Of a stretch of DNA of 64,000 nucleotides, positions 1 to 64,000 are shown piece by piece. Origin of the DNA: Aquilaria yunnanensis (Eukaryota > Streptophyta > Magnoliopsida > Malvales > Thymelaeaceae); NCBI GenBank assembly GCA_039654915.1, contig CM077597.1, positions 83,640,001 through 83,704,000 of the forward strand, in the 5' to 3' direction. Both the position numbers and the translations under genes were made by a program. Positions within the stretch are counted from its first letter, which is position 1, and the number at the start of each line of letters is the position of its first letter. The notes beneath the pieces were generated by a model, which was not told the DNA's origin, searched no databases, and saw nothing but the letters and a program-made list of their open reading frames with translations.

Positions 1-360
1 TCAAACACTTGTACTCGCACCGATGGTTGCACTATCTCAATTGGGATGATAGCCACTGTACTGAAAACAAGTGAAAAAGGTGTTTCCCCTGTGCCTCTTC
101 GGGGTGTTGTTCGGTAGCTCCATAACATGCTTGGGAGCTCTCCTGGCCATTTCCCTTTTGCTTCCCCCAACCACTTTTTCAGACCATCTTTTATGGTCCT
201 GTTAGATACTTCTACTTGCCCATTGCTTTGGGGGTGAGCTACTGGAGCGAAGTGCATTTTTATTCCGAGGTTATTGATAAATTCTTGGAACCCCTTGTCT
301 GTGAACTGGGATCCATTGTCGGCTACTAGTACCCTCGGTATGCCAAATCTGCATACAATG
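1..360 (-). pseudogene. Element D: integrase C-terminal part of Ty3/gypsy pol (left fragment)
   Basis: Read on the minus strand this encodes the Tat-family integrase core from the segment IVCRFGIPRVLVADNGSQF onwards, through the NGQVEVSNR and SYRTTPRR motifs, so the second catalytic Asp and the Glu of the DDE core are present. The frame enters from the right and leaves the window on the left. It is the continuation of the pol piece at 22446-23947; element A interrupts the codon run and duplicated CAATG at both junctions. Stops in the right-hand piece show that D is dead. The annotation is firm; the extent of D outside the window is unknown. Confidence 0.9.
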
Positions 361-1239
361 TGATAGCCAAATGCTATCGCCTCTATCTGGCCGAACTCCC
401 TACCACAATGATGGCCAGAAGAAGCTGGCGCTACCCGAGAACAGGTGCGATCAGGCACATCGGGAGATAGCCGAAGAGCTCCGAGCCCGGCACGCCAGGA
501 AACCCCGAGGACACTACTCGCCCCCCAAGGTTGTGAACATATCGCCTTTGGAAAAGCGGCACCAGACATAGCGAGCCGAATATGATATCCCCGAAGGCGG
601 AACTCCCTGAAATTGGGAACCCCCGAACTGAGGGCTTGTTTCCCGAAGAGGCTCTGTCCGAACTAGAGGACGACCTCACCCAGGGACCTCGGGAGTACGG
701 CAGGAGCATTTATGGAAGCATTTAAGGAAGCCTCTGACACGTCCTTTCACAGACGTCATAAAGTCGCCTGAATAGGGGCTCTGACATACGGACGCCATCA
801 GAATCACATCATGGCCCATCTCAGCACGTGGCTCAGGACAACCTGCTACCAGTTATCTGTCTCCTACGCCCAGAAACTCAGGGAACATCCGACCGAACAC
901 GTGTCGTGATCTGAACGGGCTAGGCGCTCCTATAAATACCAGGAATTAATACTTGGCAGGAGGCTGGTGGGTTAGCCAAACACTGCTCCCACACTCTGAG
1001 AAAACTACCAGGCGAGACTCTTCAGCCCTTTGTGCTATTTCCTCTGCCTTTTCTCAGCCACCACTGACTTGGGCGTCGGAGGCTCCCCCCCCGGAAAAAC
1101 ACTCCGGGGACCTCCTAACCCTTTGTTTTTGAGCTTTCAGGCACTTTCCTTTGGGCCATCCATTCCACCAGGCATTCTTCCTCCCAGAAGTCTCTGCACC
1201 AGTCACCATGACTATAAACGATGAGGCCCCTGGCCATCA
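361..1239 (+). repeat. 5' LTR of element A
   Basis: It starts TGATAGCC and ends GGCCATCA, directly before the PBS. A G-box/ABRE-like ACACGTGTC lies at 897-905 and a TATA box (CTATAAATA) at about 930-938, so U3 would end near 960. The 5' end can fold (GATAGCC, 3-nt loop, GCTATC). The 3' end holds the gag ATG at 1208 and a second hairpin at 1220-1238. The copy at 21567-22445 has the same length. Confidence 0.95.
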
Positions 1240-1995
1240 TTTGGCGCCGTCTGTGGGAACCCGCTTTGAGATCGCCGTCATTGAGACTCGGCATTCTAAG
1301 GACAAGAGGCTCCCGAAGTCCCCGTCCGCGCCTGAGATACAACCGGCTGCTGAGCAAACACTCCTAGGGACTTCTGCGCCTGAGGAAGACCGCCCTCTGG
1401 TAATCACCATGAGCTTCTTGAGGGACTTTCAGCGTTCGGTCGTGTCTGAAATGACCCAGCAGATCGACCGAAGGTGGCCACAGCATGCACAGGCCCAGAG
1501 ACCCCCCTCACCGACACGCCCTCGGGAGAAAAGCTCCAAGTCTACACATCGCAGTTCGGGGAGTGGAGACCCTCGCGAAGAATCATCCACAGAAAATATA
1601 GCCCTCGGGAAACCGCTTGTGGGACAAACCGGGTCCAAGCGACCGAGAGTCTCACAGCGAAGCAGTTCGTCGCCTGAGCCGAGGTCCTTGTCCCCTCAGC
1701 GCCGAACTCGCCCCCCGAAGAGGCGCCGGCGATCTCCATTCCCTGAAGAAGGCCCTAGCGCCACAGTGCTGATGGAGAGGATACTAGCACGGCTGGACAG
1801 AGTGGAGAAACAAGTGGCCAGAAAACCCGTTTGGGCCAGACTCTCGGGAACATGCTGCAAAGATGACTCGCCATTTATTCAGGCCGTTGTTGAGGCAGCC
1901 ATGCCAGGTGACTTCAGAGTACCTCAGTTGGAGATTTATGATGGCCGTACTGATCCACAGGCCCATCTGACGAAGTACAAACGCAGCATGATAAT
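1208..1995 (+). pseudogene. Element A gag, N-terminal part (interrupted by B)
   Basis: The frame opens at an ATG 32 nt inside the LTR and reads through the PBS as MTINDEAPGHHLAPSVGTR. It continues through the basic, Ser/Arg-rich N-terminal region and the start of the retrotransposon gag domain (LEIYDGRTDPQAHLTKY). An upstream in-frame ATG at 1151 is not conserved in other copies, so 1208 is preferred. At codon Ile-Ile the frame runs into element B's LTR; the remainder resumes at 13157 after the duplicated ATAAT. Gag would form the virus-like particle and bind the RNA. Confidence 0.9.
1240..1257 (+). other. Primer binding site of element A
   Basis: TTTGGCGCCGTCTGTGGG follows the LTR end directly. 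The same site is found in B (2863) and, with small changes, in C, E and F. It is where a tRNA 3' end would prime minus-strand synthesis; I do not assign the tRNA. It also encodes gag residues (HLAPSVG). Confidence 0.9.
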
Positions 1996-2862
1996 TGATA
2001 GCCAAAGGCTATCGCCTCAATCTGGCCGAACACCCTGCCACAACAATGGCCAGAAGAACTGGCGCTTCCCGGGAACAGGTGGAATCATGCACCTCGGGAG
2101 ATAGCTGGAGAGCCCCGACCCTCGGCACGCCAGTAAAACTTGAGGACTCCATTCGCCCCCCAAGGTTGTGAACAGCACGCCTTCGGAAAAGTGGCACCAG
2201 ACATTGCTGCCCGAACATGATATCCCCGAAGGCGGAACCCCCTGGAACTGGGAACCCCCGAACTGAGGGTATGCTTCCCGAAGAGGCTCTGTCCGAACTA
2301 GAGGACGACCTCGCCCAGGGACCTCGGGAGTACGGCAGGCGCATTTAAGGAAGCATTTAAGGAAGCCTCTGACACGTCCCACCACAGACGTAAAAAGTCG
2401 CCCTGAAGCGCAGACGCCATCAGAATCACATCATGGCCCATCTCAGCACAAGGCTCGAGGCCATCTAGTTACCAACTATCTGTCCCCTACGCCCAGAAGT
2501 TCAGGAGCATCCGACCGCACACGTGTCATGATCTGAACGGGCTAGGTATTCCTATATATACTGGAAATAAATACTTGACAGGAGGTTGGTTGGCCGGAGA
2601 TACAGCTCCCACACTCTGAGAAAATACCAGGCGAGACTTTTCTGCCTTTCTCTTTGAGCTAGTGACTTTCTCCTTTTTCCGGCCACCACTGACTTGGGCG
2701 TCGGAGGCACCCCCCCCGGAAAAACACTCCGGGGGCCTCCTAACCCTGTTTTCCAGCTTTTCAGGTACTCTTCTTGGGGCGATCCACCTTCCAGGCATTC
2801 TTCCTCCTAGAAGTCTCCTCAACAGTCATCATGACTCACAACGATGAGGCCCCAGGCCATCA
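1996..2862 (+). repeat. 5' LTR of element B
   Basis: It begins with TGATAGCC-AAA-GGCTATC, a perfect 7-bp hairpin without the first T, and ends GGCCATCA. A CACGTG core is at 2520-2525 and a TATATATA box at 2553-2560. The terminal 32 nt include the gag ATG (2831). It differs from the 3' copy by a 12-bp tandem duplication near 2340-2365. Confidence 0.95.
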
Positions 2863-5800
2863 TTTGGCGCCGTCTGTGGGAACCCGCTCGCAAATCGCCG
2901 TCGTTGAGACTCGGCGTTCTAAGGACAAGGGACTCCCAAGGTCCTCGTCCGCGCCTGAGATACAACCGGCCGCTGAGCAGACACTCCCAGAGACTTCTAC
3001 GCCCGAGGAGGACCGCCCTCTGGTAATCACCATGAGCTTCTTGAGGGACTTTCAGCGCTCGGTCGTTGCTGAAATGACTCAGCAGATCGACCGAAGATGG
3101 CCACAGCAGTCACAGGCCCAGAAACCCTCCTCATCAGCACGCCCTCAGGAGAGAAGCCCCAAGTCTACACACCGCAGTTCAGGAAGTGGAGAGCCTCGTG
3201 GAGAATCATCCACAGAAGATATAGCCCTCGGGAAATGGCCTGTGGGACAAACCGGGTCCAAGCGACCGAGAGTCTCACAGCGAAGCAGTTCGTCGCCCGA
3301 GGTGAGGTCCCTGACCCCTCCGCGCCGAACTCGCTCCCCGAAAAGGCGCCGTCGATCTCCCTCCCGCGAAAATGGTCCTAGCGCCACTGCGCTTATGGAA
3401 AGGATATTGGCACGGCTGGACAGAGTGGAGAAGCAAGTGACCAGAAAACCCGTTTGGGACAGGCTGTCGGGGGCATTATGCGAAGATGGCTCCCCGTTTA
3501 TTCGCGCCGTCGTTGAGGCAGCTATGCCAGGCGACTTCAGAGTGCCTAGGCTGGAGATCTATGATGGCCGGACTGATCCACAGGCCCATCTGACGAAGTA
3601 CAGGCGGAGCATGATAATCCACGGAGCTGATGACGCTACCATGTGCAAATGCTTCGAAGTCACCCTCACGGGCCCAGCAACAGCATGGTACAATTCCTTG
3701 CCCCCAGGGACTATCACTGAGTTTCAGGAGTTGTCCACAGCCTTCACCCAGCAGTTCATTGGGAGCAGGCCGACGGCCAAAATGCCTATGCAGATGTTCG
3801 ACATAGAGCAAAGAAACGGAGAGACGATCCGAGACTATGTCGAACGATTCAACAGGGAAGCACTCAGCGTCCCGGACTTCCGGCCCAAAATCCGCATCCT
3901 CGCTATGACACGGGGCCTTCGGCGTGACTCACAGCTGTTCTACGAGTTCTCAAAGGACCCCCCGGAGACCCTCGAAGAATTTTACCGAAGGGCAGAGCAG
4001 CACATGACAGCCGAGGAATTGAGGATGGCGGGGCCGAAGTCTGATCATCACCGCGCCGAAGGGTCCAGTCAGCAAGCTCGGCATCTTTCTGAACACACAG
4101 GCCGACCACGACGAATGCGAGGAAGGAAACCTCAAAGTTTCACGCCCTTGAGCACGACACGGACCAACATTCTCATGGCGCTGGAAAGGCAAGGGACGCA
4201 GATTCGGCGGCCAAAGGCCATGGCCGCCGATAATAAGAAGAATGCCAAGAAGTTCTGCCAGTTTCATCGCGACCACGGACATGACACCGAAGACTGCTTC
4301 CAGCTGAAGAAGTACATAGAGTCGCTGATCAAACAGGGCCAGCTTCGCAAATACCTGAGGATGCCCTCCCCAAAAGGCAGAAAAGAGGAAGAAGAGAGGG
4401 CCGAAAATGAGGACTATGACTCAGACAGGCGGAGAAACAGAAGTCTAAAAAGGCGCCTTCCACCTCCAGTAGGGGTCATCCAAACCATCACCACGGGGCT
4501 CCCATCCTCGGAAAGAAAGCGGAAGGCCAGAGAAATTGCGGTTATGGAGTATCAAAGTCCATCAAAGAAACTGGCTCGCAAAGATGGCTCCACCGTCATC
4601 TTCCCCCACGACGACCCGCTGCTGATAATGGCGAGAATAAGGAACTGGGACGTCAAGAGAGTGTTTCTTGATGATGGCTCAAATGCTGACGTCCTATTCT
4701 CGCACTTACTGCCGAGCTTGGGCATCTCCAGCAGCGAGCTTAAACCTGTCACCATGCCCACCTTCGGCGTTGGGCCATCTGAACTACCCGTCCTCGGATG
4801 GATCAACCTCCCCTTGATGATGAAAGGCACTTCGGTAGATGGAGCAGCTGAGTTGTACGCGTCCACAATGGCAAGATTCATCGTCATAGACATCCCGTCT
4901 TCGTACAACGCCATCCTTGGAAGGCAGACTCAGGGGAACCTGCACATTCGCCCCGATGTGAAGTACTTGACTGTCACATTCGCCACCAAGGATGGAGATG
5001 CAGAGGTCTTCATCGACCAAGCCGAGGTAAGAAAAGTGTTTGTAAAAACACGAAAGGCTCCGACAAAAAACTCTACACAAACGGTGGAGGCAAAGGCGCA
5101 GGAGAAAGGCAAAGAAGGAGATCCCGCAGAAGCAGAAATGGAAGCAGTAGATCTTGTCCCAGGACAATCTACCCGAATAGGGAAGAGCTTGGCCAAAGGT
5201 GATAAGGAAATTCTTGTATCCTTTCTGCTGAAAAATAAAGATCTGTTTGCCTACTCGCCGAAAGACATGCCAGGAGTGAACCCTGGCATAATACAGCACA
5301 GCCTCAAAGTAAGCCCGGGAGCAAAACCTATCAGGCAAAAGAAACGAAGCATCTCAGCCCACAAAAGCAACTTCGTGAAAACCGAAGTCCAGCGCCTTTT
5401 GGATGCTGAAGTTATCAGGGAGATAAAATACCCCGAATGGTTAAGCAACGTGGTCATCGCCACAAAAGAAGGTAGCAGCAAACTCCGGATGTGCATCGAT
5501 TTCAGAAACTTGAACGATGCTTGCCCGAAAGACTCATTTCCCCTCCCGCCAATAGATCAACTGGTAGATTCAACGGCCGAATACGGGCTCCTGAGCTTCC
5601 TAGATGCCTTCAGCGGCTACCATCAGATAAGGATGGACCCCGAAGATGAAGAGAAAACTGCCTTCATCACCGAGGGAGGAACGTACTGCTATGTCAGAAT
5701 GCCCTTCGGGCTCAAAAATGCAGGAGCCACCTACCAGAGACTGATGAACAAGGTCTTCAAGGACCAAATGGGGAGAAACATGGAAGTATATGTTGATGAT

Positions 5801-8341
5801 ATGATAGTCAAAAGCAAGCTGCCCGGCTACCACGTTGCAGATTTGGAGGAAACCTTCCAAAAATTCAGAGCCTTCGGGATTCGCCTTAATCCCGAGAAGT
5901 GTATCTTCGGCGTGACCTCGGGAAAATTCCTTGGGTACATGGTATCCGAAAGAGGCATTGACGCCAATCCTGAGAATATTAAGGCTCTGCTTGAGTTCCG
6001 AACTCCTGCCACAGTCAAAGACGTGCAGAGTCTAACCGGAAGAATAACCTCTCTGAGCAGGTTTATTTCCAGGTACGGAGATAGGTGTAGACCTTTCTTC
6101 AAAGTCCTCACAAAGGCAGCAAAGATGGAAGGCGACCTCGGAAGAAACAGTCATCCTTGGGATGAAGATTGCCAAAAGGCCTGGGAAGAACTCAAAGTCT
6201 ACCTGGCCAGTCTGCCGACTCTGCGACAACCTCGGGAAGGAGAACCCCTCGTACTGTACCTCGCCGTCACAGAAAAGGCCGTGAGCTCGGTCCTGGTAAA
6301 AGAAGAAGGGCCGAAACAATGGCCGGTCTACTACGTCAGCAAGTCCCTGCATGGCGCCGAAGTCAGGTACCCTTTGCTTCAAAAAGCTATATACGCCTTG
6401 GTGCTTGCAGGAAGAAAACTGCGACCATATTTCTAGGCTCACCCCATCATCGTCCGAAGTAGTCTACCACTACAGGATGTTATGAAGAGAGTTGATCATT
6501 CGGGAAGGCTCTCCAAGTGGTGCATAGAGCTTGGCGAACACGAAATCACGTATGAGCCTCGGAAGGCCATAAAAGCCCAAGCATTGGCAGATTTTATCGC
6601 CGAAATACCCACCACTGAGGAGAACCACTCAGATCCGAAAGAAGGTGAGCCAGAATGGACCTTGCATGTTGACGGAGCCTCGGGGTCCGAACACCAGGGA
6701 GCTGGAGTAGTTATCAGAGGACCCGAAGGCCTAGAGGTGATGAAGGCTATCAAGTTCAGCTTCAACGTCACCAATAATGTGGCTGAGTATGAAGCCCTCA
6801 TAGCGGGATTACGCTTGGCCAGAAAGATTGGCGTGAGAAACTTAAGGGCTCACAGCGATTCCCAGCTGGTAGTTCGGCAGACGGTAGGAGATTATGAGGC
6901 GAAGGACCCAATCTTGGCAAAATACCACGAGCTGGTAACAAAACTCATCCAAGAGTTTGACGCCGTGCGGATCGAAAATGTACCCCGGCGGAATAACACT
7001 GAGGCAGATACTGAGGCAGATTGCTTAGCGAAGTCCAAAACATACACCGAGGTGCTAGACCATCCAAGCATTTCCGTGCTAAGCGTAACGACCTCGGGAA
7101 CAGGGTGGAAGGACCCCATAAAGAGATACCTCGCAGAGAATGAGCTTCCCGAAGACGCCGGCAATGCTGCAAGACTGCGAAGACGCGCCGGAAGATTCTT
7201 CCTGATTGGTGAAGAGTTATATCGGCAAGGATATGCAAATCCACTGCAGAGATGTGTGGGCGAAGAGGATACTGAGATGGTCCTCGAAGAAGTTCACGAA
7301 GGCATGTGCGGCTCGCACATTGGAACTGATGCCCTTGCAGCAGTGATACTCCGCCAAGGATACTTCTGGCCTACCCTGAGAAAGGACGCAAGGCAGTTCG
7401 TCCAGAAGTGCGGTAGTTGCCAGAGACATGCAAAAATCCAGAGGATACCCTCGGAAATGGTAACGTCGGCAGACTATCCTTGGCCCTTCGCTGTCTGGGG
7501 TATAGACCTCATTGGGCCACTCCCCACAGCGCCCGGAGGCGTGAAATTCTACGTGGTAGGAGTGGACTATTTCTCAAAGTGGGTAGAGGCAGAACCGCTA
7601 GCAACTATCTCGGCAAAAGAAGTGCAGAAGTTCCTATGGAAGAACATCGTATGCAGATTTGGCATACCGAGGGTACTAGTAGCTGATAATGGATCCCAGT
7701 TCATAGACAAAGGATTCCAGGAATTCATCAGTGACCTCGGAATAAAGATGCACTTCGCCCCAGTAGCTCACCCCCAAAGCAATGGGCAGGTGGAAGTATC
7801 AAACAGGACCATAAAAGATGGCCTGAAAAAGAGACTTGGGGAAGCCAAGGGGAAATGGCCAGGAGAACTCCAAAGCGTATTATGGAGCTACCGAACGACG
7901 CCACGAAGAGCCACAGGGGAAACTCCCTTCTCACTCGTCTTCGGAACAGAGGCCATTATCCCAATAGAGATAGTTCAGCCTTCAATACGGGTGCAAGTAT
8001 TTGATGAAGGCGGAAATGACCTCGGTCTGAGAACTAAGCTCGACCTTGTGACCGAACACAGAGAAATAGCCGAGCTGAGAAGAAAAGCTTTCCAGCAAAG
8101 AGTGCCCGCGGCTATCAACCTAAAAGCCAGGCCAAAAGAAATCAAAAAAGGAGACCTCGTTCTCCGAAAGGCCGACTTTGCACCCCGAAGGCCATCTCAC
8201 GGAGTACTTCGCGCAAATTGGGAAGGACCTTATCTGGTTCTCGCCGAAGTACGAAAAGGCATGTACAAGCTTGGCGACGCCGAAGGCGTAGAATTGAAAA
8301 ACACTTGGCATTCAGACGCCTTGAAAAAATTCTACGCCTAA
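2831..8341 (+). pseudogene. Element B gag-pol polyprotein (one in-frame amber codon)
   Basis: One frame of 1837 codons covers the whole polyprotein. Approximate residues: retrotransposon gag domain 240-400; CHHC knuckle CQFHRDHGHDTEDC 476-489; aspartic protease LDDGSNADVLF 612-623; reverse transcriptase with YVDD at 987-990; remnant RNase H linker about 1190; second, archaeal-type RNase H (HVDGASGSEHQGAG) from 1275; integrase HHCC zinc finger 1489-1531 and DDE core (ADNGSQF about 1617, NGQVEVSNR about 1652). The only break is TAG at 6434-6436 in the linker between the RNase H regions, where A and C have CAG; a C-to-T change explains it. A 12-bp duplication near 7007 repeats Thr-Glu-Ala-Asp. 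The ATG at 2831 was chosen because the position 32 nt before the LTR end is conserved in five copies. Confidence 0.95.
2863..2880 (+). other. Primer binding site of element B
   Basis: TTTGGCGCCGTCTGTGGG begins immediately after the LTR, identical to that of A. It is translated as part of the Gag N-terminus. Confidence 0.9.
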
Positions 8342-9112
8342 GGTTGAGCGGAAGAGATATATTGTACAAGAAATATTCTAAGTACAGAATGGTCTGGAGA
8401 AGAATGGTCTTGAGAAAAATTCTTAAGTATACCAAATTGTCCAAGACAGAATTCCGCGAAGGTGCTCGCCACGAAAAAAGCAGATGTGACTTCCCGAAGT
8501 CCCTTGAGCCACTATGCTCGGGAAAAATGGGAAACAATAATCTTGCAAAGATACTCGGCATAATCAGTGCAGAGAAAATTTTCCGAACACCCTTGAGCGT
8601 ACATGCTCGGGAAAAAGGGAAAGCAAGAATCTCGCAAAAGTACACGCCAAAACAAAAGCAGAGGTAATTTCCGAACACCCTTGAGCGAACGTGCTCGGGA
8701 AAAAGGGAAATGAGCAATCTCGTGAAAATTTTCCTAAGTCCCTTGAGCAAATATGCTCGGGACAATAGGCAGACAGAAAAATTTGGCTGAAGGTTTCCCG
8801 AAGTCCCTTGAGCGAACATGTTCGGGATAAAAGGGAAAAAAAAGCCTGCAAAAGACTTAGCCAAATTTTTACAAACTTTCCAGAAAGTCTCTTGAGCGAG
8901 CACACTCGGGACAAAGGAAGGTAAAAAGTTTCTTTGGTTGCAGGTTTTTCGAAAGTCTCTTGAGCAAACGTGTTCGGGACAGTGGAAATGAAGAAACTTG
9001 CAAGAAAGGACTTAGCCAAAAAGATTGTTCACTTAGAGCAAACGCCGCCTTACAAAAGAAGTGTCCAAAGAAGGAGCACAAAGGAGAAAAATAAGAGGAG
9101 CCCTAAAGCAAA
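8342..9112. repeat. Convergence zone of element B: seven imperfect repeats between pol and antisense gene
   Basis: No gene is seen. The motif CCGAAGTCCCTTGAGC followed 8-12 nt later by GCTCGGGA recurs near 8493, 8584, 8668, 8733, 8797, 8883 and 8950, at 65-90 nt spacing, with A-rich sequence between. Each unit holds a CGA-CATG-CTCG near-palindrome. Pol transcription enters from the left and the antisense gene from the right, so the array lies in the 3' untranslated region of both and could contain the polyadenylation signals of both. That role is inferred. Confidence 0.75.
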
Positions 9113-11462
9113 CTAGGGAGAGCCAGGCGGACGAAGACCAGGAAGCTTCAGATGCTCGACCTTGGACCACTGCCACCGAGGTCCCTCAGGAATATTTAGG
9201 CCCTCCAGAAAAGAGAGGTCCAAATCTGGGAACCTCTGCAGGACCTGGTGCCGAGCAAGGCAGAAGCCGTCCTGAAAGGCGACCTTGGCCATTTGATCAG
9301 AAGTACGTTTTTGAACGCCAAGGTTGTTGAGCTCGTCCCTCAGCTCAGCAATCTCCTCCTCTAGCTCGCTTATCCCCAGCGTCTCTCCGGACTCCTTCTT
9401 CAGAGCCTCGACCTCGGCTCGAAGAGCATTGTTCTCATCCGTCAACCTCGACGCAAGACTGTCAGAAACAACCTTGTCCTTGACAAGATCTCCGTTGGCG
9501 GCGAGCAGCCCCTTTACTTGGTCGCCGAGGTCGGCAATCTTCCGGGAGGAGTCCTTTTCAAGTTCTTCTCTTTTCTTCGAGAACTCCTCCCGAACGGCGG
9601 CGATTTGCTGAGAACAATCCGCTGTCAGCTGCTGGTTGCTGGCGACCACCTTCGCAAGCGAAGCCTTCTCTTCATTGAGTTCCCGTGAAGTCGCATCCTT
9701 GGAGGCAACCTGTCTGGCCACCCGAACTCGGAGATAACCAGCGTACTCCAGCAGCTATGGCAAGGCAAAAGTCCAGGTTAGTACAAGTCTAAACACTTAG
9801 AAAATTGAGGAAAAAGAGTGTAAAGACTATACCTGAGCAGCATGCTCGGTGACTTTTGCGGCGAGGGTATTATCCCCCGGGTGAGCCGCCGCAATGGCCC
9901 GGAAGGAGGCGTCAGTGGTCATCCCCTTCCAAATCTCCTTTGTCATTTTTGGACAATCGTCGGAGAACAAATTCATATCCTCCGTGATTGTCCAAAAGGG
10001 CTCCAAGGGGATCTTCCCCTCAGGGATTATGGCATCGCGGAGGGCCCGTTTCCTCTCATGAATGGCCCTCCAGCCAGCAGCAAGGGGCTCCTCTGAAAGT
10101 GAGAAGGAAGTTAGGAGTAGAAGAAAAATTCGTGAAAAGCAAAGGAGCTGAACTTCGCCTGAAGGCATACCTGGAGGAACCTCGGAGACAGTGTCCTCGG
10201 GATCCTCGGGCCCCTCGGAAGAAAGACCCTTACCCTTCTGCCGGTACCGCTCCTCGGCAGTAGGTACTTCTACCACTACAGTGTTTCTGGGGGCCTCGAG
10301 GTCGAGAGGAGGCACCTCGGCGGAAGTAGCGGGGACCTCGGCCGGTGGAATTTCAACAAGACCAGCCTCTTCGCCAGCTTCTTCTTCCGAAAGCTCTGGC
10401 TGAGGAGGCTGGACAGCCTTCCTAGCTCGCTTCGCCGAGGGCCCCGCCCCTGTCGTCTTCCTTCTTCGGGAAGCCGCCTTCTTTGTCTGCTCCCCCTTCT
10501 CCACTTGGCCAGAAAAGAGGGCCTTGTAATAGGCGGCAGCCCCATCGCCCATCTCTGAAAAAGAGAAGAAATATCAGCGTAAGTCCGAGGAAAAAGTATA
10601 AAGGGATGGAAGATTACTCACTTTCGGCAAAAGTTTCGAAAGAAGTCTCCCCCTTAAGGAGCTTGACCAGCCAAGAGTCTTTCCCGGCGATGGCGGGAGC
10701 GGGCATATTGAGGTCAGTCACGTGCTCCTTAACCACTTTCAGCTCTCGAAGGACTTCGTCGGTCATCAACCTCCAGTTGATAGGAAAGGGGTAAAGAGCA
10801 CGAGGAGAGACCTCGGGAGCCCAGTCAGCGACTGCCCGAATGCGGGCGTCGAAATCCGCGAACACGGAAGCCAACGGTGGGGTCAGCAGCATCCTCGGAT
10901 CAACGACGTCTGCGTTCAGCACTCCCTGAGCCCATCTGGTCGGGACACCAGACCAGTTCTTATCCACCTTCAGGAAAAAGAACTTAGGCTGCCACCCCCG
11001 CCAGCTATCCTTCGTGTCGAAGGTGAAGGTGAATTTTTTGCTCCCGGATCCCCGAGGCAGCAGGAAATAGAAGCCACCCTTCGGGACCACGTAGAGCTTG
11101 TAGTACTGCATGAAAATGATGAAGTGGGGCTCTATCCCGAACACGCCACACATGCAGAGGTAGGCGTTAAAATAGCAGTACGCGTTCGGGGGAAGCTGGT
11201 TCACAGCAATGCCATGGAATTGGCAGAACTCGCAAACCACCTTCGGGGGAGGATACCGAAGTCCGGCCTTCAGTTGGGCTCAGAAGACGGTAACCTCGTC
11301 GCCACGGTTTGAAAAAGCAAAATGGCTAGAACGAGGCAGCCTGGTCACAGCGTAAGACGGAAGAAAGAATTTTTTCTTCCACCTCTCTAGTTTTTCGGGG
11401 GTGGTACAGCAAGGATGGCCCAGAAGAGGTTTCCACCTCTCGGGAACAGGCATCGTAGACAT
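9113..11462 (-). pseudogene. Antisense four-exon gene of element B (putative gypsy-type transposon domain, Transposase_28-like)
   Basis: Exons on the minus strand: 11462-10622, 10554-10171, 10092-9833, 9754-9113. All introns are GT-AG and phases add up to a 708-residue frame. Exon 1 has the conserved block FCQFHGIAVNQLPPN...YFNAYLCMCG...GGFYFLLPRGSG, which I recognise as the plant 'putative gypsy type transposon' family (Pfam Transposase_28). Exon 2 has a basic stretch (about 310-325, KRARKA) that looks like a nuclear signal. Exon 4 is a long coiled coil ending in FQDGFCLARHQVLQRFPD. Exon sizes match the other copies (exon 3 is 260 nt in all four copies that keep it). The only break is TGA at 11280-11282 (CGA in sister copies). 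Known Tat elements carry such antisense frames of unknown function; no enzymatic role is claimed. Confidence 0.85.
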
Positions 11463-12301
11463 GAAAAAGAGTTTGAGATGGAAAAGAAAATAGTTTCCAG
11501 AAAAAACTCAGAAGACGAGCTTGGAAAAAACAACAGTTTTCCAGAAAAACTCAGAAAAATAGAGGAATCAGAGTACTCTGGAAATCAAAACCCACCAAAA
11601 GATTTGCCTGAGGACGCCGTCGTGAAAGTTGGTAGGAAAAGCTCTGATTAAAGAAGCTCCGCCACAGAAAGCAAGATAAAACGCAAGAACAGAGGGCAAA
11701 GCAGAGAGAGAGCAGAAAAACAGTAAGTGGGACTTATGATGGAATGGGCTATTTATAGGCCAAAGGTGGGTAACCGAAAAGACATCATAAGTACCCATTG
11801 GAGGCGAACCATCGCCGTAACTGCCCGCTGCACCCGAAAAGGCGCGCCCTCTGTAAATGACGCGCCTCTCCTCCAATGGCAAGAAGCCGCGTGTCAACCG
11901 CTGCGCAGAAATAGGGGAGGTGCCTCCCCAAACGTCCCTGGAAAACCGGGACACACCTCCTGATTGGGACACGTCGTTTGACATCCCTGAGAAATGGAGA
12001 CGCGCCGCTCAGTCTGACACGCTTGGCCATCAGACCTGCAGAAATAAAAAGCAGGCCACCTCGAGGACACCAAGAGACAGGCTATGGCTGAACAGCCCAT
12101 GACTTTTGGGCAAGAGGTGTATCTTCGGTACAGGCTTTGCCTCGGAGACACCAAAGAATAGGCCAAGGCCGAACAGCCCAGACCGTCGGGCAAAAGGTGT
12201 GACCTCGGAACAGGTTATGCTTCCCAACAAGACTCCCAACGACAACCTCGGAAAGAGATGCAAACCGAAGTCTTCACTTCGGCTTTCCAGAGGGGGGCAT
12301 G
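11463..12301 (-). promoter_or_regulatory. Promoter and leader region of the element B antisense gene, plus PPT
   Basis: A TATA box (CCTATAAATAGC on the minus strand, about 11749-11758) lies some 290 nt before the ATG; equivalents are found at matching places in A, C and F. Upstream are two to three imperfect repeats of about 75 bp (12060-12230) with alternating GGCCGAACAGCCC and GGGCAAAAGGTGT motifs. The plus-strand polypurine tract AGAGGGGGGCATG abuts the 3' LTR at 12289-12301. Confidence 0.75.
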
Positions 12302-13156
12302 TGATAGCCAAAGGCTATCGCCTCAATCTGGCCGAACACCCTGCCACAACAATGGCCAGAAGAACTAGCGCTTCCCGGGAACAGGTGGAATCATGCACCT
12401 CGGGAGATAGCCGGAGAGCCCCAAGCCTCGGCACGCCAGTAAAACTTGAGGACTCCATTCGCCCCCCAAGGTTGTGAACAGCGCGCCTTCAGAAAAGTGG
12501 CACCAGACATTGCTGCCCGAACATGATATCCCCGAAGGCGGAACCCCCTGGAACTGGGAACCCCCGAACTGAGGGTATGCTTCCCGAAGAGGCTCTGTCC
12601 GAACTAGAGGACGACCTCGCCCAGGGACCTCGGGAGTATGGCAGGCGCATTTAAGGAAGCCTCTGACACGTCCCACCACAGACGTAAAAAGTCGCCCTGA
12701 CGCGCAGACGCCATCAGAATCACATCATGGCCCGTCTCAGCACAAGGCTCGAGGCCATCTAGTTACCAACTATCTGTCCCCTACGCCCAAAAGTTCAGGA
12801 GCATCCGACCGCACACGTGTCATGATCTGAATGGGCTAGGTATTCCTATATATACAGGAAATAAATACTTGACAGGAGGTTGGTTGGCCGGAGATACAGC
12901 TCCCACACTCTGAGAAAATACCAGGCGAGATTTTTCTGCCTTTCTCTTTGAGCTAGTGACTTTCTCCTTTTTCCGGCCACCACTGACTTGGGCGTCGGAG
13001 GCACCCCCCCCGGAAAAACACTCCGGGGGCCTCCTAACCCTCTTTTCCAGCTTTTCAGGTACTCTCCTTGGGGCGATCCACCTTCCAGGCGTTCTTCCTC
13101 CTAGAAGTCTCCTCAACAGTCATCATGACTCACAACGATGAGGCCCCAGGCCATCA
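12302..13156 (+). repeat. 3' LTR of element B
   Basis: 855 bp, ends GGCCATCA, followed by the target duplication ATAAT and the resumed gag frame of element A. It lacks the 12-bp duplication of the 5' LTR. Confidence 0.95.
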
Positions 13157-16100
13157 ATAATACACGGTGCTGACGACGCTACCATGTGCAAGTGCTTCGA
13201 AGTCACCCTCACAGGGCCAGCCACAGCGTGGTACAATTCCTTGCCTTCAGGAACCATCACTGAGTTCCAGGAGTTGTCCACGGCCTTCACACAGCAATTC
13301 ATTGGGAGCAGACCTACGGCGAAGATGCCTGTGCAGATGTTCGACATAGAGCAGAGGAATGGAGAAACCATCCGAGACTATGTCGAAAGATTCAACAGGG
13401 AAGCTCTAAGTGTCCCAGACTTCAGGCCTGAAATCCGCATTCTTGCCATGACACGAGGCCTTCGGCGAGACTCACAGCTGTTCTATGAGTTCTCAAAGGA
13501 CCCCCCGGAGACCCTCGGAGAATTTTACCGAAGAGCAGAACAGCACATGACCACCGAAGAACTAAGAATGGCTGGGCCGAAGTCTGATCACCACCGCCCC
13601 GAAGAGTCCAGTCAACAAACTTGGCATCCTACCGAATACACAGGACGACCTCGGAGGATGCGAGAAAGGAAACCTCAAAGTTTCACACCATTGAGCACTT
13701 CACGGACCAACATTCTGATGGCGCTGGAAAGGCAAGGGACGCAGATTCGGCGACCAAGGGCCATGACCGCCGATAATAAGAAGAATGCAAAGAAGTTCGT
13801 TTCATCGCGACCACGGTCATGACACCGAAGACTGCTTCCAACTGAAGAAGTACATAGAGTCGCTGATAAAAAATGGCCAACTTCGGAAATACCTGAGGAT
13901 GCCATCCCCGAAAGGTAGAAAAATGGAGGAAGAAAAGGCCGAAGATGAGGACTATGACTCCGACAGGCGGAGAAATAGAAGTCCAAAAAAGCGTCCTCCA
14001 CCTCCAGCAGGGGTTATCCAAACCATCACCACGGGGCTCCCATCCTCGGAAAGAAAGCGGAAAGCCAAAGAAATTGCAGTCATGGAGTATCAAAGTCCAT
14101 CAAAGAAGCTGGCTCGCAAAGATGGCTCCACCGTCGTCTTCCCCCACGACGATCCGCTACTGATTATGGCGAGAGTAGGGAATTGGGACGTCAAAAGAGT
14201 GTTGCTTGATGATGGCTCAAATGCTGACGTCCTATTCTCACACCTGCTGCCGAGCTTGGGCATCTCCAGCAGCGAACTGAAACCTGTCACCTCGCCCACT
14301 TTTGGGGTTGGACCATCCGAACTCCCCGTCCTCGGATGGATCGACCTCCGGCTGATAATGAAAGGGACTTCGGTGAACGGAGCAGCTGAGTTGTACGCCT
14401 CCACAATGGCGAGATTCATCGTCGTGAACGTCCCGTCCTCGTACAACGCCATCCTTGGAAGGCAGACAATGGGGAATCTGCATATTCGCCCTGATGTGAA
14501 GTACTTGACTGTCACATTCGCCACCAAGGATGGAGATGCAGAGGTATTCATAGACCAAGCCGAGGTAAAAAAGGTGTTTGTAAAAGCGTGAAAAGCTCCG
14601 GCAAGCAACCTCGCGCAAATGATGGAGGCAAGGGCACCAGAAAAAGGCAAAGAACAAGATCTCGCCAAAACAGAAATGGAAGCAATAGAGCTTGTCCCTG
14701 GTCAATCTACCCGAATAGGGAAGAGCTTGGCCGAAGGTGACAAGGAAAATCTTGTACCCTTTCTGCTGGAAAATAAAGATCTATTTGCCTACTCGCCAAA
14801 AGATATGTTGGGGGTGAACCCTGGCATAATACAGCATAGCCTCAAAGCAAGTCCGGAAGCAAGGCCTGTCCGGCAAAAGAAACGAAGCATCTCAGCCCAC
14901 AAAAGCAACTTTGTCAAAACCGAAGTCCAGCGTCTCCTAGATGCTGAAGTTATCAGGGAGGTCAAGTACCCCGAGTGGTTAAGCAACGTGGTCATCGCCA
15001 CAAAAGAAGGTAGCAGCAAACTCCGGATGTGCACCGACTTCAGAAACTTGAACGATGCTTGCCCGAAAGACTCATACCCTCTGCCGCCAATAGATCAACT
15101 GGTAGATTCAACTACTGAATATGGGCTCCTAAGTTTCCTAGACGCCTTCAGTGGCTACCATCGGATAAGGATGGACCCCGAAGATGAAGAGAAGACTGCC
15201 TTCATCACCAAGGGAGGAACATACTGCTATATCAGGATGCCATTCGGGCTAAAAAATGCAGGAGCCACCTACCAGAGGCTGATGAACAAGGTCTTCAAAG
15301 GCCAGATAGGGAGAAACATGGAGGTGTATGTTGATGATATGATAGTCAAGAGCAAGCTGCCTGACTACCACGTTGCAGATTTAGAGGAAACCTTCCAAAA
15401 GCTCAGAGCCTTCGGGATCCGCCTTAATCCTGAGAAGTGCATCTTCGGGGTGACCTCGGGAAAATTCCTTGGGTACATGGTATCCGAAAGAGGCATCGAC
15501 GCTAACCCCGAGAAGATTAAGGCTCTACTTGAGTCCCGAACTCCTGCCACGGTCAAAGATGTGCAGAGACGCACCGAAAGAATAACCTCTCTGAGCAGGT
15601 TTATTTCCAGGTACGGAGATAGGTGTAGACCTTTCTTCAAAGTCCTCACAAAGGCAACAAAAATGGAAGGCGACCTCGGAAGAAATGATCGTCCTTGGGA
15701 TGAAGATTGCCAAAAGGCCTGGGAAGAACTCAAAGTCTACCTGGCCAGCCTGCCGACTTTGCGACAACCTCGGGAGGGAGAGCCCCTCGTACTGTACCTC
15801 GCCCTCATAGAAAAGGCTGTGAGCTCGGTCCTCGTTAAAGAAGAAGGGTCAAACCAATGGCCGGTCTACTATGTCAGCAAGTCCCTGCATGGCGCCGAAG
15901 TCAGGTACCCTTTGCTTCAAAAAGCTATATACGCCTTGGTGCTTGCAGGGAGAAGGCTGCGACCATACTTTCAGGCTCACCCCATCATCGTCCGAAGTAG
16001 TCTGCCACTACGGGATGTCATGAAAAAAGTTGACCATTCGGGAAGGCTCTCCAAGTGGTGCATAGAGCTGGGCGAACACGAAATCATGTATGAGCCTTGG

Positions 16101-17867
16101 AAGGCCATAAAAGCTCAAGCCCTGGCAGATTTTATCGCCGAAATACCCACCACTGAGGAGAGCCACTCGGATCCAAAAGAGCGTGAGCCAGAATGGACCT
16201 TGCACGTAGACGGAGCCTCGGGGTCTGAACACCAGGGAGCTGGAATAATTATCAGGGGCCCCGAAGGCCTGGAGGTAATGAAGGCTATCAAGTTCAGCTT
16301 CAACGTCACCAACAATGTAGCTGAGTATGAAGTCCTCATAGCGGGATTGCGCTTGGCCAGAAAGATTGGCGTGAGAAACTTAAAGGCTCACAGCGATTCC
16401 CAGCTGGTAGTTCGGCAGACGGCAGGAGATTATGGGGCGAAGGACCCAATTTTGGCAAAATATCATGAGCTAGTAGCAAAGCTCATCCGAGAGTTTGACG
16501 CCGTACGGATCGAAAATGTACCTCGGCGGAATAACACTGAGGCAGATTGCTTGGCGAAGTCAAAAACATATACCGAGGTGCTAGACCATCCGAGCATCTC
16601 AGTGCTGAGCATGATGACCTCGGGAACAGGATGGAAAGACCCAATAAAAAGATACCTCGCAGAGAATTTGCTCCCCGAAGACCCCGGCGATGCTGCAAGA
16701 CTGCGAAGACGCTCCGGAAGATTCTTCCTGATTGGCGAAGAGTTATATCGGCAGGAATATGCGAATCCGCTGCAAACATGTGTGGATGAAAAGGATGCTG
16801 AAATGGTCCTTGAAGAAGTTCACGAAGGCATGTGTGGTCCACACATTGGAACTGATGCCCTGGCAGCAGTGATACTCCGCCAAGGATACTTCTGGCCTAC
16901 CCCGAGAAAGGACGCAAGACAGTTTGTCCGGAAATGTGGTAGCTGCTAGAGACACGTGAAAATCCAGAGGACACCCTCGGAAATGGTAACTTCGGCAGAC
17001 TATCCTTGGCCCTTCGCAGTCTGGGGTATAGACCTTATTGGGCCACTCCCCACAGCACCCGGAGGCGTGAAATTCTGCGTGGTAACAGTGGACTATTTCT
17101 CAAAGTGGGTGGAGGCAGAACCACTAGCAACTATCTCGGCAAAAGAAGTGCAGAAGTTCCTATGGAAGAACATCGTATGCAGATTTGGCATACCGAGGGT
17201 ACTAGTAGCTGATAATGGATCCCAGTTCACTGACAAAGGTTTCCAAGAATTCATCAGCGACCTCGGAATAAAGATGCACTTCGCCCCAGTAGCTCACCCC
17301 CAAAGCAACGGGCAGGTGGAAGTATCAAACAGGACCATAAAAGATGGCCTGAAAAAGAGACTAGGGGAAGCCAAAGGGAAATGGCCAGGAGAACTCCAAA
17401 GTGTATTATGGAGCTACCGAACGACGCCCCGAAGAGCCACAGGGGAGACTCTTCTCCCACTCGTCTTCGGAACAGAGGCCATTATCCCACTAGAGGTAGT
17501 TCAACCTTCAGTACGGGTGCAAGTATTTGATGATGGTGGTAATGACCTCGGCCTGAGAACCAATCTCGATCTTATGGCCGAACACAGAGAAATAGCCGAG
17601 CTGATAAGAAAAGCTTTTCAACAAAGAGTGACCGCGGCTGTAAACTTACGGGTCAGGCCAAAAGAAATCAAGAAGGGAGACCTCGTTCTCCGAAAGGCCG
17701 ACTTCGCACCCCGAAGGCCATCCCATGGCGTACTTCACGCAAACTGGGAAGGACCCTATCTGGTTCTCGACGAAGTACGAAAAGGCGTGTACAAGCTTGG
17801 TGACGCCGAAGGCGTAGAATTGAACAACACTTGGCACTCAGACGCCTTGAAAAAATTCTACGCTTAA
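13157..17867 (+). pseudogene. Element A gag-pol, main part
   Basis: Resumes the gag domain at codon Ile-Ile-His-Gly-Ala-Asp-Asp and covers protease (LDDGSNADVLF), reverse transcriptase (YVDD about 15329-15340), both RNase H regions and integrase, ending at TAA 17867. Lesions: a 5-nt deletion near 13796 that removes the first Cys of the knuckle and shifts the frame; TGA at 14589-14591 between protease and RT; TAG at 16947-16949 inside the integrase zinc finger (CGSC then stop). The TGA at the protease-RT junction is shared with element F. Inferred non-functional, but all domains are recognisable. Confidence 0.93.
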
Positions 17868-18524
17868 GGTTGAACGGAGGAGTTATGTTGTACAGAATGG
17901 CCTTGAGAAAAATTCTTAAGTGTACAGAAATTATGCAAAACAGAATTCCGCAAAGGTGCTCGCCATGATAAAACATAGATATGACTTTCCGAAGTCCCTT
18001 GAGCCATCACGCTCGGGAAAGATGGAAAACAAAAATCTCGCAGAAGTACTCGCCATAGCCAGCGTAGAGATAATTTTCCGAACTCCCTTGAGTGAACATG
18101 CTCGGGAAAATGGGAAGTGAAAAATCTCGCGAAAGGTTTTCCGAAGTCCCTTGAGCAAACATGCTCGGGACAACTGGAAAAACAAAAAAATTGACTGAAG
18201 GTTTCCGAAGTCCGTTGAGTAATCACGTTCGGGGTAAATTGGAAATGCAAAAGCCTGCAAAAAGAATTAGTCAAATTTTTTCAGGCCTTCCAGAAAGTCT
18301 TACGAGCAAGCGCACTCGGGACAAAGGAAGGTAAAAAAGTTTCTTTAATCGCAGGTTTTCCGAAGTCTCTTGAGTGAACGTGTTCGGGACAATGGAAATG
18401 AAGAAACTTGCAAGAAAAGACTTAGCCAAAAAATCCTCATTAAGAGCAAAGCTGCTTTAAAATAAAGAACTGCCCGAATAAGGATTACAAAATAGAAGGG
18501 AAGGAAAAGGGGCCCTAAAATTGG
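17868..18524. repeat. Convergence zone of element A
   Basis: No gene is seen. At least six copies of the CCGAAGTCCCTTGAGC...GCTCGGGA unit lie near 17989, 18080, 18148, 18208, 18290 and 18360, as in B. It separates the convergent ends of pol and of the antisense gene. Confidence 0.75.
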
Positions 18525-20798
18525 CTAACGGTTCACGGCGTCCCGAGAGCCACTCGTCTGCCCGCCCTTTTCCATCACCTTCGGCGCTGGAATTGAAGGA
18601 GGAAGTTTCAGATGTTCGACCTTGGACCATTTCCACCGAGGTCCCCCAGGAATGTTTAGACCTTCTAGAAAAGAGAGGTCCAGATCTGGGAACCTCTGGA
18701 GAATCTGGTGCCGAGCCAGGCAGAAGCCGTCCTGGAATGCGACCTTGCTCATCTGATCAGACTTGTTCTTCTCAAGCTCGAGGTCGTCAAGCTCGTTCTT
18801 CAGATCCGTGACCTCCTCCTCCAGCGCCTTTATCCGCTCCTCCCCCTTCGGCTCTTTCTTCAACGACTCAACCTCGGCCCGGAGGGCGTTATTCTCACAC
18901 GTCAACGACACTATACGGCTGTCAGAACCAGCCTTGTGCTGGAGAAGATCTTCGTTGGCGGCGAGCATCCCCTTTATTTGGTCACCGAGGTCAGCGATCT
19001 TCCTGGAGGAGCCCTTTTGAAGTTCTTCTTTTTCCTTCTGGAACTCCTCCCGAAGGGCAGCTACTTCTTTCTTAGCAGCCTCTTTCAGCTGCTGGTTTTT
19101 GGCGACCGACTACGCGAGTGCGGTCCTCATCTCATTCATGGTTCGAGTGGCCGAAGTTCGAAAAGAAACCTCCCTGGCCACCCGAACTTGGAGAAAGGCA
19201 GTGTACCCCATCAGCTGCAAAAAATAAACGCAAGATCAGCAAGAGCCAAACACTTAGGAAAAAATTGAAGGGAAAGAGCTGTGAAGGATATACCTGAGCA
19301 GCATGCTCGGTGATCTTCGCGACGAGGGTGTTATCCCCCGGGTGGGCCGCCGCTATAGCCTTGAAGGAGGCCTCGGTGAGCACCCCCTTCGAAATTTCCT
19401 TAGCCATTTGAGGAACGTCCTCGGAGTACATATCCATGTCCTCCGTAAACGTCCAAAAAGGCTCCTTGGGTATCTTCCCTTGCGGGATTTTGGCATTCCG
19501 AAGAGCTCGTTTCCGAGCATGATCAGCCACCCAGCCAGGGGTAGTCAACTCCCCTGCGTGATAAGAATGAGAAGGAGATTAAAGACAAAGAAGCCAATCC
19601 AGAAAAAACAGAGGAAGTACACTTTGCCTGGAAACAAACCTGGCGGAACCTCGACAACATCGTCCTCGGGGTCCTCGGCCGAAATGCCCTTGCCCTCCCG
19701 CTTGCGCCGCTCCTCGGCAGAAGGTACTTCTACCACTACATCAAGGAAGGCCTGTGACGCAGTAGGACTCTGAGGAGGAACGTCGGTTGAAGGGACCTCG
19801 GAAGCAGCAGCCTCAGACGCCGGAACTTCGGCTGTCCCAGGCTCCTCGGCGGTCTCCTCGGGGATTTCTTCTAGAACAGCTCTCTTTGCCCGTTTCCTCG
19901 AAGGCCCCGCGCTAGTAGACTTCCGCCTTCGGGAAGACACCTTGTTCGTCTGATCGCCCTCCTCCACTTGGCCGGTGAAAAGGGACTTGTAATAGGCGTT
20001 AGTCGCGTCGCCCATCTCTGAAAAAGGAGAGAAACATCAGCGTGAGTCCGAGGAAAGAACAGTAAAGGAGTAGAAGATAACTCACTTTCGGCAAGCGCTT
20101 CGAAAGAAATTTCCTCCTTAAGAAGCTTGACCAACCAGGAATCCTTCCCGGCGATGGCAGGAGCTGGCATCCCTAGGTCAGTCTCGTGCTCCTTTACCAC
20201 CTTTAGCTCCCGAAGGACCTCTTCGGTCATCAACCTCCAGTTGATTGGAAAAGGGTAAAGGGTGAGCGGAACGACCTCGGGATCCCAGTCAGAGACAGCC
20301 CGAATGCGGGCGTCGAAATCCGCGAACAAGGGAGCTAACTCTGGGGTCAGCAGCATCCTCGGATCAGCAACGTCCACATCCAGTGTTCCTTGAGCCCATT
20401 TGGTCTGAACGTACGACCAGGCCTCGTCCATCTTCATGAAGAAAAATTTCTGTTGCCACCCCCACCAGCTATCTTTAGTGGCGAAGGTGAACATGAATTT
20501 CTTGCTCCCGGATCCCTGAGGTAGCATGAAATAGAAGCCACCCTTCGGGACCACAGAGAGCTTGTAATACTGCATAAAAATTCTGAAATTGGGTTCTATC
20601 CCGAAGACGCCACACATGCAGAGGTAGGCGTTAAAATAGCAGAACGAGTTCGGGGGAAGCTGGTTCACAGCAATGCCATGAAATTTGCAGAACTCGCACA
20701 CCATCTTCGGGGGAGGATACCGAAGACCGGCCTTCAGCTGGGCAACAAGGATGGGCTAAAAGAGGCTGCCAGCTCTCAGGAATGGGCATTTTCGACAT
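18525..20798 (-). pseudogene. Antisense four-exon gene of element A (Transposase_28-like)
   Basis: Exons on the minus strand: 20798-20086, 20017-19640, 19553-19294 (260 nt), 19214-18525. Introns are GT-AG. Exon 1 is 128 nt shorter than in B and F because the segment between QPLLAHP and QLKAG is deleted, which shifts the frame. Exon 4 has TAG near 19110, where F reads Glu. The conserved FCKFHGIAVNQLPPN block, the basic region of exon 2 and the C-terminal coiled coil remain. It is in the same position and orientation as in B, convergent with pol. Confidence 0.85.
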
Positions 20799-21566
20799 AA
20801 AAATGAGTTTGAAAATGGAAGAAAACAGTTTCCAGAGAAAAACTCAAAAGAACACAGGGATCAAAGCGCTCTGAAAAACAAAAACCCACCGAAAGATTTG
20901 CCAAAATCTGAGGACGCCGTCGTGAAAGCTGGCTGGAAAAAAGCTCTGATTAAGGTAGCTCCGCCACAGAAAGCAAGAAAGTGCAAGAACAGGGGCAAAG
21001 CAGAGAGAAGAGCAGCAGAGAAAGCAAAAGGAACTTATGATGGAGTGGGCTATTTATAAGCCAGAGATGGGTAACCGAAACATCGTCATAAGTACCCTTT
21101 GGAGGTGAACCGTCGCCGTAACTGCTCTCTGCACCTGAAAAGGCGCGCCCTCTGTAACCGACGTGACTCTCCTCCAATGGCAAAGCGCCACGTGTCAACC
21201 GCTGCGCGAAAATGGGGGACACGTCCTCCAAACGTCCCTTGGAAAACTGGGATGAAACTGGGACGCGCCGCTTAGACTGACACGCTTGGCCAAACAGACC
21301 TGCAGAAACAAAGAGCAGGCCACCTCGAGGATGCCAAGAAACTGGCTATGGCCGAACAGCCCATGACCTTCGGGCAAGAGGTGTATCTTCGGCACAGGCT
21401 CCACCTCGAAGACGCCAAAGAACAGGCCATGGCCAAAGAGCCCATGATCTCCGGGCAAAAGGCGCATCCTCGGAACAGGTTAAGCTTCCAAAGAAACTCC
21501 CATACACAACCTCGGAAAGAGATGCAAAACCGAAGTCTTCACTTCGGCTTTCCAAAGGGGGGCATG
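20799..21566 (-). promoter_or_regulatory. Promoter region of element A antisense gene, plus PPT
   Basis: CTTATAAATA on the minus strand at 21051-21060 lies about 253 nt upstream of the ATG, in the near-palindrome GGCTATTTATAAGCC. Farther up, about 75-bp repeats (21330-21500) resemble those of B. The polypurine tract (AAAGGGGGGCATG) ends at 21566, next to the LTR. Confidence 0.75.
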
Positions 21567-22445
21567 TGATAGCCAAACGCTATCGCCTCTATCTGGCCGA
21601 ACTCCCTGCCACAATGATGGCTAGAAGAAGCTGGCGCTACCCGAGAAAAGGTGCGATCAGGCACCTCGGGAGATAGCCGAAGAGCTCCGAGCCCGGCACG
21701 CCAGGAAACCCCGAGGACACTACTCGCCCCCCAAGGTTGTGAACATATCGCCTTCGAAAAAGCGGCACCAGACATAGCGAGCCGAATATGATATCCCCGA
21801 AGGCGGAACTCCCTGAAACTGGGAACCCCCGAACTGAGGGCTTGTTTCCCGAAGAGGCTCTGTCCGAACTAGAGGACGACCTCACCCAGGGACCTTGGGA
21901 GTACGGCAGGAGCATTTATGGAAGCACTTAAGGAAGCCTCTGACACGTCCTTTCACAGACGTCATAAGGTCGCCTGAATAGGCGCTCTGACATACGGACG
22001 CCATCAGAATCAGATCATGGCCAATCTCAGCACGTGGCTCAGGACAACCTGCTACCAGTTATCTGTCTCCTACGCCCAGAAACTCAGGGAACATCCGACC
22101 GAACACGTGTCGTGATCTGAACGGGCTAGGCGCTCCTATAAATACCAGGAATTAATACTTGGTAGGAGGCTGGTGGGTTAGCCAAACACTGCTCCCACAC
22201 TCTGAGAAAACTACCAGGCGAGACTCTTCAGCCCTTTGTGCTATTTCTTCTGCCTTTTCTCAGCCACCACTGACTTGGGCGTCGGAGGCTCCCCCCCCGG
22301 AAAAACACTCCGGGGACCTCCTAACCCTTTGTTTTTGAGCTTTCAGGCACTCTCCTTTGGGCCATCCATTCCACCAGGCATTCCTCCTCCCAGAAGTCTC
22401 TCCACCAGTCACCATGACTATAAACGATGAGGCCCCTGGCCATCA
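21567..22445 (+). repeat. 3' LTR of element A
   Basis: 879 bp, TGATAGCC to GGCCATCA, followed by the duplicated CAATG and the minus-strand integrase frame of element D. Roughly twenty differences from the 5' copy by eye. Confidence 0.95.
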
Positions 22446-23947
22446 CAATGTTCTTCCATATGAACTTCTGCACATCTTTTGCCGAGATATTCGCCAAGGG
22501 TTCTGCCTCGACCCATATAGAGAAATAGTCCACTGTGACTACGCAGAACTTCACGCTTCCAGGCGCTGTCGAGAGTGGCCCAAAGAGGTCTATGCCCCAA
22601 ACTGCGAAGGGCCAGGGATAGCCAGCCGAAGTTACCAATTCTGAGGGTGTCCTTTGGATACTCACGTGTCTTTGGCAATTACCACATTTCTGGACGAACT
22701 GCCTAGCGTCCTTTCTTAAGGTAGGCCAAAAGTATCCTTGGCGAAGTATCACTGCTGCCAGGGCATCGGTTCCAATGTGCGAACCACAAGCGCCTTCATG
22801 AACTTCTTCGAGGATCGTTTCAGTATCCTCTTCGCCAACACACTTCTGTAGTGGATTTGCATATCCCTGCTGATATAATTCTTCTCCGATTAGGAAGAAA
22901 TGACCAGAACATCTTGGCACTTTTGCTGCTTTGTTGGGGTCTTCGGGGAGCGCACTGGTTGCGAGATATCTTTTTATCGGATCTTTCCAGCCTTTTCCCA
23001 AAGTTACTATGCTCAGCACTGCGATGCTCGGGTGGCTTAGCACCTCGGTGCATGGTTTCGACTTTGCCAAGCAATCTGCCTCGGCATTATCTCGACGAGG
23101 CACATTTTTTATTCATACATCGTCGAACTCTCGGATAAGCTTTGCTACTAGTTCATGGTATTTTTCCAAGGTCGGGTCCTTCGCCCCATAGTCCCCTGCT
23201 GTTTGTCAAACTACTAGCTGGGAATCGCTGTGGGCTTTCAAGTTTCTTACACCAATTTTTCTGGCTAGGCGTAACCTTGCTATGAGAGCTTCGTATTCAG
23301 CCATATTGTTGGTGACGTTAAAGCCGAACTTGATGGCCTTCATTACTTCTAGACCTTCAGGGCCTCTGATAATTACCCCAGCTCCCTGGTGTTCGGACCC
23401 TGAGGCTCCGTCTACATACAAAGTCCATTCTAGCTCACCTTCGTTAGGATCCGAATGGCTGTCCTCGGTGATGGGTACTTCGGCAATGAAGTCTGCTAGA
23501 GCTTGAGCTTTTATGGCTTTCCGAGGTTCATAAGTAATGTCGTGCTCGCCAAGCTCTATACACCATTTGGAAAGCCTTCCCGAATGATCAACTTTCCTCA
23601 TGACGTCCCGTAGCGGTATACTACTTCAGACGATGATTGGGTGAGCTTGAAAATATGGCCGTAGTCTTCTTCCTGCTAGTACCAGGGCATATATAGCTTT
23701 TTGTAGCAAGGGATACCTGACTTCGGCGTCGTGCAGGGACTTGCTTACATAATAAACCGGCCATTGCTTCAGCGCTTCCTCTTTCACAAGGACTGAGCAT
23801 ACTGCTTTTTCTGTGACGGCGAGGTACAACACGAGGGGCTCTCCCTCGCAAGGTTGTGTAAGAGTGGGCAGACAAGCTAAGTAGATTTTGAGTTCTTGCC
23901 AAGCCCTTTGGCAGTCCTCATTCCAAGGATGATCATCACATCCGAGG
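22446..23947 (-). pseudogene. Element D: RNase H to integrase part of pol (right fragment)
   Basis: On the minus strand it reads DDHPWNEDC..., then the first RNase H remnant (YVSKSLHDAEVRYPLLQKAIYALVLAG), the archaeal-type RNase H (YVDGASGSEHQGAG) and the integrase zinc finger and core start (GIDLFGPL). It breaks at CAATG, where element A sits. Nonsense codons occur near 23626, near 23206 and just upstream of 23103. The upstream end is cut by the LTR of element E at 23948, so gag, protease and RT of D lie beyond the right edge, if they exist. Confidence 0.9.
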
Positions 23948-24805
23948 TGATAGCCGAAGGGCTTTCGCCTCTCCCAGTACGTACTTCCCGCCGAAGTTGT
24001 GTTCGGGAAGCCTAGCATAGCCCGAAAAGAAGCACTGTCATTGACCTCGGCAGGAGCGAAGTTGAGCACCACGAAGTCAGGGCTTCGGCTAATACGCCAT
24101 GAAATCCAAAGGTATTGCCGGCTCCTTCGGGGGACCAAACGGATCGTCTTCGGGACAGAGGCCTAGCCCTTACAAGCAGGAGAGAATCCTCCGAAGGCAA
24201 AACCACCGAACTAAAGGACTCCCCCAACTACGAGCATAACTCCTGAAGAATGGCATCCATACCAAAGGACAACCTCGCCCAGAGGACTTCGGGAGTACGG
24301 CATGAGCATTTAAGGAGCCTCTGACATGTCACCCACAGATGTTACATGCTGCCCCAAATAGCGGTCTGACATGCCAACCCCGTCCAGGTCTTGTCACGAC
24401 CTGTCTCGGTTCAAGGCTCAAGGAGCCTGCCACTGGCTACTTGTCCCCTACGCCAGAAACTCAGAAAAGATCCGACCGAACACATGTCGTCATCTGAACG
24501 GGCTGGGCACTCCTATAAATACCAGGGAATAGACCCTGGCAAACGGTTCGACTCCTCCTCCTTGAGAAAACACAAACAGGCAAGGCCACTAAACTTCCTA
24601 GTGCTCCCCCTCTTTTACCTCTCAGGACATTGACTAGGGCGTCGAAGGCTCCTCCCCGGAAAAACACCCCGAGGACCTCCTAACCCTCTTTTCTGAGTAT
24701 TTTCAGGCACACTCCCCTGGGAAATTTGAGCTCCAAACGTTCTCCCCCTCAGGAAGTCCTTCCCGGAGTCACAATGTCTTCCGACGAAGATGCCGCCGGG
24801 CATCA
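23948..24805 (+). repeat. 5' LTR of element E
   Basis: 858 bp, begins TGATAGCCGAAGGGCTTTC and ends GGGCATCA. It has a CACATG variant of the G-box (about 24481) and CTATAAATA near 24513. The terminal GATGCC-GCCG-GGCATC is a perfect 6-bp hairpin. Its sequence is clearly diverged from A, B, C and F, so it is a separate subfamily. Confidence 0.9.
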
Positions 24806-25111
24806 TTTGGCACCGTCTGTGGGAACCCACCCTCAGGTCACCATCATTGAGACTCGGTGTTCCAACGACAAGGGACTCCCGAGGTCCCCGTCCACGCTTG
24901 AAGTTCAACCGGCTATTGAGCAAACCATTCCAGGGACTTCTTTGCCGGAGGAGGAGCGTCCTCTTGTCATCACCATGAGTTTTCTGCGCGACTTTCAACT
25001 GTCTGTTGTGGCTGAAATGACGCAACAGATAGATCGAAGGTGGCCGCAACCAACTCAGGCCCAAAGGCCTCCCTCACCAGCACACCCTTGGGAGAAAAGT
25101 CCCAAGCCAAC
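24774..25111 (+). pseudogene. Element E gag, N-terminal fragment
   Basis: Starts at an ATG exactly 32 nt before the LTR end (MSSDEDAAGHHLAPSVGTH) and runs through the MSFLRDFQ and EMTQQIDRRWPQ conserved blocks until it meets element F's LTR at 25112. No stop precedes the junction. The rest of gag-pol is absent from the window. Confidence 0.88.
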
Positions 25112-25981
25112 TGATGGCCAGGGGCCTCATTGTTTATAGTCATGGTGACTGGTGGAGAGACTTCTGGGAGGAAGAACGCCTGGTGGAATGGATAGCCCCA
25201 AGGAGAGTGCCTGAAAGCTTAGAAACAAAGGGTTAGGAGGCCCCCGGAGTGTTTTTCCGGGGGGGGAGCCTCCGACGCCCAAGTCAGTGGTGGCTGAGAA
25301 AAGGCAGAGGAAATAGCACAAAGGGCTGAAGAGTCTCGCCTGATAGTTTTCTCAGAGTGTGGGAGCAGTGTCTGGCCAACCAACCAGCCTCCTGCCCAGT
25401 ATTAATTCCTGGTATTTATAGGAGCGCCTAGCCCGTTCAGATTGTGACACGTGTTCGGTCGGATATTCCTGACTTTCTGGGCATAGGGGACAGATAGCTG
25501 GTAGTAGGTTGCCTTGAGCCACGTGCTGAGATGGGCCATGATGCGATTCTGATGGCGTCCGTGTGTCAGAGCACCTATTGAGGCGGCTTTATGATGTCTA
25601 TGAAAGGACGTGTCAGAGGCTTCCTTAAACGCTTCCATAGATGTTCCTGCCGTACTCCCGAGGTCCCTGGGTGAGGTCGTCCTTTAGTTCGGACAGAGCC
25701 TCTTCGGGAAACAAGCCCTCAGTTCGGGGATTCCCAGTTTCAGGGAGTTCCGCCTTCGGGGATATCATGTTCGGCTCGCCATGTCTGGTGCCGCTTTTCC
25801 GAAGGCGATCTGTTCACAACCTTGGGGGGCCGAGTAGTGTTTCCTGGCGTGCCGGGCTCGGAGCTCTTCGGCTATCTCCCGAGGTGCCTGATCGCACCTT
25901 TTCTCGGGTAGCGCCAGCTTCTTCTGGCCATCATTATGGCAGGGAGTTCGGCCAGATAGAGGCGATAGCCTTTGGCTATCA
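25112..25981 (-). repeat. 3' LTR of element F
   Basis: 870 bp on the minus strand, closely related to the LTR of A, ending at GGCTATCA (plus strand) next to the PPT. It lacks about nine bases present near 35860 in the other F LTR and has several more substitutions than the A pair shows, consistent with a separate insertion. Confidence 0.9.
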
Positions 25982-26650
25982 CATGCCCCCCTTTGGAAAG
26001 CCGAAGTGAAGACTTCGGTTTTGCATCTCTTTCCGAGGTTGTATATGGGAGTTTCTTTGGAAGCTTAACCTGTTCCGAGGATGCGCCTTTTGCCCGAAGA
26101 TCATGGGCTTTTCGGCCTTGGCCTGTTCTTTGTTTCTGCAGGTCTGCTTGGCCAACCGTGTCAGTCTGAGCGGCGCGTCCCAGTTTTCCAGGGATGTCAG
26201 AAGACGTGTCCCAGCTTGCAAGGGACGTTTGGAGGACGTGTCCCCCTTTTTCACGCAGCGGTTGACACGTGGCGTTTTGCCATTGGAGGAGAGTCGCGTC
26301 GGTTACAGAGGGCGCGCCTTTTCAGGTGCAGAGAGCAGTTACGGCGACGGTTCACCTCCAAAGGGTACTTATGACGATGTTTCGGTTACCCACCTCTGGC
26401 TTATAAATAGCCCACTCCATCATAAGTTCCTTTTGCTTTCTCTTCTGCTTTGCCCCTGTTCTTTGCACTTTCTTGCTTTCTGTGGCGGAGCTACCTTAAT
26501 CAGAGCTTTTTTCCAGCCAGCTTTCACGACGGCGTCCTCAGATTTTGGCAAATCTTTTGGTGGGTTTTTGTTTTTCAGAGCGCTTTGATCCCTGTGTTCT
26601 TTTGAGTTTTTCTCTGGAAACTGTTTTCTTCCATTTTCAAACTCATTTTT
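25982..26650 (+). promoter_or_regulatory. Promoter region of element F antisense gene
   Basis: After the PPT there is one clear copy of the roughly 75-bp upstream repeat, then CTTATAAATAGCC at 26399-26411, about 245 nt before the ATG at 26651, in the same context as in A and B. No other gene is seen here. Confidence 0.7.
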
Positions 26651-29054
26651 ATGTCAAAAATGCCCATTCCTGAGAGCTGGCAGCCTCTTTTAGCCCATCC
26701 TTATTGCACCACCCCCGAAAAGTTAGAGAGGTGGAAGAAAAAATTCTTTCTTCCCTCTTACGCCATTACTAGGCTGCCTCATTCTAGCCATTATGCTTTT
26801 TCAAACCACAGTAAGGAAGTTACCATTTTCCGAGCCCAGCTGAAGGCCGGTCTTCGGTATCCTCCCCCGAAGATGGTGTGCGAGTTCTGCAAATTTCATG
26901 GCATTGCTGTGAACCAGCTTCCTCCGAACTCGTTCTGCTATTTTAACGCCTACCTCTACATGTGTGGCGTCTTCGGGATAGAACCCAATTTCAGAATCTT
27001 TATGCAGTATTACAAGCTCTCTGTGGTCCCGAAGGGTGGCTTCTATTTCATGCTACCTCGGGGATCCGGGAGCAAGAAATTCATGTTCACCTTCGCCACT
27101 AAAGATAGCTGGCGGGGGTGGCAATAGAAGTTTTTCTTCATGAAGATGGACGAGGCCTGGTCGTACGTTCCGACCAAATGGCCTTAGGGAACACTGGATG
27201 TGGACGTTGCTGATCCGAGGATGGTGCTGACCCCAGAGTTAGCTCCCTTGTTCGCGGATTTCGACGGCCGCATTCGGGCTGTCTCTGACTGGGATCCCGA
27301 GGTCGTTCCGCTCGCCCTTTACCCTTTTCCAATCAACTGGAGGCTGATGACCGAAGAGGTCCTTCGGGAGCTAAAGGTGGTAAAGGAGCACGAGACTGAC
27401 CTCGGGATGCCGGCTCCCGCCATCGCCGGGAAGGATTCCTGGTTGGTCAAGCTTCTTAAGGAGGAAATTTCTTTCGAAGCGCTTGCCGAAAGTGAGTTAT
27501 CTTCTACTCCTTTACTGTTCTTTCCTTGGACTTACGCTGATGTTTCTCTGCTTTTTCAGAGATGGGCGACGCGACTGCCGCCTATTACAAGTCCCTTTTC
27601 ACCGGCCAAGTGGAGGAGGGCGATCAGACGAAGAAGGCATCTTCCCGAAGGTGGAAGTCTATTGGCGCAGGGCCTTCGAGGAAACGAGCAAAGAGAGCTA
27701 TTCTAGAAGAAATCCCCGAGGAGACCGCTGAGGAGCCTGGGACAGCCGAAGTTTCGGCGTCTGAGGCTGCTGCTTCCGAGGTCCTTCCAACCGACATCCC
27801 TCCTCAGAGTCTTACCGCGTCACAGGCCCTCCTTGATGTAGTGGTAGAAGTAACCTTCTGCTGAGGAGTGGCGCAAGCGGAAGGGCAAGGGCATTTCGGC
27901 TGAGGACTCCGAGAACGATGTTGTCGAGGTTTCGCCAGGTTTGTTTCCAGACGAAGTGTACTTCCTTTGTGTTTTCTGGATTGGCTTCTTTGTCTTTAAT
28001 CTCCTTCTCATCCTTATCACGCAGGGGAGTTGACTACCCCTGGCTGGGTGGCCGATCATGCTCGGAAATGAGCCCTTCGGGATGCCAAAATCCCGCAAGG
28101 GAAGATACCCAAGGAGCCTTTTTGGACGTTTACGGAGGACATGAATATGTACTCCGAGGACGTTCCTCAAATGGCTAAGGAAATTTCGAAAGGGGTGCTC
28201 ACCGAGGCCTCCTTCAAGGCTATAGCAGTGGCCCACCCGGGGGATAATACCCTCGCCGCAAAGATCACCGAGCATGCTGCTCAGGTATATCCTTCACAGC
28301 TCTTTCCCTTCAATTTTTTCCTAAGTGTTCGGCTCTTACTGACCTTGCGTTTATTTTTTTGCAGCTGATGGGGTACACCGCCTTTCTCCAAGTTCGGGTG
28401 GCCAGGGAGGTTGCTTTTCGAACTTCGGCCACTCGAACCATGAATGAGACGAGGACCGCACTCGCGGAGTCGGTCGCCAAAAACCAGCAGCTGAAAGAGG
28501 CTGCTGAGAAAGAAGTAGCTGCCCTTCGGGAGGAGTTCCGGAAGGAAAGAGAAGGACTTCAAAAGGACTCCTCCAGGAAGATCGCTGACCTCGGTGACCA
28601 AATAAAGGGGATGCTCGCCGCCAATGAAGATCTTCTCCAGTACAAGGCTGGTTCTGACGGCCGTATAGCGTCGTTGACGTGTGAGAATAACGCTCTCCGC
28701 GCCGAGGTCGAGTCGTTGAAGAAGGAGCCGAAGGGGGAGGAGCAGATAAAGGCGCTGGAGGAGGAGGTCGCGGATCTGAAGGACGAGCTTGACGACCTCG
28801 AGCTTGAGAAGAGCAAGTCTGATCAGATGAGCAAGGTCGCGTTCCAGGACGGCTTCTGCCTGGCTCGGCACCAGATTCTCCAGAGGTTCCCAGATCTAGA
28901 TCTCTCTTTTCTAGAGGGTATAAACATTCCTGGGGGACCTCGGTGGAAATGGTCCAAGGTCGAACATTTGAAACTTCCTCCTTCAATTCCAGCGCCGAAG
29001 GTGATGGAAAAGGGCGGGCAGACGAGTGGCTCTCGGGACGCCGCGAACCCTTAG
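26651..29054 (+). pseudogene. Antisense four-exon gene of element F (Transposase_28-like)
   Basis: Exons 26651-27491 (841 nt, equal to B), 27560-27938, 28025-28284 (260 nt) and 28365-29054 (690 nt, equal to A). All have GT-AG borders. It encodes MSKMPIPESWQPLL, the FCKFHGIAVNQLPPN block, the basic exon 2 and the coiled-coil exon 4 ending FQDGFCLARHQILQRFPD. Lesions: TAG at 27125 in GWQ, a one-base insertion near 27851 in exon 2, and TGA near 28068 in exon 3 (CGA in sister copies). It is convergent with the minus-strand pol of F. Confidence 0.85.
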
Positions 29055-29707
29055 CCAGTTTTAGGGCCCCTTTTCCTTCCCTTCTATTTTGTAATCCTTC
29101 TTCGGGCAGTTCTTTATTTTAAAGCAGCTTTGCTCTTAATGAGGATTTTTTGGCTGAGTCTTTTCTTGCAGGTTTCTTCATTTCCATTGTCCCGAACACG
29201 CTCGCTCAAGAGACTTCGGAAAACCTGCGATTAAAGAAACTTTTTTACCTTCCTTTGTCACGAGTGCGCTTGCTCGCAAGATTTTCTGGAAGGCCTGAAA
29301 AAATTTGACTAAGTCCTTTTGCAGGCTTTTGCATTTCCAATTTACCCCGAACATGATTGCTCAAGGGGCTTCGGAAACCTTCAGTCAAAATTTTTTGTTT
29401 TTCCAGTTGTCCCGAGCATGCTTGCTCAAGGGACTTCGGAAAACCTTTCGCGAGATTTTTCACTTCCAATTTTCCCGAGCATGTTCGCTCAAGGGAGTTC
29501 GGAAAATTATCTCTGCGCTGGCTACGGCGAGTACTTCTGCGAGATTTTTGTTTTCCATCTTTCCCGAGCATGATGGCTCAAGGGACTTCGGAAAGTCATA
29601 TCTATGCTTTATCATGGCGAGCGCCTTTGCGGAATTTGCATAATTTCTGTCCACTTAAGAATTTTTTCTCAAGGCCATTCTGCACAACATAACTCCTCTG
29701 CTCAACC
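29055..29707. repeat. Convergence zone of element F
   Basis: No gene is seen. It has repeats of CCCGAGCATG-TCGCTCAAGGGACTTCGG type (about 29195-29595), the inverted orientation of those in A and B, as expected for a minus-strand element. Confidence 0.75.
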
Positions 29708-32700
29708 TTAAGCGTAAAATTTTTTCAAGGCGTCTGAGTGCCAAGTGTTCTTCAATTCTACGCCTTCGGCGTCGCCAAGCTTGTACACGCCTTTTCGTAC
29801 TTCGTCGAGAACCAGATAGGGTCCTTCCCAGTTTGCGCGAAGTACGCCATGGGATGGCCTTCGGGGTGCGAAGTCAGCCTTTCGGAGAACGAGGTCTCCC
29901 TTCTTGATTTCTTTTGGCCTGGCCCGTAAGTTTACAGCCGCGGTCACTCTTTGCTGAAAAGCTTTTCTTCTCAGTTCGGCTATTTCTCTGTGTTCGGCCA
30001 TAAGATCGAGATTGGTTCTCAGGCCGAGGTCATTACTACCATCATCAAATACTTGCACCCGTACTGAAGGTTGAACTGCCTCTAGTGGGATAATGGCCTC
30101 TGTTCCGAAGACGAGTGAGAAAGGAGTCTCCCCTGTGGCTCTTCGGGGCGTCATTCGGTAGCTCCATAATACACTTTGGAGTTCTCCTGGCCATTTCCCT
30201 TTGGCTTCCCCTGGTCTCTTTTTCAGGCCATCTTTTACGGTCCTGTTCGATACTTCCACCTGCCCGTTGCTTTGGGGGTGAGCTGCTGGGGCGAAGTGCA
30301 TCTTTATTCCGAGGTCGCTGATGAATTCTTGGAAGCCTTTGTCTGTGAACTGGGATCCATTATCAGCTACTAGTACCCTCGGTATGCCAAATCTGCATAC
30401 GATGTTCTTCCATAGGAACTTCTGCACTTCTTTTGCCGAGATAGTTGCTAGTGGTTCTGCCTCCACCCACTTTGAGAAATAGTCCACTGCTACAACGCAG
30501 AATTTCACGCCTCCGGGTGCTGTGGGGAGTGGCCCAATAAGGTCTATACCCCAGACTGCGAAGGGCCAAGGATAGTCTGCCGAAGTTACCATTTTCGAGG
30601 GTGTCCTCTGGATTTTCGCGTGTCTCTGGCAGCTACCACATTTCCGAACAAACTGTCTTGCGTCCTTTCTCGGGGTAGGCCAGAAGTATCCTTGGCGGAG
30701 TATTACTGCTGCCACGGCATCAGTTCCAATGTGTGAACCACACATGCCTTCGTGAACTTCTTCAAGGACCTTTTCAGTATCCTTATCATCCACACATGTT
30801 TGCAGCGGATTTGCATATTCGTGCCGATATAACTCTTTGCCAATCAGGAAGAATCTTCCGGAACGTTTTCGCAGTCTTGCAGCATCGCCGGGGTCTTCGG
30901 GGAGCAAATTCTCTGCAAGGTATCTTTTTATTGGGTCTTTCCATCCTGTTCCCGAGGTCGTCATGCTCAGCACTGAGATGCTCGGATGGTCTAGCACCTC
31001 GGTCTATGTTTTTGACTTCGCCAAGCAATCTGCTTCAGTGTTATTCCGCCGAGGTACATTTTCGATCCGTACGGCGTCAAACTCTTGGATGAGCTTTGCT
31101 ACTAGCTCATGATATTTTGCCAAAATTGGGTCCTTCGCCCCATAATCTCCTGCCGTCTGCCGAACTACCAGCTGGGAATCGCTGTGAGCCTTTAAGCTTC
31201 TCACGCCAATCTTTCTGGCCAAGCGCAATCCCGCTATGAGGCCTTCATACTCAGGTACATTATTGGTGACGTTGAAGCTGAACTTGATAGCCTCCATTAA
31301 CTCCAGGCCTTCGGGGCCCCTGATAACCACTCCGGCTCCCTGGTGTTCGGACCCGAGGCTCCGTCTTCGTGCAAGGTCCATTCTGGCTCACGCTCTTTTG
31401 GATCCGAGTGGCTCTCCTCAGTGGTGGGTATTTCGGCGATAAAATCTGCCAAGGCTTGAGCTTTTTATGGCCTTCCGAGGCTCATACGTGATTTCGTGTC
31501 CGCCCAACTCTATGCACCACTTGGAGAGCCTTCCCGAATGGTTAACTTTTTTCACAACATCCCACAGCGGAAGACTACTTCGGACAATGATGGGGTGAGC
31601 CTGAAAGTATGGTCGCAGCCTTCTCCCTGCAAGCACCAAGGCGTATGTAGCTTTTTGAAGCAAAGGGTACCTGACTTCGGCGCCATGCAGGGAATTGCTG
31701 ACATAGCAGACCGGCCATTGCTTTGACCCTTTTTCTTTCACGAGGACCGAGCTCACAGCTTTTTTTGTGACGGCGAGGCAGGCGCTCTTCCTCTCGAGGT
31801 TGCCGCAGGGTCGGCAGGCTGGCTAAGTAGACTTTGAGTTCTTCCCAGGCTTTTTGGCAATCTTCATCCCAAGGATGATCATTTCTTCCGAGGTCGCCTT
31901 CCATCTTCGTTGCCTTTGTGAGGACTTTGAAGAGAGGTCTAGTCCTATCTCCGTACCTGGAAATAAACCTGCTCAGAGAGGTTATTCTTCCGGTGAGTCT
32001 CTGCACATCCTTGACTGTGGTAGGAGTTCGAAACTCAAGCAGAGCCTTAATCTTCTCGGGGTTAGCGTCGATGCCGCTTTCAGATACCATGTACCCAAGG
32101 AATTTTCCCGAGGTCACCCCGAAGATGCACTTCTCAGGATTAAGGCGGATCCCGAAGCCTCTGAGGTTTTGGAAGGTTTCCTCTTGCTCTTGACTATCAT
32201 ATCATCAACACGCACTTCCATGTTTCTCCCTATCTGGTCTTTGAAGACCTTGTTCATCAGCCTCTGGTAGGTGGCTCCTGCATTTTTGAGCCCGAATGGC
32301 ATTCTGATACAGCAGTACTTTCCTCCCTCGGTGATGAAGGCAGTCTTCTCTTCATCTTCGGGGTCCATCCTTATCTGATGGTAGCCACTGAAGGCGTGTA
32401 GGAAACTTAGGAGCCCATATTCAGCAGTTGAATCTACCAGTTGACCTATTGGCAGCAGGGGGTATGAGTCTTTCGGGCAAGCATCGTTCAAGTTTCTGAA
32501 GTCGATGCACATCCGGAGTTTGCTGCTACCTTCTTTCGTGGTGATGACCACGTTGCTTAACCACTCGGGGTACTTGTCCTCCCTGATAACTTCAGCATCT
32601 AGGAGACGCTGGACTTCGGTTTTGACAAAGTTGCTTTTTGTGGGCTGAGATGCTTTGTTTCTTTCGCCGGACAGGCCTTGCTTCCGGACTTACTTTGAGG

Positions 32701-35171
32701 CTATGCTGTATTATGCCAGGGTTCACCCCCGGCATATCTTTTGGCGAGTAGGCAAACAGATCTTTATTTTCCAGCAGAAAGGATACAAGGTTTTCCTTGT
32801 CACCTTCGGCCAAGCTCTTCCCTATTCGGGTAGATCGACCTGGGACAAGCTCTATTGCTTCCATTTCTGTTTTGGCGAGATCTTCTTTTTGGCCTTTTTC
32901 TGGTGCCCTTGCCTCCATCGTTTGCGCGAGGTTGCTTGCCGGAGCTTTTCACGCTTTTACAAACACCTTTCTTTCCTCGGCTTGGTCTATGAATACCTCT
33001 GCATCTTCATCCTTGGCGGCGAATGTGACAGTCAAGTACTTCTCATCAGGGCGAATATGCAGATTCCCCATTGTCTGCCTTCCAAGGATGGCGTTGTACG
33101 AGGATGGGACGTTCACGACGATGAATCTAGCCATTGTGGAGGCATACCACTCAGCTGTTCCGTTCACCGAAGTCCCTTTCATCATCAGCCGGAGGTCGAT
33201 CCATCCGAGGACGGGGAGTTCGGATGGTCCAACCCCAAAAGTGGGGGAAGTGACAGGCTTCAGTTCGCTGCTGGAGATGCCCAAGCTCAGCAGCAGGTGC
33301 GAGAATAGGACGTCAGTATTTGAGCCATCATCAAGCAATACTCTTTTGACGTCCTAGTTCCCTACTCTCGCCATAATCAGTAGTGGATCGTCGTGGGGGA
33401 AGACGACGGTGGAGCCATCTTTGCAAGCCAGCTTCTTTGATGGACTTTGATACTCCATGACTGCAATTTCTCTGGCTTCCCGCTTTCTTTCCGAGGATGG
33501 GAGCCTCGTGGTGATGGTTTGGATAACCCCTGCTGGATGTGGAGGGCGCTTTTTTGGACTTCTATTTCTCCGCCTGTCGGAGTCATAGTCCTCATCTTCG
33601 GCCCTTTCTTCCTCCATTTTTCTGCCTTTCGGGGATGGCATCCTCAGGTATTTCCGAAGTTGGCCATTTTTTATCAGTGGCTCTATGTACTTCTTCAGCT
33701 GGAAGCAGTCTTCGGTGTCATGACCGTGGTCGCGATGAAACTGGCAGAACTTCTTTGCATTTTTTCTTATTACCGGCGGTCAGGGCCCTTGGTCGTCGGA
33801 TCTGCGTCCCTTGCCTTTCCAGCGCCATTAGAATGTTGGTCCGTGAAGTGCTCAATGGTGTGAAACTTTGAGGTTTCCTTCCTCGCATCCTCCGAGGTCG
33901 TCCTGCGTATTCGGTAGGATGCCGAGCTTGTTGACTGGACTCTTCGGGGCGGTGGTGATTAGACTTCGGCCCAGCCATTCTTAGTTCTTCGGCGGTCATG
34001 TGCTGTTCTGTTCTTCGGTTAAATTCTCCGAGGGTCTCCGGGGGTCCTTTGAGAACTCGTAGAACAGCTGTGAGTCTCGCCGAAGGCCTTGCGTCATGGC
34101 AAGAATGCGGATTTCGGGCCTGAAGTCTGGGACACTTAGAGCTTTCCTGTTGAATCTTTCGACATAGTCTCGGATGGTTTCTCCATTCCTCTGCTCTATG
34201 TCGAACATCTGCACAGGCATCTTCGCCGTAGGTGTGCTCCCAATGAATTGCTGTGTGAAGGCCGTGGACAACTCCTGGAACTCAGTGATGGTTCCTGAAG
34301 GCAAGGAATTATACCACGCCGTGGCTGGCCCTGTGAGGGTGACTTCGAAGCACTTGCACATGGTAGCATCGTCAGCACCGTGTATTATCATGCTGCGCCT
34401 GTACTTCGTCAGATGGGCCTGTGGATCAGTACGGCCATCATAAATCTCCAACCGAGGTACCCTGAAGCCACCTGGCATGGCTGCCTCAACAACGTCCTGA
34501 ATGAATGGTGAGTCATCTTCGCAGCATGTTCCCGAGAGTCTGGCCCAGACGGGTTTTCTGGCCACTTCCTTCTCCGCTCTGTCCAGCCGTGCTAGTATCC
34601 TCTTCATTAGCACTGTGGCGCTAGGGCCTTCTTCAGGGAATGGAGATCGCCGGCGCCTCTTCGGGGGGCGAGTTCGGCGCTGAGGGGACAAGGACCTCGG
34701 CTCAGGCGACGAACTGCTTCGCTGTGAAACTCTCGGTCGCTTGCACCCGGTTTGTCCCACAGGCCGTTTCCCGAGGGCTATATCTTCTGTGGATGATTCT
34801 TCGCGAGGGTCTCCACTCCCCGAACTGCGATGTGTAGGCTTGGGGCTTTTCTCCCGAGGGCGTGTCGTTGAGGGGGGTCTCTCGGCCTGTGCTCGCTGTG
34901 CCCACCTTCGGTCGATCTGCTGGGTCATTTCAGACACGACTGAACGCTGAAAGTCCCTCAAGAAGCTCATGGTGATTACCAGAGGGCGGTCTTCCTCAGG
35001 TGCAGAAGTCCCTGGGAGTGTTTGCTCAGCAGCCAGTTGTATCTCAGGCGCGGACGGGGACTTCGGGAGCCCCTTGTCCTTAGAACGCCGAGTCTCAACG
35101 ACGGCGATCTCAGATAGTCTTCCCACAGACGACGCCAAATGATGGCCAGGGGCCTCATCGTTTATAGTCAC
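29708..35171 (-). pseudogene. Element F gag-pol, heavily decayed
   Basis: Gag starts at 35171 inside the LTR (MTINDEAPGHHLASS). The gag domain, knuckle, protease (LDDGSNTDVLF), RT, RNase H and integrase (30997 to 29708 open) can all be traced. Lesions include a one-base deletion in a C run near 34043, a frameshift near 33745, TAG at 33354, TGA at 32949 (shared with element A), a one-base insertion near 32625, a deletion of roughly 30 nt after the RT VKSK motif near 32190, a deletion near 31785, and a stop before the integrase (Tyr to TAG near 31003). It is clearly dead. The integrase frame alone is uninterrupted and could be mistaken for a gene. Confidence 0.93.
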
Positions 35172-36018
35172 GGTGACTGGTGGAGAGACTTCTGGAAGGA
35201 AAAGCGCCCGGTGGAATGGATAGCCCAGAGGAGAGTGCCTGAAAGCTCAGAAACAAAGGGTTAGGAGGCCCCCAGAGTGTTTTTCCGGGGGGGGGAGCCT
35301 CCGACGCCCAAGTCAGTGGTGGCTGAGAAAAGGCAGAGGAAATAGCACAAAGGGCTTAAGAGTCTTGCCTGGTAGTTTTCTCAGAGTGTGGGGCCGTGTT
35401 TGGCCAACCAGCCAGCCTCCTTGCCAAGTATTAATTCCTGGTATTTATAGGAGGGCCTAGCCCGTTCAGATCGCGACACGTGTTCGGTCGGATGTTCCTG
35501 AATTTCTGGGCGTAGGGGACAGATAGCTGGTAGCAGGTTGTCCTGAGCCACGTGCTGAGATGGGCCATGATGTGATCCTGATGGCGTCCGTATGTCAGAG
35601 CGCCTATTCAGGCGACTTTATGACGTCTGTGAAAGGACGTGTCAGAGGCTTCCTTAAATGCTTCCATAAATCCCCTGCCGTACTCCCGGGGTCCCTGGGT
35701 GAGGTTGTCCTCTAGTTCGGACAGAGCCTCTTAGGGAAACAAGCCTTCAGTTCGGGGGTTCCCAGTTTCAGGGAGTTCCGCCTTCGGGGATATCATGTTC
35801 GGCTCGCTATTTCTGGTGCCGCTTTTCCGAAGGCTATATGTTCACAACCTTGGGGGGGCGAGTAGTGTGCTCGGGGTTTCCTGGCGTGCCGGGCTCGGAG
35901 CTCTTCGGCTATCTCTCGAGGTGCCTGATCGCACCTTTTCTCGGGTAGTGCCAGCTTCTTCTGGCCATCATTGTGGCAGGGAGTTCGGCCAGATAGAGGC
36001 GATAGCGTTTGGCTATCA
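35140..36018 (-). repeat. 5' LTR of element F
   Basis: 879 bp. In plus coordinates it begins TGATGGCC and ends GGCTATCA. CACGTG lies at 35477-35482, with CTATAAATA (minus) about 27 nt downstream in the direction of transcription. The right flank is GGCAT and does not match the left flank of the element. Confidence 0.9.
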
Positions 36019-37503
36019 GGCATCACAATTCGCTAGAAAACGAACCTGGTGGCACTTCGGGCACGTCGTCGTCAGAATCCAAAACCTCCTCGATAGAAAT
36101 CCCCTTGCCTTTGCTCTTATGCCGCTCCTCAGCAGAAGGGGCCTTTACCAAGGCATCTAAAAGAGCCTGCGACGAGGTAGGACTCCGAGGAGGGACGTTG
36201 GTCGGAGGGACGTCGGCAGCAACCTTGGGCGGTGGAGTGGCGGCAGTTTCGGGCTCTCCGCTTACCTCCTCAAGAACTTCCGGCTGAGGAGGTGGAATAG
36301 TCTTCTTCGCCCGTTTCGAAGAAGGCCCAGCCCCAGTCGCTTTCCGCCTTCGGGAGACAGCATTTTTTGTTTGCTTACCTTTCTCGGATTGACTGAGGAA
36401 AAGGGATTTGTAGAAGGCAGCAGTGTCGTCGCCCATCTCTGGAAAAGAAAGAAGACATCAGTGTGAGTCCAAGATGAAATTATAACAAAGGGACTCGAAG
36501 ATAACTTACGCTCATAAAAAGTTTCATAAGTAACTTCCTCCCGAAGGAGTTGCACCAGCCAGGAGTCTTTCCCAACAATGGCAGGAGCTGGCATCCCAAG
36601 GTCTGTCTTGTGCTCCTTCACTACCCCTAGCTCCCGAAGAACCTCCTCGGTCATCAGCTTCCAATTGATGGGGAAGTGGTAGAGAGAGCGCGAAAGGACC
36701 TTGGAATCCCAGTCGGAGACGGCTCGGATACGTCTGTCGAAGTCCGTGAATACGGGAGCCAACTCGGGAGTCAGCATTATCCTCGGATCTACAACGTCCA
36801 TCTCCAGCCTTCCCCGAGCCCACTTGGTAGGAACATGCGACCAGGCCTCCTCCATCTTCAGAAAGAAAAACTTTTGTTGCCACCCTCACCAGCTGTCTTT
36901 AGTGGCAAAAGTGAACATATACTTTTTGCTCCCTGATCCCCGAGGTAGCATAAAGTAAAAGCCACCCTTCGGGACCACGAAGAGCTTATAGTATTGCATA
37001 AAGATAATGAAGTGGGGTTCTATTTTGAAGACGCCACACATACAGAGGAAGGTGTTAAAATAGCAGTACGAGTTCGGCGGAAGTTGATTTATGGCAATGC
37101 CATGGAATTGGCAAAAGTCGCAAATCATCTTCAAAGGAGGGTACCGAAGTCCGGCCTTCAGTTGGGCTCGAAAAATGGTAACCTCGTTACTACGGTTCGA
37201 AAAGCTAAATTGGTCAAAACGTGGCAACCTTGTAATGGCATACGAGGGAAGGAAGAATTTTTTCTTCCATTTTTTTGGTTTTTCAGGAGTGGTGCAGCAA
37301 GGGTGAGACAGAAGAGGTTGCCAGCTCTCGGGAATAGGCATGTCGGCTAAAAAATGATTTCGGAAAAAGGGGAAAATGACTTCGGGAAAAAAGCTTGAAA
37401 AACAGAAAAATCGGGAGGTTAAAACCCACCAAATGCTTTGCCAAAATCTGGGTTTGAAGACGCCGTCGTGAAAGGTGGCTGGAAAAAACTCTGTCAACAA
37501 CAC
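36019..37503 (-). pseudogene. Element E antisense gene, exons 1-2 only
   Basis: Minus strand: exon 1 37341-36510 (832 nt, equal to C) and exon 2 36438-36046, then the first 27 nt of intron 2 before the F LTR. Exon 1 contains MPIPESWQPLLSHP and FCQFHGIAINQLPPN; TGA at 36886-36888 follows DSW, where C has CGA. Exon 2 has the basic SRRRKATGAGPSSKRAKK stretch. Exons 3 and 4 are gone. The leader is cut at 37503 by element C, so its promoter should reappear to the right of the window. Confidence 0.85.
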
Positions 37504-38474
37504 TGATGCCCCAAGGCATCTTCGTTTGCTGTCATGTTGACCGGTGGAGAGACTTCCTGAGGAGGCGAGCGCCTGGAGCTCTGGTTTCCCAGCTGTGTGT
37601 GCCTGAAAAGCTCAAAGAAGAGGTTAGGAGGTCCCTGGTTGGCTTTTCCGGGGAGGACCCTCCGACGCCCAAGTCAGTTTTCTGAGTGAAAGTGGAGGAA
37701 GAACACTAAGGGATCAAGTGCCTTGCCTGTTTTGTGTTTTCTCAGAGGGAGGAAATTGCCCATCCTTTGCCCAGTCCCATTTCCTAGTATTTATAGGAGT
37801 AGCTGGTCCGTTCAGATCATGACACGTGTTCGGTCGGATTTGATCTGTATTTTTGGACCTAGGGGACAGGTAGCCGTTTGCAGCCTCTTTTAGCCCGGGA
37901 CCCGGACAGGTTGTGTCAGGCCTAGGGCGGCTGCGGCGTGTCAGTTCGCCGTTCAGATGTGACGTGTAGGGCTTGTGGGCGACATGTCAGAGGCTCCTTA
38001 AATGCTCATACCGTACTCCCGAGGTCCCCTGGGCGAGGTCGCCCTTCGGTGCGTGCACCCTCTTCGGATTCTATCCGTCCTTCGGTGCGAGCACCTCCTT
38101 CGGGATCTATCCCATAGTTCTTGGAGTTCCCTTGATGAACACCTTCTTCGGGACTCACACCCATAGTTCGGGGATTCCCTTGTTTAGGTGTTTCTTGTTC
38201 GGGGAAGACCTCTTCGGGGCCTCTGCCTTCGGGGAGATTCTCCCTTGTTTCAGAGAGATGGCTCTCTTACCAGAAGACGGTCAGTTTGGCCACTCGATGG
38301 AGACGGTGTTGTCCTCGGAATTCCTGACGAGCTAACCAAAGTCTCGAGCTCATAATGTTTGACTTCGCACCTTCCGAGGTCAATGAAAAGATCCTCTCTT
38401 GGGTGACGTCAGACTCCTCGGCCAATATTCTGGCCGAGAGTTACTACCGAGGAGGCAATAGCCTTTGGCTATCA
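37504..38474 (-). repeat. 3' LTR of element C
   Basis: 971 bp. In plus coordinates it starts TGATGCCCCAAGGCATC, a perfect 6-bp stem with 4-nt loop, and ends GGCTATCA. CACGTG is at 37823-37828, and CTATAAATA (minus) is at about 37791-37799. It is nearly identical to the visible part of the LTR at 63154. Confidence 0.93.
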
Positions 38475-39302
38475 CAGGCCCCCCTCTGAAAAGCCGAAGT
38501 GAGAAACTTCGGTTCATCAGTTTTCGGGTCCTGTGGTTGTGATATCTGTGCCGAAGACGCCTTCTTCTGCTTGTACCGATGGGCAGCATTCTTGCGTCCT
38601 CGAGGCGCGAGAAGATAGGCTGTCCCTGGGCCGAAGATACACCTTCTGCCCGAAGTCACGGGCTGTCCCTTGGTGTCCTTGTGGCGAGGGGAAATAGGAT
38701 AACCTTGTACCGAAGATAGATGTTTTGCCCGAAGTCACAGGCTGTCTTTTGGTGTCTTCGAGGTAACCTACTTTTTTGCCTTTATAGGTCTGCTCATGCG
38801 TCGCGTCCTGTATCCAGCGGAGTCAGTCTAGGGCAGCGCCTCTAGGCCAATCGGTGTCAGAGGGCGTGCTCGAAGTGATGGATGACACGTGGCACGTTTG
38901 CTGCACGATGACCGACACATGGCACACTTCTATTGGGTAAGAATGCACTGAGTATGGCTGGCGCGACTTTTCAGGCGCTCATAGCAGTTATGGCGACGCT
39001 TCGCCTTCCGAGGGGTACTAATGACGATGGTTCTCCTGGCCTTCTTGGCCTATATATATCAGTCCTGTCATAACCCTCTTTCTTCCTCTACTTTTGCTTT
39101 CTTTTGCCTTCTAATTCTCTCCCGATTTTCCGCGGCGGTTCTCCTTTTTCAGGCGTTTTTCCGACCACTTTTCACGACGGCTTCTAGGAACCCAGATTCC
39201 GCCAAGACCTTTGGTGGGTTTTAGTCCTTCTGCTTTTTTCAAAGATTCTTCTTTGTTTTTCCCGAAGTCATTTTCCTTGTTTTTCCCGAACTCGTTTTCA
39301 TC
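38475..39302 (+). promoter_or_regulatory. PPT and promoter region of element C antisense gene
   Basis: The minus-strand polypurine tract lies at 38475-38488 (CAGGCCCCCCTCTG in plus). About three 70-80-bp repeats with GGCTGTCCCT and GCCCGAAGTCACGGG motifs span 38570-38760. A TATATATATC box at 39051-39060 is about 250 nt before the ATG. No other gene is seen. Confidence 0.7.
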
Positions 39303-41750
39303 ATGCCTGTTCCCGAGAGTTGGCAACCTCTTCTTTCTCACCCCTGCTGCACTACTCCGGCAAAACTAGCGAAGTGGAAGAAAAAGTTTTTCTTACCCTC
39401 TTACTCTGTGACGAGGTTGCCCCGTCCTGACCAATTTCCTTTCTCCAACCGAAGTGATGAAATCACCGTTTTCCGAGCCCAACTGAAGGCCGGACTTCGG
39501 TATCCCCCCCCGGAGATGGTTAGCGCATTCTGCAACTTCCATGGCATTGCCGTTAACCAACTCCCACCGAACTCGTACTGCTATTTCAACGCCTTCCTCT
39601 GTATGTGCGGCATTTTCAAAATAAAACCTCACTTTGTAGTTTTTCTTCAGTACTACAAGCTCTTCGTGGTCCCAAAGGGTGGCTTCTACTTTATGCTACC
39701 TCGGGGATCCGGGAGCAAAAAGTATACGTTCACCTTCGCCACCAAAGACAGCTGGCGAGGGTGGCAACAAAAATTATTTTTCCTGAAGAAGTCGGAGGCT
39801 TGGTCGCACGTCCCGACCAAGTGGGCTCAGGGGAGGCTCAAGATGGATGTTGTTGACCCAAAGATACTGCTAGACGCCGACGTAGCACCTATCTTCGAGG
39901 ACTTCGACAGGCGCATCCGGGCCGTCTCTGACTGGGCTGCCGAGGTCTCTCCTCGTGCCCTTTACCCCTTTCCGATCAACTGGAGGCTCATGACCGAAGA
40001 GGTCCTTCGGGAACTCAAGGTGGTAAAGGAGCATGTGACAGACCTCAACATGCCGAAACCGGCTTCTTCGGGGAAGGACTCCTGGCTCGTGAAACTCCTT
40101 CGGGGGAAAGAGACTTATGAGTCTTTTTACGAGAGTAAGTTACTTTCTCATTTTTTCCTTCATAACTTCATCTTGGACTTACACTGATCTTCTCTTCCTT
40201 TTTTCAGAGATGGGCGACGACGCGGCTGCCTTCTGCAAGGCTCTTTTTACCGGGCAGGCCCAGAGGGGCGAACAGACAAAGAAGGCCGCCTCTCAGAGGC
40301 GAAAGCAGACTTCGGGCGGCCCTCCCCCCAAACGGGCAAAGAAAGCTGCTCCTTCCTCTCTTCCGCAAATTCCGGAGGAGGTAGGCGAGGAGCCCGGAGA
40401 CCTTGCTGCCCCTTTGCCCAAGGTTCCTTCTGTCGACGTCCCTTCTTCCGACGTCCTTCCTCAAAGCCCCACGCCTTCGCATGCTCTTCTGGAGGGCGAT
40501 GGGGAGGAGACCCCTTCTGCCGAGGAACGGCGTCAAATAAAAGGCAAGGGGATCTCTACTGAGGCGACGTCGATTCTTGACGACGACGTTAGCGAGGTGC
40601 CAGCAGGTTTGTACTTTGTCGAAGAACCCTTTTCTTCTCTTGTATTTTCTTAAGGGTTTTCTGGCTTTAACCAATTTTCCTGCCTTGTTGCGCAGCGGAG
40701 CTGGCCGCTCCTAACTGGGTTGCCGAACACGCCCGCAAGAGGGCCCTTCGGGATGCCCAAGTCCCAGCAGGGAAAGTTCCGAATGAGCCCTTCTAGACGT
40801 TCACGGAGGACATGAATATGTACTCCGAGGACTGTCCCGAGATGGCCAGGCAGATGTGCAAAGGGGTTTTTACTGAGGCCTATTACAAGGCCCTTACGGA
40901 GGCTTACCCTGGCGACATCTCTTTGGCCGCCAAACTCACTGAACATGCCGCCTAGGTATGCTTCATTGTTTCCTTAGTGCCAATTTCGCCTTTGCCTTTT
41001 ACATAGCGTCATTTTCCCTTTGTTTTGCCTTTTTTGCAGCTGATGGGGTATGCCGGGTTGCTCCGTGTTCGGGTGGCGCGAGAGACAGAATGGAGGGCGT
41101 CACTCTGGGACCTTTACACCAAGATGAAGGCCCAGTTTTCGGTGTTGGCTGCCGATAATGCTCAGCTGAAGCAGTCTTCGGATAAGGAAATTGCTGAACT
41201 TCGGGAGGGGTTCATAAAAGAAAAAGAGGAACTTGAGAAAGGCACCTCTCAGAAACTTTCCGACCTCGGCTCTCGGATGGCGGAGCTGACTTCGACCGTA
41301 GAAGTGATTCAAAAGGATAAGTCAGAAAGTGACGCAATCCTTGCGAAAACGCTCGAGGAAAAGGCCCAGCTCGAAGCCGAGGTCGCATCTCTGAAGAAGC
41401 CTTCAGAAGAGAAGAAGATGATGAAGGCATTGAAGAGAAAGCTTAAGGATCTGGAGAAGGATTACGCGGATCTGGAGAAGGACTATGCAGATTTGGCGGT
41501 CAAGAAGCGGGAGTCCGATGATATGACGAAGTTGGGCTTTCAAGACGGCTTCTGTCTTGCTCGGCACCAAATTCTGCAGAAGTTCCCAGATTTTGACCTC
41601 TCCTTCCTGGAAGGCATGAACATCCCGAAGGAGCCTCGGTGGACTTGGTCCAAGATCGAGCACTTGAAACTGCCTCCTTCTTTCTCGGCGCCGAAGGCTG
41701 CTGAGAAAAGCACAGAGGCTGGCAGTTCTCAAGACGCCGAGGTTCCTTAG
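39303..41750 (+). pseudogene. Antisense four-exon gene of element C (Transposase_28-like)
   Basis: Exons 39303-40134, 40208-40606, 40696-40955, 41040-41750. Borders are GT-AG and the phases (1, 1, 0) give a 733-residue frame. It contains MPVPESWQPLLSHPCC, FCNFHGIAVNQLPPN, MLPRGSGSKKYTF, a basic exon 2 (PPPKRAKKA) and a coiled coil with the repeated unit DLEKDYADLEKDYADL in exon 4. Exon 3 has two stops, TAG at 40794-40796 (Trp in A, B and F) and TAG at 40953-40955 (Gln in the others); exons 1, 2 and 4 are open. The family's biochemical role is unknown. Confidence 0.85.
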
Positions 41751-42210
41751 TTTGTACTAGGCCCTTTTGTCTTCATTTTCTTCTTCTTTTTTGTAGTCTT
41801 TCAGCAACTTTCTTCTCTGTAAGCACTCTTTGGCTCAACAGATAAAAATTTGGCTAAGTATTTTTTGCCAGATCCCTTTGTTGCCCTTTATCCCGAACAT
41901 AATTCGCTCGAGAGACTTCGGAAAACCATACTTTTGCTTTCCTTTGTCCCGAACATATTTGCTCAAGGAACTTCGGAAAACCATACTCTTGCTTTCCTTT
42001 GTCCCGAACATATTCGCTCAAGGGACTTCGGAAAACCATACTCTTGCTTTCCTTTGTCCCGAACATATTCGCTCAAGGGACTTCAGAAAACCGTACTCTT
42101 TGCTTTCCTCGGCGATTGCTTTCGTGAGACTCTTGTTTTGTACTTCTTCAGAACTTTTTACTTAGACAAATTTGTCCAACTTGTGCAATACAACCTTCCC
42201 ACCAAACATT
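41751..42210. repeat. Convergence zone of element C
   Basis: No gene is seen. Four regular units of about 61 bp (41895-42100) have the core CGAACATATTCGCTCAAGGG and a following ACTTCGGAAAACC. They are more regular than in A, B and F, suggesting recent local amplification. Confidence 0.75.
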
Positions 42211-43501
42211 TTAGGCATAGAATTTTTTCAAGGCCTCTGAGTGCCAAGTGTTTTTTAATTCTATGCCTTCGGCATCACCGAGCTTATAAACTCCTTTTCG
42301 TACTTCGGCAAGTACCAGGTACGGTCCTTCCCAATTTGCGCGAAGTACCCCGTGGGATGGCTTTCGGGGTGCAAATTCAGCCTTTCGAACAACGAGGTCT
42401 CCCTGTTTTATTCCCTTTGGCTTGGCGCGTAGGTTTATGGCTGCTGCTATTCTTTGCTGGAAAGCTTTTCTTCTCAGCTCGACTACTTCTCTGTGTTTGC
42501 CGACGAGGTCGAGCTTGGTTCTCAGGCCGAGGTCATTTCCACTTTCATCGAACACTTGGACTCGTATTGACGGTTGTACTACCTCGACAGGGATGATGGC
42601 CTCTGTGCCGAAGACGAGTGAAAAGGGCGTTTCCCCTGTGGTTCTTCGGGGTGTTGTTCGGTAGCTCCATAACACGCTTTGGAGTTCTCCTGGCCATTTC
42701 CCTTTTGCTTCTCCCAATCTCTTTTTCAGACCATCTTTTATGGTCCTGTTAGATACTTCCACCTGCCCATTACTTTGGAGGTGAGCTACTGGGGCGAAGT
42801 GCATTTTTGTCCCGAGGTCGCTAATGAACTCTTGGAATCCTTTGTCTATGAACTGGGATCCATTGTCCGCTACGAGTACCCTCGGTATGCCGAATCTGCA
42901 TACGATGTTTTTCCATACGAACTTCTGCACTTCTTTTGCCGAGATAGTTGTCAGAGGTTCTGCCTCGACCCATTTAGAGAAATAGTCAACTGCTACTACG
43001 CAGAACTTTATGCCTCCAGGCGCCATTGGGAGTGGCCCAATGAGATCTATGCCCCAAACTGCGAAGGGCCAAGGATAGTCTGCCGAAGTCACGAACTCCG
43101 AGGGTGTTCTTTGGATGTTCGCATGTCTCTGGCAACTACCACATTTCCGGACGAACTGCTTGGCGTCCTTTCTCAGGGTAGGCCAGAAGTATCCTCGGCG
43201 AAGTATCACTGCTGCTAGGGCGTCGGTTCCGATGTGCGAACCACAAGCACCTTCGTGAACTTCTTCGAGGATCATTTCAGTATCCTCTTCACTAACACAC
43301 CTCTGTAGTGGATTTGCATATCCTTGCCGATATAGTTCTTCTCCAATTAAGAAGAAACGTCCTGAGCGCCTTCGCACTTTTGCGGCTTCGCTGGGGTCTT
43401 CGGGGAGTGTGTTGGTTGCGAGATACGTTTTGATTGGTTCTTTCCATCCTTTCCCCGAGGTCTCTATGCTTAACACCGCGATGCTGGGGTGGCTTAGCAC
43501 T
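42211..43501 (-). pseudogene. Element C integrase part of pol (distal to element G)
   Basis: On the minus strand it reads from TEVLSHPSIAVLS through the HHCC zinc finger (HEGACGSHIGTDA...CGSC), the DDE core (GIDLIGPLPMAPGG, ADNGSQF, NGQVEVSNR) to the C-terminal KNTWHSEALKKFYA and stop. It is uninterrupted by itself but separated from its start by the 15.4-kb element G. It joins the piece at 58943 after the duplicated GCACT. Confidence 0.93.
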
Positions 43502-45990
43502 TGTGGCAACGTCGGGTTTTCGGGAGTCGCCACCAATCAGTTTTCTTAGGTCGATTGGTCACCTTAAAATTGGTCTGCGAGAGTTCGGGGATCGGGAGTA
43601 CGGTTACGTTAAAACAACTTTGTTAAAACGCCCAAAAATTGGCACCTTAGTTGATTTTAATTTTGTTTTGCTTTGCTTTTAAATAATTCTCAGTTAATTT
43701 TCAAAATTAGAAATTTTAACTGGATTAGTCGAAATGTGGATTTTTAAATTAATTAATTTGTATGAAATTTTATACTTCCGAACCATGGACTCTGCCGAGT
43801 CATTTGGACACGGAAGATTTTTGATTCCGAACCATGGACTCTACCGAGTCATTTGGACACGGAATTTGGTGAACTTTTAAATAATTTAATCCATATTGTA
43901 AATATGGATTTTTATCTTTTTTTTTTATTTAATTTATTTAATTAAAAGGGTGATATTTTTTTTAAACCGCAGATCCTGACGGATCATCCGGATATGTAAG
44001 TTGATTTAATTTATAGTTAATTATTTAATTCTTATTTTTATGGAATTAATTATTAGTTTAATTACTAATTCGTAATTCTTTTTGTTATAGAATTTTTAGA
44101 TTCATTAATAATCTAAAAATTTTTATTTTCTATATTTTTCTTTCTTTTCTTTCTTTTCCTTTTTATCTTTCTTATCTTATCTTATCTTTCTTATCTTTAT
44201 TATCTTTTTCTTATCTTTCTTATCTTTTTCTTATCTTGTTTTAATTTTCTTTTTTGTTTTCTTGTTTAATGAAAAATATTTATTATTTTAGTGGATTTAA
44301 AAGTTATATTTTAAATAAATCAGTAAAATATAAAGTCTTAATTTTCATGTATTTTTTTAAACAGGTTTTATTTTTATTTTTTTATTATTTTTACTGGATA
44401 AAAATAACTATTAAAATTAATTTTAACTTTTTGTTATCTTTAAAGAATTAAAAACATGTATATAAAAATAAAAATAATTGGCTTTTTTAAAAATAATTTT
44501 TATTAGCCTTAATAATTAATTACAAAATAATCTTCTTTTAATTTTCATTTATTTATTAATTAGTAAAGGGTAAAGGTGAATTAAATAAAAAAATTATATA
44601 AAGAAAAAAAATTAATAATAATAAAGTGGGGCTTTTTGGCCATCCACTTTAAAAATAATAATAAATGTTAGCAAAGTTAATTAAATTAATTGTTAAACAA
44701 CAATAATAAAAAGTTAGTCAAGTTAATTAAATTAATTAATTAACCACAATAATAAAAAGTTAGCCAAGTTAATTAAATTAATTAATTAACAACAGTAAAA
44801 AGTTAGCCAAGTTAATTAAATTAATTAATTAACAACAATAATAAAAAGTTAGCCAAATTAATTAACAACAATAAATAAAAAGTTAGCCAAATTAATTAAA
44901 TTAATTAACAACAATAAATAAAAAGTTAGCCAAATTAATTAAATTAATTAATTAACAAAAATAATAAAAGTTAGCCAAGTTAATTAAATTAATTAATTAA
45001 CAACAATAATAAAAGTTAATTAATTGTTAACAACAATTATAAAAGTTAGTAATAATGCAAAAATTAAAAGGTTAGTAACAATAATAGTATTAAAAGTTAG
45101 TTGTTAGTAAGTTAATAACAACAATAAAAAAAGGGGTTAGTAATAAACAAATAATAAACAAACAAGTAAAAATTAAAAGGGTTAGTAATTAATTCTGCAA
45201 GAATAAAATACAAAGTTAGTGACCAAAGTGAAAGAAATTGAAAAGATGAAGGATTAAATGAGAGTTGTACCCTTGATTTTAAATTCTGAATTCTGAGAAA
45301 TGGAAACAGATCGCGCGCGGGGGGGGAAGAAGATGGCTTAATCGTCAAAATGAAAAGTTTTGAGATTTTCTGGGGAAAGGAAGGAGAGCTAGGGACTAAG
45401 GCTGTAATTTTTTCTATTTTAAAAACGGAGCTCTAAGCTTTTCTTTCTATTTTTATCTGTGTTCAGCACAAAATTTGGGGGGCTATTTATAGAGGAAGTT
45501 TAGCTGAACTGTTGATGGATAAATTAATAAAAAATTTCAAACTTATCTCTTAAATTGGTAAAATGACAATTTTAGTCCTTTACGTCTCTCAGCCTCTGGA
45601 TAAGTTCCTGAAGCTTCTGATTTTGACAATTTTGTCGTTTTCTGTCAATTGGAGCCAAAAACGTCGGCAGGCTCAAAATTTTATGTGACAAACTACCAAA
45701 TGCTCCTGGAACTTTTAGAATTTGTCAATTTTTTTCCGAAACTTCTCAATTTTGTCATTTTTACCTCAAACTTTTAATTTTTTGTCATTTTTTTCATGAA
45801 ATTTTATTTTATTTCAAACATACACATATTCACACATATATCATTTTAAATCAAATTTTCACAAAAAAATATATTTTAAACTAATTAAATTTTTTTAATA
45901 ATAATAGTAATATATTTTTTTTTAAATTAATTTTTTTTAATAAAATTTTTTCAAAATTTTAAAACACCCGGACGAAATTGGGTGTCAACA
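43502..45990 (-). repeat. 3' LTR of element G
   Basis: Plus-strand ends TGTGGCAAC and GTGTCAACA. It holds a 2-copy repeat of CCGAACCATGGACTCTGC type (43788-43866), a TTATCTTTC-rich tract (44100-44240), an AT-rich array of about 45-55-bp units with AAGTTAGCCAAGTTAATTAA (44655-45030), and a TATA box (CTATAAATAGCCC on minus, 45480-45493). Short open frames in it are chance frames in AT-rich DNA. Confidence 0.97.
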
Positions 45991-46004
45991 GCTGCCCCCC
46001 TTTG
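45991..46004 (-). other. Polypurine tract of element G
   Basis: On the minus strand AAAGGGGGGCAGC directly precedes the 3' LTR, the usual place for plus-strand priming. It confirms that G runs on the minus strand. Confidence 0.9.
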
Positions 46005-46078
46005 CATGCTTCATGGGACATGATGTATGCAAAGTGGTTACCAAATTTCGTCCGGCTTAGGTAGGCATTGAGAATGTT

Positions 46079-46345
46079 CTCGCCGCCCAAACAGTAAGGT
46101 TTAAGGAAAGGTCCTTAAAACCTCTAACGATAGGAAAGCTCCTATTGTTGTAAGATGGACTGATTGATTGATTATTTGTTTGAGGCTAAGGAAAGGTCCT
46201 TAGAACCTCTAACGATAGGAAAGCTCCTATCGTTGTAAGATGGACTGATGGATTGATTGTTTGTTTTAGGTTAAGGAAATGTCCTTAGAACCTCTAACGA
46301 TAGGAAAGCTTCTATCGTTGTAAGATGAACTGATTGATTGATTAT
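46079..46345. repeat. Three hairpin-containing units of about 88 bp in G
   Basis: Units begin AAGGAAAGGTCCTTA and contain AACGATAGGA-AAGC-TCCTATCGTT, a 10-bp stem with a 4-nt loop that is perfect in the middle copy (46204-46240) and has one changed base in each of the other two. They end with a TTGATTGATT spacer shared with the adjacent 47-bp array. Confidence 0.9.
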
Positions 46346-47490
46346 TTGTTTTCGAGGCAAAGGTTCCATCCTTAAAACCTCGGATTGATTGATTGATCTC
46401 GAGGCAAAGGTTCCATCCTTAAAACCCCGGATTGATTGATTGATGTCGAGGCAAAGGTTCCATCCTTAAAACCTTGAATTGATTGATTGATGTCGAGGCA
46501 AAGGTTCCATCCTTAAAACCTCGGATTGATAATTGATCTCGAGGCAAAGGTTCCATCCTTAAAACCCCGGATTGATTGATTGATCTCGAGGCAAAGGTTC
46601 TATCCTTAAAACCTCGGATTGATTGATTGATCTCGAGGCAAAGGTTCCATCCTTAAAACCCCGGATTGATTGATTGATCTCGAGGCAAAGGTTCTATCCT
46701 TAAAACCTCGGATTGATTGATTGATCTCGAGGCAAAGGTTCTATCCTTAAAACCCCGGATTGATTGATTGATCTCGAGGCAAAGGTTCCATCCTTAAAAC
46801 CTCGGATTGATAATTGATCTCGAGGCAAAGGTTCCATCCTTAAAACCCCGGATTGATTGATTGATCTCGAGGCAAAGGTTCTATCCTTAAAACCTCGGAT
46901 TGATTGATTGATCTCGAGGCAAAGGTTCCATCCTTAAAACCTCGAATTGATTGATTGATGTCGAGGCAAAGGTTCCATCCTTAAAACCTCGGATTGATAA
47001 TTGATCTCGAGGCAAAGGTTCCATCCTTAAAACCCCGGATTGATTGATTGATCTCGAGGCAAAGGTTCTATCCTTAAAACCTCGGATTGATTGATTGATC
47101 TCGAGGCAAAGGTTCCATCCTTAAAACCTTGAATTGATTGATTGATGTCGAGGCAAAGGTTCCATCCTTAAAACCTCGGATTGATAATTGATCTCGAGGC
47201 AAAGGTTCCATCCTTAAAACCCCGGATTGATTGATTGATCTCGAGGCAAAGGTTCTATCCTTAAAACCCCGGATTGATTAATTGATGTCGAGGCAAAGGT
47301 TCCATCCTTAAAACCTCGATGATTGATTGAGTTCGAGGCAAAGGTTCCATCCTTAAAACCTCGGATTGATAATTGATTGTTTTCGAGGCAAAGGTTCCAT
47401 CCTTAAAACCCTGGATTGATGAAAATTGATTCTTTTCGAGGCAAAGGTTCCATCCTTAAAACCCTGATGATGAAAATTGATTTTGAGGCT
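46346..47490. repeat. Tandem array of about two dozen 47-bp units in G
   Basis: The unit is CGAGGCAAAGGTTCCATCC then TTAAAACCTCGGATTGATTG and ATTGATCT. It recurs every 47 nt, with 44-nt variants containing GATAATTGAT. CGAGG and CCTCG at the ends of the core, with AGG/CCT inside, can pair into a hairpin in every unit. Variants T/C at two sites alternate in blocks, a sign of unequal crossing over. It lies in the 3' untranslated part of the element; Ogre-type elements are known to hold such arrays there. Confidence 0.93.
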
Positions 47491-48026
47491 AAGGAGTTTT
47501 CCTTAGGACCTCGAGCGAAATTTATATGAAAGCAATTGAAATTGGAATAATTTTCTTCGAAAGTGTGAATTTTCATAATAGGCGAGCGCAAAGAATTAGG
47601 CTTCGATAAAATGAGTGAATCTTGATGATGACAATAACACTGACAAATTATGTAAAGGGAACGGATGTTTGGAATCAATATTCAAGGTTCATCTAATATT
47701 TTCTTCAGTAAATATAGATTCCCTTGTGAGATATGTCATCCGAATAAGGTTAAAGCTTAACTACCCCAAAATGTTATGCCTAGTAGACCTAATAGGATGC
47801 GTCTCAAGAGTAACAAAAATTACTCTTTACTCAGCCATTCCAACCTAAAGGCATTGTCGCATGGTTTTAATATCAGCATGGACGAAACTATCTTATAAAA
47901 AGAAATTCCCTGAAAAGAAAAACTGAAACGCGAAAGAAAATGCTGATAATAAAACTAAAGGACAAGAAAAACGGATCAGATCGCTTCTTTCTTCCACAAT
48001 ACTTCAACAGGGTGAGTAGAGGACCA
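47491..48026. other. Non-coding spacer between the array and the LOG-like gene
   Basis: AT-rich sequence without recognisable repeats or protein similarity. Short open frames on both strands (for example 47615-47848 plus) show no motif and were not accepted. It would hold the 3' untranslated region of the LOG-like gene. Confidence 0.6.
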
Positions 48027-48656
48027 TTATGGGAGTGAACTGGTCGGGAAAGACTGTCGTGTCCAGTCTATCTGAATCATTGCTGGATCTGGTTCAGGAA
48101 CAAAAGCTTGTATTTTATCTAGCAATTCTTCAGCAGTTGTTGCGGATATTATGATTCGCCGTGCCACTCTTGATATGAAATTCTTCTGCATAGCATAATC
48201 CATAAAAGCTATCAGACCTGTAAAGAAATTGTTAACATTCAAAAGCCCAATGGGTTTCTTATGCAAATTAAGTTGGGCCATGGAAGCAATTTGAAAGACT
48301 TCTCCCAATGTGCCAAAACCACCTGGTAGAGCGATAAAAGCATCAGCATTTAAAAGCATTTGTAACACACGCTCTTGCAAATTTTTAACCACTAATTCTT
48401 CTCCAATCGTGCCCCCAGAAATAAATTTCAGAGGTCCAGGGATAATACCCAGAACTTGACTTCCTCCTAGAGATGCTGCTGATGCTACACCTCCCATTAA
48501 TCCGACACTACCTCCTCCATAAACTAAATGTATTTTTCGCTCAGCTAATACTCTACCCAAATGGTTGGCTGCTTTTAAATACTCTTCATCTTTTCCAGGA
48601 AAAGCCCCAGAAAATACACAAATACTTCGGGATTTACGAGTTGGGGTTTTCTCCAT
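48027..48656 (-). CDS. Intronless LOG-like cytokinin riboside 5'-monophosphate phosphoribohydrolase carried by element G
   Basis: 209 residues, near the usual length of plant LOG proteins (about 210-220). LOG enzymes release active free-base cytokinin and ribose 5-phosphate from cytokinin nucleotides, in the cytosol and nucleus. Seen here: nucleotide-binding GGGSVGLMG at 47-55, PGGFGTLGE at 111-119 with the final Glu kept, and Arg96 at the conserved Arg position. Departures from the common plant pattern: the residue after that Arg is Val rather than Lys, and Gly replaces the first Glu of the usual EE pair. Plant LOG genes normally have several introns; this frame has none, which fits capture through RNA. 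The start MEKTPTRKSR was chosen because the longer frame to 48743 would run through the TATA box. It lies in sense with G and downstream of the virus-like genes. Activity is likely but unproven. Confidence 0.9.
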   Translation of the reverse strand: MEKTPTRKSRSICVFSGAFPGKDEEYLKAANHLGRVLAERKIHLVYGGGSVGLMGGVASAASLGGSQVLGIIPGPLKFISGGTIGEELVVKNLQERVLQMLLNADAFIALPGGFGTLGEVFQIASMAQLNLHKKPIGLLNVNNFFTGLIAFMDYAMQKNFISRVARRIIISATTAEELLDKIQAFVPEPDPAMIQIDWTRQSFPTSSLP

Positions 48657-48687
48657 TCCTATCCTTACCCTTGTGAGAAAAGAGGAT

Positions 48688-48696
48688 ATATTTATA
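48688..48696 (-). promoter_or_regulatory. TATA box of the LOG-like gene
   Basis: CTATAAATA on the minus strand lies 32-40 nt before the chosen ATG, implying a very short leader. The context resembles that in front of the two open virus-like genes. Confidence 0.6.
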
Positions 48697-48739
48697 GAGA
48701 TGAAGAGATAAGGCAATAATTTTATTTTCAAGAATGGAT

Positions 48740-49135
48740 ACATTATTGCCAGCTATTCACAGTAGTCACGAGTATGACTCTGGTCAGGTATGGGTACACT
48801 ATCGTTAAAAGAGGAGGAAAATTTTCAAAATAGCTGCTAGCATGTACAGTAGTCACTACTGTAGCTTACGTCAGGAGTAGGTACGTGATTGTTGGAAGAG
48901 AAGGAAAATTTTAAAAAGTGGCAGCTAGCATGTACAGTATCGTGACTATGGCTCATGTCAGGAGTGGATACATTATCGCCGAAAGGGGAGGAAGATTTCA
49001 AAAGCGACAGCTAGCACGTACAGTAATCGTGACTTTGGTTCACGTCAGGAGTGGATACATTATTACCAAAAGGGGAGGAAAATTTCCAAAAGCGACAGCT
49101 AGCACGTACAGTAATCGTGACTTTGATCCTCGTCT
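48740..49135 (-). repeat. About five tandem 86-88-bp modules upstream of the LOG-like gene
   Basis: GCTAGCA-GTACAGTA recurs at 48836, 48924, 49010 and 49098, with a diverged first unit near 48748. Each unit contains CGTGACT, CACGTCAGGAGT and GATACATTATT followed by an A/G-rich tail. A single diverged copy lies between virus-like genes 1 and 2 (about 49815-49900) and another between 2 and 3 (about 50605-50700). Position directly upstream of LOG suggests a regulatory role, which is inference. Confidence 0.8.
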
Positions 49136-49173
49136 TTCACTGGCTTTGCGTCCAGTAATGGCTTCAATGCTTT

Positions 49174-49722
49174 CTATGAATCGATGATTTGCATCCCATC
49201 CAGTTTTCTCACAAACTGGCAAACTGGGTCGTTTAAAGTCAGATTCCCAAGACTATAACGATCTCGTTCTTTTTGGAAAACTATCCATAATCCAACAACC
49301 TCAAATTGCACTATTCCGCAAGAATGCGCTTCAAGAACCTCTCGAATATCTTCCAGAGATTCCTTACGCAAGCCATTCTTGATGAATTTTATTCTATCAT
49401 TACGATTTCTGGTGATCACTCCTGGAGAACGACATTTATTGCCGCAAATCCACCATCCACAATTATGACAAACGCCTAGCCTCTTTGCTCTTCTTTTTTT
49501 GGCATAAGCGCTTTTACCAAAGCCGGGCATACGGGGAAAGAACGCTTCGGGAACTTCACCAGCTGAACGAACCTTAGCTTCAATTAGCCACCGCACATTA
49601 TCAGGGATGCCTTTGTGCATAAATACTCTGAATCGTTCACATCTAGCTTGATAAATCTTTTTAAGAACATTTATTGGGAAGGAAGGAAAATACTTTCGTA
49701 AGGCGGAAAGAGAAGACTCCAT
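49174..49722 (-). CDS. Virus-like cysteine-rich nucleic-acid-binding protein, copy 1 (in element G)
   Basis: 182 residues. The centre has a basic patch SAYAKKRRAKRLGVC, followed by a zinc-finger-like C-x2-C-x4-C-x3-C (CHNCGWWICGNKC) and then a segment RIKFIKNG. This order of Ser-x-Tyr-Ala, basic patch, Cys cluster and Phe-Ile-x-x-Gly resembles the small nucleic-acid-binding proteins of carlaviruses and vitiviruses (Betaflexiviridae), some of which suppress RNA silencing. The N-terminal 65 and C-terminal 70 residues have no match I can name. A TTG-initiated extension was rejected; ATG at 49722 matches copy 2 in position and length. It is intact and in sense with G. Family assignment is from memory of the motif pattern and is moderately sure. 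Confidence 0.7.
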   Translation of the reverse strand: MESSLSALRKYFPSFPINVLKKIYQARCERFRVFMHKGIPDNVRWLIEAKVRSAGEVPEAFFPRMPGFGKSAYAKKRRAKRLGVCHNCGWWICGNKCRSPGVITRNRNDRIKFIKNGLRKESLEDIREVLEAHSCGIVQFEVVGLWIVFQKERDRYSLGNLTLNDPVCQFVRKLDGMQIIDS

Positions 49723-49780
49723 TGATGAAGGAGGCAAAGAAAGAAATTAGTGATTGTAGGAAACGAAAATAACTAACACA

Positions 49781-49789
49781 TATTTATAG
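49781..49789 (-). promoter_or_regulatory. TATA box of virus-like gene copy 1
   Basis: CTATAAATA on the minus strand, about 60 nt before the ATG, in sequence homologous to that before copy 2. Confidence 0.55.
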
Positions 49790-49938
49790 TGATGAAAGGG
49801 ATAATGCGTTAATTACACTTACAGAAGCAAGTACATTATTGTCAAAAGAAAAGACAAATGACAGCTTATATGTACAGGAATCATGACCGTGGCTCTCATC
49901 TTCCACTGATTTATGTCCAGTAATGGCTTCAATGCCTT

Positions 49939-50487
49939 CTATAAGTCGGGGATTTGCTTCCCATCCAGTTTTCTTACAAACTGACAAACAGGGTCGTTTA
50001 AAGTCACATTCCCAAGACTGTAACGATCTTGTTCTTTTTGGAAAGTCCACCATAAATCCATAATTTCCCATTGCACTATTTCACAAGAATGTGTTTCAAA
50101 AGTTAATAGGATATCATCCAAAGATTCCTTACGCAGGCCATTCTTGATGAATTTTCTTTTATCTTCATGATTTCTGGAGATGTATCCTAAAAAGCGACAT
50201 TTAGTATTACAATTCCATCGTCCACATTTATGACAGACACCTAGCCTCTTTGCTCTTCGCTTTTTAGCATAAGCGCTTTTACCAAAGCCGGGCATACGGG
50301 GAAAGAACGCTTCTGGAACTTCACCAGCTGAACGAACCTTAGCTTCAATTAGCCACCGCACATTATCAGGAATGCCTTTGTGCATAAAAACTCTGATTCT
50401 TTCACATCTAGCAAGGTAGATCTTTTTAAGGACTTTTATTGGAAGAGAAGGAAAGTATTTTCGCAGGGTAGAAAGAGTAGAATCCAT
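49939..50487 (-). CDS. Virus-like cysteine-rich nucleic-acid-binding protein, copy 2 (in element G)
   Basis: 182 residues, the same length as copy 1 and similar throughout (MDSTLSTLRKYFPSLPIKVL start, basic patch SAYAKKRRAKRL, CHKCGRWNCNTKC cluster, C-terminal SLGNVTLNDPVCQF). Differences are concentrated after the Cys cluster, while the N-terminal and central parts are nearly unchanged, which hints at selection for the nucleic-acid-binding part. It starts 765 nt upstream of copy 1, so the duplicated unit includes its own upstream region. Open and apparently expressible; function inferred from motif only. Confidence 0.7.
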   Translation of the reverse strand: MDSTLSTLRKYFPSLPIKVLKKIYLARCERIRVFMHKGIPDNVRWLIEAKVRSAGEVPEAFFPRMPGFGKSAYAKKRRAKRLGVCHKCGRWNCNTKCRFLGYISRNHEDKRKFIKNGLRKESLDDILLTFETHSCEIVQWEIMDLWWTFQKEQDRYSLGNVTLNDPVCQFVRKLDGKQIPDL

Positions 50488-50567
50488 TGATGAGAGAAGA
50501 ATTTGAGAGATGATGGAAAGGAATTAGTTATTGAAGGAAACTTAGATAACCAACTGGAAGAACATGC

Positions 50568-50575
50568 ATTTATAG
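50568..50575 (-). promoter_or_regulatory. TATA box of virus-like gene copy 2
   Basis: CTATAAAT on the minus strand, about 81 nt before the ATG, in a context shared with copy 1. Confidence 0.5.
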
Positions 50576-50735
50576 CGATGAAATGGATAACGTGTCGATT
50601 ACACTTAGAAGAGCATGTACATCTGTCAAAAGAAAATGCAAACTTTTCCAAATATAACAAACTGTATGTACAGTAATTGTGACTGTGGCTCACATCTTCC
50701 ACTGGTTTTACGTCCAATAACGGCATTAACGGCTT

Positions 50736-51284
50736 CTATGAGTTGAGGATTTGCTTCCCATCCAGTTTTCTTACAAGCTGGCAAACAGGGTCATTTACAG
50801 TCAGATTCCCGGGACTGTAACGGTTTCATTCTTCATGAAAAATGCTCCATAAACCAAGAAGTTCACGTTGCACAGATCCACAAGAATGCGTCTCAAGAGT
50901 CAATTGGATATCATCCAACGAGTCCTTACTCAGGCCATTCTTAATGAATCGTATTTTATCTTCTCGATTATCAGAAATCATCCCTAAAGAACGACATTTA
51001 GTATTACAAGTCCACCGTCCACATTTATGGCAGACTTGTAACCTTTTCGCTCTTCGCTTTTTGGCATAAGAGCTTTTGCCTATACCAGGCATGTGAGACA
51101 CAAATGCCTCTGGGATTTCACCTGCCAGACGAACCTTGGCTTCGATTAACCACCGCACATCTTCAGGGATTCATTTGTGCATCAGAACTCTTAATCGTTC
51201 ACAGCGAACTTGGTAGATCTTTTTGAGAATGTTCATTGGGAGAGAAGGGAAATACTTTCGCAAGGCGGAAAAAGTAGGATCTAT
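50736..51284 (-). pseudogene. Virus-like nucleic-acid-binding gene, copy 3 (dead)
   Basis: Aligns over exactly 549 nt with copies 1 and 2 without net insertion or deletion, but the start codon is ATA, a TGA stands at about codon 39 (near 51171) and another TGA at about codon 154 (near 50825). The middle is open and keeps the SSYAKKRRAKRL basic patch and CHKCGRWTCNTKC cluster. No homologous TATA context is seen upstream. It is the copy nearest gag and probably the oldest of the array. Confidence 0.75.
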
Positions 51285-51440
51285 TTTCTAGGAGGAAGTA
51301 AAAGAAAGAAGGGGTGAAGGAATCAGTTATTATGGGCAACTGAGAGAACCGACTTGAGAGTCACGGAGTACCGTATCCGCCGTTTAACCGGAAAAGTGGA
51401 TCCTACTTCATTTTGATGTGATAGATATTTTTTATATTCC
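51285..51440. other. Short spacer upstream of virus-like copy 3
   Basis: It contains GAGTCACGGAGTACCG and no gene, and it marks the left limit of the repeat block that follows. Confidence 0.4.
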
Positions 51441-51810
51441 ATCGAGCTGACGTCGATCCAGTCCTCGATTATTGAATCCATTGTCCGCTTTTGACAAATT
51501 TTCAACGACAATATTTCTTGATGTCTGCCTTATCTTTGACTATCTCTTATCTTGGATGCTGCTAAGCTGGCATCAATCCTGTCCTTCCAGGTGTAGCCTC
51601 GATTATTGAATCAATTGCCAGGCTTTTGACAATATTGTCTACTTTATATTTTTTTTTTATATCTGCCTTATCCTTGGCTATAGCTATCTCTTATCTTGGA
51701 TACTACTAGCTGGCGTCAATCCGATCCTTCCAGGTGTAGCCTCGATTATTGAATCATTAGCCAAGCTTTTGACAATATTGTCTACTTTATTCTTGAATTC
51801 CTGATGCGGG
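51441..51810. repeat. Two to three diverged units of about 140-150 bp in G
   Basis: CTGGCGTCAATCCGATCCTTC, CGATTATTGAATC and TTTTGACAATATTGTCTAC recur in the same order near 51460, 51590 and 51740. No coding sense was found. Confidence 0.7.
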
Positions 51811-52739
51811 TTGGTCCCGCATATTAGCTGTGTATCCAGTGATAGATTGGTAAGAGCTGATGACATTGAGATCTCAGCTTATATTGTTGTAGCTGTGCCG
51901 TGGATGTGCTTCCCGTTTGGTCCTTGTTATGTAAAGGCTATGTATGCATGATATGAAATGCATGAATGCAGAGCATGTGTAACTAATGGCTTTTTTTTTT
52001 TTGTATGGATCTAATTCTTTATGTCTTTGTTTTATTGGATCCTCTTTGTGATGGCTTCTTGGACTATCATTGAATCTCTTTATGCTTTCCAGCTTTTGTT
52101 CGCTGCCTCAAAAGCCCAACTCTTTTCAAAATCCTCTTTCTTTGACTTGTTCTTTGAATTTTGGCCTCAATTTCTTTAAAGTTGGCCCGCCTCATAATTT
52201 ATATCTCTTTCGGGTACTCATCCATTGTCATGGATTTGATACCATCAAAGGCTTTACTTTCAATGTCTGCTTTGCCCCTTTTCTTGTGACCGTGCCGACA
52301 CTTACTTATTCCCATGTTATAATCTGAATGATTGCTCTTCCTTGAACTCATGTTTTGATCCATAAGACTTGCCCCCTTGTCTATTGAACTTCTTTGTTGG
52401 CGGTACTCCTCTTACGCTTCGTAGAGACTACTTTGCCCCCCTGAATATGGTGTTTATATGGATAGAGATATCATCTCGCCTTTGATTTAACAGAAGGTCG
52501 AGCATTTCTAGACCTTTGTGATGACACTTGATCGTAAATTTCTCTTACAAGAACCACATCTTATTAAAGAAAGACTCAAGCTATGTCCTCACTTTTAAGT
52601 CTACATACATTAATGAATAATGGTTTGGCCTTAAAGAAAAACTTTCATCAATTTGCAAAGCTTGACAAAGTAATTTACGGTCTTTGTTTTTAATTAAAAT
52701 ATCCTGCCATTCTTCCCTTTCCAACTCGAAGACATAAAC
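51811..52739. other. AT-rich non-coding stretch of G
   Basis: No recognisable gene or repeat; an 85-codon plus-strand frame at 52070-52327 has no motif and runs against the element. If this is where Ogre pol once lay, no trace is readable. Confidence 0.5.
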
Positions 52740-53215
52740 TGTGCAAGGCAATAAGGTAGAAACATGATTTACAATAATAGCCTTTTAACTGACTGAGGAT
52801 GATATCGAGAGGTAAATGTTAGGTGTGAGGAAAGTTAAGTTTGAATGTTTTTTTTTTTTTGTGGCAGTCTTTTAGCTGAATGAGAATAATATTAAGAGGT
52901 AAATATTAGGTCTAAGTAAAGTTAAGTTTAAGTGGTGTGAAAAAAGGGTCTTTTAATACTACTCATGAGCAGCATTAAATAAGGTAGAAACATGATTCAC
53001 AATGATAGTCTTTTGACTGAATGAGGATGTTAGGTCTGAGGAAAGTTAAGTTTAAGTGGTGTGAAAGAATGGTCTTTTAATAGTACTCGTGAGCAGTATT
53101 AAATAAGGTAGAAACATGTTTCACAATGATAGTCTTTTAGCTGAATGAGGATGATAAGTCTGAGGAAAGTTAAGTTTAAGTGGTTTGAAAGAAGGGTCTT
53201 TTAATACTACTCGTG
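52740..53215. repeat. Three to four units of about 120 bp in G
   Basis: GGTAGAAACATGATT, CAATGATAGTCTTT and GAGGAAAGTTAAGTTTAAG with GGGTCTTTTAATACTACTC recur near 52755, 52860, 52985 and 53105. Confidence 0.75.
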
Positions 53216-53394
53216 AGCAAATTTGATTATGATGAAAAACTCAATAGTGATGACCTCAAACTTGCCACTCTTTCCAGAAAGTTAAACCTCATCTGTTGCC
53301 CCCCCAACTATCGTGGTCTTTATGTATGCTTGGCTTGAAAGTTGCTTTTGTCTTCTAGACTGCCTTCGCAGGTTTTCAGTTTAGAATCCATAGC

Positions 53395-54080
53395 TCACTT
53401 GTTTTCTTTTTTTTCTTTTTTTTTTTTGCTCTAGTTTGAGCCCTTTTTTTCCTTTCTCTTTTTTTTGTTTTTGTTTTTGTTTCCCTTTCTTTTTTTTTTG
53501 TTTTTTTTTTGTTTTGTTTTTTTTTATATATATATATTTTTTTTGTTCCTTTTTTTTTGTGTGAGCTATGGTGATGACATATTTGATAACTTTCTTGAAG
53601 TGAGATGACTCAAGTGGCCTTGCTTGCTCGTGCTTGTTCTCAGTTCTTTTTGGTTTTGAATTTTCCCTTGTTGGCTTTTTGATGGAAGGGATGAACTTTT
53701 TCCTTTTCGGAGTTTTTGTTACAGAGAACCGAGATCATAGCCTTCTTGAAATGAGATGATTCAAGTGGCCTTACTTGCTTGTAATTGCTCTCAGTCTCTC
53801 TTTTTTTTTTGGTTTTGAATTTTCCCTTGTTGGCTTTTTGATGGAAGGGATGAACTTTTTCCCTTTTTTTTTTTTTGGAGTTTGTGTTATGGAGAACCGA
53901 GATCGTATCCTTCTTGAAGTGAGATGACTCAAGTGGCTTTATTTGCTTCTCAGTCTCTCTTTTTTTTTGGATTTTTTTTTTGGATTTTCCCTTTAATGGC
54001 TTTTTGATGGAAGGGATGAACTTTTTCTTTTCGGAGTTTGTGTTGCGGAAAACTGAGAACCTTTTTTTTTTTTTTGAGCA
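53395..54080. repeat. T-rich tract and three units of about 160 bp in G
   Basis: A long oligo-T/pyrimidine tract (53395-53560; purine-rich on the element's sense strand) is followed by three units with TTTTTGATGGAAGGGATGAAC, GAGAACCGAGATC and TGAGATGACTCAAGTGGC near 53660, 53830 and 53995. Spacer character; no gene. Confidence 0.8.
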
Positions 54081-54642
54081 TTTATGAGAATTGGGAAGCC
54101 ACTGAAGTCATTTAATATGAGAGCTACCTTGTTTGGAAACTAACCTCAAACTTCTTGCAAGGATGTTGATAACCACTGTGAATTCTTTTTGAGGGTTGAG
54201 GTGCAACATATGAAACCCTTCTTACTAGATTTGGCAGCACTTTCAAGATCATTACTATCAAATTTCCCTTAACTTTTTATTTTCACCCACGAGTAGTATC
54301 ATTTAGAAAGCAAAGTATGATAGCAATAATGGATAGTATAATGGAAAGAGTGTAAAAATGGAAAGTAGTAGAATGCACGCATCACATCTTTTTGTTGTAC
54401 CAGAAAAAGAATAGCAGGTGTCCATTTAACAAAGACTACACCCTAGATTCTGGACTAAATCTAGGAGATTTTTACTATTAGATTACTTTTGCAAGCTTTC
54501 AAAGATACAAGTTTATTCAAAGAATTCCCTGTCATTCGAAAATGTATGCGGACTGTTAGGTCAGATCTGACTTGGAGGCCTTCCAAAGTCAATGTAATTC
54601 TAGCTTGAAATCTTCACTTTTCAATTATCAATCACATCAGGC
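54081..54642. other. Non-coding spacer downstream of gag in G
   Basis: AT-rich, without readable pol remnants on the minus strand. This is where protease would follow gag in an autonomous Ogre element. Confidence 0.5.
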
Positions 54643-55467
54643 CTAGCAACTTGGACTTGGTTTTGCTTGATGAGGCGGCAATGGATTGTGGGTGACATTT
54701 GGCTCATCGGAAAAGTCCAACCACTTTGACTCGATTAATTGTTGAACTATACGCTTCAATGCCATGCAGTTTTCCAAGCCATGGCCTGGAACGCCATCAT
54801 GATATGGGCAGGTAATGTTAGGGTCATACCACCTTGGATATGGGGGTTTGAATGGCTTTGTAGGAATTGGACGGATAAATTGTCTTTCGATGAGTTTTGG
54901 GTATAACTCAGTATAAGTCATGGAAATTGGTGTGAAAACTTCTCTTGGTCTTGGTGCAGGTATTGGAGGAGTAGGAGCAGGTGGCCATGACTGATTAGGT
55001 CTGTTAAAAGGATAATTGTTGGGCCTATTGGAAGGATAATCATTGGGCCCATTGGCAAAATAGGATAGGCGAGGTCCGATAGCCACAGTATCCACGAGGG
55101 GAATCCTTCTTCTGCGTCCTATTTGTTGTACTTCGTCATCTTTTCTTCTAGATGGTCCTCCTCTTTTCATAGGATTATTAAAGGATTCAGTAATATTCCC
55201 AGTCCTAATCTCATGCTCGATTCTTTCTCCAGACATGACAATGTTAGAAAAATTAGTTGCCGAATTGCCAAGGTGTTCGTCATAATATAGGTACTTCAGT
55301 GTCTGGACAAACAAAGTGACCATTTCTCTTTCTGTCATGGGTGGCTGAACTTGTGCTTCTTGAATTGCGTTCGCCTTGATTAACTCGATCAATTGTCTCA
55401 TTTGTTCGGCCATACTTTCTATCTTGGACTCTATCTTTATGAGACGTCCTTCGATTTGTTCTGCCAT
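54643..55467 (-). CDS. Shortened Ogre-type Gag of element G
   Basis: 274 residues: MAEQIEGRL N-terminal coiled coil, the block PPMTEREMVTLFVQTL and IVMSGERIE known from the end of the Ogre capsid domain, a Pro-rich middle, and a CHHC-type knuckle CPYHDGVPGHGLENC followed by LKRIVQQLI and PNVTHNPLP. Autonomous Ogre Gag is much longer; the first half of the capsid core appears to be missing between residues 35 and 40. The frame is open, with no protease after it. It may still bind RNA or assemble with a partner Gag, or it may be kept only as packaging signal. Capsid function is doubtful. Confidence 0.85.
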   Translation of the reverse strand: MAEQIEGRLIKIESKIESMAEQMRQLIELIKANAIQEAQVQPPMTEREMVTLFVQTLKYLYYDEHLGNSATNFSNIVMSGERIEHEIRTGNITESFNNPMKRGGPSRRKDDEVQQIGRRRRIPLVDTVAIGPRLSYFANGPNDYPSNRPNNYPFNRPNQSWPPAPTPPIPAPRPREVFTPISMTYTELYPKLIERQFIRPIPTKPFKPPYPRWYDPNITCPYHDGVPGHGLENCMALKRIVQQLIESKWLDFSDEPNVTHNPLPPHQAKPSPSC

Positions 55468-56432
55468 TAATCTTATTTGGAGCCGAGTTGAATATCAGTG
55501 TCGAGGTCCAATTTTATCCTTTTAAAAGTAAGATATATTTTATTAGATCCTATGTGTATGTGATTGATGCAATGGATGCATGTAGGAAAAATGAGATTAT
55601 GTTTTTATCAGACTTTGTATGCACATGATTGATGTAATGGATGTATGCAACGAGATTATGTTTTTATCAGACTTTATATGCACGTGATTAATGTAATGGA
55701 TGTATGCGATGAGTGAATTTGATTATCCACTATCGTGGAACTTCAAAACTTTTAGTTGTCATTATAAAGACCAAAAAGTTAGTATAATTTGATGCGTGGT
55801 TTTAATGCATGAAGAATAATTGCACAAGAAAGATAAGGTTATTAATAAGTTAAATAGCAATTAACAACTCATGAAGTATTATGGAAAAATGAATTAAAAC
55901 CATAAATATAAGACACGAAGAAAATAAAAGTGTAGAGCAACAACATAGCATAACAAGGACGTGCTTATGGCGTTGGTAAAATGGTAGAAATTCTATGGTC
56001 AGTTCTATGGTTAAGTGGGGAGTTCTATATGCATAAGGTGGCTTATCAAAAAGGCAAGGGATAGTTCCCGAATCCCATCACTAAATTATAGTGATGGCCC
56101 GATTCCTTACCCTCTAGAGTTAATGTAAGGAATGGATTAATTCGAGTCATAGCTTTTCGTGGGCCCATGCAGAGACTAACCGTCTCAGGAGGCAATACAC
56201 TACTTTGCTACTTTGAAACCGGTGAAGGCTTGGAGACCATGGCCTCACAAGGACAACAACACCAATTCCGCTTAGAAAGAATTGTGTTCGATTTGAGAAA
56301 GCTCGGGTATAGAGCTTCATATTGTGAATGCATTATGCATGTTTAGAATAAGTAAATATAACATATAAATCCACATAATAAGCAAAGTAAATCAAAACAA
56401 ATCAACTTTAGGCTCGACTCACTAACGTGGAG
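55468..56432 (-). promoter_or_regulatory. Untranslated leader of element G
   Basis: It contains three units of about 65 bp (GATTGATGTAATGGATGTATGC with GATTATGTTTTTATCAGACTT) at 55555-55715 and a perfect hairpin CCATCACTA-AATTA-TAGTGATGG at 56075-56097. It holds no gene. A packaging or dimerisation role for the hairpin is a guess from its place between PBS and gag. Confidence 0.6.
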
Positions 56433-56450
56433 TCCCCAGCGGAGTCGCCA
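56433..56450 (-). other. Primer binding site of element G
   Basis: TGGCGACTCCGCTGGGGA on the minus strand, 3 nt (GCT) after the LTR end. I recall very similar sites, attributed to tRNA-Arg, in Ogre elements. It differs from the PBS of all other elements here. Confidence 0.9.
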
Positions 56451-56453
56451 AGC

Positions 56454-58942
56454 TGTGGCAACGTCGGGTTTTCGGGAGTCGCCACCAATCAGTTTTCTTA
56501 GGTCGATTGGTCACCTTAAAATTGGTCTGCGAGAGTTCGGGGATCGGGAGTACGGTTACGTTAAAACAACTTTGTTAAAACGCCCAAAAATTGGCACCTT
56601 AGTTGATTTTAATTTTGTTTTGCTTTGCTTTTAAATAATTCTCAGTTAATTTTCAAAATTAGAAATTTTAACTGGATTAGTCGAAATGTGGATTTTTAAA
56701 TTAATTAATTTGTATGAAATTTTATACTTCCGAACCATGGACTCTGCCGAGTCATTTGGACACGGAAGATTTTTGATTCCGAACCATGGACTCTACCGAG
56801 TCATTTGGACACGGAATTTGGTGAACTTTTAAATAATTTAATCCATATTGTAAATATGGATTTTTATCTTTTTTTTTTATTTAATTTATTTAATTAAAAG
56901 GGTGATATTTTTTTTAAACCGCAGATCCTGACGGATCATCCGGATATGTAAGTTGATTTAATTTATAGTTAATTATTTAATTCTTATTTTTATGGAATTA
57001 ATTATTAGTTTAATTACTAATTCGTAATTCTTTTTGTTATAGAATTTTTAGATTCATTAATAATCTAAAAATTTTTATTTTCTATATTTTTCTTTCTTTT
57101 CTTTCTTTTCCTTCTTATCTTTCTTATCTTATCTTATCTTTCTTATCTTTATTATCTTTTTCTTATCTTTCTTATCTTTTTCTTATCTTGTTTTAATTTT
57201 CTTTTTTGTTTTCTTGTTTAATGAAAAATATTTATTATTTTAGTGGATTTAAAAGTTATATTTTAAATAAATCAGTAAAATATAAAGTCTTAATTTTCAT
57301 GTATTTTTTTAAACAGGTTTTATTTTTATTTTTTTATTATTTTTACTGGATAAAAATAACTATTAAAATTAATTTTAACTTTTTGTTATCTTTAAAGAAT
57401 TAAAAACATGTATATAAAAATAAAAATAATTGGCTTTTTTAAAAATAATTTTTATTAGCCTTAATAATTAATTACAAAATAATCTTCTTTTAATTTTCAT
57501 TTATTTATTAATTAGTAAAGGGTAAAGGTGAATTAAATAAAAAAATTATATAAAGAAAAAAAATTAATAATAATAAAGTGGGGCTTTTTGGCCATCCACT
57601 TTAAAAATAATAATAAATGTTAGCAAAGTTAATTAAATTAATTGTTAAACAACAATAATAAAAAGTTAGTCAAGTTAATTAAATTAATTAATTAACCACA
57701 ATAATAAAAAGTTAGCCAAGTTAATTAAATTAATTAATTAACAACAGTAAAAAGTTAGCCAAGTTAATTAAATTAATTAATTAACAACAATAATAAAAAG
57801 TTAGCCAAATTAATTAACAACAATAAATAAAAAGTTAGCCAAATTAATTAAATTAATTAACAACAATAAATAAAAAGTTAGCCAAATTAATTAAATTAAT
57901 TAATTAACAAAAATAATAAAAGTTAGCCAAGTTAATTAAATTAATTAATTAACAACAATAATAAAAGTTAATTAATTGTTAACAACAATTATAAAAGTTA
58001 GTAATAATGCAAAAATTAAAAGGTTAGTAACAATAATAGTATTAAAAGTTAGTTGTTAGTAAGTTAATAACAACAATAAAAAAAGGGGTTAGTAATAAAC
58101 AAATAATAAACAAACAAGTAAAAATTAAAAGGGTTAGTAATTAATTCTGCAAGAATAAAATACAAAGTTAGTGACCAAAGTGAAAGAAATTGAAAAGATG
58201 AAGGATTAAATGAGAGTTGTACCCTTGATTTTAAATTCTGAATTCTGAGAAATGGAAACAGAGGGCGCGCGGGGGGGGAAGAAGATGGCTTAATCGTCAA
58301 AATGAAAAGTTTTGAGATTTTCTGGGGAAAGGAAGGAGAGCTAGGGACTAAGGCTGTAATTTTTTCTATTTTAAAAACGGAGCTCTAAGCTTTTCTTTCT
58401 ATTTTTATCTGTGTTCAGCACAAAATTTGGGGGGCTATTTATAGAGGAAGTTTAGCTGAACTGTTGATGGATAAATTAATAAAAAATTTCAAACTTATCT
58501 CTTAAATTGGTAAAATGACAATTTTAGTCCTTTACGTCTCTCAGCCTCTGGATAAGTTCCTGAAGCTTCTGATTTTGACAATTTTGTCGTTTTCTGTCAA
58601 TTGGAGCCAAAAACGTCGGCAGGCTCAAAATTTTATGTGACAAACTACCAAATGCTCCTGGAACTTTTAGAATTTGTCAATTTTTTTCCGAAACTTCTCA
58701 ATTTTGTCATTTTTACCTCAAACTTTTAATTTTTTGTCATTTTTTTCATGAAATTTTATTTTATTTCAAACATACACATATTCACACATATATCATTTTA
58801 AATCAAATTTTCACAAAAAAATATATTTTAAACTAATTAAATTTTTTTAATAATAATAGTAATATATTTTTTTTTAAATTAATTTTTTTTAATAAAATTT
58901 TTTCAAAATTTTAAAACACCCGGACGAAATTGGGTGTCAACA
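56454..58942 (-). repeat. 5' LTR of element G
   Basis: 2489 bp, the same length as the 3' LTR. I found one difference in the TTATCTT tract (near 57113) and a two-base difference before GCGCGCGGGG (near 58263). All internal repeats are identical, including the AT-rich array, and the right flank is GCACT. Confidence 0.97.
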
Positions 58943-61900
58943 GCACTTCGGTGCAAGTTTTGGACTTCGCCAAACAGTCTGCCTCAGCATTTTCTCGTCG
59001 GGGTACGTTCTCGATTTTCACGGCGTCGAACTCCCGAATAAGCTTTGTTACCAACTCATGGTATTTCGCCAAGGTCGGGTCTTTCGCGCCATAGTCCCCT
59101 GCCATTTGCCGGACCACCAGTTGGGAATCACTACGGGCTTTCAAGTTTCTCACGCCAATTTTTCTGGCCAGGCGTAATCCTGCTATGAGGGCCTCATACT
59201 CGGCCATATTGTTTGTGGCGTTGAAACTGAACTTGATGGCCTTCATTACTTCTAGGCCTTCGGGGCCTCTGATAATCACTCCAGCTCCCTGGTGTTCGGA
59301 TCCTGAGGCCCCGTCAACATATAACGTCCATTCTGGCTCGTCTTCGCCCGAAAATGAATGTCCCTCCTCGGTGTTTGGTACTTCGGCGATGAAATCTGCC
59401 AAAGCTTGAGCTTTTATAGCTTTCCGGGGTTCATACGTGATGTCGTGTTCGCCAAGCTCTATACACCACTTGGAAAGCCTTCCCGAATGATCCACTTTCC
59501 TCATAACATCCCGTAGAGGCAGGGTACTTCGGACGATAATGGGGTGAGCCTGAAAGTATGGCTGCAGCCTTCTCCCTGCAAGCACTAAGGCATATATAGC
59601 TTTTTGAAGCAAAGGGTACCTGACTTCGGCGCCATGCAGGGACTTGCTGACATAGTAGACCGGCCATTGCTTTGGCCCTTCTTCTTTCACGAGGACCGAG
59701 CTCACAGCTTTTTCTGTGATGGCGAGGTATAATACGAGGGGCTCTCCCTCTCGAGGTTGCCGCAGGGTCGGCAGGCTGGCCAAGTAAATTTTGAGTTCTT
59801 CCCAGGCTTTTTGGCAATCTTCATCCCAAGGCTGACCATTCCTCCCGAGGTCGCCTTCCATCTTTGCTGCCTTTGTGAGAACTTTGAAGAAGGGTCAACA
59901 CCTATCTCCGTACCTGGAAATAAACCTGCTCAGAGAGGTTATTCTTCCGGTGAGCCTTTGCATGTCTTTGACTGTGGCAGGAGTTCGGAATTCAAGCAGA
60001 GCCTTAATCTTCTCGGGGTTAGCATCGATGCCTCTTTCGGATACCATGTACCCAAGGAACTTTCCCGAGGTCACCCCGAAGATGCATTTCTCAGGATTAA
60101 GGCGGATCCCGAAGGCTCTGAGTTTTTGGAAGGTTTCCTCTAAATCTGCAACGTAGCAGCCAGGCAGTTTGCTTTTGACTATCATATCATCAACATACAC
60201 CTCCATGTTCCTCCCCATTTGGTCTTTGAAGACTTTGTTCATCAGCCTCTGGTAGGTGGCTCCTGCATTTTTGAGTCCGAAGGGCATCCTGATATAGCAA
60301 TATGTTCCTCCATCAATGATGAAGGCAGTCTTCTCTTCATCTTCGGGGTCCATCCTTATCTGATGGTACCCACTGAAAGCGTCCAGGAAACTTACGAGCC
60401 CGTACTCGGCAGTTGAGTCTAGCAGTTGGTCTATTGGCGGAAGAGGATATGAATCTTTCGGGCAAGCATCGTTCAAATATCTGAAGTCGATGCACATCTG
60501 GAGCTTACTACTTCCTTTTTTTGTGGCAATTACCACGTTGCTTAGCCATTCGGGGTAGTTTACCTCCCGGATAACGCTAGCGTCTATCAGACGCTGGACT
60601 TCGGTCTTGACGAAGTAGCTTTTGTGAGCTGAGATGCTCCGTTTCTTTTGCCGGACAGGTTTTATTTCCGGACTCGCTTTGAGGCTATGCTGGATTACGC
60701 GATGGTTTACCCCTGGCATGTCCTTCGGCGAGTAGGCGAAGAGATCTTTATTTGCGAGCAGAACAGATACAAGTTTTTCCTTGTCTCCTTCGGCCATGCT
60801 TTTCCCTATTCGGGTATTATGGCCTGGGACAAGCTCTACTTCTTCTGTTTCCGCTTTTGTGGGATCTTCTGCCTCGCCCGTTTCCAGCTCTTTTGCTTCT
60901 ACAGCATGTGCTAAGTTGCTTGCTGGAGCCTTTCGTGCTCTGACGAACACCTTTCTCACCTCGCCTTGATCAATGAAGATCTTTGCGTCTCCTTCCTTGG
61001 TGGCGAAGGTGACGGTCAAGTACTTTACATCTGGGCAAATGTGCAGATTTCCCTGTGTCTGTCTGCCGAGGATGGCGTTGTATGACGAAGGAACGTCCAT
61101 GACTATGAATCTTGCCATGGTAGAGGCGAACAACTCAGTAGTTCCTTTCTCCGAAGTTCCTTTCATCATTAAGGGGAGGTCGATCCACCCGAGGACAGGT
61201 AGCTCAGATGGTCCTACGCCGAACGTGGGTGAAGTAACAGCCTTAAGGTCACTCCTGGATACGCCCAAGCTTGGCAGCAAATGTGAGAACAAGACGTCTG
61301 CGTTTGACCCACCATCCAGCAGTACCCTCTTGACGTCCCAGTTTCCTATCCTCGCCATTACCAGCAATGGATCGTCATGGGGAAATACGATGGTGGAGCC
61401 ATCCTCGCGGGCCAATTTTTTCGTTGGGCTCTGATATTCCATCACCGCTATCTCTCTGGCCCTTCTTTTTCTTTCCGAGGATGGAAGTCCGGTTGTGATC
61501 GTCTGTATTACTCCTGCCGAAGGTGGAGGACGCCTTCTTGGACTTCGGTTCCTTCGCCTGTCTGAATCGTAATCCTCATCATCGGGCTTTCCTTCTTCCT
61601 CTTTTTTCCCCTTCGGAGAGGGCATTCTCAAATAACGCCGAAGCTGGCCCTGCTTTATCAGTGATTCAATGTACTTTTTCAACTGAAAGCAGTCTTCGGT
61701 GTCATGACCGTGATCACGGTGGAACTGACAGAACTTCTTCATGTTCCTTCGGTTGTCAGCAGTCATGCCCCTCGGTCGTTGGATTTGAGCCCCCTGTTTT
61801 TCCAACGCCATGAGGACGTTAGCCCTCGTGGTGCTCAGAGGTGTAAAGTTTTGGGGCTTCCTTCCTCCTACTCGCGTTCTCCGAGGTCGGCCTAACTGTT

Positions 61901-63185
61901 CCGTCGGACACCGGGCTTGCTGGCTGGACCCTTCGCCACGAGCGTGAATATGGTCAGCCTTCAGTCCAGTCATTCTCAGCTCTTCGGCTGTCATATGTTG
62001 TTCAGCCCTTCGGTAGAATTCTCCCAGGGTGTCCGGGGGATCTTTGGAGAATTCATAAAACAAGTGTGAATCCCTCCGGAGGCCCCTCGTCATGGCGAGG
62101 ATGCGGATTTCGGGATGAAAGTCCGAAACACTGAGGGCCTCTCTGTTGAACCTCTCGACATAGTCACGGATGGTCTCCCCGTTTCTTTGTGCTATGTCAA
62201 ACATCTGGACGGGCATCTTCGCCGTCGGCTTGCTCCCAATGAACTGTTGGGTGAACGCTGTGGAGAGCTCCTGGAACCCCCTGATGTTTCCGGGAGGCAG
62301 GGAATTATACCAGGCAGTTGCTGGTCCTGCGAGGGTGACTTCAAAGCACTTGCAGAGTGTAGCGTCATCAGCCCCGTGTAGCACCATGTTGCGTTTGTAC
62401 TTTGTTAGGTGGGCCTGCGGATCAGTCCGACCCTCATAGGTCTCTAGCCGAGGTAGCCTGAAGTCATTTGGCATGGCCGCCTCAACCACTGTTCGGGCGA
62501 AAGGAGTTTCATCTCCAGAGACGGTTTCAGTTAGCCTGGCCCAAACAGGTTTACGTGCCACCTGCTGTTCCACTCTCTCCAGTCTTGCCAAGACTTTCTC
62601 CAGGAGGAGCGTAGCACTGGGCTCCTCTTCCTGGTGCTTGGAGGTTCTTGGGTAAAAGGACGGTTGCCGTCTCTTCGGGGAGCGACTTCGGTACCGAGGT
62701 GAGGGGGACCTGGCCTCCGGCGACAAACTTCTTCTGGACGGGACTTCGGGTCGTTCAGACCTCGCTCTTTCCGCCAGCCGTGCTCCGAGGGGCAAGTTAT
62801 CTGTCGAGGACTCTTCCCGTGGCTCCCCACTTCCCGAGCTATGATGGGTTGCCCTTGGGCTTTTCGGCCGAGGTCGTGCTGGCGAAGTGGGTTTTTGCGC
62901 CTGGGCTAGCTGCGGCCACCTTCGGTCTATTTGTTATGTCATTTCAGCCACAATAGACCTCTGAAAGTCTCGTAAAAAACCCATGGTGATGACGAGAGGG
63001 CGTTCCTCTTCAGGCAAGGAAGTCTCTAGGGGACTTTGTTCGATGGCTGGTTGGGTCTCAAGCGCGGACGGGGACTTCGGGAGTCCTTTGTCCTTCGAAC
63101 GCCGAGTTTCGACAACAGCTACCTGGGAGTAGTTTCCCATAGACGGCGCCAAATGATGCCCCAAGGCATCTTCGTTTGCTGTCAT
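58943..63185 (-). pseudogene. Element C gag-pol, proximal part (gag to RNase H)
   Basis: It starts at ATG 63185, 32 nt inside the LTR (MTANEDALGHHLAPSMGNY). A stop (TAA for Gln) follows EMT at about 62934; the frame then stays open for gag, knuckle (CQFHRDHGHDTEDC), protease (LDGGSNADVLF), and RT with YVDD, to a TGA at 59895 (Arg in others), and again through RNase H to the GCACT junction. Only two stops and one insertion break it, so RT and protease are well preserved. The distal integrase piece is at 42211-43501. Confidence 0.94.
63136..63153 (-). other. Primer binding site of element C
   Basis: TTTGGCGCCGTCTATGGG on the minus strand, immediately after the LTR; one base (A for G) differs from A and B. 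Confidence 0.85.
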
Positions 63186-64000
63186 GTTGACAGGTGGAGA
63201 GACTTCCTGAGAAGGCGAGCGCCTGGAGCTCTGGTTTCCCAGCTGAGTGTGCCTGAAAAGCTCAAAGAAGAGGTTAGGAGGTCCCCGGTTGGCTTTTCCG
63301 GGGAGGACCCTCCGACGCCCAAGTCAGTTTTCTGAGTGAAAGTGGAGGAAGAACACTAAGGGATCAAGTGCCTTGCCTGTTTTGTGTTTTCTCAGAGGGA
63401 GGAAATTGCCCATCCTTTGCCCAGTCCCATTTCCTAGTATTTATAGGAGTAGCTGGTCCGTTCAGATCATGACACGTGTTCGGTCGGATTTGATCTGTAT
63501 TTTTGGACCTAGGGGACAGGCAGCCGTTTGCAGCCTCTTTTAGCCCGGGACCCGGACAGGTTGTGTCAGGACTGGGGCGGTTGCGGCGTGTCAGTTCGCC
63601 GTTCAGATGTGACGTGTAGGGCTTGTGGGCGACATGTCAGAGGCTCCTTAAATGCTCATACCGTACTCCCGAGGTCCCCTGGGCGAGGTCGCCCTTCAGT
63701 GCGTGCACCCTCTTCGGATTCTATCCGTCCTTCGGTGCGAGCACCTCCTTCGGGATCTATCCCATAGTTCTGGGAGTTCCCGTGATGAACACCTTCTTCG
63801 GGACTCACACCCATAGTTCGGGGATTCCCTTGTTCAGGTGTTTCTTGTTCGGGGAAGACCTCTTCGGGGCCTCTACCTTCGGGGAGATTCTCCCTTGTTT
63901 CAGAGAGATTGCTCTCTTACCCGAAGACGGTCAGTTTGGCCACTCGATGGAGACGGTGTTGTCCTCGGAATTCCTGACGAGCTAACCAAAGTCTCGAGCT
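63154..64000 (-). repeat. 5' LTR of element C (cut by the window edge)
   Basis: Begins TGATGCCCCAAGGCATC in plus coordinates and matches 37504-38350 with few changes. About 124 bp should follow outside the window, where AACAC would be expected if the target duplication is intact. Confidence 0.93.

Follow-up and report, generated by a model that had tools for sequence, protein, structure and literature searches.

The window, a 64,000-nucleotide stretch of Aquilaria yunnanensis contig CM077597.1, contains a complete LTR element on its minus strand (43502-58942). Paired LTRs, a target site duplication (TSD), a primer-binding site (PBS), and a polypurine tract (PPT), as proposed in the initial annotation, were all located. 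The cargo comprises three units of a carlavirus-type nucleic-acid-binding gene (NABP) and one LOG ORF, all in sense orientation and with Pfam matches above the curated cut-offs. NABP1, NABP2, and NABP3 are abbreviated N1, N2, and N3, and NABP3 is the first of the array. The features are as follows.

43497..43501, no strand: left TSD copy, GCACT, identical to 58943-58947 (plus strand)
43502..45990, minus: 3' LTR, 2489 bp, 3 mismatches to the other LTR
45991..46003, minus: PPT, AAAGGGGGGCAGC, G-rich
46101..47463, minus: 3' untranslated tandem arrays (85 bp x 3; 47 bp x 24)
48027..48656, minus: LOG-type cytokinin riboside 5'-monophosphate phosphoribohydrolase ORF, 209 aa, no introns, with the PGGFGTLGE motif retained
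48690..48702, minus: CATCTCTATAAAT box before LOG, promoter-like
48807..49125, minus: 87-bp repeats, 3.7 copies, between NABP1 and LOG, with two TGACG motifs
49174..49722, minus: NABP1, 182 aa, intact, with a basic stretch and a C4 zinc finger
49782..49794, minus: CATCACTATAAAT box before NABP1, TATA-box context
49939..50487, minus: NABP2, 182 aa, intact
50568..50580, minus: CATCGCTATAAAT box before NABP2, TATA-box context
50650..50736, minus: conserved noncoding trailer of the first NABP, 70/86 identical to the presumed Athila-type relative L001
50739..51284, minus: NABP3, broken in this copy (start codon absent, two in-frame stops)
51323..51395, minus: conserved noncoding leader of the first NABP, 62/73 identical to L001
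54643..55467, minus: shortened gag-like ORF, 274 aa
56432..56450, minus: PBS, TGGCGACTCCGCTGGGGAC, TGG-type, 3 nt behind the 5' LTR
56454..58942, minus: 5' LTR, 2489 bp, 3 mismatches to the other LTR
58943..58947, no strand: right TSD copy, GCACT (plus strand)

Two of the three differences between the LTRs are adjacent, and the LTR termini read TGTTGACACCC...GCCACA. The PBS, which we take to be of the tRNA-Arg type, lies at the same place in two other copies (L019 and L030), with one base changed. The element interrupts another Gypsy pol gene, whose RNase H ORF (58911-59894) and integrase ORF (42211-43536, ending at the junction) flank it. The layout of gag plus four sense cargo genes was thus as first described, but not all four genes are intact, the first NABP being broken here.

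No reverse transcriptase (RT) or integrase match was found in the interior of the window element (tblastn, E 0.01) with 33 other window ORFs of at least 200 aa and the two flanking pol ORFs as queries, a set that included four long ORFs with RVT_1, RNase H, and/or integrase domains. Neither was present in any of 25 further copies fetched from the genome; an RT-bearing query matched the flanking element and the L001 integrase, yet 0/25 of these copies. The absence of pol claimed for this element extends to these copies, and the element does not carry the RT and integrase of its own that mark an autonomous element. An ORF of at least 400 aa spans the gag region in 16 of the 25 other copies, and both the window element and its sisters have retained a C-terminal gag portion of their own. 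Apart from P0241 (90%), the gag relatives found were only from Gossypium australe (29% over 80%) and Lathyrus/Pisum (48% over 31%). The capsid part is 26 to 29% identical to window Gypsy ORFs in 7/25 copies; Retrotrans_gag exceeded its cut-off in L016, and Asp_protease_2 did so in L028 and fell below it in L014. We tentatively assign the gag and protease motifs of the sister copies to Ogre. Based on gag, protease, and structure in these copies, the family is probably Tat/Ogre-type, and the original "Ogre-like" label is plausible.

Searching the 842-Mb genome gave 40 scored LOG places, all ~100% (99 to 100%) identical, and 40 scored gag places, all at 99 to 100% identity; these places lie on C1 to C8, and both counts are lower bounds. 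The fetched copies (20 picked by LOG match and 5 by gag match) were hand-picked among the best LOG/gag matches, with copies lacking both outside the sample and intactness possibly biased upward. In all 25, gag comes first, then NABP(s), then LOG. The initial annotation had named copies without the cargo as evidence against it; within this part of the copies, gag and cargo occurred together in 20/20 LOG-chosen and 5/5 gag-chosen cases, and this linkage rules out a later local insertion of the cargo. In three other copies, the LTR pairs are 99.96, 99.88, and 99.81% identical (over 2210, 847, and 2049 bp compared), these LTRs being mostly ~89 to 97% identical to the window LTR, and the one other copy with both ends read has the TSD ATTAG. 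The near-identical LTR pairs and the cargo linkage bear out the view of a young element that moves with its cargo. The window element belongs to a non-autonomous family that is recently mobile and present in high copy number, with a conserved accessory module that as a rule consists of one LOG gene and three NABP genes in tandem.

The three NABP units are spaced at 765 and 797 bp and pass the Viral_NABP and Carla_C4 Pfam cut-offs (23 and 20.9 bits), with 27.4 and 22.3 bits for N1, 26.4 and 27 for N2, and 29.6 and 29.7 for the N3 piece. Among the other copies, NABP1 is intact in 24/24, NABP2 in 22/24, and NABP3 in 17/24 (broken in 7/24). Near-invariant columns are rarely hit in the window genes (N2, 2 vs. 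12.6 expected; N1, 5 vs. 15.1 expected). The dS among the three tandem cassettes is 0.42 to 0.83, so the array is far older than the window insertion. An AlphaFold model of NABP2 (61 sequences; mean pLDDT 63, pTM 0.34) was of too low quality to be used in a fold search. In eight further ORFs of the element, nothing scored above the Pfam cut-off; an endogenous carlavirus was ruled out, no other viral gene (replicase, TGB, coat protein) occurring in these ORFs. Viral contigs yielded no relatives when scanned with NABP, with LOG, and with the NABP alignment, and a 23-mer of the NABP leader had no exact match in them. A 16-mer of the leader matches two viral contigs, a length too short to carry meaning alone.

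A homologous NABP follows the integrase, in an env-like position, in L001, which we take to be Athila-type from its integrase motifs. Between L001 and NABP2, dN is 0.235 and dS 0.942 (bootstrap ratio, 0.15 to 0.37), and the leader is more conserved (85%) than the coding sequence (75%). The NABP unit and its noncoding flanks are homologous between the two elements. The 3330 bp of L001 contain no LOG and no Rfam match, and the window element has no significant match to an Athila-type integrase upstream of NABP. Rhamnella P0082 likewise joins a stretch 70% like the L001 integrase to a NABP. Athila-type and Ogre-type elements probably swapped the module through recombination. A structured RNA in the leader was considered and dropped, its fold stability not exceeding expectation (z, -0.02 and -0.54).

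The LOG protein belongs to the LOG fold family (TIGR00730, 149 bits vs. a cut-off of 96) and misses the NCBIfam equivalog cut-off (98 of 300 bits). It retains the PGGxGTxxE motif and the invariant R98 and E121 columns, which we take to be catalytic residues, and columns that do not vary across 20 other LOGs took 2 hits vs. 16 expected. The ORF is intact in 22/25 other copies and broken in 3/25. Its Populus relatives are annotated as LOGL10. The C-terminal LxLxL tail, present in most relatives among the matches listed, is missing, and the tailless LOG of this lineage may differ in action. The NABP and LOG match lists (120 matches listed for each) have seven contig sizes in common, three of them within 2 to 20 kb (2128, 4511, and 8723) vs. 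0.17 expected; one LOG entry (1514; P0204) was left out and 1091 was entered twice, with the set of at least 2 kb unaffected. These common sizes suggest, but do not prove, that NABP and LOG lie together on one contig.

Both the NABPs and LOG are under purifying selection. Over pairs of copies with dS > 0.05, which are not independent, the median dN/dS was 0.24 for LOG (47 pairs; range, 0.12 to 0.28), 0.15 for N1 (122 pairs; 0.05 to 0.33), 0.16 for N3 (206 pairs; 0.03 to 0.45), and 0.39 for N2 (145 pairs; 0.05 to 0.91), with some N2 pairs reaching 0.91. The copies are also mosaic; in 170 of 325 pairs, one gene is at least 99.5% identical and another at most 92%. In the other copies, a TATA-box context precedes LOG in 25/25, N1 in 23/23, N2 in 22/24, and the first NABP in 0/25, and it occurs nowhere else in the window on either strand. 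The boxes before LOG, NABP1, and NABP2 are candidate internal promoters, which would drive NABP2, NABP1, and LOG from starts just past the CATCNCTATAAAT boxes. The first NABP would be expressed from genomic or spliced RNA via its conserved leader. The inner genes have no assigned polyadenylation signal.

We lean toward the reading that this is a trans-mobilized, probably Tat/Ogre-type non-autonomous family whose NABP and LOG module would make host cells permissive. An autonomous relative would supply RT and integrase in trans. By analogy with carlavirus relatives, and given the zinc finger beside a basic stretch, the NABP would be nuclear and act in silencing suppression and/or transcriptional activation, and LOG would release active cytokinin. 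Together, the two would favor cells that are dividing and weakly silenced, giving new insertions a route to the germline.

Captured NABP and LOG genes might instead ride in a successful family without helping it, with LTRs and gag alone behind the burst. Plant LTR retrotransposons are well known to capture genes (PMC7264820), and broken copies, such as those of NABP3 (the window and 7/24 others) and LOG (3/25), could still spread in trans; we nevertheless consider mere riding unlikely, given the median dN/dS of 0.15 to 0.39, an N1 intact in all 24 other copies, cassettes (dS, 0.42 to 0.83) far older than the insertion, and a NABP unit conserved between the Athila-type and window elements. The NABP could also be chiefly a structural component or one that handles element RNA (nucleocapsid-like, or acting in RNA export or translation) and not a host effector, with LOG as a separate passenger or helper. 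That a small basic zinc-finger protein sits in an env-like position behind the L001 integrase, under a leader more conserved than its coding sequence, suits such a part, to which we give a rather small chance because the window and sister copies already keep the C-terminal part of their own gag, up to three diverged NABPs are retained, and viral relatives target the host (PMC12172455, in the portion on these proteins). The LOGL10 annotation in Populus would fit a hormone gene reservoir in which selection reflects benefit to the host rather than to the element. To our knowledge, NABP has no host role, and it is constrained much as LOG is; with the genes also sitting in young mobile elements present in many copies, host benefit appears very improbable.

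Extending the reading of a permissive NABP and LOG module, we tentatively propose a retrotransposon lineage with a pathogen-like effector strategy. Its co-regulated LOG and nuclear zinc-finger module would reprogram host cells (division, weak silencing) and raise transposition, and across eudicots would have moved between elements of the Athila and Ogre types; some of its LOGs have a conserved C-terminal LxLxLxL tail (EAR-like, possibly TOPLESS-binding). If the module works as proposed, transposable elements directly manipulate a host hormone, in the manner of gall-forming bacteria, and retrotransposons make use of silencing suppressors of the RNA-virus type. Transfer the other way, in which the carlavirus cysteine-rich protein was taken from retrotransposons, also becomes testable. 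Plant annotation also calls for caution, as some "LOGL10" gene models may be transposon genes.

Two Athila-like elements with LOGL4-like extra ORFs were reportedly described by Steinbauerova et al. in 2011. The combination had initially been thought unknown; Gypsy elements of Citrus and Populus with LOG (YgdH) domains have already been published (Alvarado-Marchena et al. 2022, PMC9289625, which also cites the 2011 work), whereas our literature search found no NABP genes in such elements, tandem array, internal TATA boxes, selection, or Athila connection in print. Those elements, like the window element, are LTR retrotransposons with a LONELY GUY domain ORF. Their consensus set was built on RT-containing regions, whereas the window family is RT-less and has NABPs; the main text of that paper contains no NABP or carlavirus terms, and its sections on these elements mention neither a tandem array nor selection nor a LOG-bearing family devoid of RT. 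The same paper, in its account of giant orchid Gypsy elements, reports an AlkB RNA demethylase ORF, an enzyme gene kept by a Gypsy element and of a type that Betaflexiviridae have as well, and proposes that it counters host control; those elements differ in having another, single enzyme and no hormone gene and in being found via RT. As characterized in the relevant part of PMC6317226, Ogre/Tat elements with extra ORFs have similarly long LTRs, 5-bp TSDs, and expanded noncoding regions with tandem repeats, and their prominent extra domain is the plant mobile domain, unlike the window cargo. The count of extra ORFs there begins at 250 codons and would leave out both NABP (182) and LOG (209).

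Viral relatives of the cysteine-rich protein act on the host (PMC12172455). Carlavirus NABP/CRP relatives have a C4 zinc finger adjoining a basic stretch, as do the window NABPs, all three of which exceed the Pfam cut-off. The window NABPs are unlike the viral ones in being 182 aa long, retrotransposon-encoded, and tandem, with a conserved C-terminal part past the Pfam matches. TR-GAG elements consist of LTRs plus gag only. Like TR-GAG/LARD-type elements, the window element has LTRs and gag, is devoid of RT and integrase, and has presumably moved in trans; unlike them, it carries a conserved four-gene accessory module besides gag, which sets it apart from TR-GAG.

The element interrupts the pol gene of another Gypsy element and is delimited as follows.

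43502-58942, minus strand: element with paired LTRs, LTR termini, PBS and PPT all present, flanked by the TSD GCACT

The 2489-bp LTRs differ in pairwise comparison at only 3 sites, two of them adjacent, which at the plant rates that we assume corresponds to <0.1 million years. The interior carries, all in the element sense, a 274-aa gag remnant, three carlavirus-type nucleic-acid-binding (NABP) units, and an intronless LOG (cytokinin riboside 5'-monophosphate phosphoribohydrolase) ORF; tandem arrays (47 bp, 24 units; 85 bp, 3 units) precede the 3' LTR. Similarity and Pfam searches of this interior detected neither RT nor integrase. No blastn relative of the element occurs in the rest of the window. 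Positions 1-43500 and 58943-64000 consist mostly of Gypsy-type DNA, in which many segments, up to 7.6 kb long, are repeated at 73 to 98% identity.

Searching the source assembly (842,125,765 bp; window at C5:83640001-83704000) with the LOG segment gave 1,186 first-look candidates, and all 40 scored places, including the window, showed ~100% identity; with gag, there were 2,368 candidates, and all 40 scored places, again including the window, showed at least 99% identity. We read 25 copies, hand-picked from these lists, each of which holds 39 places besides the window: 20 came from the LOG list and 5 from the gag list. The order gag, NABP(s), LOG was found in every one, with three NABPs in 23 copies, two in one, and one in another. 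An RT-bearing query, which detects the flanking element and, weakly, the integrase of the separate Athila-type locus L001, detected neither RT nor integrase in any of the 25 copies over the stretches read. The gag region contains an ORF of at least 400 aa in 16 copies and a short, window-like ORF in 9, and 7 of the 25 show capsid-type gag similarity to the window's Gypsy ORFs. A Pfam scan of four ORFs in or next to this region placed Retrotrans_gag above the cutoff in copy L016 and an aspartyl protease above it in L028 and below it in L014. LTR pairs of three other copies are 99.81 to 99.96% identical over the pieces compared, and the one copy with both ends read has the TSD ATTAG. The initial annotation had described a recently active element without RT and integrase, which the presence of a family in the genome and its near-identical LTR pairs bear out; its proposal that the cargo moves with the element likewise holds, given the linkage of gag, NABP(s), and LOG in all copies read.

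Intact ORFs were found for N1 in 24/24 copies, N2 in 22/24, LOG in 22/25, and N3, the first of the array, in 17/24. Median dN/dS values between copies, from nonindependent pairs, were 0.15 for N1, 0.16 for N3, 0.24 for LOG, and 0.39 for N2 (range, 0.05 to 0.91). In 170 of 325 copy pairs, one gene is at least 99.5% identical and another at most 92%, a mosaicism that template switching between copackaged RNAs would give. A promoter-like TATA-box context, CATCNCTATAAAT, lies within 150 bp upstream of LOG (25/25 copies), nonfirst N1 (23/23), and N2 (22/24) and upstream of the first NABP in 0/25; a leader takes its place there, with a 17-nt core exact in 21/25 copies. On either strand of the window, it occurs only before LOG, N1, and N2, and the regions upstream of LOG and NABP1 are 76% identical across 66 bp. 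The finding is real, and its extent exceeds the earlier description: this is a recently active family lacking RT and integrase, with an accessory module under selection.

The window NABPs match Viral_NABP and Carla_C4 above the Pfam cutoffs, and a KKRRAK cluster adjoins the C4 finger. The first NABP is broken in the window copy; NABP1 and NABP2 are both intact (dN between them, 0.127; dS, 0.423). Public proteins gave 159 NABP matches, and all 120 listed carry PF01623 (read by eye), from plants including Xanthoceras, Populus, Acer, Rhamnella, Orobanche, and Citrus. Each window NABP has a separate counterpart: P0001 for N1 (88%), P0032 for N2 (86% over 126 aa), and P0002 for N3 (98% over 114 aa). 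The Citrus gene model P0114, with Pfam matches below the cutoff, has an NABP (55% identity) followed by LOG sequence, as in the window. Among the matches listed, NABP and LOG share three source-contig sizes (2 to 20 kb), and the gag relative P0241 shares both the short form and the end of the window gag.

When the NABP alignment was run against contigs of prokaryotic genomes, it matched a single locus, L001 (DAIEQH010000041.1, 3,330 bp), filed under a Nomurabacteria MAG but evidently of plant origin, which probably represents contamination of a public bacterial genome by a plant retrotransposon.

L001, 104-2344: integrase ORF (rve, H2C2), followed after ~200 bp by an intact NABP in sense orientation

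We take L001 to be Athila type from its integrase motifs. Identity between its integrase and the one encoded by the flanking Gypsy element is 30%, and Rhamnella P0082 joins a stretch 70% identical to the L001 integrase to a following NABP. L001 1665-2435 and window 51395-50650 are 73.6% identical, with matches in the leader (62/73 positions), CDS (408/546), and trailer (70/86), so the NABP unit traveled with its noncoding flanks. The L001 NABP differs from NABP2 by a dN of 0.235 and a dS of 0.942, and no LOG was found in the 3,330 bp.

The window LOG scores 149 bits with TIGR00730, contains PGGFGTLGE, and has 46% identity to Arabidopsis At2g37210 and 47% to At5g11950. It retains 51 of 56 columns invariant across 20 related LOGs; when the C-terminal tail is excluded, 53 columns remain, of which 2 are altered, against 16 expected. 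Of 7,829 public matches, 120 were listed, among which 111 have PGGxGTxxE and 35 bear Reevesia pubescens names across 16 chromosome labels (read by eye), as expected of a dispersed repeat. An EAR-like repression motif, LxLxL, mostly after a K/R-rich stretch, lies within 3 residues of the C terminus in 100 of the 120 (P0124-P0240); it is absent from the window LOG and from P0121, its nearest relative among the matches listed. To our knowledge, such a tail is unusual in a cytokinin enzyme, and canonical LOGs are without it. Populus P0197 and P0219, annotated as LOGL10, resemble the retrotransposon LOGs in tail and clade. Annotation of the cytokinin gene family may be inflated by transposon LOGs. 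The window also has 87-bp repeats between NABP1 and LOG (48807-49125) and, in the stretch preceding LOG, two TGACG motifs, a feature of as-1-type enhancers.

In the available part of PMC9289625, Gypsy consensus sequences with YgdH/LOG domains are reported for two Citrus species, and for Populus if unfiltered, and an earlier report is cited; terms for NABP are absent from it. In the corresponding part of PMC6317226, extra ORFs were tallied only from 250 codons, a minimum at which both cargo genes would be passed over. No description of an NABP/LOG-carrying family was found in the accessible portions of PMC7264820 and PMC11963269, and titles and abstract beginnings in the open-license literature included no recognizable report of NABPs in retrotransposons. 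Action of the accessory module on the host is the interpretation that best fits the parts, rather than a demonstrated fact. According to the portions available, carlavirus CRPs suppress silencing, one being a transcription factor that induces hyperplasia (PMC12172455), and a basic localization signal adjoins the zinc finger (PMC8742542).
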